From assembly GCA_022841365.1 (NCBI GenBank), contig JALHRP010000030.1:1-45753 (forward strand): a stretch of DNA of 45,753 nt. Reading direction: 5' to 3'. Each line of letters opens with the position of its first letter. Position 1 is the first letter of the stretch. A model generated the notes under the pieces. That model saw only the letters and a program-made list of their open reading frames with translations. It did no database searches and was not told the origin of the DNA. This DNA is from Chitinophagaceae bacterium. Its GTDB lineage: Bacteria; Bacteroidota; Bacteroidia; Chitinophagales; Chitinophagaceae. The position numbers and the translations under genes are program-made. Shown here piece after piece: positions 1 through 45,753 of this stretch.

Positions 1-117
1 GATTTTGACGGAAAGCTTGCTGCTGATACCCGTGTAAAATGGTGGAAGCAGGGTGAAGAAGAAGGGTGGACCTTTCTGTTTTATCATGATATTAAGACAC
101 CCGTCTTTACTCCTTAA
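1..117 (+). CDS. C-terminal fragment of a cut gene, possibly MBL-fold hydrolase
   Basis: The frame is open from the first base of the window to a TAA at 115-117 and gives 38 residues, including a WWKQGEEEGW stretch and FYHD followed by IKTPVFTP. The 5' part lies outside the window. The ending resembles the last strand of metallo-beta-lactamase-fold hydrolases, where a histidine-aspartate pair follows a hydrophobic strand, but the fragment is too short for a firm family call. The following 295 bases hold no gene. Confidence 0.5.
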   Translation, partial: DFDGKLAADTRVKWWKQGEEEGWTFLFYHDIKTPVFTP

Positions 118-141
118 CGATTGTTCTGTTGTTGTTCTTCT

Positions 142-161
142 TTGTAGTTGCTTTACTACAA
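142..161 (+). terminator. Weak hairpin after the cut gene
   Basis: Arms TTGTAGT (142-148) and ACTACAA (155-161) form a 7-bp stem with a 6-base loop, 24 bases after the stop of the first gene. The following bases are pyrimidine-rich but lack a clear T-run, so terminator activity is uncertain. Nothing else was recognised between 118 and 317. Confidence 0.3.
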
Positions 162-317
162 CTTCCTTTGTCATTAAAGAGTAAGATTTTTTTTCTTCCA
201 ATCAGAAGGATTGATTGGATATGAAAACTATCAGAAATTGATTTCTTTTTTTTCAATCATTCATTGATCTGAAAAAACAGGTGTTTGCTGAAATGCAGTG
301 CTGGCAAGGGTTTGGAC

Positions 318-350
318 AAAAAAATAGGCCAACCCTGAAAAGAGTCGGCC
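318..350 (-). terminator. Intrinsic terminator of the sigma factor operon
   Basis: Read on the minus strand, a 9-bp stem with two G-U pairs (342-350 against 327-335) closes a 6-base loop and is followed by T-A and then seven T (318-324). It lies about 60 bases after the stop codon of the CpxP-like gene and would end the three-gene operon 2206-413. Confidence 0.7.
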
Positions 351-412
351 GTTGCTAACCTATGAAAAACACCTATTCGCAAATTTATAACATTACATTT
401 TAAATTTCCAAA

Positions 413-841
413 TTAATTTCTATTTCTTCTTGGCATTGTTGGCCTGTCGGGTCTGTTTTTTAACTGATTTAATAATACACCACGAAATTCTCTTTCAGCC
501 TGAAAGAATTTATTCATTCTGGGCTGTCCTATAACACCAGCAAAACGATCACGGTATTTTTTTCTTACATCAATGATCTTTTGCTCATTGTCTACCACAT
601 CTCTGTTGGGATTATTTTTTTGCGCTATCATTACCTGGCGCATATCTCTTTTATACTCGTTATAAACAGGCCAGAATTTTTGTGCTTCATCTGTAGTTAA
701 GTTCAGCTTGCGGCTGATGAATGCAATTTCCAATGCCTGTATTTTTTCTTCCTGTTTTGTATCAGGTGGTTGCTGCTCCTGTGCACTTGCAATGCTGATT
801 GTGCTGAGCAATATGATCATTAAAGTAAATATTGTTTTCAT
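413..841 (-). CDS. Periplasmic CpxP/Spy-like protein of an ECF sigma operon
   Basis: The 142-residue product has a clear signal peptide (hydrophobic residues 4-19, then ASAQ). The rest is helical and charged and contains LNLTTDEAQKFWPVYNEY (about residues 47-64), followed by a basic tail rich in Arg, Asn and Pro. The LTxDEAxKFWPVYNEY pattern is typical of small Bacteroidota proteins encoded beside ECF sigma factors and loosely related to Spy/CpxP periplasmic chaperones, often labelled sensors of the sigma factor. It is the third gene of the operon, 28 bases after the GYF-repeat membrane protein. A role in sensing envelope stress or holding unfolded proteins is inferred from context only. Confidence 0.7.
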   Translation of the reverse strand: MKTIFTLMIILLSTISIASAQEQQPPDTKQEEKIQALEIAFISRKLNLTTDEAQKFWPVYNEYKRDMRQVMIAQKNNPNRDVVDNEQKIIDVRKKYRDRFAGVIGQPRMNKFFQAEREFRGVLLNQLKNRPDRPTMPRRNRN

Positions 842-869
842 TTTTAGTTCCTCCGGTTTCGTACGTTTT

Positions 870-1622
870 TTAGTTTGTTTTTAATTCAGGTTGTTCCAGT
901 TCTTTCATAAATGATTCAAGAAATGCATCATCCATATATTGTGCTTCATCGGGTAATTGTTCTTCATCAACCAAAGCGGCCATTGTTTCAGCATCCTTAC
1001 TGTCGGCTGTTAATTTCAGGTAGCTGATGATCTCTTCATCTGTTATCTGTGCCAGCTCTGTGTTAATCTGTTGTTCTGTTTTAGGTGTGTAAACAGCAGC
1101 TGTATCAGGATTATTAACAGTAGGCGGTTGTTTTATAAAAAGCGAAATGCCAAAAGCAATCATCGCAAACACAACGGCTGCTGCAGCATAACGAAGCCAT
1201 ACTTTTCTGCTGTACATGGTAACAACAGTTGATGTTGATGTTCTTGTTTTGTTTGCAGAAAGTGTTTCAAAATATCCATCCGGCACTTCGTATACATTGG
1301 ATTTGCTGATGCCTGCAAGAAGGGGAGATAATTCCTTCAATTCTTCTGCAGCTGATAATCCTGTTTGCTCTTTAATTTTTGAAAGAATGTTTTCAGGTAA
1401 GGTATCGAAATAACCCTCCGGTACATCTTGCGGCATTTGTTTGCCTGCAATCTGTAAAAGAGAGTTTTCCTCGTTTCCTCCGGCTGCAATTCTTGCCATT
1501 ATCACCGGGCCTAATGTTTCAAAATATCCATGCGGAAGGGTATAAGGTGTTTCTCCGCTGATTTGTGCAACGGCCTTGCTGATTTGCTCCAGTTCTTTCA
1601 ATATATCTGTACTGCGTGTCAT
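870..1622 (-). CDS. Membrane protein with three PxGYF repeats, probable anti-sigma factor
   Basis: This 250-residue protein has no signal peptide. Its first 125 residues carry three copies of a short motif: LPHGYFETL (about 29-37), VPEGYFDTL (about 67-75) and VPDGYFETL (about 113-121). One membrane segment follows (about residues 143-163, a run of Ala, Val, Phe and Ile), then an acidic C-terminal tail of about 85 residues. Position directly after an ECF sigma gene (35-base gap) and the single-helix topology, with the N-terminus probably cytoplasmic, fit an anti-sigma factor. No zinc-finger (ZAS) motif is visible, so it is not the standard anti-sigma fold. I infer that the repeated GYF segments bind the sigma factor. 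Confidence 0.6.
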   Translation of the reverse strand: MTRSTDILKELEQISKAVAQISGETPYTLPHGYFETLGPVIMARIAAGGNEENSLLQIAGKQMPQDVPEGYFDTLPENILSKIKEQTGLSAAEELKELSPLLAGISKSNVYEVPDGYFETLSANKTRTSTSTVVTMYSRKVWLRYAAAAVVFAMIAFGISLFIKQPPTVNNPDTAAVYTPKTEQQINTELAQITDEEIISYLKLTADSKDAETMAALVDEEQLPDEAQYMDDAFLESFMKELEQPELKTN

Positions 1623-1657
1623 GATCTGTGTAATAGATGCTTTTTGCGCCTTTAAGT

Positions 1658-2206
1658 TTAACGGTTCAGGATATAATCTTCTATTTTTTTCACTGCATGA
1701 TGGTAGCTGGCTTTCAGGGCACCTTCGCTGGTTTCCAACACCCTGCTCATTTGTTCGTAAGGCATTTCATCGTAATACCGGAGGTTAAAGACAGCCCGCT
1801 GTTTTTCAGGCAGTTGCTGTATAGCCAGCTGCAATTTCCATTCCAGTCGGTTGGCATCAAAATGCTTATCTGCCTTTATCGAGTTACTGAGCCCGGCTTC
1901 CGATTCATCCATAGAAACAGCCGAACGTTTTTTCTTCTGTTCAATAAAAGTGAGGCTTTCGTTGGTGGCAATGCGGTACAGCCAGGTGTAGAGCTGACTG
2001 TCTTCTCTGAAATTCTCCAGTCCGTTCCAAACTTTAATGAACATGTTTTGCAGCACATCGTTTGCATCTTCATGTTCTACCACCATACGGCGAACATGCC
2101 AATACAATTTTTCCTGGTATTTTTTGATGATACGGGTATAGGCCCGCTCTTTGGTAGCCGGCTCATGGAATTGCAGCAGTAATTCCTTGTCGTCTGGTTG
2201 GGTCAT
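1658..2206 (-). CDS. ECF-type RNA polymerase sigma factor
   Basis: The 182-residue protein has the two conserved domains of sigma-70 family ECF factors. Region 2 (about residues 25-92) carries the DANDVLQNMFIKVW core-binding helix and WLYRIATN. Region 4 (about 125-178) carries LPEKQRAVFNLRYYDEMPYEQMS and a helix-turn-helix ending in ALKASYHHAVKKIE. The linker is about 30 residues, as usual for the family. It is the first gene of a minus-strand operon with the GYF-repeat membrane protein and the CpxP-like protein, and probably controls its own operon. A long open frame on the opposite strand covers the same bases and is a shadow. Confidence 0.93.
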   Translation of the reverse strand: MTQPDDKELLLQFHEPATKERAYTRIIKKYQEKLYWHVRRMVVEHEDANDVLQNMFIKVWNGLENFREDSQLYTWLYRIATNESLTFIEQKKKRSAVSMDESEAGLSNSIKADKHFDANRLEWKLQLAIQQLPEKQRAVFNLRYYDEMPYEQMSRVLETSEGALKASYHHAVKKIEDYILNR

Positions 2207-2405
2207 TGTTGAATAGAGGTTTTCTGGTTTGGATCTTCCTGAACAAGGTTAAAGTTAGAAAAAGCCGCTGGTAAGATGGATTTTGGAGGGAGAAGTTTAA
2301 TGGGGTGGATAAAAAGTGGAGCGACTCCGAACAGTTTAAAAATCCATACCCGAAAAATTGTAATGGTATCAATTGATGTTGGGAAATTCGCAAAAAATAA
2401 TAATT

Positions 2406-2678
2406 ATGATGAAACAGTTAGAGTTTTTATTCAAGAATCATTCAGTTAATGTGCTTTCAACAGAAAACCAAGATGGTAATTTTGTAAAATTCAAAATCAT
2501 TAGGTCTGTACATCCAGCCTTAAGCAGATATTTAGGCGTGGAGTATCCCGTAGGTCAGATAAAGGAGTTTGGCTCAGCGGATTTTACCCATGTACATTTA
2601 TCAAAAGAGGACGAGATATTTCAGGAGTTAATGATTGAGGCATATGATGAGTATTTGAAACCGGTGAGCCACCCGTGA
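2406..2678 (+). CDS. Small protein of unknown function
   Basis: This 90-residue acidic soluble protein starts MMKQLEFLFKN and has no signal peptide or membrane segment. It contains alternating strand-like stretches (VNVLSTENQDGNFVKFKIIR) and an acidic helix near the end (KEDEIFQELMIEAYDEYL). I chose the ATG at 2406; a TTG at 2373 would add 11 residues after the strong stop-rich leader and looks less likely. It stands alone between two minus-strand operons, and its last codons run into a palindrome at 2662-2698. I do not recognise the family. Confidence 0.6.
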   Translation: MMKQLEFLFKNHSVNVLSTENQDGNFVKFKIIRSVHPALSRYLGVEYPVGQIKEFGSADFTHVHLSKEDEIFQELMIEAYDEYLKPVSHP

Positions 2679-2698
2679 AGAAAGCGGGTGACTCACCG
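2662..2698. repeat. Palindrome of a dispersed GGTGAG family, copy 1
   Basis: The arms are CGGTGAG-C-CACCCG (2662-2675) and CGGGTG-A-CTCACCG (2685-2698), giving 13 pairs with one mismatch and a 9-base loop. It overlaps the end of the small gene at 2406. No T-run follows on either strand, so it is not a classical terminator. Its left arm matches the left arm of the palindrome at 18536-18571 at 11 of 13 bases (GGTGAGYCACYCG), which suggests a repeated intergenic element. Confidence 0.6.
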
Positions 2699-2705
2699 AA
2701 AAAAC

Positions 2706-2735
2706 AAAACCCCAACACATCGGTCGGGGTTTCTT
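2706..2735. terminator. Bidirectional intrinsic terminator
   Basis: AAACCCC (2707-2713) pairs with GGGGTTT (2726-2732) around a 12-base loop. On the minus strand the stem is followed by TTTTGTTTTTT, which fits a terminator for the transketolase gene at 2756. On the plus strand it is followed by TTTCTT and could also serve the small gene at 2406. Confidence 0.65.
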
Positions 2736-2755
2736 ATTGTAAGCAAGTAGTTCTC

Positions 2756-3715
2756 TTATTTTCTGCTCAACACTTTTTCAGCAGCAGCTGCAATATCTGC
2801 TACATCCAAACCATATTTCTTTAAAAGGTCAACGGGCTTTCCGCTTTCGCCAAAGGTATCTTTTGTACCAACCATTTCTATGGGGATGGGGAAGTGTTTC
2901 GCAGCCACCTGTGCTACACTGTCGCCAAGTCCACCAATGATATTATGTTCTTCAGCAGTAACAGCACATTTGGTTTTTTTGATGGAAGCAAGGATGGCTT
3001 CTTCATCTAATGGTTTAATTGTATGAATATTGATTACTTCAACCGAAATACCTTTTTCCTGTAATTGCAAAGCCGCTTGTATGGCATACCAAACCATATG
3101 TCCGCAAGCAAAAATGCTTACATCAGTTCCATCGCTGAACTTTTGTGCCTTGCCGATGATAAACTCATCTTCAGGTTTTGTAAAGATGGGCCATACAGGT
3201 CGGCCGAAACGCAGGTAAACCGGTCCGTGATGTTCGGCAACGGCCATGGTTGCCTGTTTGGTTTGATTATAATCACAGGGAACAACCACCGTCATTCCGG
3301 GTAACATCTTCATCAAACCAATGTCTTCTAAAATCTGGTGTGTTGCTCCATCTTCACCTAAGGTAAGGCCGGCATGTGATGCACAGATCTTTACATTTTT
3401 ATCGCTGTAAGCAACACTCTGACGAATCTGATCGTACACACGACCTGTGCTGAAGTTGGCAAACGTAGTAGTGAACGGTATTTTACCGCCAATGGTTAAA
3501 CCGGCAGCAATACCAATCATGTTGGCTTCGGCAATACCCACCTGTATAAAACGATCGGGAAATTCTTTAATGAATCCATTGAGTTTTAACGAACCCGCCA
3601 GATCGGCTGTTAAGGCAACCACATTTTCGTTTTTACGGGCTGCTTCGAGAATTCCATCGCCAAAACCGCTGCGGGTATCTTTATTACCACTTACCTGAAT
3701 ATCCTGTAATGCCAT
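2756..3715 (-). CDS. Transketolase, C-terminal subunit (pyrimidine-binding and C-terminal domains)
   Basis: The 319-residue protein matches the second half of transketolase. The pyrimidine-binding domain (about 10-180) includes [17 protein letters not shown] with the glutamate at about residue 63 that activates thiamine diphosphate, then a THQILEDI stretch. The C-terminal domain (about 190-310) includes [11 protein letters not shown] and the [10 protein letters not shown] segment. Split transketolases work as two-subunit enzymes of the non-oxidative pentose phosphate pathway. The matching N-terminal (diphosphate-binding) subunit is not adjacent: the next genes upstream are galE and rfbA. A DXS-like enzyme is less likely because of length and motif spacing. 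Confidence 0.88.
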
Positions 3716-3740
3716 TGGACGAAATTTTGTTTGTTTGTTC

Positions 3741-3762
3741 CGGTTTGTTGAGACACAAACCG
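3741..3762. repeat. Hairpin in the leader of the transketolase gene
   Basis: CGGTTTGT (3741-3748) and ACAAACCG (3755-3762) form a perfect 8-bp inverted repeat with a 6-base loop, 26 bases upstream of the start codon at 3715. It could be a leader hairpin or the end signal of the upstream galE transcript. No T-run adjoins it on the minus strand. Confidence 0.35.
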
Positions 3763-3834
3763 AAGCTTGAGTACAATGTTTAAAATTGCTGCAAAGAAAA
3801 GGGAAAGTTTTGAGTTGAAACCGAATTCAAACAG

Positions 3835-3878
3835 GCATTTGTACCCATTTGTTTTCAGATGGCGTACAAAACAAATGC
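3835..3878 (-). terminator. Structured inverted repeat after galE
   Basis: GCATTT-GTAC-CCAT (3835-3848) pairs with ATGG-c-GTAC-(AAAAC bulge)-AAATGC (3859-3878), giving 14 pairs with bulges just after the galE stop codon. The T-run expected of an intrinsic terminator is missing, so the role is uncertain. Confidence 0.35.
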
Positions 3879-3887
3879 AGTTGCCGC

Positions 3888-4943
3888 TTAATTTAAATCG
3901 CTGTTCTGACTGCTGTATAAACTTTCATCTTTTTTCAGCTGCACTTCCCATTGCCAGGCAGTTTGCATCATATCATCCAGCGAGTATTGAGGAGCCCAAC
4001 CAAGAAAATTTCTTGCTTTATCGTTATTGGCATAGGTAGATACTACATCGCCCTGACGACGTGGCCCGATTTTATAATTGAGCTTTTGTCCGCTTATTTT
4101 TTCAAATGCATGAATGGCTTCCAGCACCGACACTCCATTACCCGAACCAAGATTAAAAACTTCGCATCGGGTGAAATTTTTTCCTTCGATGAGATAATTT
4201 AATGCCAGTGTATGTGCATGCGCCAGATCGCTGATATGGATAAAGTCACGAATGCAGGAACCATCTCTTGTATCATAGTCATCGCCATACACCGTCATTT
4301 GCGGAAGTTTGCCAATAGCAGTTTGTGTAATGGCCGGTACCAGATTTTGCGGACGGCCAATGGGCAACTCGCCAATAATGCAACTGGGGTGTGCACCTGC
4401 CGGATTGAAATAGCGTAACAGAATGGCATTGGTATCAATACTCTTCACGGTTTCACTTACAATTTGCTCACCCATTTGCTTGGTGTAACCATACGGACTC
4501 TCGGCGGGCTTGGGTGTTGTTAATTCAGTAACAGGAACCGTATCCGGATTGCCATACACCGTGCAGGAAGAAGAGAAAACAAAATGCGGGATATGAAATT
4601 CCTGCACACATTTCATCAGGTTAATGAGCGACATCAAATTATTTTCGAAATACATCAACGGTTTTTCTACACTTTCACCAACTGCTTTGTAGGCCGCAAA
4701 ATGAATGACACCAATAATGTCAGGGTTTTCCTGAAACACTGCAAATGTTTCATCGTAATTGCAGAGATCAACTTTGTAATTTCTGATTTTACGGTTCAGA
4801 ATTTTTTCTGCTCCTTCCAACAACCGCTGATTGGATCTGGAATTGTTATCAACACTTACTACATCAAATCCATTTTGCACAAGATCAACAATGGTGTGTG
4901 ATCCGATGTAGCCGCATCCGCCTGTAACTAATATTTTTTTCAT
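3888..4943 (-). CDS. galE: UDP-glucose 4-epimerase
   Basis: The 351-residue protein is a short-chain dehydrogenase-type (extended SDR) NAD enzyme. The TGGCGYIGSH nucleotide-binding motif is at residues 7-16, the catalytic YxxxK at Tyr151-Lys155 (YGYTK), and SSSCTVYGNP lies just before it. YFNPAGAHP and a C-terminal RRQGDV segment match GalE. It interconverts UDP-glucose and UDP-galactose in the cytoplasm for sugar-nucleotide supply. It follows rfbA by 23 bases in the same direction, so both probably form one operon feeding cell-surface polysaccharide synthesis. Confidence 0.95.
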   Translation of the reverse strand: MKKILVTGGCGYIGSHTIVDLVQNGFDVVSVDNNSRSNQRLLEGAEKILNRKIRNYKVDLCNYDETFAVFQENPDIIGVIHFAAYKAVGESVEKPLMYFENNLMSLINLMKCVQEFHIPHFVFSSSCTVYGNPDTVPVTELTTPKPAESPYGYTKQMGEQIVSETVKSIDTNAILLRYFNPAGAHPSCIIGELPIGRPQNLVPAITQTAIGKLPQMTVYGDDYDTRDGSCIRDFIHISDLAHAHTLALNYLIEGKNFTRCEVFNLGSGNGVSVLEAIHAFEKISGQKLNYKIGPRRQGDVVSTYANNDKARNFLGWAPQYSLDDMMQTAWQWEVQLKKDESLYSSQNSDLN

Positions 4944-4966
4944 ATTGATCTGGTTAACTGTTGTAC

Positions 4967-5827
4967 TTATTTAATGAGATTCATCAGGTACTGTCCGTAT
5001 CCGCTTTTTAATAATGGCTGGGCCAATTCTTTTAACTGTTCGGCTGTAATAAATCCTTTGCGCCATGCAATTTCTTCAATACAGGCTATTTTAATTCCCT
5101 GCCGCTGTTCAATTACCTGTACAAATTGCGATGCCTGCATTAAACTGTCAAAGGTACCTGTATCGAGCCATGCAGTACCACGATCAAGAATAGACACTTT
5201 CAGCTTTCCTCTTTTCAGGTATTCTTTATTTACATCGGTAATTTCATATTCACCTCTGGGGCTGGGCTGCAGTTCTTTTGCAATCTTCACCACTTCATTA
5301 TCATAAAAATACAAACCTGGTACAGCGTAATTGCTCTTTGGGGCTGTTGGTTTTTCTTCTATACTGAGTGCATTAAAATCAGCATCAAACTCTACCACAC
5401 CATAACGTTCAGGATCACTTACATGATACGCATAGATGATGCCGCCATCCGGATCGGTATTGTTGGCCAGTAATTTTCCAAGCCCTGCACCATAAAAAAT
5501 ATTATCGCCTAACACCAGTGCTACTTTATCATTACCGATAAATTTTTCACCAATCACAAATGCCTGTGCCAGTCCGTTTGGAACAGCCTGTTCTTCGTAA
5601 AAAAAATTTACACCCAGATTTTTACCATCGCCCAGCAGCCGTTTAAAATATGGAAGATCATGTGGTGTAGAGATGATGAGAATTTCTTTGATGCCTGCCA
5701 TCATTAAAATAGACAAAGGATAATAAATCATCGGCTTATCATAAATAGGCATGATCTGTTTGCTGATGGCAAACGTGATGGGATGTAACCTTGTTCCTGA
5801 TCCGCCGGCGAGAATAATTCCTTTCAT
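4967..5827 (-). CDS. rfbA: Glucose-1-phosphate thymidylyltransferase
   Basis: The 286-residue length and motifs match RfbA/RmlA. The N-terminal [18 protein letters not shown] nucleotide-binding loop is followed by [17 protein letters not shown], then [10 protein letters not shown], and [12 protein letters not shown] and [14 protein letters not shown] further on. The enzyme makes dTDP-glucose from dTTP and glucose 1-phosphate, the first step of dTDP-rhamnose and related deoxysugar synthesis. It is the first gene of the pair with galE. No rfbB, rfbC or rfbD is present in the window, so the rest of the pathway must lie elsewhere. Confidence 0.95.
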
Positions 5828-5867
5828 CTGTTTAAGTTTATAGAGATGCTGTAATTCAGCAAAGATG

Positions 5868-5875
5868 CAAAACTA
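5868..5875 (-). promoter_or_regulatory. Putative -7 element for rfbA-galE
   Basis: The minus strand reads TAGTTTTG, a perfect match to the Bacteroidota TAnnTTTG element, about 40 bases upstream of the rfbA start. The -33 region would overlap the terminator at 5883-5913, and no clear TTG is seen there. Confidence 0.35.
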
Positions 5876-5882
5876 AGGCTGT

Positions 5883-5913
5883 AAAAAAAACCCGCTTTTT
5901 AAGAGCGGGTTTT
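5883..5913. terminator. Intrinsic terminator after the Pit transporter gene
   Basis: CCCGCTT and GAGCGGG with flanking A and T runs form a strong hairpin with a short T/A loop. On the minus strand it is followed by eight T, which fits termination of the porin-DUF47-Pit operon 16 bases after its stop. Confidence 0.85.
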
Positions 5914-5929
5914 GAATGATTTGTGTATG

Positions 5930-7345
5930 TTAAATGAACAGTTTTACCAGGAAGTAAGCAATACTGGCTATAACTGCACTCACAGGAATGGTTAATATCC
6001 ATGCCCATAAAAGATTTACAGTTACACCCCATCTTACAGCGCTTAAACGTTTGGTAGCACCTACACCAATGATAGCACCGGTAATAGTATGTGTTGTACT
6101 TACCGGAATTCCCATCTGCTCCGTCATAAATAATGTAACCGCACCGGCTGTTTCTGCACTCACACCTTCCAGCGGAGTTACTTTAGTAATTTTTGTGCCC
6201 ATGGTTTTAATAATTTTCCAACCACCACTCATGGTGCCGAGACCAATGGCAGTATAACAGGCCAATGGTACCCATGTTAATTCTTTCAGTGCGGCACCCA
6301 CATCCGGATATCTGGCTGTGCCATAATAGGCAACAAAAGCTGCACCAATAATACCCATTACTTTTTGTGCATCGTTACCGCCATGACCAACACTGAATGC
6401 TGCTGAAGAAAGCAACTGGAGCTTCTTAAACATTTTTGCAATACGGTATGCATTGGGTGTTTTAAATTTCTCTGCATATAAATACGCAACAATAAAAATA
6501 AAGGCAATACCCGCAATGATGTTAAACTGCAGACTGTTGTCTGATTTATCTAAAGCTTTTGAAAGCTTTGCCACGTCTACTGATGGATCTACTTCTGCTT
6601 TAATTTTTTCTGCAATTATTTTTCCGCCTGTAAGATTAAATTCTTTCAGGTAAGGTTTTGCTGCAGCAACAGTTGCACTGGCCGCTTCAAGCTTTGCTTT
6701 TATTTCGGGATCTTTTGCAGCTTCTTTCTTTAACTTATCAACCTTATAATACTTCCCCAAATTGTCTGATAATTTCGTTTGCTCAAATGTGTTAAACAGA
6801 AACCAAGTTCCGGTGAGGGCAAGGAATATAATTGCCAGTTTAATCCAGGTGTTACGCATGATTGTAATAATGGTAATGAAAATTGAAATGACCATACCAA
6901 TCAGCGGAGCCAGAAAAATGAAGAGTAAAGTTTTGATGATGATGGATAACTCAACAATATTTCCAAACGCCTGTGCCCCTTTCGTATAAAAAGCATGCGT
7001 AACGGCAGCACCTACAAAGCCACCCATTAATGTATGTGATGATGAAGAAGGGATGCCATACCACCAGGTTAACAGATTCCAGAAAATTGCGGCAATTAAA
7101 CCGGAAAGAATAACAGGGAGTGTAATATATTCTGTGTGCACCCATTTGCCGATTGTATTGGCAACTGCGTGATCCTGAAAAATAAAAAAGGCAACAAAAT
7201 TAAAAAAGGCTGCCCACAATACGGCCTGAAAGGGAGTAAGCACTTTGGTTGAAACAACCGTTGCGATGGAGTTGGCTGCATCATGAAACCCGTTGATGTA
7301 ATCAAACACAAGCGCCAGTGCTACAATGACAATTAAAAGCGTCAT
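5930..7345 (-). CDS. Inorganic phosphate transporter, PiT family
   Basis: The 471-residue polytopic membrane protein has the two PiT half-signatures: GFHDAANSIAT (residues 19-29) and GHGGNDAQKVMGIIGAA in the second half. About ten to eleven hydrophobic segments are visible, interrupted by a soluble insert (about residues 195-275, rich in Lys, Ala and Glu) between the halves. PiT proteins import phosphate with protons or sodium. It is the last gene of a minus-strand operon after a phosphate-selective porin and a DUF47 protein, 59 bases after the latter, and that grouping supports phosphate as the substrate. Confidence 0.95.
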   Translation of the reverse strand: MTLLIVIVALALVFDYINGFHDAANSIATVVSTKVLTPFQAVLWAAFFNFVAFFIFQDHAVANTIGKWVHTEYITLPVILSGLIAAIFWNLLTWWYGIPSSSSHTLMGGFVGAAVTHAFYTKGAQAFGNIVELSIIIKTLLFIFLAPLIGMVISIFITIITIMRNTWIKLAIIFLALTGTWFLFNTFEQTKLSDNLGKYYKVDKLKKEAAKDPEIKAKLEAASATVAAAKPYLKEFNLTGGKIIAEKIKAEVDPSVDVAKLSKALDKSDNSLQFNIIAGIAFIFIVAYLYAEKFKTPNAYRIAKMFKKLQLLSSAAFSVGHGGNDAQKVMGIIGAAFVAYYGTARYPDVGAALKELTWVPLACYTAIGLGTMSGGWKIIKTMGTKITKVTPLEGVSAETAGAVTLFMTEQMGIPVSTTHTITGAIIGVGATKRLSAVRWGVTVNLLWAWILTIPVSAVIASIAYFLVKLFI

Positions 7346-7404
7346 AAAAAGATTTTGATGATTTGCAGATGATAATCAACTACAAGCTGCCATCAGCAGT
7401 TGGG

Positions 7405-8055
7405 TTAAGCGTATTTTACAATGATTGATTCAATAACATTTGCTGCATCTTCACACTTATCTGTAGCAATTTCCATTACCTGATAAATCTCTCTTTTCTT
7501 AATCACTTCTTTTGCATCGTTTTCTGTTGCAAATAAACGTTCAATGCTGAAATCGAAAATATCATCGGCCTGGTTTTCGATGCTGTTTACACGAACCAAT
7601 GCATCGGTAATCTGGCGCATGTTCTTCATGTCTTTCAACTCCATCACTGCAATTTTGATGTTTTCGCAGGCTTGTACAATCAGGTCGGCCATTTTACCAA
7701 AGCTTTCGTGTACAGGGTCTACACGGTAAAAGTTGATTTTTTTAGCCGATGCAAAAATGTAATCTGCCACATCATCCATTGCAGATGCCAGGTAGTGTAT
7801 ATCTTCTCTGTCGAACGGAGTAATAAAGTTGCGGCTCAGTTCAGTAAAGATTTTATGTGTAAGATCATCGTTCTTATGTTCAAGATCTTCTATCTGGCGC
7901 AGGATCACTTCTCTGCTTTCAAAAGAAGGTTCTGTTACCATCTTTTTTAACAGATGAGCCATTTCAAGGGAGGTTACAGATACCTGTTCAAACAACTGGT
8001 AAAAAACCCGGTCCTTGGGTAAAAAGATCTTCATGAAGGAATTGATTGCTGACAT
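7405..8055 (-). CDS. DUF47 family protein, PhoU-like partner of the Pit transporter
   Basis: The 216-residue all-helical soluble protein matches DUF47 (PhoU-related). It starts MSAINSFMKIFLPKDRVFYQLFEQ and has the characteristic DLTHKIFTELSRNFITPFDREDIHYLASAMDDVADYI segment (about 77-113) and a C-terminal VMEIATDKCEDAANVIESIIVKYA. The metal-coordinating acidic clusters (DREDIH, DDVAD, DKCEDAAN) typical of PhoU folds are present. DUF47 genes usually sit next to pit and are thought to modulate transport. Here it is the middle gene, 19 bases after the porin stop. Confidence 0.92.
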   Translation of the reverse strand: MSAINSFMKIFLPKDRVFYQLFEQVSVTSLEMAHLLKKMVTEPSFESREVILRQIEDLEHKNDDLTHKIFTELSRNFITPFDREDIHYLASAMDDVADYIFASAKKINFYRVDPVHESFGKMADLIVQACENIKIAVMELKDMKNMRQITDALVRVNSIENQADDIFDFSIERLFATENDAKEVIKKREIYQVMEIATDKCEDAANVIESIIVKYA

Positions 8056-8074
8056 AAAATTGATTTAAATAAAG

Positions 8075-9295
8075 TTAGAAATTTAATTGTGCCTGTATGC
8101 GTAACAGATTACCTTTTTGGAAATTCTGCCGCAGCTTTGAATCCTCAAACCGTCTTTCAGAAATAGTATAAGCAGTTGTAAGCTCGAAATATTTATTTAC
8201 CTGCCACTCCATACCCATTTCCACTTCTTTTACATTATAAGCTCTTGCATCCAGTTCGTGTTTTTTTCCGCCATTGTACTGCTGTACTCTCGTGTAGGGG
8301 AAGAAAAACATGTCTTTATGTTTCTTGCTTTTAATTCTTCCATACAAAGTAGCATAACCACCTTTTAAGTTTCTTACTTCTATTGAATCTTTCAACGGGT
8401 TATACTGCGGACCTCTTCCCCAATTGTATTCTGTAAGTAAACCGATGGGGTTTGGATACAGATTCAACGTAACAGCTGCCCGTTCATCTTTAAATGCAAA
8501 ACCATTAGCTGCTTTAACGCCGGCCGATCTCAATTCGGCTGGTAATACATATTCGCCGGTATAAGCCTGTACACCCGGTTCAAGCACCTGATTCTTGATT
8601 TTGATGGGATAGCTGATTCTTGAAACGATGTGCACTTTTTTATTTTGTTCGGGTCTGTTGGCGGTTTGTCCGTTATAAACACCAAATGCAATTACGCCAT
8701 AATCACCTGATCCTTTTCTGTTATCATTTATGAATTCCGGATATTTTGTTCTGATATTTTCCGGAGCCCAGTATAAAAAAGCACCAAGATCCCGTTCATT
8801 TGATAAGGCACTGTTCAATGCGTCGTTACGGTCAAGCGGTAAACGGTTCTGGCTCGACTGCATGTTTTCAAAACCAAATGGCACTTTACTCTGACCGATT
8901 CTGATTCTGAATTCATTTTTCCTGTCAAAGCCAACATCTACATACGCATCTCTCAATTGAAAAATATTTTGTGTTGTGCCTATTGCACTTCCAAAATCGG
9001 GTTGAATGTAGAAATATACATTCTTTGAAAGATTTCCGCTGATGATGATCCGGCCTCTTCTGATTCCAAATCCTCCTCCTGCTCCCCATGAACGGTCGCA
9101 TTGTTCGCACTTCAGGTTTTCGTTCGTTTCTAACAATCTGTTATAACGTACCTGCATATATCCACGGATAGAAAATGATTCGTACCAGTTTTTTTTGGGT
9201 GCAGGTTTAATTGAGTCTGTCTGACTTTTTTGGGCCATCACATTGTTGCAAAGCAAAAACGTGATGAAAACCATCGCCCTTGATTTTGTTTTCAA
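8075..9295 (-). CDS. Phosphate-selective porin O/P family outer-membrane protein
   Basis: This 406-residue protein starts with a signal peptide (to about residue 21, NVMAQ). It then has the FSIRGYMQVRYN entry strand, GGFGIRRGRIIISGNLSKNVYFYIQPDF, and alternating amphipathic strands ending in QAQLNF with a C-terminal Phe, as expected of a beta-barrel porin. The RxRxRI...G.l.....fyiqpDf pattern is the OprO/OprP family signature. It is the first gene of the operon with DUF47 and Pit, and together they give an outer- plus inner-membrane phosphate route. An operator-like 11-bp repeat pair and a promoter lie upstream (9321-9377). Confidence 0.9.
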   Translation of the reverse strand: MKTKSRAMVFITFLLCNNVMAQKSQTDSIKPAPKKNWYESFSIRGYMQVRYNRLLETNENLKCEQCDRSWGAGGGFGIRRGRIIISGNLSKNVYFYIQPDFGSAIGTTQNIFQLRDAYVDVGFDRKNEFRIRIGQSKVPFGFENMQSSQNRLPLDRNDALNSALSNERDLGAFLYWAPENIRTKYPEFINDNRKGSGDYGVIAFGVYNGQTANRPEQNKKVHIVSRISYPIKIKNQVLEPGVQAYTGEYVLPAELRSAGVKAANGFAFKDERAAVTLNLYPNPIGLLTEYNWGRGPQYNPLKDSIEVRNLKGGYATLYGRIKSKKHKDMFFFPYTRVQQYNGGKKHELDARAYNVKEVEMGMEWQVNKYFELTTAYTISERRFEDSKLRQNFQKGNLLRIQAQLNF

Positions 9296-9320
9296 TAGTA
9301 TTATCTTTTTAATTGCAGCG

Positions 9321-9348
9321 CAAAGGTGCTGAAAACAACTGTGAGCAA
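9321..9348 (-). promoter_or_regulatory. Promoter of the porin-DUF47-Pit operon
   Basis: The minus strand shows TTG (9348-9346), 17 bases, then CACCTTTG (9328-9321), seven of eight positions of TAnnTTTG. Transcription would start near 9315, about 20 bases before the ATG at 9295. The Pho-box-like pair at 9358-9377 lies directly upstream. Confidence 0.45.
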
Positions 9349-9357
9349 GGGGGAGGG

Positions 9358-9377
9358 CTGTATTACCAAATTGTTAA
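9358..9377 (-). promoter_or_regulatory. Pho-box-like repeat pair C, upstream of the porin operon
   Basis: On the minus strand TTAACAA begins at 9377 and GTAATACAG at 9366, 11 bases apart. The same TTAACAA/ATAATAT arrangement with an 11-base period occurs upstream of the phoB-like gene (16228-16245). The pair lies 10 bases upstream of the predicted -33 element. Confidence 0.5.
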
Positions 9378-9385
9378 CTCTCCAC

Positions 9386-9413
9386 AAAAAAGCCCCGCCA
9401 GAAATGGCAGGGC
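9386..9413 (-). terminator. Minus-strand terminator inside the shared control region
   Basis: GCCCCGCCA (9392-9400), loop GAAA, and TGGCAGGGC (9405-9413) form a stem with one mismatch, followed on the minus strand by six T (9391-9386). No coding gene lies upstream on that strand, and the porin gene starts 90 bases further down. It therefore ends either a small RNA or an attenuated leader. Confidence 0.75.
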
Positions 9414-9450
9414 GTTGCAATTAAAAGATAATACAGGCTTTTTTTGGAGA

Positions 9451-9470
9451 CTGTATTAAACCAGGTTACC
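9451..9470 (-). promoter_or_regulatory. Pho-box-like repeat pair B
   Basis: On the minus strand GGTAACCTG begins at 9470 and TTAATACAG at 9459, 11 bases apart. It is a second copy of the unit found in array A: the 12-base string CAGGTTACCAAA on the plus strand occurs at 9462-9473 and again at 9542-9553, exactly 80 bases apart. It lies inside the candidate small RNA, so it may be an extra operator or a fold element. Confidence 0.4.
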
Positions 9471-9518
9471 AAATGATTTTGTAATCTATCTGCAACCGGG
9501 ACAGCAAATATTATTTTT

Positions 9519-9561
9519 CTGTATTATGAAAATGTTACCGGCAGGTTACCAAAGCATTAAT
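9519..9561 (-). promoter_or_regulatory. Pho-box-like array A, four 11-bp units
   Basis: On the minus strand four related heptamers start exactly 11 bases apart: TTAATGC (unit from 9561), GTAACCT (9550), GTAACAT (9539) and ATAATAC (9528). A -7-like AATATTTG follows at 9512-9505. The geometry (7-mer plus 4-base spacer) is that of PhoB-type operators that replace the -33 element. Confidence 0.55.
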
Positions 9562-9652
9562 TTTTTTTTTAGAATGAATAGTTTATTGTTTTTGCATGCA
9601 ATTACCAGAGCAAAAAATCCTTTACTCATAAATATACTCTTTCAGGTTTCTG

Positions 9653-9730
9653 TTAACATTGCGTTCATGTGCAGATAATATTTCCTTAACATACCCGTTA
9701 CTTTAAGGTAACATACCAAAAGTTTCTTTG
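9653..9730 (+). promoter_or_regulatory. Pho-box-like array D and promoter of the TonB receptor operon
   Basis: Six units start every 11 bases from 9653: TTAACAT, TTCATGT, ATAATAT, TTAACAT, GTTACTT and GTAACAT. TAACATACC recurs exactly at 9687 and 9709. The array ends at 9718 and is followed by TTTCTTTG (9723-9730), a seven-of-eight match to TAnnTTTG. The start site would be near 9736, 12 bases before the ATG at 9748. The array covers the -33 position, as in PhoB-activated promoters. Confidence 0.6.
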
Positions 9731-9747
9731 CAGCACAAATAGAAGAT

Positions 9748-12558
9748 ATGCAAAGGAATGCTTACAGGAAACTAATTGCTTTATTACCCGTCTTATTCAT
9801 CACTCTCACATCAGCAGCACAATCACTTAAATTAAACGGCCGTGTGCTTAACCAGAAAAACGAACCTATAGCCGGGGCCTCTGTTGCTCTTTCAGGGAGC
9901 GGAAAAGTGGTTGCCGCTGATGTGGAAGGCCGATTTAGTATTGCACTGGACGCAGGTAAAAAGTATACACTCACCGTTACTGCTGTTGGTTACCAAACCA
10001 AGGCAGTAGATGAAGTAGAAGTAAAATCAGCAGATGAAAATGCACTGATCATTATTTTAAATGTGGCTGCAAAAGAAGGAACAGAAATCATCATCCGCAG
10101 TACAGCCCGTAAAGAAAACACATCCGGCTTATTAAGTTTTCAACGCAACAACACTTCTTTATCCAGTGGTTTATCGGCCGACTTTATCCGTCGTACTCCC
10201 GATAAAAATACAGGCGAAGTATTAAAGCGTGTAAGTGGTGCATCTATTCAGGACAACAAGTTTGTGATCATCCGTGGATTGAGCGACCGTTACAACCAGG
10301 CATTAATCAACGGTGCACAGTTGCCCTCATCAGAACCCGACAAAAAAGCTTTTTCGTTTGATGTGATCCCTTCGCAGTTAATTGATAACATCATCATCAA
10401 CAAAACAGCTACGCCTGATTTAACGGGTGAGTTTGCAGGTGGATTGGTGCAGATCAACACAAAAGATATTCCTACAAAAAATTCACTTACACTCGGCTTT
10501 GGTCTCGGATTTAATACACAATCTGCTTTTAAGCCGTTCATCAGTAACGAACGTGGGTCAACCGATTACTTAGGTTTTGATGACAGAAGAAATCTTCCAT
10601 CATCCTATCCGCAGAAATATGGTTTGTTTAATACACTGCCCGTTGAGCAACGCAGGCAAATTGCTGCAGATTTTCGTGATGATGTGTGGGCAGAGCAAAA
10701 TTCTGTAGCCGGTCCCATTCAATCATACAATCTAACATGGGCAAATGCTGTAAGAAGTGAAAAAGCAGGAGCGTTTGGTTCGGTGATTGGTCTTACGTAC
10801 CGCAATTCAAAATTGCTGTTTAATGCAAGTAAACAATTGTTTGAAAGAGATGGCCGCCAGGCATTCTTCTCTTATGAAGATGAGCAAAACAAGTACAGCA
10901 CAACTGTGGGTGTATTGGCAAATTTTGCATGGACAAAAAAGAATCATAAAATAGCACTGAAGAATTTATTCAATCAGCTTTTTGAAGATAATTATTATAA
11001 CCGCCAGGGACCAAACACTGAAAACTTACAGGATATCTATCTCCGCTCTTCGGTACTGAACCAGCGTAGTCTGTTATCTTCTCAGCTGGAAGGAACACAT
11101 ACTTTCTGGCGTGATCTGAAGGCAAACTGGAACATCAATTATTCTTATAACAGTAAAGAACAACCGGATCTGCGTGTATTAACTTATGGCCGCAGTCTCG
11201 GCACCAACGATCCGTATAGTATCAACCTGCGTGGAAACAATACCAACCGTTTCTTCAGCAAACTTACAGATCATGCCGCCGGCTATAATTTTTCATTGGC
11301 ATACAGTTTTAAAATAGGCGAACAAAAACAAACCATAAAAGCAGGAGGGAATGCACTGGTTCGTTTCAGAGATTTCCAGTCCATTATTCTGGGCTTTAGC
11401 GATCCTGCAGATGCAAGCTTAAATTTTCTTCCTTACGACCGCATATTTGCAAAAGAAAATTTCACAAAAGGAAACGGGTTTGAAATGACAACTTCATTAC
11501 AAAACCCGCAGGATAAATATTTTGGTATTTCTGCATTGAACGCAGGTTATTTAATGTTTGATAATAAACTGGGTGAAAAGTGGCGTTTAGTATGGGGTTC
11601 ACGGGTAGAAAGTTTTCAGCAGTTTTTAAAATCGCAACAGCAGGGAACAGATAAAGCGGTAATCATAAACACAGAGAAAACAGATCTGTTGCCTTCATTT
11701 AATTTGACGTATAACCCGCAATCAAAAACAAATATCCGCATTGCAGGTTCACGTACAGTTGCAAGACCTGAGTTTCGTGAAATTGCTCCCTTTATATTCT
11801 TTGATTTTGAAACCATTGCTTCAACTGCCGGTACACCTGATTTAAAACGCAGCAGCATTTTAAATGCAGATGTACGCTATGAGTGGTATCCAAAAGCAGG
11901 CGAGGTAATTTCAGTTGGTGCATTCTACAAACAGTTCACTGATCCAATTGAATTACGTTTGAACAGTGCCAGTGTTGCAACACGCCGTCAGTATCAGTTT
12001 CAAAATGCTGTTAGTGCAGACTTGTACGGAGCAGAATTTGAAATCAGAAAGAGTCTTTCCTTTTTATCAAAATCGAGTGAGTGGTTAAAACGATTGTATA
12101 TATCGGGTAATGCTTCATTCATTTTCTCAGAAGTATTGCTTGGTAATAAAGATGCGTCGGGTAATCCATTGCCTGCAACAAGCCGTCCGTTACAGGGCCA
12201 GTCTCCTTATCTGGTGAATGCAGGTTTACAGTATGATTCTGAAAGTGGTTTTGGCGCATCTCTTCTCTACAATAAAATTGGTCAGCGTCTTGCATTGGTT
12301 GGTAACAATGATTTTGGCGATATCTACGAGCGCCCAAGAGACTTACTGGATATACAGGTTTCTCAAAAACTGATGAAGCGTAAAGCTGAAGTGCGTTTAA
12401 CCATCAGCGACTTGTTGAATCAGCCAATTCAGACTTATGAAAACAGAAACAATGCAAAAAGTTATCAGCCGGGTGCTGATAAGACCTTCAGTTCATTTAC
12501 ACCGGGAACAACATTTACCGTTGCATTTACTTACGATTTTGACTTAAAAAGAAAATAA
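9748..12558 (+). CDS. TonB-dependent outer-membrane receptor, likely phosphate-regulated
   Basis: The 936-residue protein has a signal peptide (about 1-24, ending TSAAQS). A carboxypeptidase-regulatory-like beta-sandwich follows (about 27-105, LNGRVLNQKNEPIAGASV). The plug domain (about 135-245) includes NTGEVLKRVSGASIQDNKFVIIRGLSDRY and EFAGGLVQINTKD, and the rest is a 22-strand-type barrel ending FTYDFDLKRK. It is not a SusC: the SusC motif and a SusD partner are absent. The next gene, 36 bases on, encodes a beta-helix lipoprotein that is probably its surface partner. The operator-like array before it and neighbouring phosphate genes suggest induction in phosphate starvation. The substrate is unknown. 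Confidence 0.9.
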   Translation: MQRNAYRKLIALLPVLFITLTSAAQSLKLNGRVLNQKNEPIAGASVALSGSGKVVAADVEGRFSIALDAGKKYTLTVTAVGYQTKAVDEVEVKSADENALIIILNVAAKEGTEIIIRSTARKENTSGLLSFQRNNTSLSSGLSADFIRRTPDKNTGEVLKRVSGASIQDNKFVIIRGLSDRYNQALINGAQLPSSEPDKKAFSFDVIPSQLIDNIIINKTATPDLTGEFAGGLVQINTKDIPTKNSLTLGFGLGFNTQSAFKPFISNERGSTDYLGFDDRRNLPSSYPQKYGLFNTLPVEQRRQIAADFRDDVWAEQNSVAGPIQSYNLTWANAVRSEKAGAFGSVIGLTYRNSKLLFNASKQLFERDGRQAFFSYEDEQNKYSTTVGVLANFAWTKKNHKIALKNLFNQLFEDNYYNRQGPNTENLQDIYLRSSVLNQRSLLSSQLEGTHTFWRDLKANWNINYSYNSKEQPDLRVLTYGRSLGTNDPYSINLRGNNTNRFFSKLTDHAAGYNFSLAYSFKIGEQKQTIKAGGNALVRFRDFQSIILGFSDPADASLNFLPYDRIFAKENFTKGNGFEMTTSLQNPQDKYFGISALNAGYLMFDNKLGEKWRLVWGSRVESFQQFLKSQQQGTDKAVIINTEKTDLLPSFNLTYNPQSKTNIRIAGSRTVARPEFREIAPFIFFDFETIASTAGTPDLKRSSILNADVRYEWYPKAGEVISVGAFYKQFTDPIELRLNSASVATRRQYQFQNAVSADLYGAEFEIRKSLSFLSKSSEWLKRLYISGNASFIFSEVLLGNKDASGNPLPATSRPLQGQSPYLVNAGLQYDSESGFGASLLYNKIGQRLALVGNNDFGDIYERPRDLLDIQVSQKLMKRKAEVRLTISDLLNQPIQTYENRNNAKSYQPGADKTFSSFTPGTTFTVAFTYDFDLKRK

Positions 12559-12594
12559 ACCCTTTACAAATTTTTTTAAATACAAACACAGAAT

Positions 12595-13962
12595 ATGAAA
12601 CAGCTTTTATGGTCTCTTGCTGCTTTAACGTTAGGATTTACAGCCTGTATTAAAGTTAACATTGATGATTCAACAACAAACAGCGGAACAACAACGCCTG
12701 TTGGTTCAACGTTGCAGGAGCGTATCATCAGCTCACGCATTCTTACAGGAAACATCAATGAAAACGTTGAACTTCCTAAAGGAAAATATACGTTGAAAGG
12801 ATATGTTTATGTAAATAACCGTGCCCGTTTAACATTTGCCGCAGGCAGTACCATTGTAAGCGACACCATAAATAAAGGGGCATTAATTATTGAGCAAAAC
12901 TCCCGTTTAATTTGCGATGGTACAGCAAGTGAACCAATTGTATTTACTTCGGGTAAAGCTCCGGGACAACGTAAGCCGGGTGATTGGGGTGGTATTGCCA
13001 TTGCAGGTAATGCACCAACCAACCGTTCAACTCCTCCAATTTTAGAAGGTGGTATCAATGCGGTATATGGTGGCTCACTGGCAAATGATAACAGTGGTAT
13101 TCTCCGTTATGTACGTATTGAATTTGCAGGAATTGCAGCCGATCCCAACTCAGAGATCAACGGTTTAACATTGGGTGGTGTGGGTAATGGTACCATCATT
13201 GAAAATGTACAGGTATCCTATGGTAATGATGATGCGTATGAATTTTTTGGTGGCACTGTCAATGCAAAAAACCTGATTGCATTTGCAACTGCTGATGATG
13301 ATTTTGATTTTGACTTTGGTTATGTTGGTCGTATTCAGTTTGCTGTTTCACTGCGTGATCCGAAATTTGTAGATGGTGGAGATGCAGGTAATGGTATTGA
13401 GTGCGATAATGACGGAGCCGGTACCACAGCAGGCCCTCGTACACGTCCTCAGTTGAGCAATTTTACTTTTGTTGGTCCAAATAATGCATCAGGAACGTTG
13501 GCGAATCACAATTTTACAACCCGTTTCCGTCGTTCAACACATTTTTCTTTAACAAATTCTGTATTAATTGGATACCAGAAAGCAGGTTTTCAGTTTGAAA
13601 GTGATTCAACGGCAGCTGCATATATTGATGGACGTTCACGTTTCCGTCATAATCTGGTTCATGCTGTTGCAGAACCATATAAAGTACAATCTACCTCTTT
13701 AATCAATGCTGCAAACGTACAATCCAAAGCAGAAGGTGTTGACAGTTGCAAAACATTTGCTTCTGCAAATGATGTTATGTTAGAGAATCCGTTTAGCCTT
13801 ACTGCTCCTAACTTTTTACCAAAGGCAGGCAGCCCGGCATTAACAGGTGCAAGTTTCTTTGGTTTAACAGGATTTACAACAACAACTTATGTTGGTGCAT
13901 TTGGTACTACCAATTGGATGGCAGGCTGGACAAGCTTTACTCCGCAAACAAATGTGTATTAA
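12595..13962 (+). CDS. Outer-membrane lipoprotein with predicted beta-helix, partner of the TonB receptor
   Basis: This 455-residue protein has a lipoprotein signal (GFTAC, Cys18). It then shows repeating short strands with Gly and Asn turns (LTFAAGSTI, GALIIEQNSRLICDGTASEPIVFTSG, GGIAIAGNAP, GILRYVRIEFAGI, GTIIENVQVSYGNDDAYEFFGG, KNLIAFATADDDFDFDFGYVG), a pattern typical of right-handed parallel beta-helices. Aspartate clusters (DDDFDFDF, about 236-243, and NGIECDNDGAG) could bind calcium or other metals. It forms one operon with the TonB receptor (36-base gap) and a strong terminator at 14022-14051. I infer a surface-exposed ligand-binding or polymer-degrading partner; no catalytic motif was recognised. 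Confidence 0.75.
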   Translation: MKQLLWSLAALTLGFTACIKVNIDDSTTNSGTTTPVGSTLQERIISSRILTGNINENVELPKGKYTLKGYVYVNNRARLTFAAGSTIVSDTINKGALIIEQNSRLICDGTASEPIVFTSGKAPGQRKPGDWGGIAIAGNAPTNRSTPPILEGGINAVYGGSLANDNSGILRYVRIEFAGIAADPNSEINGLTLGGVGNGTIIENVQVSYGNDDAYEFFGGTVNAKNLIAFATADDDFDFDFGYVGRIQFAVSLRDPKFVDGGDAGNGIECDNDGAGTTAGPRTRPQLSNFTFVGPNNASGTLANHNFTTRFRRSTHFSLTNSVLIGYQKAGFQFESDSTAAAYIDGRSRFRHNLVHAVAEPYKVQSTSLINAANVQSKAEGVDSCKTFASANDVMLENPFSLTAPNFLPKAGSPALTGASFFGLTGFTTTTYVGAFGTTNWMAGWTSFTPQTNVY

Positions 13963-14021
13963 AAAATAAATATCAGCCACTGGCAGATAAAACAATTTCC
14001 TTAAGCAAGTATCCTCTATTC

Positions 14022-14051
14022 CGCCTCCTGTTCTCAGGGGGCGTTTTTTTT
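14022..14051 (+). terminator. Intrinsic terminator of the TonB receptor operon
   Basis: CGCCTCCTG (14022-14030) and CAGGGGGCG (14035-14043) form a 9-bp stem with one G-U pair and a TTCT loop, followed by eight T. It lies 60 bases after the beta-helix lipoprotein stop. Confidence 0.9.
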
Positions 14052-14095
14052 AACAGTAAAAATTTTTTCTTTGCTGCTTTCAGTCTCTTCTATAA

Positions 14096-14151
14096 ATAAC
14101 AATTAATCAATGCTGCGGTAATGGTTTGGTAAAACTGCGTTATCATATTTG
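14096..14151 (+). promoter_or_regulatory. Pho-box-like array E and promoter before a candidate small RNA
   Basis: Units start every 11 bases: ATAACAA (14096), TCAATGC (14107), GTAATGG (14118), GTAAAAC (14129) and TTATCAT (14140). CATATTTG (14144-14151), seven of eight positions of TAnnTTTG, overlaps the last unit. The distance from the GTAAAAC unit to the end of the -7 element (22 bases) equals that in array D. The only TTTG upstream (14125-14128) is 15 bases from the -7 element, too close for a normal -33. Confidence 0.45.
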
Positions 14152-14156
14152 CAACC

Positions 14157-14262
14157 TGCTGACAGAATTCCCATCTGTCAGCAATTCGCAATCAAGCTTT
14201 ATTTTCTCATGACTTAACCGGGAACTTCACCGTTCTGATTCTTCAGGACGGTCTTTTTTTTT
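14157..14262 (+). ncRNA. Candidate small RNA between the TonB operon and phoR
   Basis: A transcript of about 105 nt is suggested by the -7 element at 14144-14151 and the terminator at 14229-14262. Its 5' end would fold into a perfect 8-bp hairpin (GCTGACAG 14158-14165, CTGTCAGC 14175-14182), followed by an unstructured A/T-rich middle and the terminator stem. The only ATG opens a two-codon frame, so it is not coding. It lies between two terminators and apart from any gene. I do not recognise the family. Confidence 0.45.
14229..14262 (+). terminator. Second plus-strand terminator, 3' end of the candidate small RNA
   Basis: ACCGTTCTG (14229-14237) and CAGGACGGT (14244-14252) form a 9-bp stem with one G-U pair and a 6-base loop, followed by a C and nine T. 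The TonB operon already ends at 14051, so this second terminator implies a separate transcript. Confidence 0.85.
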
Positions 14263-14382
14263 CTTTGCCACTAAGGCGGGAAGACAGGAAGAAGCACAAA
14301 GACAAAACCTAAGGGGTAATATAAAACAGTAGATAAGTGTACTTTCCTTTGCATCGTTGCTCCTTTGCGAGCTTTGCGTGAA
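14263..14382. repeat. Dispersed TTTGC/GCAAA intergenic repeat
   Basis: Two stretches made of degenerate CTTTGCGNCTTTGCG-type words in opposite orientation (14263-14312 and 14346-14382) fill the gap before phoR. A similar word string (CTTTGTGCCTTCGTGTC) lies at 39404-39420. Such strings are common between genes in this phylum. No gene is present here. Confidence 0.4.
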
Positions 14383-14391
14383 AAAAAGAAT

Positions 14392-15453
14392 TTAATCTCC
14401 CTCAACATCTACACGCCCCTGCAGTGTAAAGCCAAATGTAGTGCCTACATCCAGCCTGCTGCGTACATGCATCATTTGATTGTGTGCTTCAATAATATGT
14501 TTGCAGATAGATAATCCCAAACCGCTGCCTCCTTCTTTTCTGCTGCGGGCTAAATCTGTGCGGTAAAAGCGTTCAAAAATTCTTGTGAGATGTTCTTCGG
14601 CAATACCATAGCCATCATCACTCAGTTCAACCAACATCGTTGCATCATGTGTTTTGTAAACACTGAAAACAATGCTGCCGTTTTGTTTGCCGTATTTTAT
14701 GGCATTATCTATAAGGTTAATTAACACCATGCGGATCTTTTCCTTATCTGCATAAACTGTAATGGGAAGTTCAGATCCTTTTTTAATAGATGTTTTAATA
14801 TTTTTTTCTGCAGCTTTTATGGAAAGACTGTCGAACACCTCATTCACCAGGTCCTGGATTACAAAATTTTCTTTGTATAATAGTTGTTGTCCGCTTTCAA
14901 GCTTTGAAATTTCATCCAGATCATCAACCAGATTCACTAAGCGGTCAATGTTCTTAGAGGTGTTGAGCAGAAATTTTTTAGCCACTTCTTCTTTATGCAT
15001 GGCGCCGCTCAACAACGTATCAACATAACCCTGCACCGCAAAAATGGGTGTCTTTAATTCATGACTCAGATTTTGTAAAAACTCTTTGCGGTATTGTTCG
15101 TTTTGTTTCAGCAGTTCAATTTCCTGTTTCTTTTGCTCGGCCCATTCTTCTACTTCCGCACTTACTTCCTGTAAACTTTTTTCGGGCAGTAACGATTTAT
15201 TAAAAAACTCTTCCCGTTTGGTTGCTTTTGTTTGTGAAATGAATTTATAAATGAGTTTGATATGTCGGTAAATAAACCTGTCGGTAAAAAAACGAATGAG
15301 CAGGTAGCTGATGATGAACAGCACTGCAAAACTGATAACAGCAATCCACCAGCTCCTGATAAAAAAATAGTTGGCTAAACCAACCAGTAATGAAATGGTA
15401 AATGCATTGATAGCGGCAACCTGTACAGGGTTGAGTTGACGGGAGTTGAACAT
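14392..15453 (-). CDS. Sensor histidine kinase, PhoR-like
   Basis: This 353-residue kinase has two adjacent membrane helices (about 11-31 and 35-54) with almost no periplasmic loop, then a coiled linker. The HisKA domain has LSHELKTP with the phosphorylated His131. The HATPase domain has the N-box NLIDNAIKYGK (Asn250), G1 DDGYGI and G2 GGSGLGLSICKHII. The lack of a periplasmic sensor domain is usual for PhoR-type kinases, which sense through partner transporters or PhoU-like proteins. It follows the PhoB-like regulator by 39 bases, and the phosphate genes nearby support a phosphate role. Confidence 0.9.
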   Translation of the reverse strand: MFNSRQLNPVQVAAINAFTISLLVGLANYFFIRSWWIAVISFAVLFIISYLLIRFFTDRFIYRHIKLIYKFISQTKATKREEFFNKSLLPEKSLQEVSAEVEEWAEQKKQEIELLKQNEQYRKEFLQNLSHELKTPIFAVQGYVDTLLSGAMHKEEVAKKFLLNTSKNIDRLVNLVDDLDEISKLESGQQLLYKENFVIQDLVNEVFDSLSIKAAEKNIKTSIKKGSELPITVYADKEKIRMVLINLIDNAIKYGKQNGSIVFSVYKTHDATMLVELSDDGYGIAEEHLTRIFERFYRTDLARSRKEGGSGLGLSICKHIIEAHNQMMHVRSRLDVGTTFGFTLQGRVDVEGD

Positions 15454-15492
15454 GCTTCTTTGCGAAATTTTGCAAACGAAGGTAGAAAGGAA

Positions 15493-16179
15493 TTAAGCAG
15501 CAGAAAGCTCAAACTTATACCCAACACCTTTAACAGTGGTAATACAGTCTATCTCCAGCTTCTGTCTGATTTTACGGATATGTACATCAATGGTTCGGTC
15601 GCCCACAATTACATCAGCACCCCATACCTGATTTAAAATTTCATGACGTAAGAAAACCCGTCCGGGTTTTGATGCAAGCAGTGCAAGTAATTCAAATTCT
15701 TTTTTGGCGAGAATAATATCCTGTCCTTTATGACGAATGATAAACTGCTCCTTATCAATTTGCAAATCACCCAGTTTAATAATGGTTTCATCGGCACGGA
15801 ATGTGCGACGGAACAATGCATTCACCCGGCTGATGAGTACTTTGGGGCTGATGGGTTTGTTTACATAATCATCTGCTCCCATTTCAAGGCCCTTTACATG
15901 GCTGCTTTCATCGCTCAATGCAGTAAGGATAATGATGAGTGTCTGTTCAAACCCGGGTTGTGAACGCAGGATCTGACAAACTTCCATTCCTGTTTTGCGG
16001 GGCATCATCACATCTAAAATGATGAGATCAGGATGCTGCTGCCTGGCAACAATCAACGCTTCATCACCGTCCTTTGCTTTCAGAACAGTAAATCCTTCAG
16101 CAGTCAGATTGTATTCAAGTATCTCAAGAATATCCGGCTCATCGTCGGCAATCAAAATTTTTTTTCCTTTGGGTTCCAT
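15493..16179 (-). CDS. Response regulator, OmpR/PhoB family
   Basis: The 228-residue protein has a receiver domain (about 7-122; acidic pocket Asp12/Asp13, phosphorylated Asp56 in LIILDVMMPRKTG, Thr86 and Lys108 in the VNKP motif). A winged-helix DNA-binding domain follows (about 135-225, with EFELLALLASKPGRVFLRHEILNQVWG and DRTIDVHIRKIRQKLE). It is the first gene of the pair with the PhoR-like kinase. Its own upstream region has an 11-bp-spaced repeat pair (16228-16245) like those before the TonB receptor and porin operons, so it probably binds them and controls its own gene. PhoB is the best match, though other OmpR-type members cannot be excluded. Confidence 0.92.
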   Translation of the reverse strand: MEPKGKKILIADDEPDILEILEYNLTAEGFTVLKAKDGDEALIVARQQHPDLIILDVMMPRKTGMEVCQILRSQPGFEQTLIIILTALSDESSHVKGLEMGADDYVNKPISPKVLISRVNALFRRTFRADETIIKLGDLQIDKEQFIIRHKGQDIILAKKEFELLALLASKPGRVFLRHEILNQVWGADVIVGDRTIDVHIRKIRQKLEIDCITTVKGVGYKFELSAA

Positions 16180-16189
16180 GACTGTGTTG

Positions 16190-16222
16190 CAAATTTAGAT
16201 GCCTGTTTCCATGCGGAGCCAA
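16190..16222 (-). promoter_or_regulatory. Promoter of the phoB-like gene
   Basis: The minus strand has TTG (16222-16220), a 22-base spacer, and TAAATTTG (16197-16190), a perfect TAnnTTTG. The start codon at 16179 lies 10 bases after the -7 element, so the leader would be only a few nucleotides. Confidence 0.6.
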
Positions 16223-16227
16223 TCGTA

Positions 16228-16245
16228 ATATTATAAAATTGTTAA
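16228..16245 (-). promoter_or_regulatory. Pho-box-like repeat pair F, upstream of the phoB-like gene
   Basis: On the minus strand TTAACAA begins at 16245 and ATAATAT at 16234, 11 bases apart. The distance from the second unit to the end of the -7 element (44 bases) nearly equals that in the porin promoter (45 bases). This fits autoregulation. Confidence 0.5.
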
Positions 16246-16321
16246 CGAGTTTTTGCATTTTGGGCCCGTTTTTGCCTGCAACCATGCAAAGCTCAAAGTA
16301 TTCTTATTGGAAAATTGAAGT

Positions 16322-16329
16322 TAATTTTG
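16322..16329 (+). promoter_or_regulatory. -7 element giving a possibly leaderless message
   Basis: TAATTTTG is a perfect TAnnTTTG and ends 6 bases before the ATG at 16336, where transcription should begin. This supports ATG 16336, not the upstream TTG at 16315, as the start of the large exported protein. No -33 TTG is found at normal spacing (the nearest, 16307, is too close). Confidence 0.5.
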
Positions 16330-16335
16330 CTACCA

Positions 16336-18528
16336 ATGAATAAAATTGTTTTACTACTCCTCTTTATATTGTCCGTTGTTGTTGCTTCTGCTCAAACCGC
16401 ACAAAACAGAATTTCTTTCGATACAGGGAAGGTTGTTATTCCCATGAACAGAGTTATCTGGCACGATAATATTGATAAGGAACAAAAAAGAACGGATAAG
16501 GTTGATGGGAAAGTAGATCAGTTTCTCAAACTGAGTAACAATGATGACCTCAATATCCAAATAACAGATGTTGTTTTGCGCAGAGTAGATCTGTTACAGG
16601 AGAATATTGAGCGGATGAAAGCCGATAATAATTTTAAAATCGGTTACCTGCGTTCGGTAAGAGAATTGCTGCAGGCCATTGCAATCAACGCAAAGCAAAA
16701 AGATATCCCGGCTCTTATTCCGCAAATTTTTGAGAGTTATGAAGAATGTATGCGCAGGCAGAACGATAAACAAAGCATCCTGCCGGTGTTTCAAAAATTA
16801 CCTTTCCAGGCAGCAGAATTACTTGCAACTGTGTTTGCACAAAATCCGGAAATGAATGAAGTGAAGAAAATGGTATTTCTGAAAAAGACCGCCATTAATC
16901 CGTCATTTATTATGCAGGGAATTGATGCATTTCAAAACGAACCGTTTGCAGACAGTCTGGTGCTCATTGCTGCAGATAAAGTTCCTCTTGAAGTATATAC
17001 CTATGCACAGGCTGTAAAAACAACAGCGGCAAAAGTAATACGCCGCAATACCAATCCCAAAGTGCAAACCATTGCCAAATTGAGCAGCATCATGAATGGT
17101 ACTTTGTATTTGCCTTTTTTGGATGAGCTGTTGAATAATCAATTAACGATTGATGAAATAAAAGCAGTGGTTGAAAACGAGATGGCTTATTATAAACTGC
17201 TTGTAAAAACACAAATTAAATACCACAGCCGGATGGCGGCTGCGGATACTCCTGTGCTTGCATCGGTTTTATATCAAATGCTGGAACGTAAAGCAACCGA
17301 TGCATTTGTAAATGTGATGAATGAGTTGCACGATTCACCGGATCCTGTTCGCATGCGTGTATCTGATGCGTTAACATCGCAGGAAATTTATTACCTGATT
17401 GTTACAACAGAAGAAGTGATCTATACCAGTACGTACACCAAACTGTACGATCGTATGATGACCCGTTTCCCCGGGCGAAGAAGTGATTCACTGTTGATGA
17501 GTGTGCATCTTGATAAGTTTAAAAAGTTTATCAAAATGGCAGCGAACTATAACCGTCTGGATGATTTTTTAAAATCAATGCCTGAGCTGCATGGTAACCA
17601 GTTGATGTATGCGTTTGTAAATGGTCTGCAAAAAACAAACTCATTAGAAGATGCAGTGGATGTGGCAGACAGCTATGGCAGTATCAACAATGTTGATCTG
17701 CAGAATTTTTTAAAGACACAAGTAAAACTGAATTATGAAAACAGTCTGAAGAATAAAGACCGGAAAGGAGAAGTGATTTATAATATCCTGTTCACACTGT
17801 TTAAGTCGGCTTCGGATACATCCATGAACTTAAGTGCCATACTTGGTATTCCTCCGGTGTATAAAGTTGATTTCAACAGTATAGCAGATGATAGTGGCCG
17901 TGTGGTGCAGCATGTGTTTTTTTATGGCGATGAAGACGGCGTAACTTCTTACCGGAATTTTATGGGATTGTTTAATGGCAAGCCCGAGTGGAAAGTGGTA
18001 ACAGGAAAAGAATGGGTGACCATTACATCAACAAAAGGAAAGCCATACAGTATCTATGCTAATCTTCCGTTAGATTATAAGCAGGATCTGGATCAGCAGG
18101 CACAACAGCATTTAATTGAGTATTTAACAAAGAACCGCATCAATCCAACTTTTGTGGTGCACCGTGGGCACAGTTATCATTTAAAATACACCATTCAGCA
18201 AATGATGCCGTCTTCACGAATTGTAATGTTGGGTTCCTGCGGAGGGTATCAGAATCTTGCAAAAATTTTAAATGTAAATGAAGACGCACATATCATTTCA
18301 ACGAAGCAGGTAGGTAGTTATTCAGTAAATGAACCTATTCTGCGTGCTTTGAATGAAACTATCCGTAACGGAAATAATATTGAGTGGATTCCCATTTGGC
18401 AACAAATTACCAACTCCGTAAAGAGTGATCCAAAAGCAAATGAATTGATGAAAGATTATGTGCCTCCACATAAAAATCTCGGCGCTATTTTTATTAAAGC
18501 ATATCGAAAAGCAACCGGTGAAATGTAA
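16336..18528 (+). CDS. Large exported protein with a caspase-like C-terminal motif
   Basis: The protein has 730 residues from ATG 16336, which gives a clean signal peptide (MNKIVLLLLFILSVVVASAQ). Residues about 30-480 are helical and repeat-like without a recognised domain. Near the C-terminus a predicted strand leads to HRGHSYH (His609, His612), and a second strand MLGSCGGY places Cys635 23-26 residues later. Strand-His-Gly-His and strand-Gly-Ser-Cys-Gly order is that of clan CD peptidase-like folds (caspase, gingipain, CHAT, separase). This is my inference; the spacing is short and the fold is unproven. It diverges from phoB and is followed by a DUF5690 gene. It is probably periplasmic. Confidence 0.65.
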   Translation: MNKIVLLLLFILSVVVASAQTAQNRISFDTGKVVIPMNRVIWHDNIDKEQKRTDKVDGKVDQFLKLSNNDDLNIQITDVVLRRVDLLQENIERMKADNNFKIGYLRSVRELLQAIAINAKQKDIPALIPQIFESYEECMRRQNDKQSILPVFQKLPFQAAELLATVFAQNPEMNEVKKMVFLKKTAINPSFIMQGIDAFQNEPFADSLVLIAADKVPLEVYTYAQAVKTTAAKVIRRNTNPKVQTIAKLSSIMNGTLYLPFLDELLNNQLTIDEIKAVVENEMAYYKLLVKTQIKYHSRMAAADTPVLASVLYQMLERKATDAFVNVMNELHDSPDPVRMRVSDALTSQEIYYLIVTTEEVIYTSTYTKLYDRMMTRFPGRRSDSLLMSVHLDKFKKFIKMAANYNRLDDFLKSMPELHGNQLMYAFVNGLQKTNSLEDAVDVADSYGSINNVDLQNFLKTQVKLNYENSLKNKDRKGEVIYNILFTLFKSASDTSMNLSAILGIPPVYKVDFNSIADDSGRVVQHVFFYGDEDGVTSYRNFMGLFNGKPEWKVVTGKEWVTITSTKGKPYSIYANLPLDYKQDLDQQAQQHLIEYLTKNRINPTFVVHRGHSYHLKYTIQQMMPSSRIVMLGSCGGYQNLAKILNVNEDAHIISTKQVGSYSVNEPILRALNETIRNGNNIEWIPIWQQITNSVKSDPKANELMKDYVPPHKNLGAIFIKAYRKATGEM

Positions 18529-18535
18529 TTAGAGA

Positions 18536-18571
18536 AGGTGAGTCACTCGCTGGTTTTAGAGTGGTTCACCT
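18536..18571. repeat. Palindrome of a dispersed GGTGAG family, copy 2
   Basis: AGGTGAGTCACTC (18536-18548) and GAGTGGTTCACCT (18559-18571) pair over 13 positions with two G-U pairs around a 10-base loop. It begins 7 bases after the stop of the large exported protein. The left arm GGTGAGTCACTCG matches GGTGAGCCACCCG of the palindrome at 2662 at 11 of 13 bases. No T-run follows. Confidence 0.55.
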
Positions 18572-19886
18572 GCAAAAATTCCATTATCTTCCCGTTGCTT
18601 TGAGTCTACGACTACATACTCCTTCAACTTTTACAGCGAAGCAAATTGCCAATGCAGTTTACTTAGCTGTGCTTGTTTTTTTTACTTATGCTTCCATTTT
18701 CGCATTTCGCAAACCTTTTACTGTTGCCACTTTCGATGGGTTAAAGTTCTGGAATGTATCTTATCAAACCTTACTCATCATCAGCCAGGTTATTGGGTAT
18801 ATGCTGAGTAAATTTTACGGCATCAAATTTATTTCTGAATTGCAACGGCATGGCCGTTGGAAAACCAGTTTGCTCATGGTGGGTGTTGCATGGTTGAGTT
18901 TATTATTGTTTGCTGTTGTACCTGCACCGTGGGGTATGCTTTGTTTTTTTATTAATGGATTTACGCTCGGCTTTATGTGGGGAGTGGTGTTCAGTTATGT
19001 AGAAGGAAGAAGGGCCACCGATTTTATTGGCGTAGTGCTGGCCGTTAGTTTCATTTTTGCCGGTGGGTTTAGCCGCAGTGTTGGCAAATGGCTCATCTTA
19101 AACTGGAATGTAACAGAGTACTGGATGCCGTTTGCTACAGCAACCTTGTTTGCAGTGCCGCTTGTATTATTTTATTTTTTTCTGGAGAAAGCTCCATTGC
19201 CCGATGGAGATGATATTGCTGAGCGTACTGTTCGCTTACCTATGAATAAACCGGAACGTTCTGCTTTTTTAAAACAGTTCAAAGCAGGTGTAGTTGCATT
19301 TGTGATTATTTATTTACTGCTCACTATTATGCGTGACCTGCGGGATAATTACATGGCCAATATGTGGAACGAGCTGGGTTATGCAAAAAATGCATCGGTG
19401 TTTGCCAAAACAGAAACGATTACTTCGTTAATTGTACTTGGTTTAATTGGTATGATGGTTTTTGTAAGGAAGAACATTCGTGCATTCCGCATTATACACT
19501 ACTTACTTGTTCTGGGTTTTGCAGTTGCAGGCATTTCTTCTTTATTATTCAAAGGCGGGTTCATTAGTGGTGCCAGTTGGATGCAGTTTACAGGTCTGGG
19601 CTTATATATTGCATATGTGTTGTTCAACAGTGTATTTTTTGAACGGCTGCTGGCATCATTCAGCATTGCAGGGAATGTGGGCTTTTTGATTTATATGGCC
19701 GATGCATGGGGTTATTTGGGAAGCATTACTGTGATGTTATCAAAAGAACTGTTTAAACTGCAGCTCAACTGGGTGTCGTTTTATTCTCAACTGGTGATTG
19801 TATTTGCAGTTGTTGGAGTTGCTGCCAGCATTTTTTCACTTGTTTATTTTCATAAAAAACACAGTCAGCTAAAACCGGCAGCATGA
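18561..19886 (+). CDS. DUF5690 family membrane protein, MFS-like
   Basis: The product has up to 441 residues with about 12 hydrophobic segments. FFTYASIFAFRKPFT in the first helix, GGFSRSVGKW, MRDLRDNYMANMWNELGY and the C-terminal YMADAWGYLGSI match the DUF5690 family of Bacteroidota, which resembles major facilitator transporters. The substrate is unknown. No ATG precedes the first helix, so the start is GTG 18561 (inside the palindrome) or TTG 18600; the latter leaves the palindrome outside the gene and seems at least as likely. It lies between the large exported protein and an ABC exporter on the same strand. Confidence 0.8.
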   Translation: MVHLQKFHYLPVALSLRLHTPSTFTAKQIANAVYLAVLVFFTYASIFAFRKPFTVATFDGLKFWNVSYQTLLIISQVIGYMLSKFYGIKFISELQRHGRWKTSLLMVGVAWLSLLLFAVVPAPWGMLCFFINGFTLGFMWGVVFSYVEGRRATDFIGVVLAVSFIFAGGFSRSVGKWLILNWNVTEYWMPFATATLFAVPLVLFYFFLEKAPLPDGDDIAERTVRLPMNKPERSAFLKQFKAGVVAFVIIYLLLTIMRDLRDNYMANMWNELGYAKNASVFAKTETITSLIVLGLIGMMVFVRKNIRAFRIIHYLLVLGFAVAGISSLLFKGGFISGASWMQFTGLGLYIAYVLFNSVFFERLLASFSIAGNVGFLIYMADAWGYLGSITVMLSKELFKLQLNWVSFYSQLVIVFAVVGVAASIFSLVYFHKKHSQLKPAA

Positions 19887-19971
19887 TTGCCATTCATCCG
19901 CTTTGCTTTCCATTAAACGGAAGCATGCAGTCTGCTGAAAGAAAGCGTTTAACTTTGACACAAAATCAAGA

Positions 19972-21765
19972 TTGGTATTGGAACAACAAGCACAGAAAAA
20001 AAAACTGTTCGATTTTCGGTTACTCAGCAGGATCATCTCCTATGCATCTCCTTACAGAGCAAGATTCAACGGGTCCATTATACTGGCTATTGTGCTGGCC
20101 ATTATGGCGCCTGTGCGTCCATGGCTCATCAATACAACCGTAAATGATTATATACAGCACAACATTGCTGAAATGGTTGTTCGTATTACCATCTACCAGA
20201 TTATTCTCATTATTATTGAAACCATACTGCGTTTTTTCTTTTCATTCTTTACATCGTGGCTTGGGCAGGCAGTGGTAAAAGATCTAAGGGTGAATGTGTT
20301 TAAGAAAATTCTCGGATTGAATTTGCGCCAGTTCGATCAGACACCTATCGGCACACTCACCACAAGAACAGTGAATGACATTGAAACCATCAGTGATGTT
20401 TTTGCAGAAGGGTTTATTCCCATTCTTGCAGATTTTTTAACCATCATTGCCGTGCTCTTCACCATGTTCTATATCAACTGGCAGTTAACGCTGATCTGTT
20501 TAATACCATTTCCATTCCTGATTTTGGCAACCTATTATTTTAAAGAGAGCGTGAACAAAAGTTTTCATCGTGTAAGAAATGCCGTTGCTGCTTTAAATGC
20601 ATTTGTACAGGAGCATATACAGGGCATGCAGGTGGTGCAGGCGTTTGCAGTAGAAGACAAAGAGTTTAATAAATTCAGAAAGATCAACAAAGAACATCGC
20701 AATGCAAACATCAAAGCCATCTTTGCCTATTCTGTTTTCTTTCCGGTAGTGGAAATTATATTAGCTGTATCGCTTGGTTTATTGGTTTGGTATGGGGCAG
20801 GACAGGCAGTATCAAACAGCAATGGCGATTCAGCTAAGATGGCCGGCGAAATCATGGCCTTTATTATTTTGCTCAACATGCTGTTTCGTCCGTTGCGTTT
20901 TATTGCCGATAAATTCAACGTGTTGCAAATGGGTATGGTGGCCAGTGAGCGGGTATTTAAAGTGCTTGATAATAAAGATGAAATTGCTCCTTCTGCTGCG
21001 AATGCTTACAGTCCTGTTGCTGCAGTGCCGGGGAAAATTGAGTTTGATCAGGTTTCGTTTGCCTATACAGATGAGAACTGGGTGCTGAAAAATATTTCAT
21101 TTACTGTACAGCCCGGTGAAACGGTTGCGCTGGTTGGGCATACAGGCAGCGGCAAAACATCCATCATCAGTTTAATCAACAGATTGTATCATATTCAAAA
21201 AGGCGCAATCAAAGTAGATGATGTAAAGATTGAAGATTATAATCTGAAAGCCCTTCGCAGCAAAGTGGGTGTGGTATTGCAGGATGTGTTTTTGTTTGCA
21301 GGCACCATTACAGAAAACGTTACGCTAAGGAACGATGCCATTCCAAAAGAGAAGGTAATAGAAGCCGCAAAAATGATTGGTATGCACGATTTTATTATGC
21401 GGCTGCCCGGCAATTATGATTTTGATGTAATGGAGCGTGGCGCAACCATGAGTCAGGGACAGCGGCAGTTGCTGAGTTTTATCCGTGCGTTATTATACAA
21501 TCCATCTATTTTAATTTTGGATGAAGCCACTTCCGCAATTGATACAGAAACCGAACAACTGATACAACATGCCATTGATACGTTAATTGAAGGCCGTACT
21601 TCCATTGTAATTGCTCACAGGCTTTCAACCATCCGCAAAGCCGATAAAATTATTGTGCTTGATAAAGGCGAGATAAAAGAAATGGGAACGCATGATGAAC
21701 TGCTGGCACATGGCGGCTACTACAGCAAGCTGCATGAAATGCAGTTTTCAAAAGCCATAGTATAA
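19972..21765 (+). CDS. ABC transporter, fused permease and ATPase (exporter type)
   Basis: The 597-residue half-transporter has six membrane helices in residues about 28-330 and an ATPase domain after about 350. Walker A GHTGSGKT is at residues 389-396, the Q-loop is VVLQDVFLF, the signature is MSQGQRQ in place of LSGGQ, Walker B is ILILDEATSA (Asp517, Glu518), and the H-loop is IAHRLS. Such MsbA/lipid-type exporters work as homo- or heterodimers. The start is TTG 19972 or 19978: an in-frame stop at 19936 excludes anything longer and no ATG is available. Its last 297 bases are repeated in decayed form at 22287-22586. Confidence 0.92.
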   Translation: MVLEQQAQKKKLFDFRLLSRIISYASPYRARFNGSIILAIVLAIMAPVRPWLINTTVNDYIQHNIAEMVVRITIYQIILIIIETILRFFFSFFTSWLGQAVVKDLRVNVFKKILGLNLRQFDQTPIGTLTTRTVNDIETISDVFAEGFIPILADFLTIIAVLFTMFYINWQLTLICLIPFPFLILATYYFKESVNKSFHRVRNAVAALNAFVQEHIQGMQVVQAFAVEDKEFNKFRKINKEHRNANIKAIFAYSVFFPVVEIILAVSLGLLVWYGAGQAVSNSNGDSAKMAGEIMAFIILLNMLFRPLRFIADKFNVLQMGMVASERVFKVLDNKDEIAPSAANAYSPVAAVPGKIEFDQVSFAYTDENWVLKNISFTVQPGETVALVGHTGSGKTSIISLINRLYHIQKGAIKVDDVKIEDYNLKALRSKVGVVLQDVFLFAGTITENVTLRNDAIPKEKVIEAAKMIGMHDFIMRLPGNYDFDVMERGATMSQGQRQLLSFIRALLYNPSILILDEATSAIDTETEQLIQHAIDTLIEGRTSIVIAHRLSTIRKADKIIVLDKGEIKEMGTHDELLAHGGYYSKLHEMQFSKAIV

Positions 21766-21768
21766 AAT

Positions 21769-21790
21769 AACCACCGGCAATGCGGTGGTT
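21769..21790. terminator. Hairpin between the ABC exporter and the PepSY-like lipoprotein gene
   Basis: AACCACCG (21769-21776) and CGGTGGTT (21783-21790) form a perfect 8-bp stem with a 6-base loop, directly after the ABC transporter stop. The minus strand continues ATTTTATA, the plus strand only A. It may serve both converging genes. Confidence 0.5.
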
Positions 21791-21817
21791 AAAAAACTTA
21801 TAACGTAAAAAGCACAC

Positions 21818-22129
21818 TTACTTCAATCTTTTTTCAGAAACAAAACTTCCATCTGCATTGAAGATCGCCTGCCAGCGTTGGGCTCCTAACCAGAATTTTA
21901 CTTTATAAGTGTTACCATCCTCTTTCTGCCATTCAATTTCACCACCTGCTGAGGGGTATTTGGCTTTGAACGCATTCATAACGGCTACAGGTACTTGCGA
22001 AACAGGAAGGTTGGGTTGGTTACGAGACGATAATGTACTGTTGTCATCATTTGCTGAAACCAGATCATTGACTTTGCTGCATGAGCTAATTGTAACCAGT
22101 AAAAGAACTGCAAGAATTGAATTTTTCAT
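21818..22129 (-). CDS. Small PepSY/BLIP-like lipoprotein
   Basis: The 103-residue protein has a lipoprotein signal (TISSCSKVN, Cys17) and one small domain: VPVAVMNAFKAKYPSAGGEIEWQKEDGNTYKVKFWLGAQRWQAIFNADGSFVSE. The order helix-AFxxxYP-strand-W-strand-NADGxhh is that of PepSY-like domains of DUF2874 type in Bacteroidota. It is expected in the periplasm or on the outer-membrane inner face. The function is unknown. It converges with the ABC exporter and is monocistronic. Confidence 0.75.
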   Translation of the reverse strand: MKNSILAVLLLVTISSCSKVNDLVSANDDNSTLSSRNQPNLPVSQVPVAVMNAFKAKYPSAGGEIEWQKEDGNTYKVKFWLGAQRWQAIFNADGSFVSEKRLK

Positions 22130-22144
22130 AACAACTGAATTTTA

Positions 22145-22274
22145 GTTTAGTGATTTAGATAACAGACTAAAAGTAGAAACGCTCTTATATGACAGCAAAC
22201 GAATCCGATTGAATGCACTTGATGAGCTGTTTAAAAAGGAATTAATGTCAGTTGAACCGGATCCTGTAGTGTAG
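22145..22274 (+). pseudogene. Remnant of an unidentified gene
   Basis: A 42-codon frame without a start codon runs from just after a TAG (22142-22144 region) to TAG 22272-22274. It reads SDLDNRLKVETLLYDSKRIRL and ends ELFKKELMSVEPDPVV. Composition is charged and helical, like real coding sequence rather than chance. It lies between the PepSY lipoprotein start and the ABC remnant, so this spot seems to have lost parts of several genes. I cannot name the family. Confidence 0.35.
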
Positions 22275-22286
22275 AATTCTTTTTTT

Positions 22287-22586
22287 GGATTGCTGAGTTT
22301 TATCCGTACGTTATTATACAATCCATCCATATTAATTTTGGGTGAAACCACTTCGGCTGTTGATACCGAAACGGAACAACTTATCCAACATGCCATTGAT
22401 ACGTTAATTGAAGGCCGTACTTCTATTGTAATTGCCCACCGTCTTTCAACCATCCGTAAAGCCGATAAAATTATTGTGCTGGATAAAGGAGAGATAAATG
22501 AAATGGGAACCCATGAGGAACTGCCGGCATTTGGGGGGTATTACAGCAAGCTGCATGAAATGCAGTTTTCGAAAGCGATTGTTTGA
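22287..22586 (+). pseudogene. Decayed partial copy of the ABC exporter ATPase end
   Basis: The segment repeats the final 297 bases of the exporter at 21469-21765. Both encode the same 99-residue tail (LLSFIR to SKLHEMQFSKAIV) with scattered substitutions, mostly silent. Similarity starts sharply at TTGCTGAG and stops at the stop codon. Walker B ILILDEATSA has become ILILGETTSA, losing the magnesium-binding Asp, and there is no Walker A, permease or promoter. It is a dead fragment, probably left by duplication or by deletion of a second exporter gene. Confidence 0.85.
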
Positions 22587-22638
22587 TATGTATCACACAC
22601 CTTAGGGAAAGCCACAGATATTTTTTATCTTGCGGGTA

Positions 22639-22848
22639 GTGGCAACCAAAGAATATCATATAAATCAACAGGCTTCAGAGGTTCAAGAATCAAATGCTTC
22701 TTATGAAAATCTGGAAGAACGTGAGCGTCAATTAATCCAGGCATCGATTTCATCTACTGCTACAGAAAAATTTCACCTGCTGATGAATTTAATGAAAGTG
22801 GGAGAGATGATGAAGCGGGCAAAAATTCATCATAAAAAAAGTGAATAA
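22639..22848 (+). CDS. Small partner protein of a nucleotidyltransferase
   Basis: From GTG 22639 the product has 69 residues, largely helical and charged: SYENLEERERQLIQASISS, then ATEKFHLLMNLMKVGEMMKRAKIHHKK. A TATCTTG element (22626-22632) just upstream would give a nearly leaderless message starting at this GTG; a TTG at 22630 adds three residues. It ends 13 bases before the nucleotidyltransferase gene, and the pair is clearly one operon. Two-gene units with a short helical protein before a polymerase-beta-like nucleotidyltransferase recall toxin-antitoxin systems. That is inference; no DNA-binding motif is visible. Confidence 0.6.
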   Translation: MATKEYHINQQASEVQESNASYENLEERERQLIQASISSTATEKFHLLMNLMKVGEMMKRAKIHHKKSE

Positions 22849-22861
22849 TAAATAATTGTAC

Positions 22862-23347
22862 ATGGATGTTTATGGTCAGGTTTTTATCAATTTATGGCAA
22901 AGCTTGAATGAGAGGGGTGTACGATACATAATGGTTGGTGGATTTGCCACTAATTTTCATGGCTTTAATCGTTACACAGGTGATGTTGATTTATACATTG
23001 ATGATACACTGGATAACCGTAAAAAACTCAGAGAAGTTTTTAAGGATTTGGATTTAGGTGATTTTCAGTCGTTGGAAACAATGCAATTCATTCCGGGTTG
23101 GACGGACTTTCAATTGAATAATGGAGTTCGGATGGATTTGATGACTTCATTAAAAGGGGTAGAACTTTCTTTTGATGATTGTTTAAAGAGATCACCTGTT
23201 GCAGAAATAGAGGGTATAATGGTGCCATTCCTACACATCAACCAATTACTCGCCAACAAGAAAGCTGTGTTTCGTCCAAAAGATCAGATTGATGTGATTG
23301 AGCTCGAAAAAATCATTGAAGAACGTCGCAAAATGGGCCTCGATTAA
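22862..23347 (+). CDS. Nucleotidyltransferase-fold protein (MNT/AbiEii-like)
   Basis: The 161-residue protein has the polymerase-beta superfamily core: MVGGFATNFHGFNRYTGDVDLYID, with Gly26-Gly27, Asp41 and Asp43, and a third acidic residue Asp92 in VRMDLMT. This GG-x13-DxD-x48-D layout is that of stand-alone NTP transferases found in MNT/HEPN and AbiE pairs. I chose ATG 22862 over TTG 22856. It follows the 69-residue partner by 13 bases. No HEPN gene is near. It could be a toxin, an antitoxin-type modifier or a housekeeping transferase. The next gene (atpB) has its own promoter. Confidence 0.75.
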   Translation: MDVYGQVFINLWQSLNERGVRYIMVGGFATNFHGFNRYTGDVDLYIDDTLDNRKKLREVFKDLDLGDFQSLETMQFIPGWTDFQLNNGVRMDLMTSLKGVELSFDDCLKRSPVAEIEGIMVPFLHINQLLANKKAVFRPKDQIDVIELEKIIEERRKMGLD

Positions 23348-23407
23348 CCTGAACAACTTTTTTCCATTTTCGAACTCTCAATTCCCCGTTTTTAACCCAC
23401 CGCTCCT

Positions 23408-23415
23408 TATCTTTG
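23408..23415 (+). promoter_or_regulatory. -7 element of the ATP synthase operon
   Basis: TATCTTTG is a perfect TAnnTTTG match 20 bases before the atpB ATG at 23436. The expected -33 region holds CCGTTTTTAAC without a clear TTG. Confidence 0.5.
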
Positions 23416-23435
23416 CGCCAAATTTCAGGAAAAGT

Positions 23436-24566
23436 ATGGCGTTCAGAAGCATCAAATCCTTATTGGCATTGGTTTTCAGCGGAATTTTTTTAGTAGCCGC
23501 ACAAGGCGCTTTTGCACAGCATGAGCAACCGCAGGAAGGTGGTCATGATGCAGGGCACGATACAGCGCAGCATGCGCCCAAAAAAGAAGGATTCGACGCT
23601 AAAGAAGTGATCTTCGGCCATATCATGGATGGACATGATTTTCATTTTTTTGACTGGAAAGGTCACCCTGTTGGCATTCCCCTCCCTGTTATTTTATACT
23701 CACAGCAAAAAGGGTTATCCATTTTTTTATCATCAAAATTTGAACACGGTCACGCCGAATACAAAGGTTATAAGTTATTGAAAGAAGAAATTGGAGAAAA
23801 GATTGTTTCAACTGATCCTGCAGAGCAGGTTTACGATCTATCCTTAACACGTAACGTTGTACAAATGCTGATTGCTCTTTTTATTTTGGTCTGGATTCTG
23901 ATCAGTATTGCTAAGGCTTACGGCAAGGGATTAGGTGTAACATCCGCACCAAAAGGAAAGCAGAATTTCTTTGAACCGATTATTACATTTGTTCGGGATG
24001 AGGTTGCTATTCCAAATCTTGGTGCAAAAACACCCAAGTATCTGCCTTTCCTTCTAACAGTGTTTTTCTTTATTTTAATCAATAACATTTTCGGTTTAAT
24101 TCCGGGTTCGGCGAATGTAACAGGTAATATTGCTTTCACAGTTGTATTAGGTGTTATTGCGTTCATCGTTATTTTATTCAGCTCTAACCGTCATTACTGG
24201 GGGCATATATTCAATCCGCCCGGAGTTCCATTAGGCGTTAAATTCATTCTTGTACCTGTTGAATTATTAAGTGCTGTATTAATCAAACCGGGCGCATTAA
24301 TCATTCGTCTTTTCGCCAACATGGTGGCCGGGCATATCATTATCATCTGTTTGATTTCACTGATTTTTGTGTTTACAGAAAAATTAGGACAGGGCTTCGG
24401 CATCGGTTCTACTGTGATTTCAATCCCTTTTACCATTTTTATTTATTTCATTGAAATATTGGTTGCGTTTCTTCAGGCGTTCATCTTTACTATGCTTACA
24501 GCTGTATTTATCAGCCAGGCAATGGAAGGAGATCACAGTCATGAAGAAGGGGCAGCACATCATTAA
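23436..24566 (+). CDS. atpB: F0F1 ATP synthase subunit a
   Basis: From ATG 23436 the protein has 376 residues. A signal-like hydrophobic start (to about 25, GAFAQ) is followed by a His-rich stretch (about 27-50), both typical of Bacteroidota subunit a and absent from E. coli. About five to six membrane helices follow. The essential arginine is Arg291 in LIIRLFANMVAGH, and the last helix has FLQAFIFTMLTAVFI. Subunit a forms the proton half-channels facing the c ring. It is the first gene of atpBEFHA. A His-rich C-terminus (HSHEEGAAHH) is also seen. Confidence 0.95.
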   Translation: MAFRSIKSLLALVFSGIFLVAAQGAFAQHEQPQEGGHDAGHDTAQHAPKKEGFDAKEVIFGHIMDGHDFHFFDWKGHPVGIPLPVILYSQQKGLSIFLSSKFEHGHAEYKGYKLLKEEIGEKIVSTDPAEQVYDLSLTRNVVQMLIALFILVWILISIAKAYGKGLGVTSAPKGKQNFFEPIITFVRDEVAIPNLGAKTPKYLPFLLTVFFFILINNIFGLIPGSANVTGNIAFTVVLGVIAFIVILFSSNRHYWGHIFNPPGVPLGVKFILVPVELLSAVLIKPGALIIRLFANMVAGHIIIICLISLIFVFTEKLGQGFGIGSTVISIPFTIFIYFIEILVAFLQAFIFTMLTAVFISQAMEGDHSHEEGAAHH

Positions 24567-24601
24567 GCCCCTAATCCCTAAAGGGGAGTAAGGCAGAATG
24601 A

Positions 24602-24883
<282 letters not shown>

Positions 24884-24898
24884 TCGCACAAACGATTT

Positions 24899-24937
24899 AC
24901 TGCATCCAAAGTACAGGACGGCGGATGCAGTATTTTT
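24899..24937 (+). terminator. Hairpin between atpE and atpF
   Basis: ACTGCATCC (24899-24907) and GGATGCAGT (24923-24931) form a perfect 9-bp stem with a 15-base loop, followed by A and five T. Inside an operon it could partly end or protect the atpE message, giving more subunit c than the subunits encoded downstream. Confidence 0.6.
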
Positions 24938-24969
24938 AAAATTTATCTGAACTTATATAAATACAGAAC

Positions 24970-25464
24970 ATGAATTTACTTACTCCCGGCTTTGGCTTAT
25001 TGGTCTGGACATTGTTGGCCTTCTTAGTGGTATTTTTTCTGTTGAAAAAATATGCATGGCCTGCTATCATTAAAGGATTAACTGAAAGAGAGCAGGGTAT
25101 TGCTGAGGCGTTGGCAACTGCTGAAAAAGTAAAAGCTGAAATGGCGTTGCTGAAAAATGAAAACGAAGCATTGCTTGCAAAGGCACGTGAAGAAAGAGCG
25201 CAGCTGTTAAAAGAAGCACGTGAAACAAGAGATAAAATTGTGAACGAAGCAAAGGATCAGGCAAAAGCAGAAGCCAATAAAATTATGGTAGAAGCAACTG
25301 CAGCAATTAATCAGCAAAAGATGGCTGCTTTAACCGATGTAAAAAATCAGGTGGGTAACCTGGTGATTGAAGTGAGTGAGAAAGTCTTACGTCGTGAGCT
25401 GGGCAACAGAGCAGAGCAGGAAGCATACATCAACAAATTAGCTGAAGTAGTTAAATTAAACTAA
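24970..25464 (+). CDS. atpF: F0F1 ATP synthase subunit b
   Basis: The 164-residue protein has one N-terminal membrane helix (about 7-28, LLVWTLLAFLVVFFLLKKYAWPAI) and then a long charged coiled coil rich in Ala, Glu and Lys. It ends with IEVSEKVLRREL, the delta-binding end. This is the peripheral stalk. The spacing to atpH is 11 bases, so the two are translated from one message. Confidence 0.96.
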   Translation: MNLLTPGFGLLVWTLLAFLVVFFLLKKYAWPAIIKGLTEREQGIAEALATAEKVKAEMALLKNENEALLAKAREERAQLLKEARETRDKIVNEAKDQAKAEANKIMVEATAAINQQKMAALTDVKNQVGNLVIEVSEKVLRRELGNRAEQEAYINKLAEVVKLN

Positions 25465-25475
25465 GCATTTTCATT

Positions 25476-26039
25476 ATGCAGAATCCACGTCTTTCAGGTC
25501 GTTATGCAAAATCACTGGTGGTGCTCGCTCAGGAGCAGAACCAGTTTGATGCTGTATACACGGATATGAAATATTTACAGCAGGCTTGTAAGCAAAGCAG
25601 AGAGTTTACCAATTTGCTGCGCAGTCCTGTTATTAATGCTGATATTAAAGAGAAGATTGTAAAAGAAGTAATCAGCAAAAACGTCAGTGCACTTTCAGCT
25701 TCGTTTATTCAGTTACTGGTGAGAAAAGGGCGTGAAAGAAATCTGCCCGAAATTGCAGTGGCTTTTATTGAGCAGTACAATGAGATCAATGAAATTCACA
25801 GCATCAAACTCACAACTGTAACTGCAGCAAGTGAAGAACTGAAAGCAGCCATCATACAAAAAGTAAAAGCAGATACTGCAATCCAGAAAATTGAATTAGA
25901 GACTATGGTTGACGAAGCCATCATTGGCGGTTTTCAGTTAGAGTACAATGGTAATTTAATTGATGCAACCATTGCAAGAGACCTGCGTGATATTCAGAAG
26001 CAGTTCCAGAAAAACATTTACGTACGGAATATTCGATAA
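25476..26039 (+). CDS. atpH: F0F1 ATP synthase subunit delta
   Basis: The 187-residue protein starts MQNPRLSGRYAKSLVVLAQEQ and has the six-helix N-terminal domain followed by LLVRKGRERNLPEIAVAFIEQYNE. The C-terminal segment is VDEAIIGGFQLEYNGNLIDATIARDLRDIQKQF, the family signature. It links the F1 head to the b stalk. It lies between atpF and atpA. Confidence 0.95.
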   Translation: MQNPRLSGRYAKSLVVLAQEQNQFDAVYTDMKYLQQACKQSREFTNLLRSPVINADIKEKIVKEVISKNVSALSASFIQLLVRKGRERNLPEIAVAFIEQYNEINEIHSIKLTTVTAASEELKAAIIQKVKADTAIQKIELETMVDEAIIGGFQLEYNGNLIDATIARDLRDIQKQFQKNIYVRNIR

Positions 26040-26096
26040 TAAAATTGTAAACTATCCTCATCCACGTTATAAAAATGAGGACTAAAATAAAGCGTT

Positions 26097-27677
26097 ATGG
26101 CAGATATTAAACCGGATGAAATTTCAGCGATACTTCGCCTGCAATTAAGCAATTTCAATGTTGGTGCTGATTTGGAAGAAGTAGGTACCGTACTGCAGGT
26201 GGGTGATGGTATTGCCCGTGTGTACGGACTGAACAATGTTAGCTATGGTGAACTGGTAGAATTTGAAAATGGCGTTCGTGCCATTGCCTTAAACCTTGAA
26301 GAAGATAATGTGGGTGTGGTATTGATGGGTGAAGGAAGAGATATTAAAGAAGGTTCAAAAGTTCGTCGTACAAAACAGATCGCATCTATTAAAGTAGGTG
26401 AAGGTATGAGCGGCCGTGTTATTAACGTGTTGGGAGAGCCAATTGATGGTAAAGGTCCACTCGTTGGTGAATTGTACGAAATGCCACTGGAGCGTAAAGC
26501 ACCTGGTGTAATTTTCCGTGAGCCGGTAAAAGAGCCATTGCAAACAGGTATCAAAGCGATTGATGCAATGATTCCCGTTGGTCGTGGACAGCGTGAATTA
26601 ATTATTGGTGACCGTCAAACAGGTAAAACTGCCATTGCCGTTGATACCATCATCAATCAAAAAGAATTTTATGCAGCAGGGAAACCTGTTTACTGTATAT
26701 ATGTAGCGATTGGTCAGAAAGCATCTACTATCGCCGGTGTAATGAAAACGCTGGAAGATAATGGTGCCATGATGTACACAACCATTGTTGCGGCTTCTGC
26801 AAGTGACCCTGCACCACAGCAGTTCTTTGCTCCTTATGCCGGTGCTGCTATTGGTGAATACTTCCGTGATACAGGCCGTCCAGCTTTGATCATTTATGAT
26901 GATCTTTCGAAGCAGGCCGTAGCTTACCGTGAAGTATCATTGTTGCTGAAACGTCCTCCCGGTCGTGAAGCATATCCCGGTGATGTATTCTATCTGCATA
27001 GCCGTTTGTTAGAGCGTGCTGCAAAAGTAATTGGTGATGACAGTGTAGCTAAGAACATGAATGATGTACCCGATAGCATTAAGCATCTGGTGAAAGGTGG
27101 TGGTTCATTAACTGCATTGCCTATCATTGAAACACAGGCCGGTGACGTATCTGCATACATTCCTACAAACGTGATTTCTATTACCGATGGTCAGATCTTC
27201 TTAGAAGGTAACCTGTTTAACGCAGGTATCCGTCCGGCGATCAACGTAGGTATCTCTGTAAGTCGTGTGGGTGGTAACGCACAGATTAAATCAATGAAGA
27301 AGGTAGCCGGTACATTAAAACTTGATCAGGCATTGTACCGTGAACTGGAAGCCTTCTCAAAGTTTGGTGGTGATATGGATGCTGCAACAAAATCGGTAAT
27401 TGATAAAGGTGCACGTAACGTAGAAATTTTAAAGCAGGCACAATACTCTCCGTTTGCTGTTGAAAAACAAGTAGCTATTATCTATTTGGGTACAAACGGT
27501 TTGTTGAATGCAGTTCCTGTAAAACGCATCAAGGAATTTGAAGAACATTTCTTACTGGAAATGGAAAACAAATTACCCGAAGTGTTGGCAGAGTTTAAGA
27601 AAGGTGCATTACCTGAAGATGGTATTAAGAAAATGGTTGAACTGGCCAATGGCTTAATCCCTCAGTACAAAGCGTAA
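26097..27677 (+). CDS. atpA: F0F1 ATP synthase subunit alpha
   Basis: The 526-residue length and motifs are standard. The beta-barrel domain covers about 1-100, Walker [10 protein letters not shown] is at about 171-179, [19 protein letters not shown] follows, and [11 protein letters not shown] has the arginine finger. It is the last gene of the cluster: a terminator follows directly and the next gene is on the other strand. atpG, usual after atpA, is absent here, as are atpD and atpC. Confidence 0.98.
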
Positions 27678-27697
27678 TTGAAAAGTTTCTGATAAAC

Positions 27698-27729
27698 AAA
27701 AGCTCCCGATAAATTTATCGGGAGCTTTT
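27698..27729. terminator. Bidirectional intrinsic terminator after atpA
   Basis: A perfect 16+16 base palindrome (27698-27713 and 27714-27729) has a CTCCCGAT core flanked by A and T runs. It serves atpA on the plus strand and the T9SS cargo gene (stop at 27744) on the minus strand. Confidence 0.92.
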
Positions 27730-27743
27730 GTTTTGGTTGAAGT

Positions 27744-30098
27744 TTATCTGCGTTGCAGTGTTTTATTAATCGTTACTCTGTTAGATTGAATACTGAGAAT
27801 GTAGGTTCCTTTTGAAAGATAACCAAGTGTTTCAATTGTTACAGGATTGTTTCCTTTTTTAACTGTTAAGGGTAATGTTGTTATCAATTTTCCATACATG
27901 TCTAATAAACGAATCTGAATGAGTTCTGTTTCAGGTGCATTGATCTGAAACTTCAGCTTATCATCAAATGGATTTACAATTGAATGAACATTTAAGGTAG
28001 CCACACTTCCTTTGTGCAGTGTAATGGTTTGACTGATTTTGGCTGAGGCGTTACTGTTTGCTGTGATGATTTTAAGACGGTAATGTTTTTTGCCATTGAG
28101 TATATCCGGATCTGTAAAGTTGTAGGTATACGTACCGCTATTTACATTTCCCTGAACAGTTCCGATTGTTTTAAAGTGTATGCCATCATCACTCCGCTCA
28201 ATTTCAAATGCATGCGGATGGCTGCTTTCTGATTTTGCAATCCATGAAAGTTTCGAATGCTGGTTTTGTAATTCGCCATTAAACTGCAGCAGATCAACAT
28301 TTAATACATCACATGAGCTGAGAACAGTAATGGTTATTGTATTACCCTGATAAATTGAGCAGGTATTGGTTGCAAGATTGATAAGTGATGTTGCTACTTT
28401 AATCCGGTATTGGTAACCGTTATAAGCAGTTGTTGCAAGAAAATCAGGCATTGCAACAGTGTCCTTATAATTTATACCGTCAAACTCATACGTAAATGTT
28501 TGTACGCCCGGAAATTCAGGAGCTGCAGTCCAGTTAGTTCCGCCATCGGTGCTTCGTTCCCATTGATAAAACTGATAGTTATCGTAATAAGTAGAAACAA
28601 TAGCAGATAATCTTACCTGTGCATTATTACAGTAAGTTGGGCTGGGCCCCGGTTTCATATCCAAGCCCGGCAAACAGGATGCAAAGCTGATATCATCCAT
28701 CGCCCAATCATTTCCACCGCCACCAGGCGCATTGTTTTTAATGGAGATAGTGAGTGAGGTTTGTCCGGGTTCTGTTTTAAATACAAATCCTTTTTTTACC
28801 CACTGACCCCATGTGCCAACATAATCCATGTTGCCCGAAATATAATAATCTACTCCGTTGATTTGAAAAGTAAGGTTTGGTTTAACACCGGAAGAATCCA
28901 ATCCGGGTAAGGGTAAATAACCTGCAGGCACAGTAACACCAGCTGCGCCTCTTCCAACACTGTCAATACCGCAACGTTTGCAGATGTTTCTGAACCATGC
29001 AGAAAATTCGTAATAGGTATCTTCACACAAACCAGTAATAATTTGGTTATTTGCTACACCCAGTCTGTAAGCAGCATTCACAGCCAACATGTAACCACCA
29101 TTGCTTCCACTGGCAGAGGGGGGATTCCCTGCAAGTTGATCTGCAGCATTTGTATGATCACCAATAATATCCCAAACTCCAAATACCCGATCTACTGCTG
29201 GACTTTGAGGCCTTACAACAAGTGGGTTTGTACTCTGGCTTGGACTTACATTTTTAATAACAGAGTAGTTACCATCACCGGGGTTACCCGTTGTAAGACT
29301 TACAAAGTTATAATCAGGCACTGTGCCCGGATTTGTACCATTATGGGTTGTACCCGATCCAAAATCTCCACTCCCTGCATTTACAGAGTTCGATCCTGTT
29401 GCATTCACACACAATCCGTAGTTATTATAGATGATAAAAGAAAGCGGGTTTGGACTTAAAGCATAATCAGTAGCACCAATAGCTGAAACCTGATTTCGGT
29501 AACGTAATGTACCGGGACCATAATTAATAATGGTGTTGTATGGCGTAGATACAGGTACCGTAACCCGGTAGGTAACTAATATTAACATACCACCACTTGC
29601 TCTAGGTCTATGACCATCTGATTTGAAATATCCACCACCATTCAGTGCGGTATCTGTTAATGTAGAGATCACATTTTTTACAGGCATGTTTGTAGGTGCT
29701 AATATTGTATCTCTTCCCAGATTAAAACGGATAGTTCTTGTGACAGCATCATACATCGCAAAATCGTCTCCACTTGCGTCGGTATAAGCCCTGTATAATA
29801 CAGCCTCATTGGTTAGTAGCTTTAAAGACCCTGAAACGTAATTAAGACTTGCAGGAATTGTATCATTAAAACGAGTACGGTAAATGGTTCTGTTAGCTAC
29901 ACCTACTCCATTATTTGTAACATAAACAGATACTCTTATCTCAAGTTCATCACCGGGAATGATGGTACCTCCATTTGGGCGGGTAATATTGATAAAGCTT
30001 TTTCCTACTAAAACATTAGCCTGAGAAAAGCTGTTTAATGAAATGACTGTAAAAAATAAACCAGTCAGTACGGCAAATAAATTCTTTATTCTTTTCAT
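27744..30098 (-). CDS. Secreted surface protein with T9SS sorting domain
   Basis: The 784-residue protein has a signal peptide (to about 26, SFSQA). An N-terminal beta-sandwich follows (about 30-210, GDELEIRVSVYVTNNGVGVANRTIY, DUF11-like). A jelly-roll-like carbohydrate-binding type domain comes next (about 290-480, YYEFSAWFRNIC to GGGGNDWAMDDISFASC), then an Ig-like region (about 490-600). Near the end is a fibronectin-like domain (LLQFNGELQNQHSKLSWI...FEIERSDDGIHF), and the last about 80 residues are a type A sorting domain (LLDMYGKLITTLPL ... GTYILSI). The last part directs export by T9SS and attachment to the surface. No catalytic domain was seen. Confidence 0.82.
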   Translation of the reverse strand: MKRIKNLFAVLTGLFFTVISLNSFSQANVLVGKSFINITRPNGGTIIPGDELEIRVSVYVTNNGVGVANRTIYRTRFNDTIPASLNYVSGSLKLLTNEAVLYRAYTDASGDDFAMYDAVTRTIRFNLGRDTILAPTNMPVKNVISTLTDTALNGGGYFKSDGHRPRASGGMLILVTYRVTVPVSTPYNTIINYGPGTLRYRNQVSAIGATDYALSPNPLSFIIYNNYGLCVNATGSNSVNAGSGDFGSGTTHNGTNPGTVPDYNFVSLTTGNPGDGNYSVIKNVSPSQSTNPLVVRPQSPAVDRVFGVWDIIGDHTNAADQLAGNPPSASGSNGGYMLAVNAAYRLGVANNQIITGLCEDTYYEFSAWFRNICKRCGIDSVGRGAAGVTVPAGYLPLPGLDSSGVKPNLTFQINGVDYYISGNMDYVGTWGQWVKKGFVFKTEPGQTSLTISIKNNAPGGGGNDWAMDDISFASCLPGLDMKPGPSPTYCNNAQVRLSAIVSTYYDNYQFYQWERSTDGGTNWTAAPEFPGVQTFTYEFDGINYKDTVAMPDFLATTAYNGYQYRIKVATSLINLATNTCSIYQGNTITITVLSSCDVLNVDLLQFNGELQNQHSKLSWIAKSESSHPHAFEIERSDDGIHFKTIGTVQGNVNSGTYTYNFTDPDILNGKKHYRLKIITANSNASAKISQTITLHKGSVATLNVHSIVNPFDDKLKFQINAPETELIQIRLLDMYGKLITTLPLTVKKGNNPVTIETLGYLSKGTYILSIQSNRVTINKTLQRR

Positions 30099-30267
30099 AG
30101 GGAATAGATTAATACTACTAAGTATAAACCATTACAAAAATGGTGAGCATTTGTAAATAATGCAATAGGGAAAGTACGGGTATTTTACCCCTGTTGTTTT
30201 TACGCAAAGCATCTGCCACATTGATTTTCAGGCAGTTTGAAGGAATTCGGGAGTTGAGCGGATTGTA

Positions 30268-30699
30268 TTACAATAATCGCTTTTTCATAACAACATGAGG
30301 GATAGTAAGCATTACAAATTCGTCGCCATCAATTTTATAGCCCTGTTTCTCAAAAAAATGAATGGTGGCTTTACGGGCATTCATGATAATGGTTTTGTAA
30401 CCACGGTCCCGGGCAAGATTTTCGGCAAAATTTATTAAGGAAGCACCAATTCCTTTGCCTTGTACATTGTTCTGCACTGCCATTTGTCTTAACCGAACTG
30501 TTTCATTGTCTACACGGGATAAAAAGCAACAGCCAAGCATGTTCTCATCTTCAAAAGCTGCAATGAGAAGATCATTTTTTTCATGCTCCAGTTCCTCTTT
30601 GGTAAACTGAAGCCCAAGCGGTTTTCTTAAAATTTCATACCGCAAATCGAGCATTTGCCTGTATTCAGAAGTTCCGTAATCAATTTGTTTCAGTGCCAT
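30268..30699 (-). CDS. GNAT family N-acetyltransferase
   Basis: The 143-residue single-domain protein has the GNAT core: strand LLIAAFEDENMLGCCFLSRV, then VRLRQMAVQNNVQGKGIGASLI with the acetyl-CoA pyrophosphate loop QGKGIG, then GYKTIIMNARKATIHFFEKQGYKI. The length and sequence resemble small ElaA/YitI-like acetyltransferases. The substrate is unknown. It is monocistronic and divergent from acpP. Confidence 0.88.
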   Translation of the reverse strand: MALKQIDYGTSEYRQMLDLRYEILRKPLGLQFTKEELEHEKNDLLIAAFEDENMLGCCFLSRVDNETVRLRQMAVQNNVQGKGIGASLINFAENLARDRGYKTIIMNARKATIHFFEKQGYKIDGDEFVMLTIPHVVMKKRLL

Positions 30700-30873
30700 A
30701 AGCAGATTTAATGCAGGATGAACAAGTTACATTTTTTTGTGTAAAAACAAACAGTTGATAGGGGTTGTTGACAGGGTTCTCCAAAACCTAAATTAACTTA
30801 AAAGATCAAAACCCGGAGAATGTCATATAAACTATCTGGAAATGAACACTTTCAGACAATTTTGATTAACCGC

Positions 30874-30902
30874 TTGTGAATTGTTTAAAAACTCTATTTT
30901 TG
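30874..30902 (+). promoter_or_regulatory. Promoter of acpP-fabF
   Basis: TTG (30874-30876), an 18-base spacer and TATTTTTG (30895-30902, perfect TAnnTTTG) stand 26 bases before the acpP ATG at 30929. This is one of the best Bacteroidota-type promoters in the window. Confidence 0.65.
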
Positions 30903-30928
30903 CAACCTGTAACCAAATTATTACGACA

Positions 30929-31165
30929 ATGTCAGACATCGCAGCAAGAGTAAAAAAAATCATCGTAGACAAGTTAGGTGTAGAGGAATCAGAAGTGAAT
31001 CCTGAAGCTTCTTTTACCAATGATCTGGGAGCTGATTCTTTAGACACAGTTGAACTTATTATGGAGTTTGAAAAAGAGTTCAACATTTCTATTCCTGATG
31101 AGCAGGCCGAAACCATCACAACTGTTGGACAGGCTGTAACTTATTTAGAAGAACACGCTAAGTAA
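30929..31165 (+). CDS. acpP: Acyl carrier protein
   Basis: From ATG 30929 the protein has 78 residues and is strongly acidic and helical. It has the phosphopantetheine-attachment motif [10 protein letters not shown] and the usual start [20 protein letters not shown]. It carries growing chains in fatty-acid synthesis. It is followed by fabF (46-base gap), as in many bacteria. Confidence 0.97.
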
Positions 31166-31211
31166 TTCATTACCGTACATACGGTATAACCCTTCTTTTA
31201 CCAGGCAACTT

Positions 31212-32462
31212 ATGGAACTCAAACGAGTAGTAGTTACCGGAATTGGCGCCCTTACACCATTAGGCAAAACTCTCGATGAATATTGGGAGGGATTGGTTAA
31301 TGGTGTATCCGGTGCTGATTTTATTCAGCAATTTGATTGTTCTAAATTTAAAACACGTTTTGCCTGTGAGGTAAAAGAGTTTGATCCTACAATTTATCTC
31401 GACCGGAAAGAAGCCAGAAAAATTGATCGCTTTACACAGTTTGCACTGGTTGTAAGTGATCAGGCGGTGAAAGATGCCGGTATCAGCAAAGAGAATGTAA
31501 ACCCCGACAGAGTGGGAGTAATCTTTGCAAGTGGTATTGGCGGTCTTATTACTTTTCAGGAAGAGGTGGTGAACTTTGCTAATGGAGATGGAACTCCCCG
31601 TTTCAATCCATTCTTTATTCCAAAAATGATTTTGGATATTGCAGCCGGGCAAATTTCTATGCGTCATGGATTTCGTGGTCCAAACTTCGCCGTTGTTTCT
31701 GCTTGTGCTTCTTCAACAAATGCAATCATAGATGCGTATGATAATATTCGCCTGGGGAAAGCAGATATTGTTTTAACCGGTGGAAGTGAAGCTGTAGTTA
31801 GTGCTGCAGGTGTTGGCGGATTTAACGCCATGAAAGCATTGAGCGAACGAAACGATGATCCCAAAACAGCCAGCCGTCCGTTTGATAAAGACAGAGATGG
31901 TTTTGTAATGGGCGAAGGTGCAGGTATGCTGGTGCTTGAAAGTCTTGAACATGCATTACAACGTGGTGCAAAAATTTATTGCGAAATAGCCGGCGGTGGT
32001 GCTACTGCAGATGCACATCATATCACCGCTCCTCATCCCGAGGGCTTGGGAGCAAACAATGTAATGAAAGCTGCATTGCATGATGCCGGTATGCAACCTT
32101 CCGATATTGATTACATTAATGTACACGGAACATCAACCCCATTGGGAGATATTGCAGAAACCAAAGCTATCCTCAATGTGTTTGGCGATCATGCTTATCA
32201 ACTCAATATCAGCTCTACTAAATCAATGACGGGTCACTGTCTTGGTGCTGCAGGTGCTTTAGAAGCAATTGCATGTGTAATGAGTGTGGTGCATGATCTG
32301 GTGCCGCCTACCATCAATCATTTTACAGACGATCCCGGGCTTGATTCGAAGCTTAACTTTACTTTTAACAAAGCACAGAAACGTACGGTTCGGGCTGCTT
32401 TGAGTAATACTTTTGGATTTGGCGGACATAATGCCTCTGTTATTGTAAAAAAATATTCCTGA
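31212..32462 (+). CDS. fabF: 3-oxoacyl-[acyl-carrier-protein] synthase II
   Basis: The 416-residue thiolase-fold condensing enzyme has the nucleophile cysteine in VSACASSTNAI and the two catalytic histidines in VHGTSTPLGD and SMTGHCLGAAGA. It starts MELKRVVVTGIGALTPLG and ends GFGGHNASVIVKK. It extends fatty acyl-ACP with malonyl-ACP. It sits between acpP and rnc in one operon. Confidence 0.97.
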   Translation: MELKRVVVTGIGALTPLGKTLDEYWEGLVNGVSGADFIQQFDCSKFKTRFACEVKEFDPTIYLDRKEARKIDRFTQFALVVSDQAVKDAGISKENVNPDRVGVIFASGIGGLITFQEEVVNFANGDGTPRFNPFFIPKMILDIAAGQISMRHGFRGPNFAVVSACASSTNAIIDAYDNIRLGKADIVLTGGSEAVVSAAGVGGFNAMKALSERNDDPKTASRPFDKDRDGFVMGEGAGMLVLESLEHALQRGAKIYCEIAGGGATADAHHITAPHPEGLGANNVMKAALHDAGMQPSDIDYINVHGTSTPLGDIAETKAILNVFGDHAYQLNISSTKSMTGHCLGAAGALEAIACVMSVVHDLVPPTINHFTDDPGLDSKLNFTFNKAQKRTVRAALSNTFGFGGHNASVIVKKYS

Positions 32463-32511
32463 TTTCCTTTAGATTTGTTGCAACATCCGTCAGATAAAGA
32501 TTTTTTGTTTG

Positions 32512-33246
32512 ATGATGATGTTGATGATAAAGCTTATGGTGCGGAACTTCGTCCGTCAAATATTACCTGCAAAAAATAAATTCGAAAGTAATCTTCGCAA
32601 TATTCTCGGCTATAGTCCCGGGGATCTGTTGTTATATAAAACAGCACTCAGCCACCGTTCAGTAAAAGAAGGCAGCGATCAGAATAATGAACGGATGGAA
32701 TTTTTAGGTGATGCTGTATTGAGTGCAGTTGTTGCAGACTATCTCTTTAAAAAATATCCATACAAAGGCGAAGGATTTTTAACTGAGATGCGGAGTAAAA
32801 TGGTGAATCGTGCCACACTCAATGATATTGCTGTGAGAATGGGTTTAAAAAAAGTAACACTGTATAACAAAGGTGATAACTCACTGAAAATTTCTCAGAT
32901 TTTCGGTAATACATTAGAAGCTTTACTGGGAGCCATTTATCTAGATCTGGGGTATAACAAAACAAAAAAGTGGATTATGAAAAATATCATAACTCCTTAT
33001 TTGTTTATGGAAGAACTGGAGTTACTCGAAATTAATCATAAGAATAAACTATACGGCTGGGCTAATAAAAACGGAAAAATATTAGACTTTGAAACATTGG
33101 ATGAGCGATTAGAAAATGGCCGCCGCCTGTTTACCATTGGTGCAGTTGTGGATGGAGAAGTGATTGCTGAAGGCAAAGCGTTTAATAAAAAAGATGCCAG
33201 CCAGATTGCTGCTCAAACTGCAGTAGAAAAACTGGGTATTAACTGA
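32512..33246 (+). CDS. rnc: Ribonuclease III
   Basis: The protein has about 244 residues. The nuclease domain (about 25-155) has the signature NNERMEFLGDAVLS and the second catalytic cluster NTLEALLGAIYLDLG. The double-stranded-RNA-binding domain (about 170-243) ends KKDASQIAAQTAVEKLG. The start is uncertain: ATG codons at 32512, 32515, 32518, 32524 and 32536 are all in frame, and the last (MVRNFVRQIL) fits the family best by length. A perfect -7 element TAGATTTG (32470-32477) lies just after fabF, so rnc may also have its own promoter. Confidence 0.95.
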   Translation: MMMLMIKLMVRNFVRQILPAKNKFESNLRNILGYSPGDLLLYKTALSHRSVKEGSDQNNERMEFLGDAVLSAVVADYLFKKYPYKGEGFLTEMRSKMVNRATLNDIAVRMGLKKVTLYNKGDNSLKISQIFGNTLEALLGAIYLDLGYNKTKKWIMKNIITPYLFMEELELLEINHKNKLYGWANKNGKILDFETLDERLENGRRLFTIGAVVDGEVIAEGKAFNKKDASQIAAQTAVEKLGIN

Positions 33247-33262
33247 TGAGCAGTTTCATATT

Positions 33263-33727
33263 ATGACCACCTTATTTAAAAAACTGAATTATAAGCAACA
33301 GCCGGTTATTGTCTCAATTCAATCTCCGGAAAGTTTTTTGCCTGAGTTAGCAGCTATGAGCGAAAAGGCCCTGATTGCAAAAACATTCAGCACAGTTAAG
33401 TCCATTGATTTTATTTTGGTATTTGCAACAAAGCAAACAGAAGTTGATAAAGCGGCTGATCAGATTGCAAAAAAAGCTTCATCAGATGCAGTGATCTGGT
33501 TCTGCTATCCCAAAGGAACTTCCAAAAAATATACCTGCGATTTTAACCGTGATACAGGCTGGAGCAAATTAGGCGAACTTGGTTATGAACCCGTAAGGGC
33601 AGTTGCTATTGATGAAGACTGGAGTGCATTACGTTTTCGCAAAGTGGAAAATATAAAAACAATGACACGTTCATTTGCTATGACAGAGGAAGGAAAAAGA
33701 AAAGTGTCTGCTTCGAAAAAAAAATGA
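33263..33727 (+). CDS. DUF3052-like protein
   Basis: This 154-residue soluble protein has a strand-rich middle, IDFILVFATKQTE and DAVIWFCYPKGTSKKY, then DTGWSKLGELGYEPVRAVAIDEDWSALRFRKVE. The WFCYPK and DxWSALRFR pair resembles DUF3052. A basic tail (GKRKVSASKKK) follows. The function is unknown. It follows rnc by 16 bases and is the last gene before a strong terminator. Confidence 0.7.
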   Translation: MTTLFKKLNYKQQPVIVSIQSPESFLPELAAMSEKALIAKTFSTVKSIDFILVFATKQTEVDKAADQIAKKASSDAVIWFCYPKGTSKKYTCDFNRDTGWSKLGELGYEPVRAVAIDEDWSALRFRKVENIKTMTRSFAMTEEGKRKVSASKKK

Positions 33728-33733
33728 TTTTAT

Positions 33734-33766
33734 AAAAAAGCTCAACAAAAATTGTTGAGCTTTTTT
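33734..33766. terminator. Intrinsic terminator after the DUF3052-like gene
   Basis: GCTCAACAA (33740-33748), loop AAA, TTGTTGAGC (33752-33760), flanked by six A and six T. It works on both strands. On the minus strand it would also stop transcripts from the tRNA-Ser/GIY-YIG unit. Confidence 0.92.
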
Positions 33767-33840
33767 CTTCTTGCATATTTCGGGATGATACAGTTTCCTG
33801 TATACACACTTTCTGCAGTAGTAAAGTCTTCAAACTTTCT
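33762..33840 (-). pseudogene. Decayed copy of tRNA-Ser and the start of a GIY-YIG gene
   Basis: On the minus strand 33813-33786 matches the variable arm of the intact tRNA-Ser (34173-34146) at 27 of 28 bases, including GTGTGTATAC and GGAAACTGTATC. The T-arm is missing (a 20-base deletion). Then ATGCAAGAAGAAAAA (33776-33762) equals the first five codons (MQEEK) of the GIY-YIG gene. Weaker similarity continues through TTGAAG near 33833 into the D-arm region. The frame then runs into the terminator and has no nuclease sequence. Confidence 0.8.
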
Positions 33841-33852
33841 AAGCTTTTGTTT

Positions 33853-34116
33853 TTAAAGCTTCCAATTTTTTATTAAGTTATCGATGAAAATTCTGCTCTT
33901 CATTTTCTTAATTTGTTTTTCTCTGAGTAAGGCAGCTGTTCTTGAAGGAAGAAGTTCAAAATAGACTAAGCGTAATGGCCTTTTTGAAGAAGTGTATTTG
34001 CTGAAGCCATCATTGTGCTTTGACATACGTTTGTCAAAATCTGTACATTGACCTGTGTAAAAAGAAAAATCCTTCAGGCTTTGAAGGATGTAAACATAAA
34101 ATTTTTCTTCTTGCAT
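33853..34116 (-). CDS. GIY-YIG family nuclease encoded directly behind tRNA-Ser
   Basis: The 87-residue single-domain protein has the GIY-YIG core with Tyr7-Val-Tyr9, Tyr20-Thr-Gly22 (YTG in place of YIG), catalytic Arg30 and His34 in [19 protein letters not shown], and metal-binding Glu66 in REKQIKKMK. The start is ATG 34116: a longer reading frame would translate the tRNA backwards of any sense. The leader after the tRNA is only CAAAA, so tRNA 3' processing would leave an mRNA with a 5-base leader. A decayed tRNA-Ser copy lies just past the stop. Confidence 0.85.
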
Positions 34117-34121
34117 TTTTG

Positions 34122-34208
34122 CGGAGACGAAGGGATTCGAACCCTTGATACAGTTTCCCGTATACACACTTTCCAGGCGTGCTCCTTCAACCACTCGGAC
34201 ACGTCTCC
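34122..34208 (-). tRNA. tRNA-Ser (anticodon GGA)
   Basis: The minus strand gives GGAGACG / CGTCTCC acceptor arms, a D-arm GTGGTTGAAGG region, and an anticodon stem CACGC/GTGTG around CTGGAAA (anticodon GGA). A long variable arm (ATACGGGAAACTGTAT) is typical of Ser, and the T-arm is AAGGG-TTCGAAT-CCCTT. The discriminator base is G. CCA is not encoded. The transcript continues 5 bases later into the GIY-YIG start codon. Confidence 0.97.
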
Positions 34209-34220
34209 GTTAAGGGGCAG

Positions 34221-34228
34221 CAAAAATA
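34221..34228 (-). promoter_or_regulatory. -7 element of the tRNA-Ser gene
   Basis: The minus strand reads TATTTTTG, a perfect TAnnTTTG, 13 bases before the mature tRNA 5' end. It lies in the 32-base gap after the TatD stop, so the tRNA and the GIY-YIG gene probably share this promoter. Confidence 0.55.
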
Positions 34229-34240
34229 CAGTTAGTTGAC

Positions 34241-35002
34241 TCAGCTACCGAATAAATTTTGAGCGTTTCTAGTAGTTTGATTAACTATCTCTTCTTTAGA
34301 AAGTTTCATGGCTTCAGCCATTTTCTCAACAATATAAGTAAGGTAGGCAGGTTCATTTCGTTTCCCCCGAAACGGAACAGGGGTTAAATACGGGGCATCA
34401 GTTTCCAGTACAAGATGATTGATTGAAGTAGTTTGGAGTACATCCGCAAGTCCGGATTTTTTATATGTAACAACACCCCCGATACCCATTAAAAAACCCA
34501 GGTCAATAATTTGCCGGGCTTCTTCGGCTGTTCCACCAAAACAATGAAAAATGCCCCGCAGTTTTCCATTTTGATTTGCCCGCACAAGATCAATACAATC
34601 CTGCATCGAATCCCGGCTGTGGATTACAATAGGCAGGTTTAACTCTTTTGCCCAATTGATCTGTTGTTGAAATGCGTGTTTCTGTTCAGCAATAAATGTT
34701 TTATCCCAATAATAATCCAACCCAATTTCACCTACTGCAGCAAAAGTTCTTTTTCTGAGCCATTCTTCAACAATTTTTAATTCCTGATTATAGTGTTCAT
34801 TCACCGAACAGGGGTGCAGGCCCATCATAGCCACGCATTTACCCGGGTACAGTGCTTCCACTTCCAGCAGATCAGCAACGGAGCTGCTGTCTATATTAGG
34901 CAAATAAAATTTGCTGATTCCCTGCTTTTCAGCTTTGGAAATAACATCGGCAAGATCTTCCTTAAACTCACCGAGGTAGAGATGTGTATGTGTATCAATC
35001 AT
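34241..35002 (-). CDS. TatD family metal-dependent hydrolase
   Basis: From ATG 35002 the protein has 253 residues. The TIM-barrel metal site is visible as MIDTHTHLYLGEF, GEIGLDYYW, LPIVIHSRDS, GIFHCFGG and LETDAPYLTP, which together are the TatD/YcfH signature. TatD proteins are DNases involved in DNA repair or D-amino-acyl quality control. A TTG at 35017 would add five residues but overlaps the -7 element TACTTTTG (35022-35015). It is followed by tRNA-Ser. Confidence 0.93.
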   Translation of the reverse strand: MIDTHTHLYLGEFKEDLADVISKAEKQGISKFYLPNIDSSSVADLLEVEALYPGKCVAMMGLHPCSVNEHYNQELKIVEEWLRKRTFAAVGEIGLDYYWDKTFIAEQKHAFQQQINWAKELNLPIVIHSRDSMQDCIDLVRANQNGKLRGIFHCFGGTAEEARQIIDLGFLMGIGGVVTYKKSGLADVLQTTSINHLVLETDAPYLTPVPFRGKRNEPAYLTYIVEKMAEAMKLSKEEIVNQTTRNAQNLFGS

Positions 35003-35014
35003 ATTTTGGAACGT

Positions 35015-35022
35015 CAAAAGTA
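35015..35022 (-). promoter_or_regulatory. -7 element of the tatD-like gene
   Basis: The minus strand reads TACTTTTG, a perfect TAnnTTTG, 12 bases before the ATG at 35002. It decides against the upstream TTG start, because that codon forms the end of the element. Confidence 0.5.
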
Positions 35023-35164
35023 AGATCTTCCTGTTTTAAGCGTTCTTAGAACTGTATTCAAACCTATACAAATAAAATATTTTTTAACAGAGTTTAAACC
35101 AACTGAAACCCTTAGAGTCTCTTAATAGTTCGTTTCATTTAAAAACCTAAAAAAAGCGTATATC

Positions 35165-36055
35165 ATGAAAACAAATCCACTGATTTTAAAAAGCACATGG
35201 GCACTCCTGCTGTTTAGTGCACTTTTCTTTACCGCATGTAAAAAAGACAGAACTGCTGCAAAGGAAGAAGAAGTTGCCACAATTGAAAGTACAATCAGCA
35301 ACAGCGAAGCTGAAGCTGTTTATGAAGATGTATTTGACAATACAATGGGTATTGGTGCAGAAACGGGAGAAGATTTAGGTATTACAGGCGGGGTAGGTAT
35401 TTATGGCCGTATGGAAGCAGGCAGTTATACCGGCCGTCTCGATACTGTCCGTTGTTTTACTATTACCGTTACACCCCAGCAACAAGGTGTATTTCCAAAA
35501 ACGGTAACCATCAACTTTGGAAATGGCTGTTTGGGACGTGACGGGAAATTCCGCAAAGGAAAAATCATTACAGTATTTACAGGTCCTATGCGTGCATCAG
35601 GAAGCAAAGCAACCACAACTTTTGAAGGTTATAAAGTAGATAGTGTTTCTGTTGCCGGTACACATGAAGTAACCAATAACAGCACCAGTAACAATAAGAT
35701 ATTTACCACAAAAGTGATTGAAGGAAAATTAACCTGGAACAGTGGCCGTTGGATAAAATGGAGCAGCATCAGAACAGTTGCACAATTAGAAGGAAACGGA
35801 ACTCCTTACTGGCCGGTTGATGATGTATTTGCCATTACAGGTGGCGGACGTGGAGAAAACAGTGCAGGCAACAGCTGGGCACATGAAGTACTGGAGCCAT
35901 TAATTAAAAAATTCACCTGTCGCTGGATTTCAAAAGGTGTTTTGCGCATCAGATTTAACAGCACAAACGGGGTACTTAATTTCGGTAATGGTGAGTGCGA
36001 TAATAAAGCAGTACTTACCGTAAACGGAAATACACGGATCATTACGCTTCCCTAA
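35165..36055 (+). CDS. Putative lipoprotein with NFGNGxC motifs
   Basis: The 296-residue protein has a lipoprotein signal (LFFTACKKD, Cys25), an acidic linker, and two related motifs: TINFGNGCLGRDGKFRKGKI (about 116-135) and LNFGNGECDNKAVLTVNG (about 273-290). A strand-rich segment YKVDSVSVAGTHEVTNNS lies between. The NFG.gC..rDGr.RkGkI.v pattern recurs in Bacteroidota surface lipoproteins of unknown function. It stands alone between divergent tatD and a converging operon, with a strong terminator behind it. Confidence 0.75.
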   Translation: MKTNPLILKSTWALLLFSALFFTACKKDRTAAKEEEVATIESTISNSEAEAVYEDVFDNTMGIGAETGEDLGITGGVGIYGRMEAGSYTGRLDTVRCFTITVTPQQQGVFPKTVTINFGNGCLGRDGKFRKGKIITVFTGPMRASGSKATTTFEGYKVDSVSVAGTHEVTNNSTSNNKIFTTKVIEGKLTWNSGRWIKWSSIRTVAQLEGNGTPYWPVDDVFAITGGGRGENSAGNSWAHEVLEPLIKKFTCRWISKGVLRIRFNSTNGVLNFGNGECDNKAVLTVNGNTRIITLP

Positions 36056-36126
36056 GAAAAAACACTTGTATCTGATAAAAGAAATTGTACCTTAGCGAAA
36101 GTTTTCATAGGGTACGGATTAAAAAC

Positions 36127-36159
36127 GGGCCAGGGTTTCCACCCCGGCCCTCCTTTTTT
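36127..36159. terminator. Intrinsic terminator after the NFGNG lipoprotein
   Basis: GGGCC-a-GGG (36127-36135) pairs with CCC-c-GGCCC (36142-36150), followed by TCC and six T. The minus strand has five T after the stem, so it also fits the converging deacetylase gene (stop at 36163). Confidence 0.85.
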
Positions 36160-36162
36160 AGC

Positions 36163-36798
36163 TCAGTAAGCACGGCCTATTGCTTCAAAACGGTAACCCA
36201 TACCCGAAAAATGAGCAAGGGTTTCACTCAAAGCATACTTCATATTTTCAAAAGCCTTTTCACTGTCATGAAAAACAATAATTGATCCCGGCTTAGCATT
36301 GCTTTTTACATGGTTAAAACATTGCTCTTTTGATATATTTTGGTCGAAATCAGCACTTAATACATTCCACATAATTATACGGAAAGACGGGGTTGCCTCT
36401 TGCAGGAGTTTTGCCTGAAAAGACCTGATTTTCCCGTATGGGGGGCGAAACAGATCTGAATCAATCCATTTTGCAGCTTCTTTTACATTGCTGAGCCATG
36501 TTTTATCATCCGTTTTCCACCCGTTGAGGTGATTATGGGTGTGATTTCCTACCCTGTGCCCTTCGGTTAAAATCTGTTGGTATAGCTGGGGCTGCTCCTG
36601 TACATTTTTCCCGATACAGAAGAATGTGGCCTTTGCCTTGTACTTTTTCAGTTCATTCAGCACAAAAGCTGTTGCAACAGGATGGGGGCCGTCGTCAAAA
36701 GTAAGGTACAGGATTTTTTCTGCCGTTGGTATGCGCCAGATAAGATGGGCAGGAAACATCATCCGCAGCCACCATGGTGTTGTTACAATGTAACGCAT
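36163..36798 (-). CDS. Polysaccharide deacetylase family protein
   Basis: The 211-residue NodB-homology protein has the metal motif TFDDGPHP (Asp-Asp) and the HxxxH motif NHTHNH. FFCIGKNVQ, LFRPPYGKI with the catalytic-site Arg/Pro, and SIIVFHDSEKAFENM with the late His-Asp follow. There is a short hydrophobic stretch at the start but no convincing signal peptide. Such enzymes remove N- or O-acetyl groups from peptidoglycan or chitin-like polymers. It lies 8 bases after the DUF6569 gene. Confidence 0.9.
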   Translation of the reverse strand: MRYIVTTPWWLRMMFPAHLIWRIPTAEKILYLTFDDGPHPVATAFVLNELKKYKAKATFFCIGKNVQEQPQLYQQILTEGHRVGNHTHNHLNGWKTDDKTWLSNVKEAAKWIDSDLFRPPYGKIRSFQAKLLQEATPSFRIIMWNVLSADFDQNISKEQCFNHVKSNAKPGSIIVFHDSEKAFENMKYALSETLAHFSGMGYRFEAIGRAY

Positions 36799-36806
36799 AG
36801 ATGAAA

Positions 36807-37748
36807 TTAATACAGAATTGAGTAGCCTGTTATTTGAATCAGTAATGATTTGTAAAAAAAGCGTTTCCCTTTTTTTGAAAGAAAAGCTGCCTGTGTTGAC
36901 GGCGATAATAATTCATTGGCATACGATTGCTCTCTAGAATAATCAGCTGACGGGTTACTTCCCGATAAAACAGCTTCTGCACAATACTTCTCCAATAAGC
37001 CGGGTAGGGTTTGATAAAACAGCGATGTACTGATAAATACATCGGCCCCAAGAATTTTATTACCGGTTGAAGCAATGATGCCCACAATGCTGCTGTCCCT
37101 GCTTCTTAATTTTTCCAGAAAATACCTGATATACTGATTGCTTGTATCAGCTGTTTTTTTGTTACCCAGCATGACAGCATAGGAAGATGAATTGGTTTGA
37201 TTGTTTTGTTTCAGCAATCGCCGGATCTCATCCCAAACTGCGGTTTGATTTTTTGCAGTATCAATAATATTCTGCAATCCGCTTCCTGTTGAACCACGGT
37301 ATGTAAATTTTTTTTCAGTTGCACTCCATCTGTTTTCTTCAATACAATACACGGGTACAAGATGTTGTTTGCCGGAAGCTAAAACAGTGTCTCTTGCAAA
37401 TACACGATCCTGCCGGCCGCCCATAACTATTTCTCCGCTTTTGATGATCAGATCTTTGCCGCTTTTATTTTCTACAAACAGCACATTGATGTTGTCCATC
37501 ATATAATTTCCACGCTCTTTCAGCTTCACGGTTCCTTTGCTCATTCCTGTTTTCAATGAAATAGCGTTGGTCATTTTAAAGTTGCTGTCTGCCGCCTGCT
37601 CTGTTCGTTTAACCGGGATCAGTTTCAGATGACGGAAAATAAGAGCACTGTCATATTCAACCACCAGCGAGGGAAACGTAAAATCTGTTTGTGCCTTTGC
37701 AGCAACAACAGTAAAAAACAAAATGGCCAGACATAAATATTTGCTCAT
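36807..37748 (-). CDS. Exported DUF6569 (ARPP-1) family protein
   Basis: The 313-residue protein has a signal peptide (to about 19, VAAKAQ) and matches ARPP-1/DUF6569 proteins: LFVENKSGKDLIIKSGEIVMGGRQDRVFARDTVL (about 88-122), then HLVPVYCIEENRW, and ILGADVFISTSLFYQTLPGLLEKY. The function of this domain is unknown. It is the first gene of the pair with the deacetylase and divergent from gltX. Confidence 0.75.
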   Translation of the reverse strand: MSKYLCLAILFFTVVAAKAQTDFTFPSLVVEYDSALIFRHLKLIPVKRTEQAADSNFKMTNAISLKTGMSKGTVKLKERGNYMMDNINVLFVENKSGKDLIIKSGEIVMGGRQDRVFARDTVLASGKQHLVPVYCIEENRWSATEKKFTYRGSTGSGLQNIIDTAKNQTAVWDEIRRLLKQNNQTNSSSYAVMLGNKKTADTSNQYIRYFLEKLRSRDSSIVGIIASTGNKILGADVFISTSLFYQTLPGLLEKYCAEAVLSGSNPSADYSREQSYANELLSPSTQAAFLSKKGKRFFYKSLLIQITGYSILY

Positions 37749-37804
37749 GGATTTGGTGAAGGTATAAAATTGAAAACGTTTAAAACCACTCAGGTTTTAC
37801 ACTT

Positions 37805-37812
37805 TATCTTTG
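37805..37812 (+). promoter_or_regulatory. -7 element of gltX, possibly leaderless
   Basis: TATCTTTG is a perfect TAnnTTTG match and ends only 4 bases before the gltX ATG at 37817. The message would start at or next to the start codon. Confidence 0.55.
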
Positions 37813-37816
37813 CAGC

Positions 37817-39331
37817 ATGAGTGTACGTGTTCGTTTTGCCCCGAGTCCAACAGGAGGTTTGCATTTAGGCGGTGTACGCACCGTTTTGTATAATTATTTA
37901 TTTGCCAAACATCATGGCGGTGAGTTTGTATTGCGGATAGAAGATACCGATCAAACCCGTTTTGTACCCGGTGCAGAAGAATATATTTTCAATTGTTTAA
38001 AATGGTGTGGACTGGAGCCCGATGAAAGTCCTGTTCACGGAGGCCCTTACGGTCCTTACCGCCAGAGCGAACGTAAGGAAATGTACCGCAGTTATGCGGA
38101 AACGTTAGTTACACGTGGTTTTGCATATTATGCATTTGATACCAGAGAAGAACTGGAAAAAATGCGTGAAGAATTAAAAACCGACGAGAACCCTTCGCCG
38201 CAGTACGATCACCGTGCACGTAAAAATATGCGGAACAGTTTAAACTTAACCGATGATGAAGTAAAAGAGCTGCTGGAAAAAAACATTCCGCATGTGATCC
38301 GTATAAAAATGCCGGAGAATGATGTGGTGAGCTTTACCGATATGATTCGTGGTGAGGTAAGTTTCCAGACAGGATTGGTAGATGATAAAGTATTGCTGAA
38401 AGCCGATGGTATGCCTACCTATCATTTGGCTGTGGTAGTAGATGATTATTTAATGAAGATTACGCATGCATTTCGTGGTGAGGAATGGTTGCCGAGTGCA
38501 CCCGTGCATTTGTTGTTGTGGAAATATTTAGGATGGGAAGCATCCATGCCGCAATGGGCGCACTTGCCGTTGATACTTGGACCGAGTGGTAAACTGAGCA
38601 AGCGGGATGGTGCCAAGTATGGCTTTCCTGTTTTTGCAATGAACTGGACCGATCCGAAAACAAATGAATTAACAGAAGGCTTTTTTGAAAAAGGGTTTCT
38701 GCCGGAAGCATTTATTAATCTGTTGGCTGTACTTGGCTGGAACGATGGTACAGAAAAGGAATTATACAGCATGGATGAACTGATTGCCGACTTTGATATT
38801 AAACGTGTACACAGTGCGGGTGCAAAGTTTGATTATGAAAAAGCAAAGTGGTTCAATCATGAATGGATAAAAAAGCTGAACGTTGAACATTTAAAGTTGA
38901 AAGTAAAAGAGGTGCTGGCATCTGCGGGCATTGAAACAACTGATGAAGCAAAGCTCGAAAAAATAATTGAACTGGTGAAAGACCGCTGTACGCTGTTGCC
39001 TGATTTTGTGCAGCAGGCGGGTTTCTTTTTTAAAGCACCTGTAACATTGGAACTGGATGCTGTTAAACCAAAATGGAATGAGGAGAAGAAACAATTCTTT
39101 ACTGAGTATATTAAACAACTTAATGGAATTGGTAATTGGGAGTTAGGTGAAATTGAATCGGCTTTTAAAGAATTGGCAACTGCTAAAAACATCAAACCGG
39201 GTGAACTGCAACTGCCCATGCGTGTTATGCTGGTAGGTGGTAAGTTTGGTCCGGCAGTGTTTCAGATAGCCGAAATCATTGGCAAAGAAGAAACGGTGAA
39301 ACGTGTGGAGTATGCGTTGAGTTTGTTGTAA
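37817..39331 (+). CDS. gltX: Glutamyl-tRNA synthetase
   Basis: The 504-residue class I synthetase starts MSVRVRFAPSPTGGLHLGGVRT (HIGH-type motif GLHLGG) and has GKLSKRDGA (KMSKS-type motif) at about 259. The middle domain has FRGEEWLPSAPVHLLLW and the C-terminal anticodon-binding part ends RVEYALSLL. It charges tRNA-Glu with glutamate. It is monocistronic, with a perfect -7 element at 37805-37812. The length is normal for Bacteroidota. Confidence 0.97.
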   Translation: MSVRVRFAPSPTGGLHLGGVRTVLYNYLFAKHHGGEFVLRIEDTDQTRFVPGAEEYIFNCLKWCGLEPDESPVHGGPYGPYRQSERKEMYRSYAETLVTRGFAYYAFDTREELEKMREELKTDENPSPQYDHRARKNMRNSLNLTDDEVKELLEKNIPHVIRIKMPENDVVSFTDMIRGEVSFQTGLVDDKVLLKADGMPTYHLAVVVDDYLMKITHAFRGEEWLPSAPVHLLLWKYLGWEASMPQWAHLPLILGPSGKLSKRDGAKYGFPVFAMNWTDPKTNELTEGFFEKGFLPEAFINLLAVLGWNDGTEKELYSMDELIADFDIKRVHSAGAKFDYEKAKWFNHEWIKKLNVEHLKLKVKEVLASAGIETTDEAKLEKIIELVKDRCTLLPDFVQQAGFFFKAPVTLELDAVKPKWNEEKKQFFTEYIKQLNGIGNWELGEIESAFKELATAKNIKPGELQLPMRVMLVGGKFGPAVFQIAEIIGKEETVKRVEYALSLL

Positions 39332-39403
39332 AAAATTCAAACATAAAAAAGCTGTTTTTTTCTAAACAATAGGATTTGTAACTGAGAGAAGTTAAAAGTA
39401 AAA

Positions 39404-39428
39404 CTTTGTGCCTTCGTGTCTTTGCGGT
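39404..39428. repeat. Short dispersed CTTTG-type repeat
   Basis: CTTTGTGCCTTCGTGTC followed by TTTGCGGT resembles the word strings at 14263-14382. It lies in the 105-base gap between the converging gltX and aldo/keto reductase genes. No terminator hairpin was found in this gap. Confidence 0.3.
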
Positions 39429-39436
39429 CATTATTT

Positions 39437-40426
39437 TTATCCTTGTTTCTTTATCAGTTCCATCAATTCAACAAATGTATCATTGCCAAACTCTTCAATC
39501 AGTTGCTGATCGGCTTTTTCCAGTTTAAACAATCCATCAGTATTCAACTTTACCTGTTCGGGTGTACGAATACCGGGGATAATAACCGACACTTCATCGT
39601 AACTCAAAATATAACTCAACGCCAGTTGTGTTTTTGTGCAATTGTATTTACTGCATAATTCCCAAACAGGTGCTGTTGCAAGCAAAGCAGCATCAATCAC
39701 TTGTTTTGTTAATCTGTTTTTACGATGATCATTTTCAGAAAAATTTACTTGTTCATCAAACTTGCCGGTGAGTAACCCAAACTGCAAGGGCATGCGTGCA
39801 ATAATGCCATAGCCTTTTGCTGCAGCTTTTTTCATGACTGGTACTGCTTTTTGGTTAATGATGTTGAGTACTAACTGAAATCCGTTCCCCAGATGATGAT
39901 TCAATAAAAAATCTGCATCATCGTTTGGCTCAAATGTATTTAACGACAAACCCCAGTAACGGATTTTGCCCTGTTGCTGCAACTGCTGCATAGCTTCAAT
40001 ACACTCGCCGTTTTGTAAATGTATTAAACGGGCTGTATGGAGTTGATAGTAATCAATTACATCTCTGTTTAACCGTTTCAACGATGCTTCGCATGCAGCA
40101 AGAATATATTCTTTGGAATAATCAACGGTGAATTGTTCGTTGCGTGCAACATTTCCCACTTTCGTTGCAATAAGTACATCGCTTCTGTTGCCGATTTCAC
40201 TGCCGATCATTTTTTCTGAGTGACCAAGTCCATAAATATCAGCCGTATCAAAAAAGTTGATGCCCGCATCCAATGCTGTATGAATGGCTTTGGCGGACTT
40301 TGAATCATCAGCATCGCCCCAACCAATGACAGTGCTGCCGACCATAGCACCTCCACCAATTGCCCATGCACCAAACCCAATTTCACTTACTGATAGCGTC
40401 GTATTGCCAAATTTTCGATAGTTCAT
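39437..40426 (-). CDS. Aldo/keto reductase
   Basis: The 329-residue TIM-barrel NADPH oxidoreductase starts MNYRKFGNTTLSVSEIGFGAWAIGGG and has the active-site set Asp and Tyr in FFDTADIYGLGHSE and Lys in IATKVGN, then YYQLHTAR. The C-terminal cofactor segment is LSYDEVSVIIPGIRTPEQV. It belongs to the broad AKR11/12-type group. The substrate cannot be predicted. It is monocistronic and divergent from the mutase subunit gene. Confidence 0.92.
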   Translation of the reverse strand: MNYRKFGNTTLSVSEIGFGAWAIGGGAMVGSTVIGWGDADDSKSAKAIHTALDAGINFFDTADIYGLGHSEKMIGSEIGNRSDVLIATKVGNVARNEQFTVDYSKEYILAACEASLKRLNRDVIDYYQLHTARLIHLQNGECIEAMQQLQQQGKIRYWGLSLNTFEPNDDADFLLNHHLGNGFQLVLNIINQKAVPVMKKAAAKGYGIIARMPLQFGLLTGKFDEQVNFSENDHRKNRLTKQVIDAALLATAPVWELCSKYNCTKTQLALSYILSYDEVSVIIPGIRTPEQVKLNTDGLFKLEKADQQLIEEFGNDTFVELMELIKKQG

Positions 40427-40548
40427 CTTGTAATTTACTGATTACCCCGACATGCAACGAATGAATGCTTTCTGATTGTAAATGCACTCAGTAAGAAACC
40501 GTACATCAACCAATGTTATTCTTTATTTTCGCAGCATAACATTGCTGT

Positions 40549-40956
40549 ATGAACAGACCCGTACGAGTACTCGTTGCTAAAGTTGGACTGGATGGCCACG
40601 ATCGTGGTGCTAAAGTGATTGCTACCGCATTGCGTGATGCAGGCATGGAAGTGATTTACACAGGGCTTCGTCAAACACCTGAGATGGTTGTGAATGCAGC
40701 CCTGCAGGAAGATGTGGATGCTATTGGTGTAAGTATTTTAAGTGGCGCCCACATGACTGTTTTTCCCCGTCTGCTGAATTTGATGAAAGAAAAAGAAATG
40801 AATGATGTGTTACTTACAGGTGGTGGTATTATTCCGGATGAAGATGTAGATGCATTAACAAAGATGGGCGTTGGTAAATTATTTCTTCCCGGTACCAATA
40901 CGCAGGATATTGCGGCGTATATAAAAGAATGGGTATCGAAACATCGTAACTTCTGA
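40549..40956 (+). CDS. Cobalamin-binding subunit of a methylmalonyl-CoA mutase type enzyme
   Basis: The 135-residue protein is a stand-alone B12-binding domain: [30 protein letters not shown] contains the DxHxxG cobalt-ligand motif (DGHDRG), then [10 protein letters not shown] and [13 protein letters not shown]. Such small subunits pair with a catalytic subunit lacking this domain. No large mutase gene is in the window. It is followed by an enoyl-CoA hydratase (25 bases), so a role in propionate, branched-chain or related acyl-CoA turnover is likely. Confidence 0.9.
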
Positions 40957-40981
40957 TTGTACATTTCTTAAACTTACTTAT

Positions 40982-41755
40982 ATGAGTTATCAAACATTAC
41001 TAACCTCTATCGAAGATGGAATCTTTGTTATCACCATCAATCGCCCCGATAAATTAAATGCACTTAATAAAACAGTGATTGAAGAATTATCTGCAGCTGT
41101 TGATGATGTGTACAGTAACGCTGCTATCAGGTGTGCTGTTATTACAGGTGCCGGACCAAAAGCATTTGTTGCAGGTGCAGATATTTCTGAATTTCTTTCC
41201 ATGGGTGCAACAGATGGTGAAGCATTAGCACGCAAAGGCCAGAATATGCTGTTCAATAAAATTGAACAATCACCCAAACCCATTATTGCAGCAGTTAATG
41301 GTTTTGCATTGGGTGGTGGTTGTGAGTTAGCCATGAGTTGCCATTTTCGCCTGGCAAGTGACAATGCAAAGTTTGGGCAGCCGGAAGTAAATCTTGGCTT
41401 GATTCCCGGCTATGGCGGTACACAACGCTTGGTGCAACTGATTGGCAAAGGCAAAGCAATGGAACTGATGATGACGGCTGCCATGATTGATGCCAATGAA
41501 GCAAAGCAGCTTGGGCTGGTAAATTATGTTACAACTGTTGAGGAATTGATTCCAAAAACAAAGGAACTGCTTTCAACAATAATGAGTAAAGGGCCAAACG
41601 CTGTTGCAAAAGTAATTGCATCTGTGAACGCTTACTTCGATTCTGAGCAGAATGGATTTGATGCGGAGATTAAATTATTTGGCGAGTGCTTTGGAACAGA
41701 TGAAATGAAAGAAGGCGTAGGAGCATTTCTGGAAAAACGGAAAGCAAATTTTTAA
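40982..41755 (+). CDS. Enoyl-CoA hydratase/isomerase family protein
   Basis: The 257-residue crotonase-fold protein has INRPDKLNALNKTVIEEL, AFVAGADISEF (oxyanion-hole loop), VNGFALGGGCELAMSCHFRLAS and FGQPEVNLGLIPGYGGTQRL, which includes both catalytic glutamates. These match short-chain enoyl-CoA hydratases. It is probably co-transcribed with the B12-binding subunit and works in acyl-CoA breakdown. Confidence 0.94.
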   Translation: MSYQTLLTSIEDGIFVITINRPDKLNALNKTVIEELSAAVDDVYSNAAIRCAVITGAGPKAFVAGADISEFLSMGATDGEALARKGQNMLFNKIEQSPKPIIAAVNGFALGGGCELAMSCHFRLASDNAKFGQPEVNLGLIPGYGGTQRLVQLIGKGKAMELMMTAAMIDANEAKQLGLVNYVTTVEELIPKTKELLSTIMSKGPNAVAKVIASVNAYFDSEQNGFDAEIKLFGECFGTDEMKEGVGAFLEKRKANF

Positions 41756-41837
41756 ACCTGTCAGATGCCCTCGTCGGACAGGTCTTGATAAATTCTCTAT
41801 CTCTTTACAACACGTTTAAAAAATTAAATTGACTTAT

Positions 41838-43235
41838 ATGGATTACCGGATTGAAAAAGATACAATGGGCGAAGTAAAAGTTCCCGTTAACGCTTATTAC
41901 GGTGCACAAACCCAACGCAGTATTGACAATTTCAAAATAGCACAGGATATCAATCGGATGCCCAAAGAAATCATCCGTGCATTTGCATACCTTAAACACG
42001 CAGCAGCTTTAACCAATAATGAAGCAGGTGTATTGCCAAAAAAGAAAGCGGTGCTGATTGGAAAAGTATGTAAAGAAATACTGGAAGGAAAGCTCGATGA
42101 TTTTTTTCCATTAGTTGTTTGGCAAACCGGCAGCGGTACCCAAAGCAATATGAATGTGAATGAAGTGATCGCTTATCGTGGTCATGTAATCAATGGGGGC
42201 AAATTAAGTGATAAAGAAAAATACCTGCATCCGAATGATGATGTAAACAAAAGCCAAAGCAGTAACGATACATTCCCAACGGCCATGCATATTGCAGCCT
42301 ACAAAATTTTAATGGAAACAACCATTCCCGGAATTGAAAAGTTGCGGAATACATTAGATAAAAAAGCAAAAGCATATAAGAAAGTAGTAAAGATTGGCCG
42401 TACGCATTTTATGGATGCTACACCATTAACAGTAGGGCAGGAGTTTAGCGGCTACGTATCACAGTTAGATCATGGCTTGAAAGCAATTAAAAATACGTTG
42501 GCACATTTAAGTGAACTGGCATTGGGCGGAACGGCTGTTGGTACAGGCATCAACACACCTCCCAATTATGATGTAAATGTAGCGAAGCATATTGCCAAGC
42601 TTACAAAACTTCCATTTAAAACAGCCGAGAATAAATTTGAAGCGCTTGCAGCACATGATGCAATTGTGGAAGCACATGGTGCTTTAAAAACAGTGGCAGT
42701 GAGTTTAATGAAGATTGCAAATGACATTCGTATGTTGAGCAGTGGTCCACGTAGTGGCATTGGTGAAATTTTTATTCCGGATAATGAACCCGGTTCATCC
42801 ATTATGCCCGGTAAAGTAAATCCCACACAATGCGAAGCATTAACCATGATTGCTGCACAGGTAATGGGTAATGATGTGGCCATAAACGTAGGTGGTGCAA
42901 TGGGGCATTTTGAATTGAATGTGTTTAAACCGGTGATGATTTATAACTTTTTACACAGCGCCAGATTGATTGGTGATGGTTGTGTAAGTTTCAATGATAA
43001 GTGTGCAGTGGGTATTGAACCGATTGAAGCGAATATAAAAAAGCATGTGGAGAATTCATTGATGCTGGTTACTGCACTTAACACAAAGATCGGTTACTAC
43101 AAAGCAGCAGAGATTGCACAGAAAGCACACAAAGAAGGAACAACTTTAAAACAAATGGCCGTGAAACTGGGTTATGTTACACCGGAAGAATTTGACGCTT
43201 GGGTAGTTCCTGCAAACATGGTTGGAAAAATATAA
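41838..43235 (+). CDS. fumC: Class II fumarate hydratase
   Basis: From ATG 41838 the protein has 465 residues: [70 protein letters not shown] with the catalytic His, and the signature [15 protein letters not shown]. It interconverts fumarate and malate in the citric acid cycle. A TTG at 41829 would add three residues and is not needed. It lies 82 bases after the hydratase. Confidence 0.97.
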
Positions 43236-43254
43236 CGAACCGTTTGCTGAAAAT

Positions 43255-43284
43255 AAAAAAGGAGAAGCTTGCTTCTCCTTTTTT
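43255..43284. terminator. Bidirectional intrinsic terminator after fumC
   Basis: GGAGAAGC (43261-43268) and GCTTCTCC (43271-43278) flanked by six A and six T. It lies 19 bases after fumC and just past the stop of the minus-strand small gene. Confidence 0.92.
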
Positions 43285-43285
43285 G

Positions 43286-43510
43286 TTATTCATAACTGCT
43301 GTAATAATCCGGTTCAGCAGAACTCTGTTCCGGTTGAACAACAGCAGCTGATATTTTATTCAGCCCGAAAAATAAACGATACAGCCTGGATGTTTTTTCT
43401 GAACTGTTTTCCTCACGTATAACATACAGATGATTTTCAGATCTTACCAGGTTGACTTGTTTTCCTATTGCCGTTGAAAGGAAAGAGGCCGGTATCAATG
43501 TGTTTGGCAT
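43286..43510 (-). CDS. Small protein of unknown function
   Basis: A 74-residue frame starts MPNTLIPASFLSTAIGKQVNLV and contains SENHLYVIREENSS and an acidic tail ending EPDYYSSYE. It fits exactly between two strong terminators, which suggests that it is a real independent gene, though no clear promoter was found upstream. No signal peptide or known domain is visible. Confidence 0.5.
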   Translation of the reverse strand: MPNTLIPASFLSTAIGKQVNLVRSENHLYVIREENSSEKTSRLYRLFFGLNKISAAVVQPEQSSAEPDYYSSYE

Positions 43511-43533
43511 ATTACAATGTTTTCGGGTTTACT

Positions 43534-43574
43534 AAAACAAAACTCCTGCCATCAAAAGGCAGGAGTTTTGTTTT
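43534..43574. terminator. Intrinsic terminator after the T9SS sugar-dehydrogenase-like gene
   Basis: A perfect 17-bp stem (43534-43550 and 43558-43574, core CTCCTGCC) with a 7-base loop is flanked by A and T runs. It lies 10 bases past the stop of the gene at 43584 and ends its transcript on the minus strand. Confidence 0.93.
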
Positions 43575-43583
43575 AACAAGTAT

Positions 43584-45753
43584 TTATTGTTTGATGAATT
43601 TTGTTTTTTCATTTAAGTGAGCACCTGTTACCTCAACAAAGTAGAAGCCGGCAGGTAAATGAGCAAGATCCAGGTTGAAATTATTCATTCCTTTTGTTAC
43701 AGTAAAGTTGCGGGTCATTACCACACGGCCCGTGTTGTCTGCAATTCTCATTTGAACGATTTCATCAGCTGCAGCATTAATTCCTATGCTTGTATAGCTG
43801 TGTACAGGGTTCGGGAATAACTGCAGTATACCATTGGTTCTTCTTCCAAACTTAACACTTGCAACCTGTGTATATTTTTCTGTGCCATCTGCATGCAGCA
43901 CTTTCAAACGGTAGTAAACTGTTTGTGCAAGTTTGCCTGCATTAAAGTCGGTAAAGCTGTAAGAATGATCGCCTGCATTATTAGCATTGGTTTTTCCTGC
44001 AGCAACAAAGTTCAACTGATCAGTACTGCGTTCAATGCTGTAAGACTGAATACCCGTTTCGTTTGTTACGTTCCATTGCAATAAGCTGTGTTCGTTTTTA
44101 GCTGTTGCAGTAAACTTAAGAATATCAACCGGCAATGTGCTGTTAGCATTTGCAAAGTAAAAAGTAGAGAAACCGGTAATATCTGTTTGCAATGCATAAC
44201 CATAGGTTGCAGATGCTCCTCTTGAGAAACGTCCTGTTACTGTTGGTCTGATCATTGTGCCTGATACCATGGCTGCGCCACAGGTATTGGTATTTTTCAA
44301 AATTGCCAGATCAAGAATTCCTGTGATTGCAGGATCTGCAGCAGCAAGATTATTAAACTCACCACGTGTAAAATACAATTTAACACGTACCGGTGTAGCT
44401 GCAGAAATAGTACCAGTTGTTGAACGGTTAATGGTGATGCTGCGGTTCATATAGTATTGTCCGCTGAATGTTCTTGTTGCACCTGTTTTAATATAAGAAC
44501 TGGTTGTTACAGTACCGAGGTCGTTACCATTTGCATTTATTTCGGCAATGATATCTCCATTAGGTCCTGTTACAGGTACCCAAATCGTATTGTTATTATT
44601 TGCAGCACTGATCACAACTGTTGTTCCGGTGATGCATGTATTGGTAGTTGCCGAGTCAATTGCAATTTCATCAGGCATTGCACTTGTTACAGGTGATGTG
44701 CCTTGTGAGTTATATCCTTTAAAGGTGTATTTAATAATTGCGCCCGGATTTGCGCTCGACACAGGATTGTCTGTGCTTGGGCCCGATGTGGTTCCTCGTC
44801 TGTCAATAGAGGCATAAATACTCCATCCGTCGGGATCAATTGCCAAATCACGGTAACGATTATTGGTGGGAAAAATATATGACGTATCAAAGCCGCCAAT
44901 ACCTCCGTTGATTACATCACTTCCATCACCATTTAATTTTAACCGCATCATACTTCCCTGCTTTAATGAAGCCAGGATGAGTGAATTTTTCCATCCCGGA
45001 ATTTTGCTGTGTGTATATGCATCCATTCCCGATGGGGCAATAGATGGCCATGTCATGTTACCGGGATTGTATGTAAAAACATTTCTGATTGAACCGGAGA
45101 AAGTAGAGTTTGTTCCGGTTGGTGGGGCAGCAGGAGGAGACGACAATGGAGCATTCGGTGCTGCAAATAAACTGTATATAGGATCTACATAATTAGGAAT
45201 CGTTAAGGCATCGGCTGCTTCATCGGTAATGGCAGGCATTGTTGTAGCCGTACCGGTTTGTGTTGGATTTGGATTGCCTGTTGTTGGTACCGTATATGGA
45301 TTGTGTGTTAAGGCAGCACGTGCATTGTTATAGTTGCCATCTGCATAACCTTGTATTCTGGGGTGACCATAGTTTTTTTCTCTTTCCAGAATATTCACTT
45401 CATCATCACTGAATTGTCCGTGCGATGAACCATATAGTTTGCCATTGGCATACACGAGACCTTGTACATTACGATGGCCAATACTGTATACTGCACTTTG
45501 GCCCGTTACCGGAGCAACGTTGTTGTATGGATTGTCATTGGGGATCCATTTATTATAATCAACAGCACCCTGATCAGCATCTGCATCTTCTTCAAGATTA
45601 AACCTCAACATTTTTCCTTCATAAGAATTGGTCAATTGAGATTTAATGGCACGGCCTGTATTTCCAAACTGCCCTGCACCCATATCGCCTAATGCATAAA
45701 ACAGATAATCGGTACCACCCTCAGGTGCAATGATGATGCGTCCGCTGTTATGA
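43584..45753 (-). CDS. Secreted sugar-dehydrogenase-like protein with T9SS sorting domain (5' end cut)
   Basis: The frame stays open to the window edge, reading HNSGRIIIAPEGGTDYLFYALGDMGAGQFGN at its start, so the true N-terminus lies outside. The first about 350 visible residues resemble the PQQ-dependent sugar dehydrogenase (glucose/sorbosone) beta-propeller: IGHRNVQGLVYANGKLYGSSHG, ILEREKNYGHPRIQGYADGN, and RDLAIDPDGWSIYASIDRRG. A middle domain of unknown type, a fibronectin-like domain (LPVDILKFTATAKNEHSLLQW) and a type A T9SS sorting domain (LQLFPNPVHSYTSI ... PAGFYFVEV) follow. It is probably surface-attached or secreted; substrate unknown. Confidence 0.85.
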   Translation of the reverse strand, partial: HNSGRIIIAPEGGTDYLFYALGDMGAGQFGNTGRAIKSQLTNSYEGKMLRFNLEEDADADQGAVDYNKWIPNDNPYNNVAPVTGQSAVYSIGHRNVQGLVYANGKLYGSSHGQFSDDEVNILEREKNYGHPRIQGYADGNYNNARAALTHNPYTVPTTGNPNPTQTGTATTMPAITDEAADALTIPNYVDPIYSLFAAPNAPLSSPPAAPPTGTNSTFSGSIRNVFTYNPGNMTWPSIAPSGMDAYTHSKIPGWKNSLILASLKQGSMMRLKLNGDGSDVINGGIGGFDTSYIFPTNNRYRDLAIDPDGWSIYASIDRRGTTSGPSTDNPVSSANPGAIIKYTFKGYNSQGTSPVTSAMPDEIAIDSATTNTCITGTTVVISAANNNNTIWVPVTGPNGDIIAEINANGNDLGTVTTSSYIKTGATRTFSGQYYMNRSITINRSTTGTISAATPVRVKLYFTRGEFNNLAAADPAITGILDLAILKNTNTCGAAMVSGTMIRPTVTGRFSRGASATYGYALQTDITGFSTFYFANANSTLPVDILKFTATAKNEHSLLQWNVTNETGIQSYSIERSTDQLNFVAAGKTNANNAGDHSYSFTDFNAGKLAQTVYYRLKVLHADGTEKYTQVASVKFGRRTNGILQLFPNPVHSYTSIGINAAADEIVQMRIADNTGRVVMTRNFTVTKGMNNFNLDLAHLPAGFYFVEVTGAHLNEKTKFIKQ

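Follow-up and report, generated by a model that had tools for sequence, protein, structure and literature searches.

An 11-bp direct repeat as a probable PhoB-type Pho box in a Chitinophagaceae phosphate locus

The blocks of 11-bp-spaced repeats described here are very probably Pho boxes, that is, KTAAYA direct repeats bound by the PhoB-like response regulator encoded at 15493-16179. Their assignment as PhoB-type Pho boxes is well supported by sequence comparison, because arrays and boxes are conserved across genomes and the locus holds the counterpart of a phosphate-induced gene pair of F. johnsoniae. Units follow KTAAYA in the window (the whole 45,753-nucleotide stretch that was analysed), arrays reach up to six units, and some boxes are reversed.

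The relevant features of the window, a contig of Lacibacter-type Chitinophagaceae, are as follows.

5930 to 7345, minus strand: PHO4/PiT phosphate transporter
7405 to 8055, minus strand: PhoU_div/DUF47 protein
8075 to 9295, minus strand: Porin_O_P porin with a TTG start, first in the gene row porin, DUF47, PiT
9298 to 9328, minus strand: porin -7 element CACCTTTG (9321-9328) and short leader, of which 9298-9317 can pair with RNA-A
9358 to 9377, minus strand: putative forward Pho box, with two units, in the porin promoter
9386 to 9498, minus strand: RNA-A, predicted small RNA with inferred 5' end; terminator 9386-9414, porin-leader complement 9416-9434
9505 to 9512, minus strand: RNA-A -7 element AATATTTG, 9 bp past the array
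9519 to 9560, minus strand: putative RNA-A Pho-box array, four units
9653 to 9714, plus strand: TonB receptor promoter with a putative six-unit 11-bp Pho-box array
9723 to 9730, plus strand: TonB receptor -7 element TTTCTTTG, 9 bp past the last 6-mer
9748 to 12558, plus strand: TonB-dependent receptor (CarboxypepD_reg and Plug); gene order and domains, rather than a sequence comparison, make it the counterpart of F. johnsoniae Fjoh_0545
12595 to 13962, plus strand: 455-aa protein without a Pfam or NCBIfam match; by eye its start is of lipoprotein type, and its place in the gene order makes it FII-like
13994 to 14050, plus strand: RNA-B, conserved TTTCCTTAAGCAAGTATCCTCTA followed by a terminator, here the 3' UTR of the lipoprotein gene
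14096 to 14139, plus strand: putative RNA-C Pho-box array, first four of five units
14144 to 14151, plus strand: RNA-C -7 element CATATTTG, 9 bp past the array
14156 to 14262, plus strand: RNA-C, predicted small RNA with inferred 5' end; seed TTTTCTCATGA at 14202-14212, terminator 14229-14262
14392 to 15453, minus strand: PhoR-like histidine kinase
15493 to 16179, minus strand: PhoB-like response regulator
16229 to 16245, minus strand: putative forward Pho box of phoB, with two units; the -7 element (16190-16197) follows after 31 bp

An earlier note on this DNA had proposed six repeat blocks, and five of these appear genuine. Re-reading confirmed the six units with an exact 11-bp step at 9653-9718 on the plus strand, which match KTAACAT at 35 of 42 positions. 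The count never exceeded 30 in 60 dinucleotide shuffles of the window, nor 29 at periods of 8-10 and 12-14 bp. The four-unit block at 9519-9561 on the minus strand also keeps the 11-bp step, in a register that was consistent in the earlier note though one base early. Taken alone, the five-unit block at 14096-14146 on the plus strand is weak (28 matches over six positions, with a shuffle maximum of 30) and the two-unit boxes at 9358-9377 and 16228-16245, both on the minus strand, are not significant; the first is nevertheless kept in relatives, the second is invariant in all five aligned genomes, and the third reads TTAACAATnnnATAATATT in 14 of 14 same-genus genomes. The remaining block, 9451-9470 on the minus strand, was rejected as a Pho box: in the register used for the other blocks it consists of GTAACC and TTAATA 10 bp apart, and the box is not kept in four relatives. 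These positions fall within a predicted transcript.

Put as a rule that asks for four 11-bp-spaced units and a -7 element 8-10 bp further on, the array pattern finds exactly three sites in the 45.7-kb window, a number reached by none of 100 shuffles. A locus set taken as unrelated for this test proved to hold Pho-locus stretches (L184, L188, L192, L193, L196, L197 and L199), and because of these members it was not used as background. Across 628,897 bases there are 50 array matches at 11 bp and 1, 0, 7 and 0 at 9, 10, 12 and 13 bp; double counting of some loci that overlap and of neighbouring -7 candidates affects both the 50 and the survey of Pho loci in other genera.

The nearly constant spacing to a -7 element, also proposed earlier, holds. 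The long arrays of four to six units, which stand ahead of the TonB receptor, RNA-A and RNA-C, precede a Bacteroidota-type -7 element that starts 9 bp past the last 6-mer, while for the two-unit boxes of phoB and the porin this distance is 31 bp, placing them exactly two repeats further upstream. Overall, the distances are 9 bp for arrays (15 of 18 for RNA-C), 31-32 bp for forward pairs and 35-38 bp for reversed pairs. Three marks of a PhoB-type Pho box were found: tandem direct repeats at an 11-bp step, a fixed distance to a core promoter element, and a position ahead of phosphate-acquisition genes in several genera, some of these genes being named by eye.

Conservation upstream of orthologous genes, on which the earlier reading depended, is borne out. 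An array precedes the TonB receptor orthologue in 26 of the 26 genomes whose receptor start lies inside the examined stretches, three duplicate loci having been dropped first, and at 11 bp these four-unit arrays average 22.2 out of 24 (range 19-24), with mean scores of 15.5-16.4 at the other six periods. Among the 30 of 53 phoB matches listed as loci, a strict forward box lies 31 bp before the -7 element in 19 and 32 bp in 3, and a looser box is forward in 24 and reversed in 7, one locus having both and every locus at least one. Ahead of DUF47 (30 of 39 matches listed as loci), the box is reversed and lies 35-38 bp upstream of the -7 element in 20 of 30 loci, and in five of the ten misses the porin precedes DUF47. 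The phoB two-unit box and the reversed DUF47-PiT box are found across the family, and the box recurs at fixed distances ahead of phoB, DUF47-PiT, porin and TonB receptor. Outside the genus, Pho loci also show it ahead of genes named by eye as metallophosphoesterase-like, alkaline-phosphatase-like and glycosyltransferase-like. The exact pattern of box, 31 bp and -7 element occurs once per genome in nine of nine genomes, always at phoB. Random genome-wide density, which the earlier note would have counted against the motif, does describe isolated boxes, as two- and three-unit patterns lie at control density or below in most tests (the exception being genome G000, 41 versus 25), but the conserved arrays are unaffected. 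The Pst operon was rejected as an additional target in a check confined to 14 PBP_like_2 loci from 12 genomes: 12 loci follow immediately on another reading frame, as judged by eye, and show no box, while of the remaining two one has a box-like match that lacks a -7 element and the other has no box.

These observations support a local Pho regulon under the adjacent PhoB/PhoR-like pair, as first suggested in the earlier note, as the best reading, with regulator binding as a prediction. Under phosphate starvation, phosphorylated PhoB would tile the array, 11 bp being one helical turn, and would recruit RNA polymerase; phoBR itself, the TonB receptor with its lipoprotein partner and short RNAs ending in a terminator would thereby be turned on. 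The regulator's two best NCBIfam matches are the PhoB models TIGR02154 and NF053854, and it falls below the cut-off of each (228.7 versus 296.2 bits and 210.3 versus 270 bits). The kinase likewise falls below the PhoR cut-offs of TIGR02966 (218 versus 334.2 bits) and NF053855 (174.8 versus 500 bits), its best match being PnpS (244.3 versus a cut-off of 400).

Such sub-threshold scores, together with best solved matches of the regulator to MtrA, RegX3 and RpaA and the predicted nature of PhoB binding, would also fit arrays that are operators of a different OmpR-family regulator answering a different signal, with the phosphate genes as bystanders. We consider this quite unlikely, as in several genera the box is common to phoB, the PiT gene, the porin, the receptor and FII-like genes, in some genera phosphatase-like genes also lie behind it, and F. 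johnsoniae genes in matching order respond to phosphate, the low-phosphate loci of that species being, according to the authors, tightly repressed under N and Fe limitation (PMC8115612, available part). That AT-rich intergenic DNA gave rise to the period by chance is scarcely credible: two-unit boxes without significance in the window alone and genome-wide short patterns equal to or under controls in most tests are what chance would give, but the shuffles never yielded the three rule matches and no other period behaves alike across the 26 receptor promoters.

In the available part of PMC8115612, the F. johnsoniae phoBR cluster (PUSIV) brings together OprP, PhoR, PhoB, a TonB receptor and an FII lipoprotein, as here, and the receptor/lipoprotein pair here matches by gene order and domains a pair strongly induced by phosphate depletion (listed FC: receptor 8.02, FII 9.91, PhoB 3.06); OprP of that cluster is not induced (FC -1.3, not significant), so the porin box may act in either direction, activating or repressing. 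Unlike PUSIV, the locus here also contains DUF47-PiT and predicted RNAs, that part of the paper naming no small RNA for PUSIV; its main text is without the terms 'Pho box', 'binding site' and 'motif'. The E. coli PhoB Pho box is likewise made of tandem direct repeats at an 11-bp step (8+3), about 10 bp upstream of the -10 element (PMC1906773, available part), and both regulators belong to the OmpR/PhoB family, whereas the box here departs from the E. coli consensus in its KTAAYA units, its position 9 bp before a TAnnTTTG-like -7 element, its arrays of up to six units and its reversed copies. The cyanobacterial SphR box CTTAACCT (8+3) shares the TTAAC core, the period of 11 and at least three tandem units (same source), but differs in phylum, promoter type and gene set, and the locus here adds predicted RNA genes.

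Two of the three long arrays appear, from their sequence context, to drive short terminator-ended RNAs, RNA-A and RNA-C, and no protein gene. RNA-C, with seed UUUCUCAUG, was found in 19 genomes, 8 of them of other genera; it is in 8 of 31 genomes from other genera of the family and in 0 of 8 from other families (incomplete stretches). It has the marks of a small RNA, namely its own predicted promoter and an intrinsic terminator in the 19 genomes; its array scores 17-21 of 24 in the 18 genes measured, its seeds are kept while its 5' parts vary, the terminator is the sole common structure, and no conserved reading frame was found in the 18 genomes checked. None of five Rfam matches at E up to 1 lies inside 9300-9600 or 13950-14300. 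The sequence TTTCTCATG also occurs at seven coding or array-less places (L250, L256, L269+, L274+, L276, L292 and L297), of which a loose terminator rule passed only L256. RNA-C would block other mRNAs through its start-codon-matching seed, and ATGAGAAA gene starts are only a candidate target: 14 occur in the examined loci, and the gene divergent from phoB has one in 7 of 11 RNA-C genomes of the genus, lacking it in G000 and G012. In Sinorhizobium meliloti small RNAs also rise on phosphate starvation and some candidates have predicted PhoB sites, but the available part of PMC2573895 reports no conserved PhoB site evident at the induced RNAs, in contrast to the RNA-C arrays.

RNA-A, replaced by RNA-B in sister lineages, would block translation of the outer-membrane phosphate porin by pairing with its short leader. 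RNA-A and the leader form 18 contiguous pairs, G-U allowed, in four of five genomes, and the longest unbroken run in the window's own duplex is only 12 pairs, which counts against pairing. An RNA-B complement with a covarying end pair lies in the porin leader of 6 of 13 genomes and is absent in the other 7; among about 400 permuted 11-mers, RNA-B itself dropped beforehand, one reached six genomes. An RNAduplex ranking of RNA-B over whole loci was not discriminating, as the porin leader came top, RNA-B's own site aside, in G006 alone, and a target search in eight genomes without a porin match gave 8 matches versus 16 for the reversed-pattern control, three of them the leader of one LTA-synthase-like gene (by eye; G003, G007, G013) and five within open frames. 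A spread of RNA-B beyond the genus was rejected: it occurs in 5 of 298 genomes of the order, all same-genus. Its pattern marks 19 stretches in 84,980 genomes; 9 of these contain Pho-locus proteins, L267 is the contig of G009, and the other 9 look like chance. The RNA-B stretch of G006 folds with z -0.29, because it ended before its hairpin.

It is possible, and we propose it tentatively, that the Pho locus of the Chitinophagaceae is a switch combining protein and RNA, in which PhoB arrays drive uptake proteins together with small RNAs that carry seeds matching start codons or short leaders. The porin would be silenced by interchangeable RNAs, RNA-B in some Lacibacter lineages and RNA-A in others, each co-evolving with the leader, and RNA-C would be a wider PhoB-dependent RNA aimed at AUGAGAAA-type start codons. 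A somewhat unlikely alternative is that none of the three RNAs acts in trans, all being leaders and 3' ends formed by termination or read-through, for example with RNA-A attenuating a distal porin promoter. Since RNA-A lies just upstream of the porin on the same strand, the inverted repeat (9298-9317, 9416-9434) could fold in one transcript, and RNA-B directly follows the lipoprotein stop in most of its genomes; yet RNA-C is convergent with the kinase gene, with no same-strand ORF of at least 90 aa before 16315 in the window, in G006 and G008 an array of its own precedes RNA-B, and seeds are conserved where 5' parts vary.

Among the papers listed by searches of the open literature, none was on a Bacteroidota Pho box, judged by title or start of abstract, although the phosphate response of Bacteroidota has already been studied. 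With a consensus and fixed spacing rules, Pho promoters of this group become predictable, whichever way the box is oriented. Should the RNAs prove real, they would provide a clear and testable PhoB-driven small-RNA circuit for the phylum, with a porin leader that swaps its RNA partner between sister lineages.

The window corresponds to the complete contig C30 within a 4.56 Mb genome. Stretches from relatives show, completely or partly, a succession of DUF47, receptor, lipoprotein, kinase and regulator genes.

Gene rows and predicted RNA features of the window
Minus strand: Porin_O_P, DUF47/PhoU_div and PiT genes in one gene row
Divergent from the porin row: gene for a TonB receptor and gene for a 455-aa protein without a Pfam match, a putative lipoprotein that is FII-like by gene order
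Beyond the receptor/455-aa protein pair, minus strand: genes for a PhoR-like kinase and a PhoB-like regulator
Between the array 9505-9560 and the terminator 9386-9414, minus strand: RNA-A, a predicted small RNA with fold z -4.25
14229-14262, plus strand: terminator of the predicted small RNA-C, at the end of 14156-14262

The earlier note had read six blocks of heptamers at an 11-bp step as a local Pho regulon. The sequence at all six places reads as claimed, and the six-unit array at 9653-9718 lies above chance (score 35 vs a maximum of 30 in 60 shuffles). The block at 9451-9470 (minus) was ruled out as a Pho box because, in the register common to the other blocks, a step of 10 bp separates its units. 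A compound rule, with four KTAAYA units at 11 bp (>=19/24 matches) followed 8-10 bp downstream by a sequence like TAnnTTTG, the Bacteroidota -7 element, selected three sites and no others in the window: 9675-9730 (+), 14096-14151 (+) and 9505-9560 (-). In 100 dinucleotide shuffles of the window the same rule matched 0.14 times on average and never more than twice, and in the window itself it gave 0, 1, 0, 2, 0 and 0 matches at periods of 8, 9, 10, 12, 13 and 14 bp. Across 56 partly overlapping Pho-locus stretches (628,897 bases), the array rule matched 50 times at 11 bp vs 1, 0, 7 and 0 times at 9, 10, 12 and 13 bp, and 20 further stretches (286,278 bases) held 30 matches at 11 bp, with 0, 4, 0, 2, 2 and 2 at 8, 9, 10, 12, 13 and 14 bp. 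Outside the phoBR locus, a four-unit array with a -7 lies before another TonB receptor-like gene of Lacibacter luteus (L189, G001:C11:1784568-1784623; by eye), and two FII lipoprotein homologues lie downstream of a four-unit array in L066 (G006:C138).

Random density across the genome had been named as a result that would count against the motif, and here the outcome is divided: short patterns occur at control density, but all nine exact matches to a box 31 bp before a -7 are phoB promoters, one in each of nine genomes. The two-unit pattern matched 51 times genome-wide vs 66 in reversed-pattern controls, and the three-unit pattern 41, 32, 25 and 23 times in four genomes vs 25, 33, 25 and 38. 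With up to one mismatch, the box-31-(-7) pattern gave 28 vs 28 over the nine genomes. The reversed box pattern gave 11 vs 36, and DUF47 promoters account for three of its 11 matches. Because most of these counts fall near or below their controls while the exact matches hit phoB, isolated boxes carry little information, and long arrays and exact spacing are informative.

Conservation before orthologous genes, the lack of which would by the same note refute the reading, came out in its favor. In the 26 family genomes with the receptor start inside retrieved stretches (the lipoprotein is present in 64/79), the best four-unit array on either strand upstream of the receptor scores 19-24 at 11 bp (mean 22.2), with means of 15.5-16.4 and a top single value of 19 at 8, 9, 10, 12, 13 and 14 bp. 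When the porin/receptor intergenic region is aligned among five genomes of the genus, the six-unit array and the 9358-9377 box are conserved, as is most of the 9519-9560 array, amid diverged flanks and lengths. Upstream of phoB (30 loci among 53 matches), a strict forward box precedes the -7 by 31 bp in 19 loci and by 32 bp in three; at a looser threshold 24 are forward, seven reversed, one both and none neither. Upstream of DUF47 (30 loci among 39 matches), 20 loci carry a reversed box at a distance of 35-38 bp from the -7 that follows, and in five of the other ten the porin sits ahead of DUF47. In 24/30 DUF47 promoters the reverse strand outscores the forward strand under a matrix built from phoB boxes. 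The reversed form stands ~5 bp, or half a helical turn, farther from the -7 than the forward form, and the two are probably equivalent, since genera differ in which they use at phoB. At the reversed DUF47-PiT box, PhoB may act as activator or as repressor; in Sinorhizobium it represses a PiT operon.

In other genera, arrays precede genes, named by eye from protein starts, that resemble metallophosphoesterases (G016, G034, G019, G030), alkaline phosphatases (G016, G032) and glycosyltransferases (G017, G033); named likewise by eye are additional TonB receptors and lipoproteins downstream of arrays, and in G047 a response regulator at the phoB position. The Flavobacterium johnsoniae phoBR cluster comprises OprP, PhoR, PhoB, a TonB receptor and lipoprotein FII (PMC8115612). 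The fold changes listed there for phosphate depletion are 8.02 for the receptor, 9.91 for FII, 3.06 for PhoB and 0.76 for PhoR, with no rise for OprP (-1.3, not significant); 'Pho box', 'motif' and 'binding site' are absent from its main text.

On the plus strand 3' of the array 14096-14146, the window has no ORF of >=90 aa before 16315, and 14156-14262, 3' of the -7, has a strong predicted fold (z -5.8). This RNA-C unit consists of an array, a -7, a variable 5' part, TTTCTCATG and a terminator. It recurs in 11/14 same-genus genomes (G001 with seed variant TTTCTCATT) and in 8/31 other family genomes with partly covered loci, a total of 19; none was found in the partly covered loci of eight genomes from other families of the order. 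In 18 measured cases the arrays score 17-21 (mean 19.2) at 11 bp vs means of 15.2-15.7 at other periods, with the -7 9 bp past the best array in 15; the array of the nineteenth, G316, was judged by eye. A terminator hairpin is predicted in 19/19, with stem sequences differing among genera and z below -2 in 17 (-1.98 and -1.33 in the other two), and the 18 examined share no common reading frame. Array-driven, terminator-ended predicted RNAs without the RNA-C seed appear by eye in G020, G033, G212 and G019. L260, labeled a Beijerinckiaceae MAG (BOG), carries an RNA-C-like seed with terminator, and its DUF47 and PiT share 67-68% identity with those of the window; it is probably a misbinned Chitinophagaceae contig. 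Divergent from phoB, 16315-18528 encodes a 737-aa exported-looking protein without a Pfam match, whose counterpart reads ATGAGAAA, complementary to the RNA-C seed, around its start in 7/11 RNA-C genomes of the genus.

RNA-A positions 9416-9434 could form 18 contiguous pairs with the porin leader (G-U allowed) in 4/5 genomes; the window's run is interrupted by one additional A, leaving 12. RNA-B, predicted in the lipoprotein 3' UTR, is TTTCCTTAAGCAAGT followed by a terminator; it is present in 13/14 same-genus genomes (the fourteenth, G005, is partly covered), with an array of its own in G006 and G008. In 6/13 genomes, the porin-like gene divergent from DUF47 has the exact complement of 11 nt of RNA-B between its -7 and its start codon, and the pair beside this match covaries (GGAAAU/AUUUCC in G010, G001, G004; GGAAAA/UUUUCC in G006, G002, G011). 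Among ~400 permuted 11-mers, one was present in six genomes. Two results speak against a target role: ranked by duplex energy, the porin leader came first in G006 alone, and a search for RNA-B targets in eight further genomes yielded 8 hits vs 16 in its control. The complement GCTTAAGGAAA directly follows TACTTTTG in the leader of a gene named by eye as LTA-synthase-like in L276, L282 and L280 (G003, G007, G013); this gene is a possible second target, in a whole target search that stayed below its control. RNA-A, RNA-B and RNA-C have no Rfam match. At 43527-43639, where the minus-strand ORF 43584-45683 has its 3' end, weak matches to rnk_leader and sRNA41 fall below gathering score and are probably due to chance.

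The E. coli Pho box lies ~10 bp upstream of the -10, and the SphR box is CTTAACCT (PMC1906773). Bacteroides fragilis PhoB is known, and passages on it speak generally of a Pho box at pst and give no consensus (PMC3547664). Among the open-access papers listed, none evidently dealt with a Pho box or a phosphate small RNA from Bacteroidota. The box described here adds a new variant to the PhoB/SphR direct-repeat operators. The sequence shows its conserved arrays and spacing, along with the terminators and complementarities. PhoB would bind these arrays and activate them at low phosphate, and pairing by the small RNAs may block translation of the porin.
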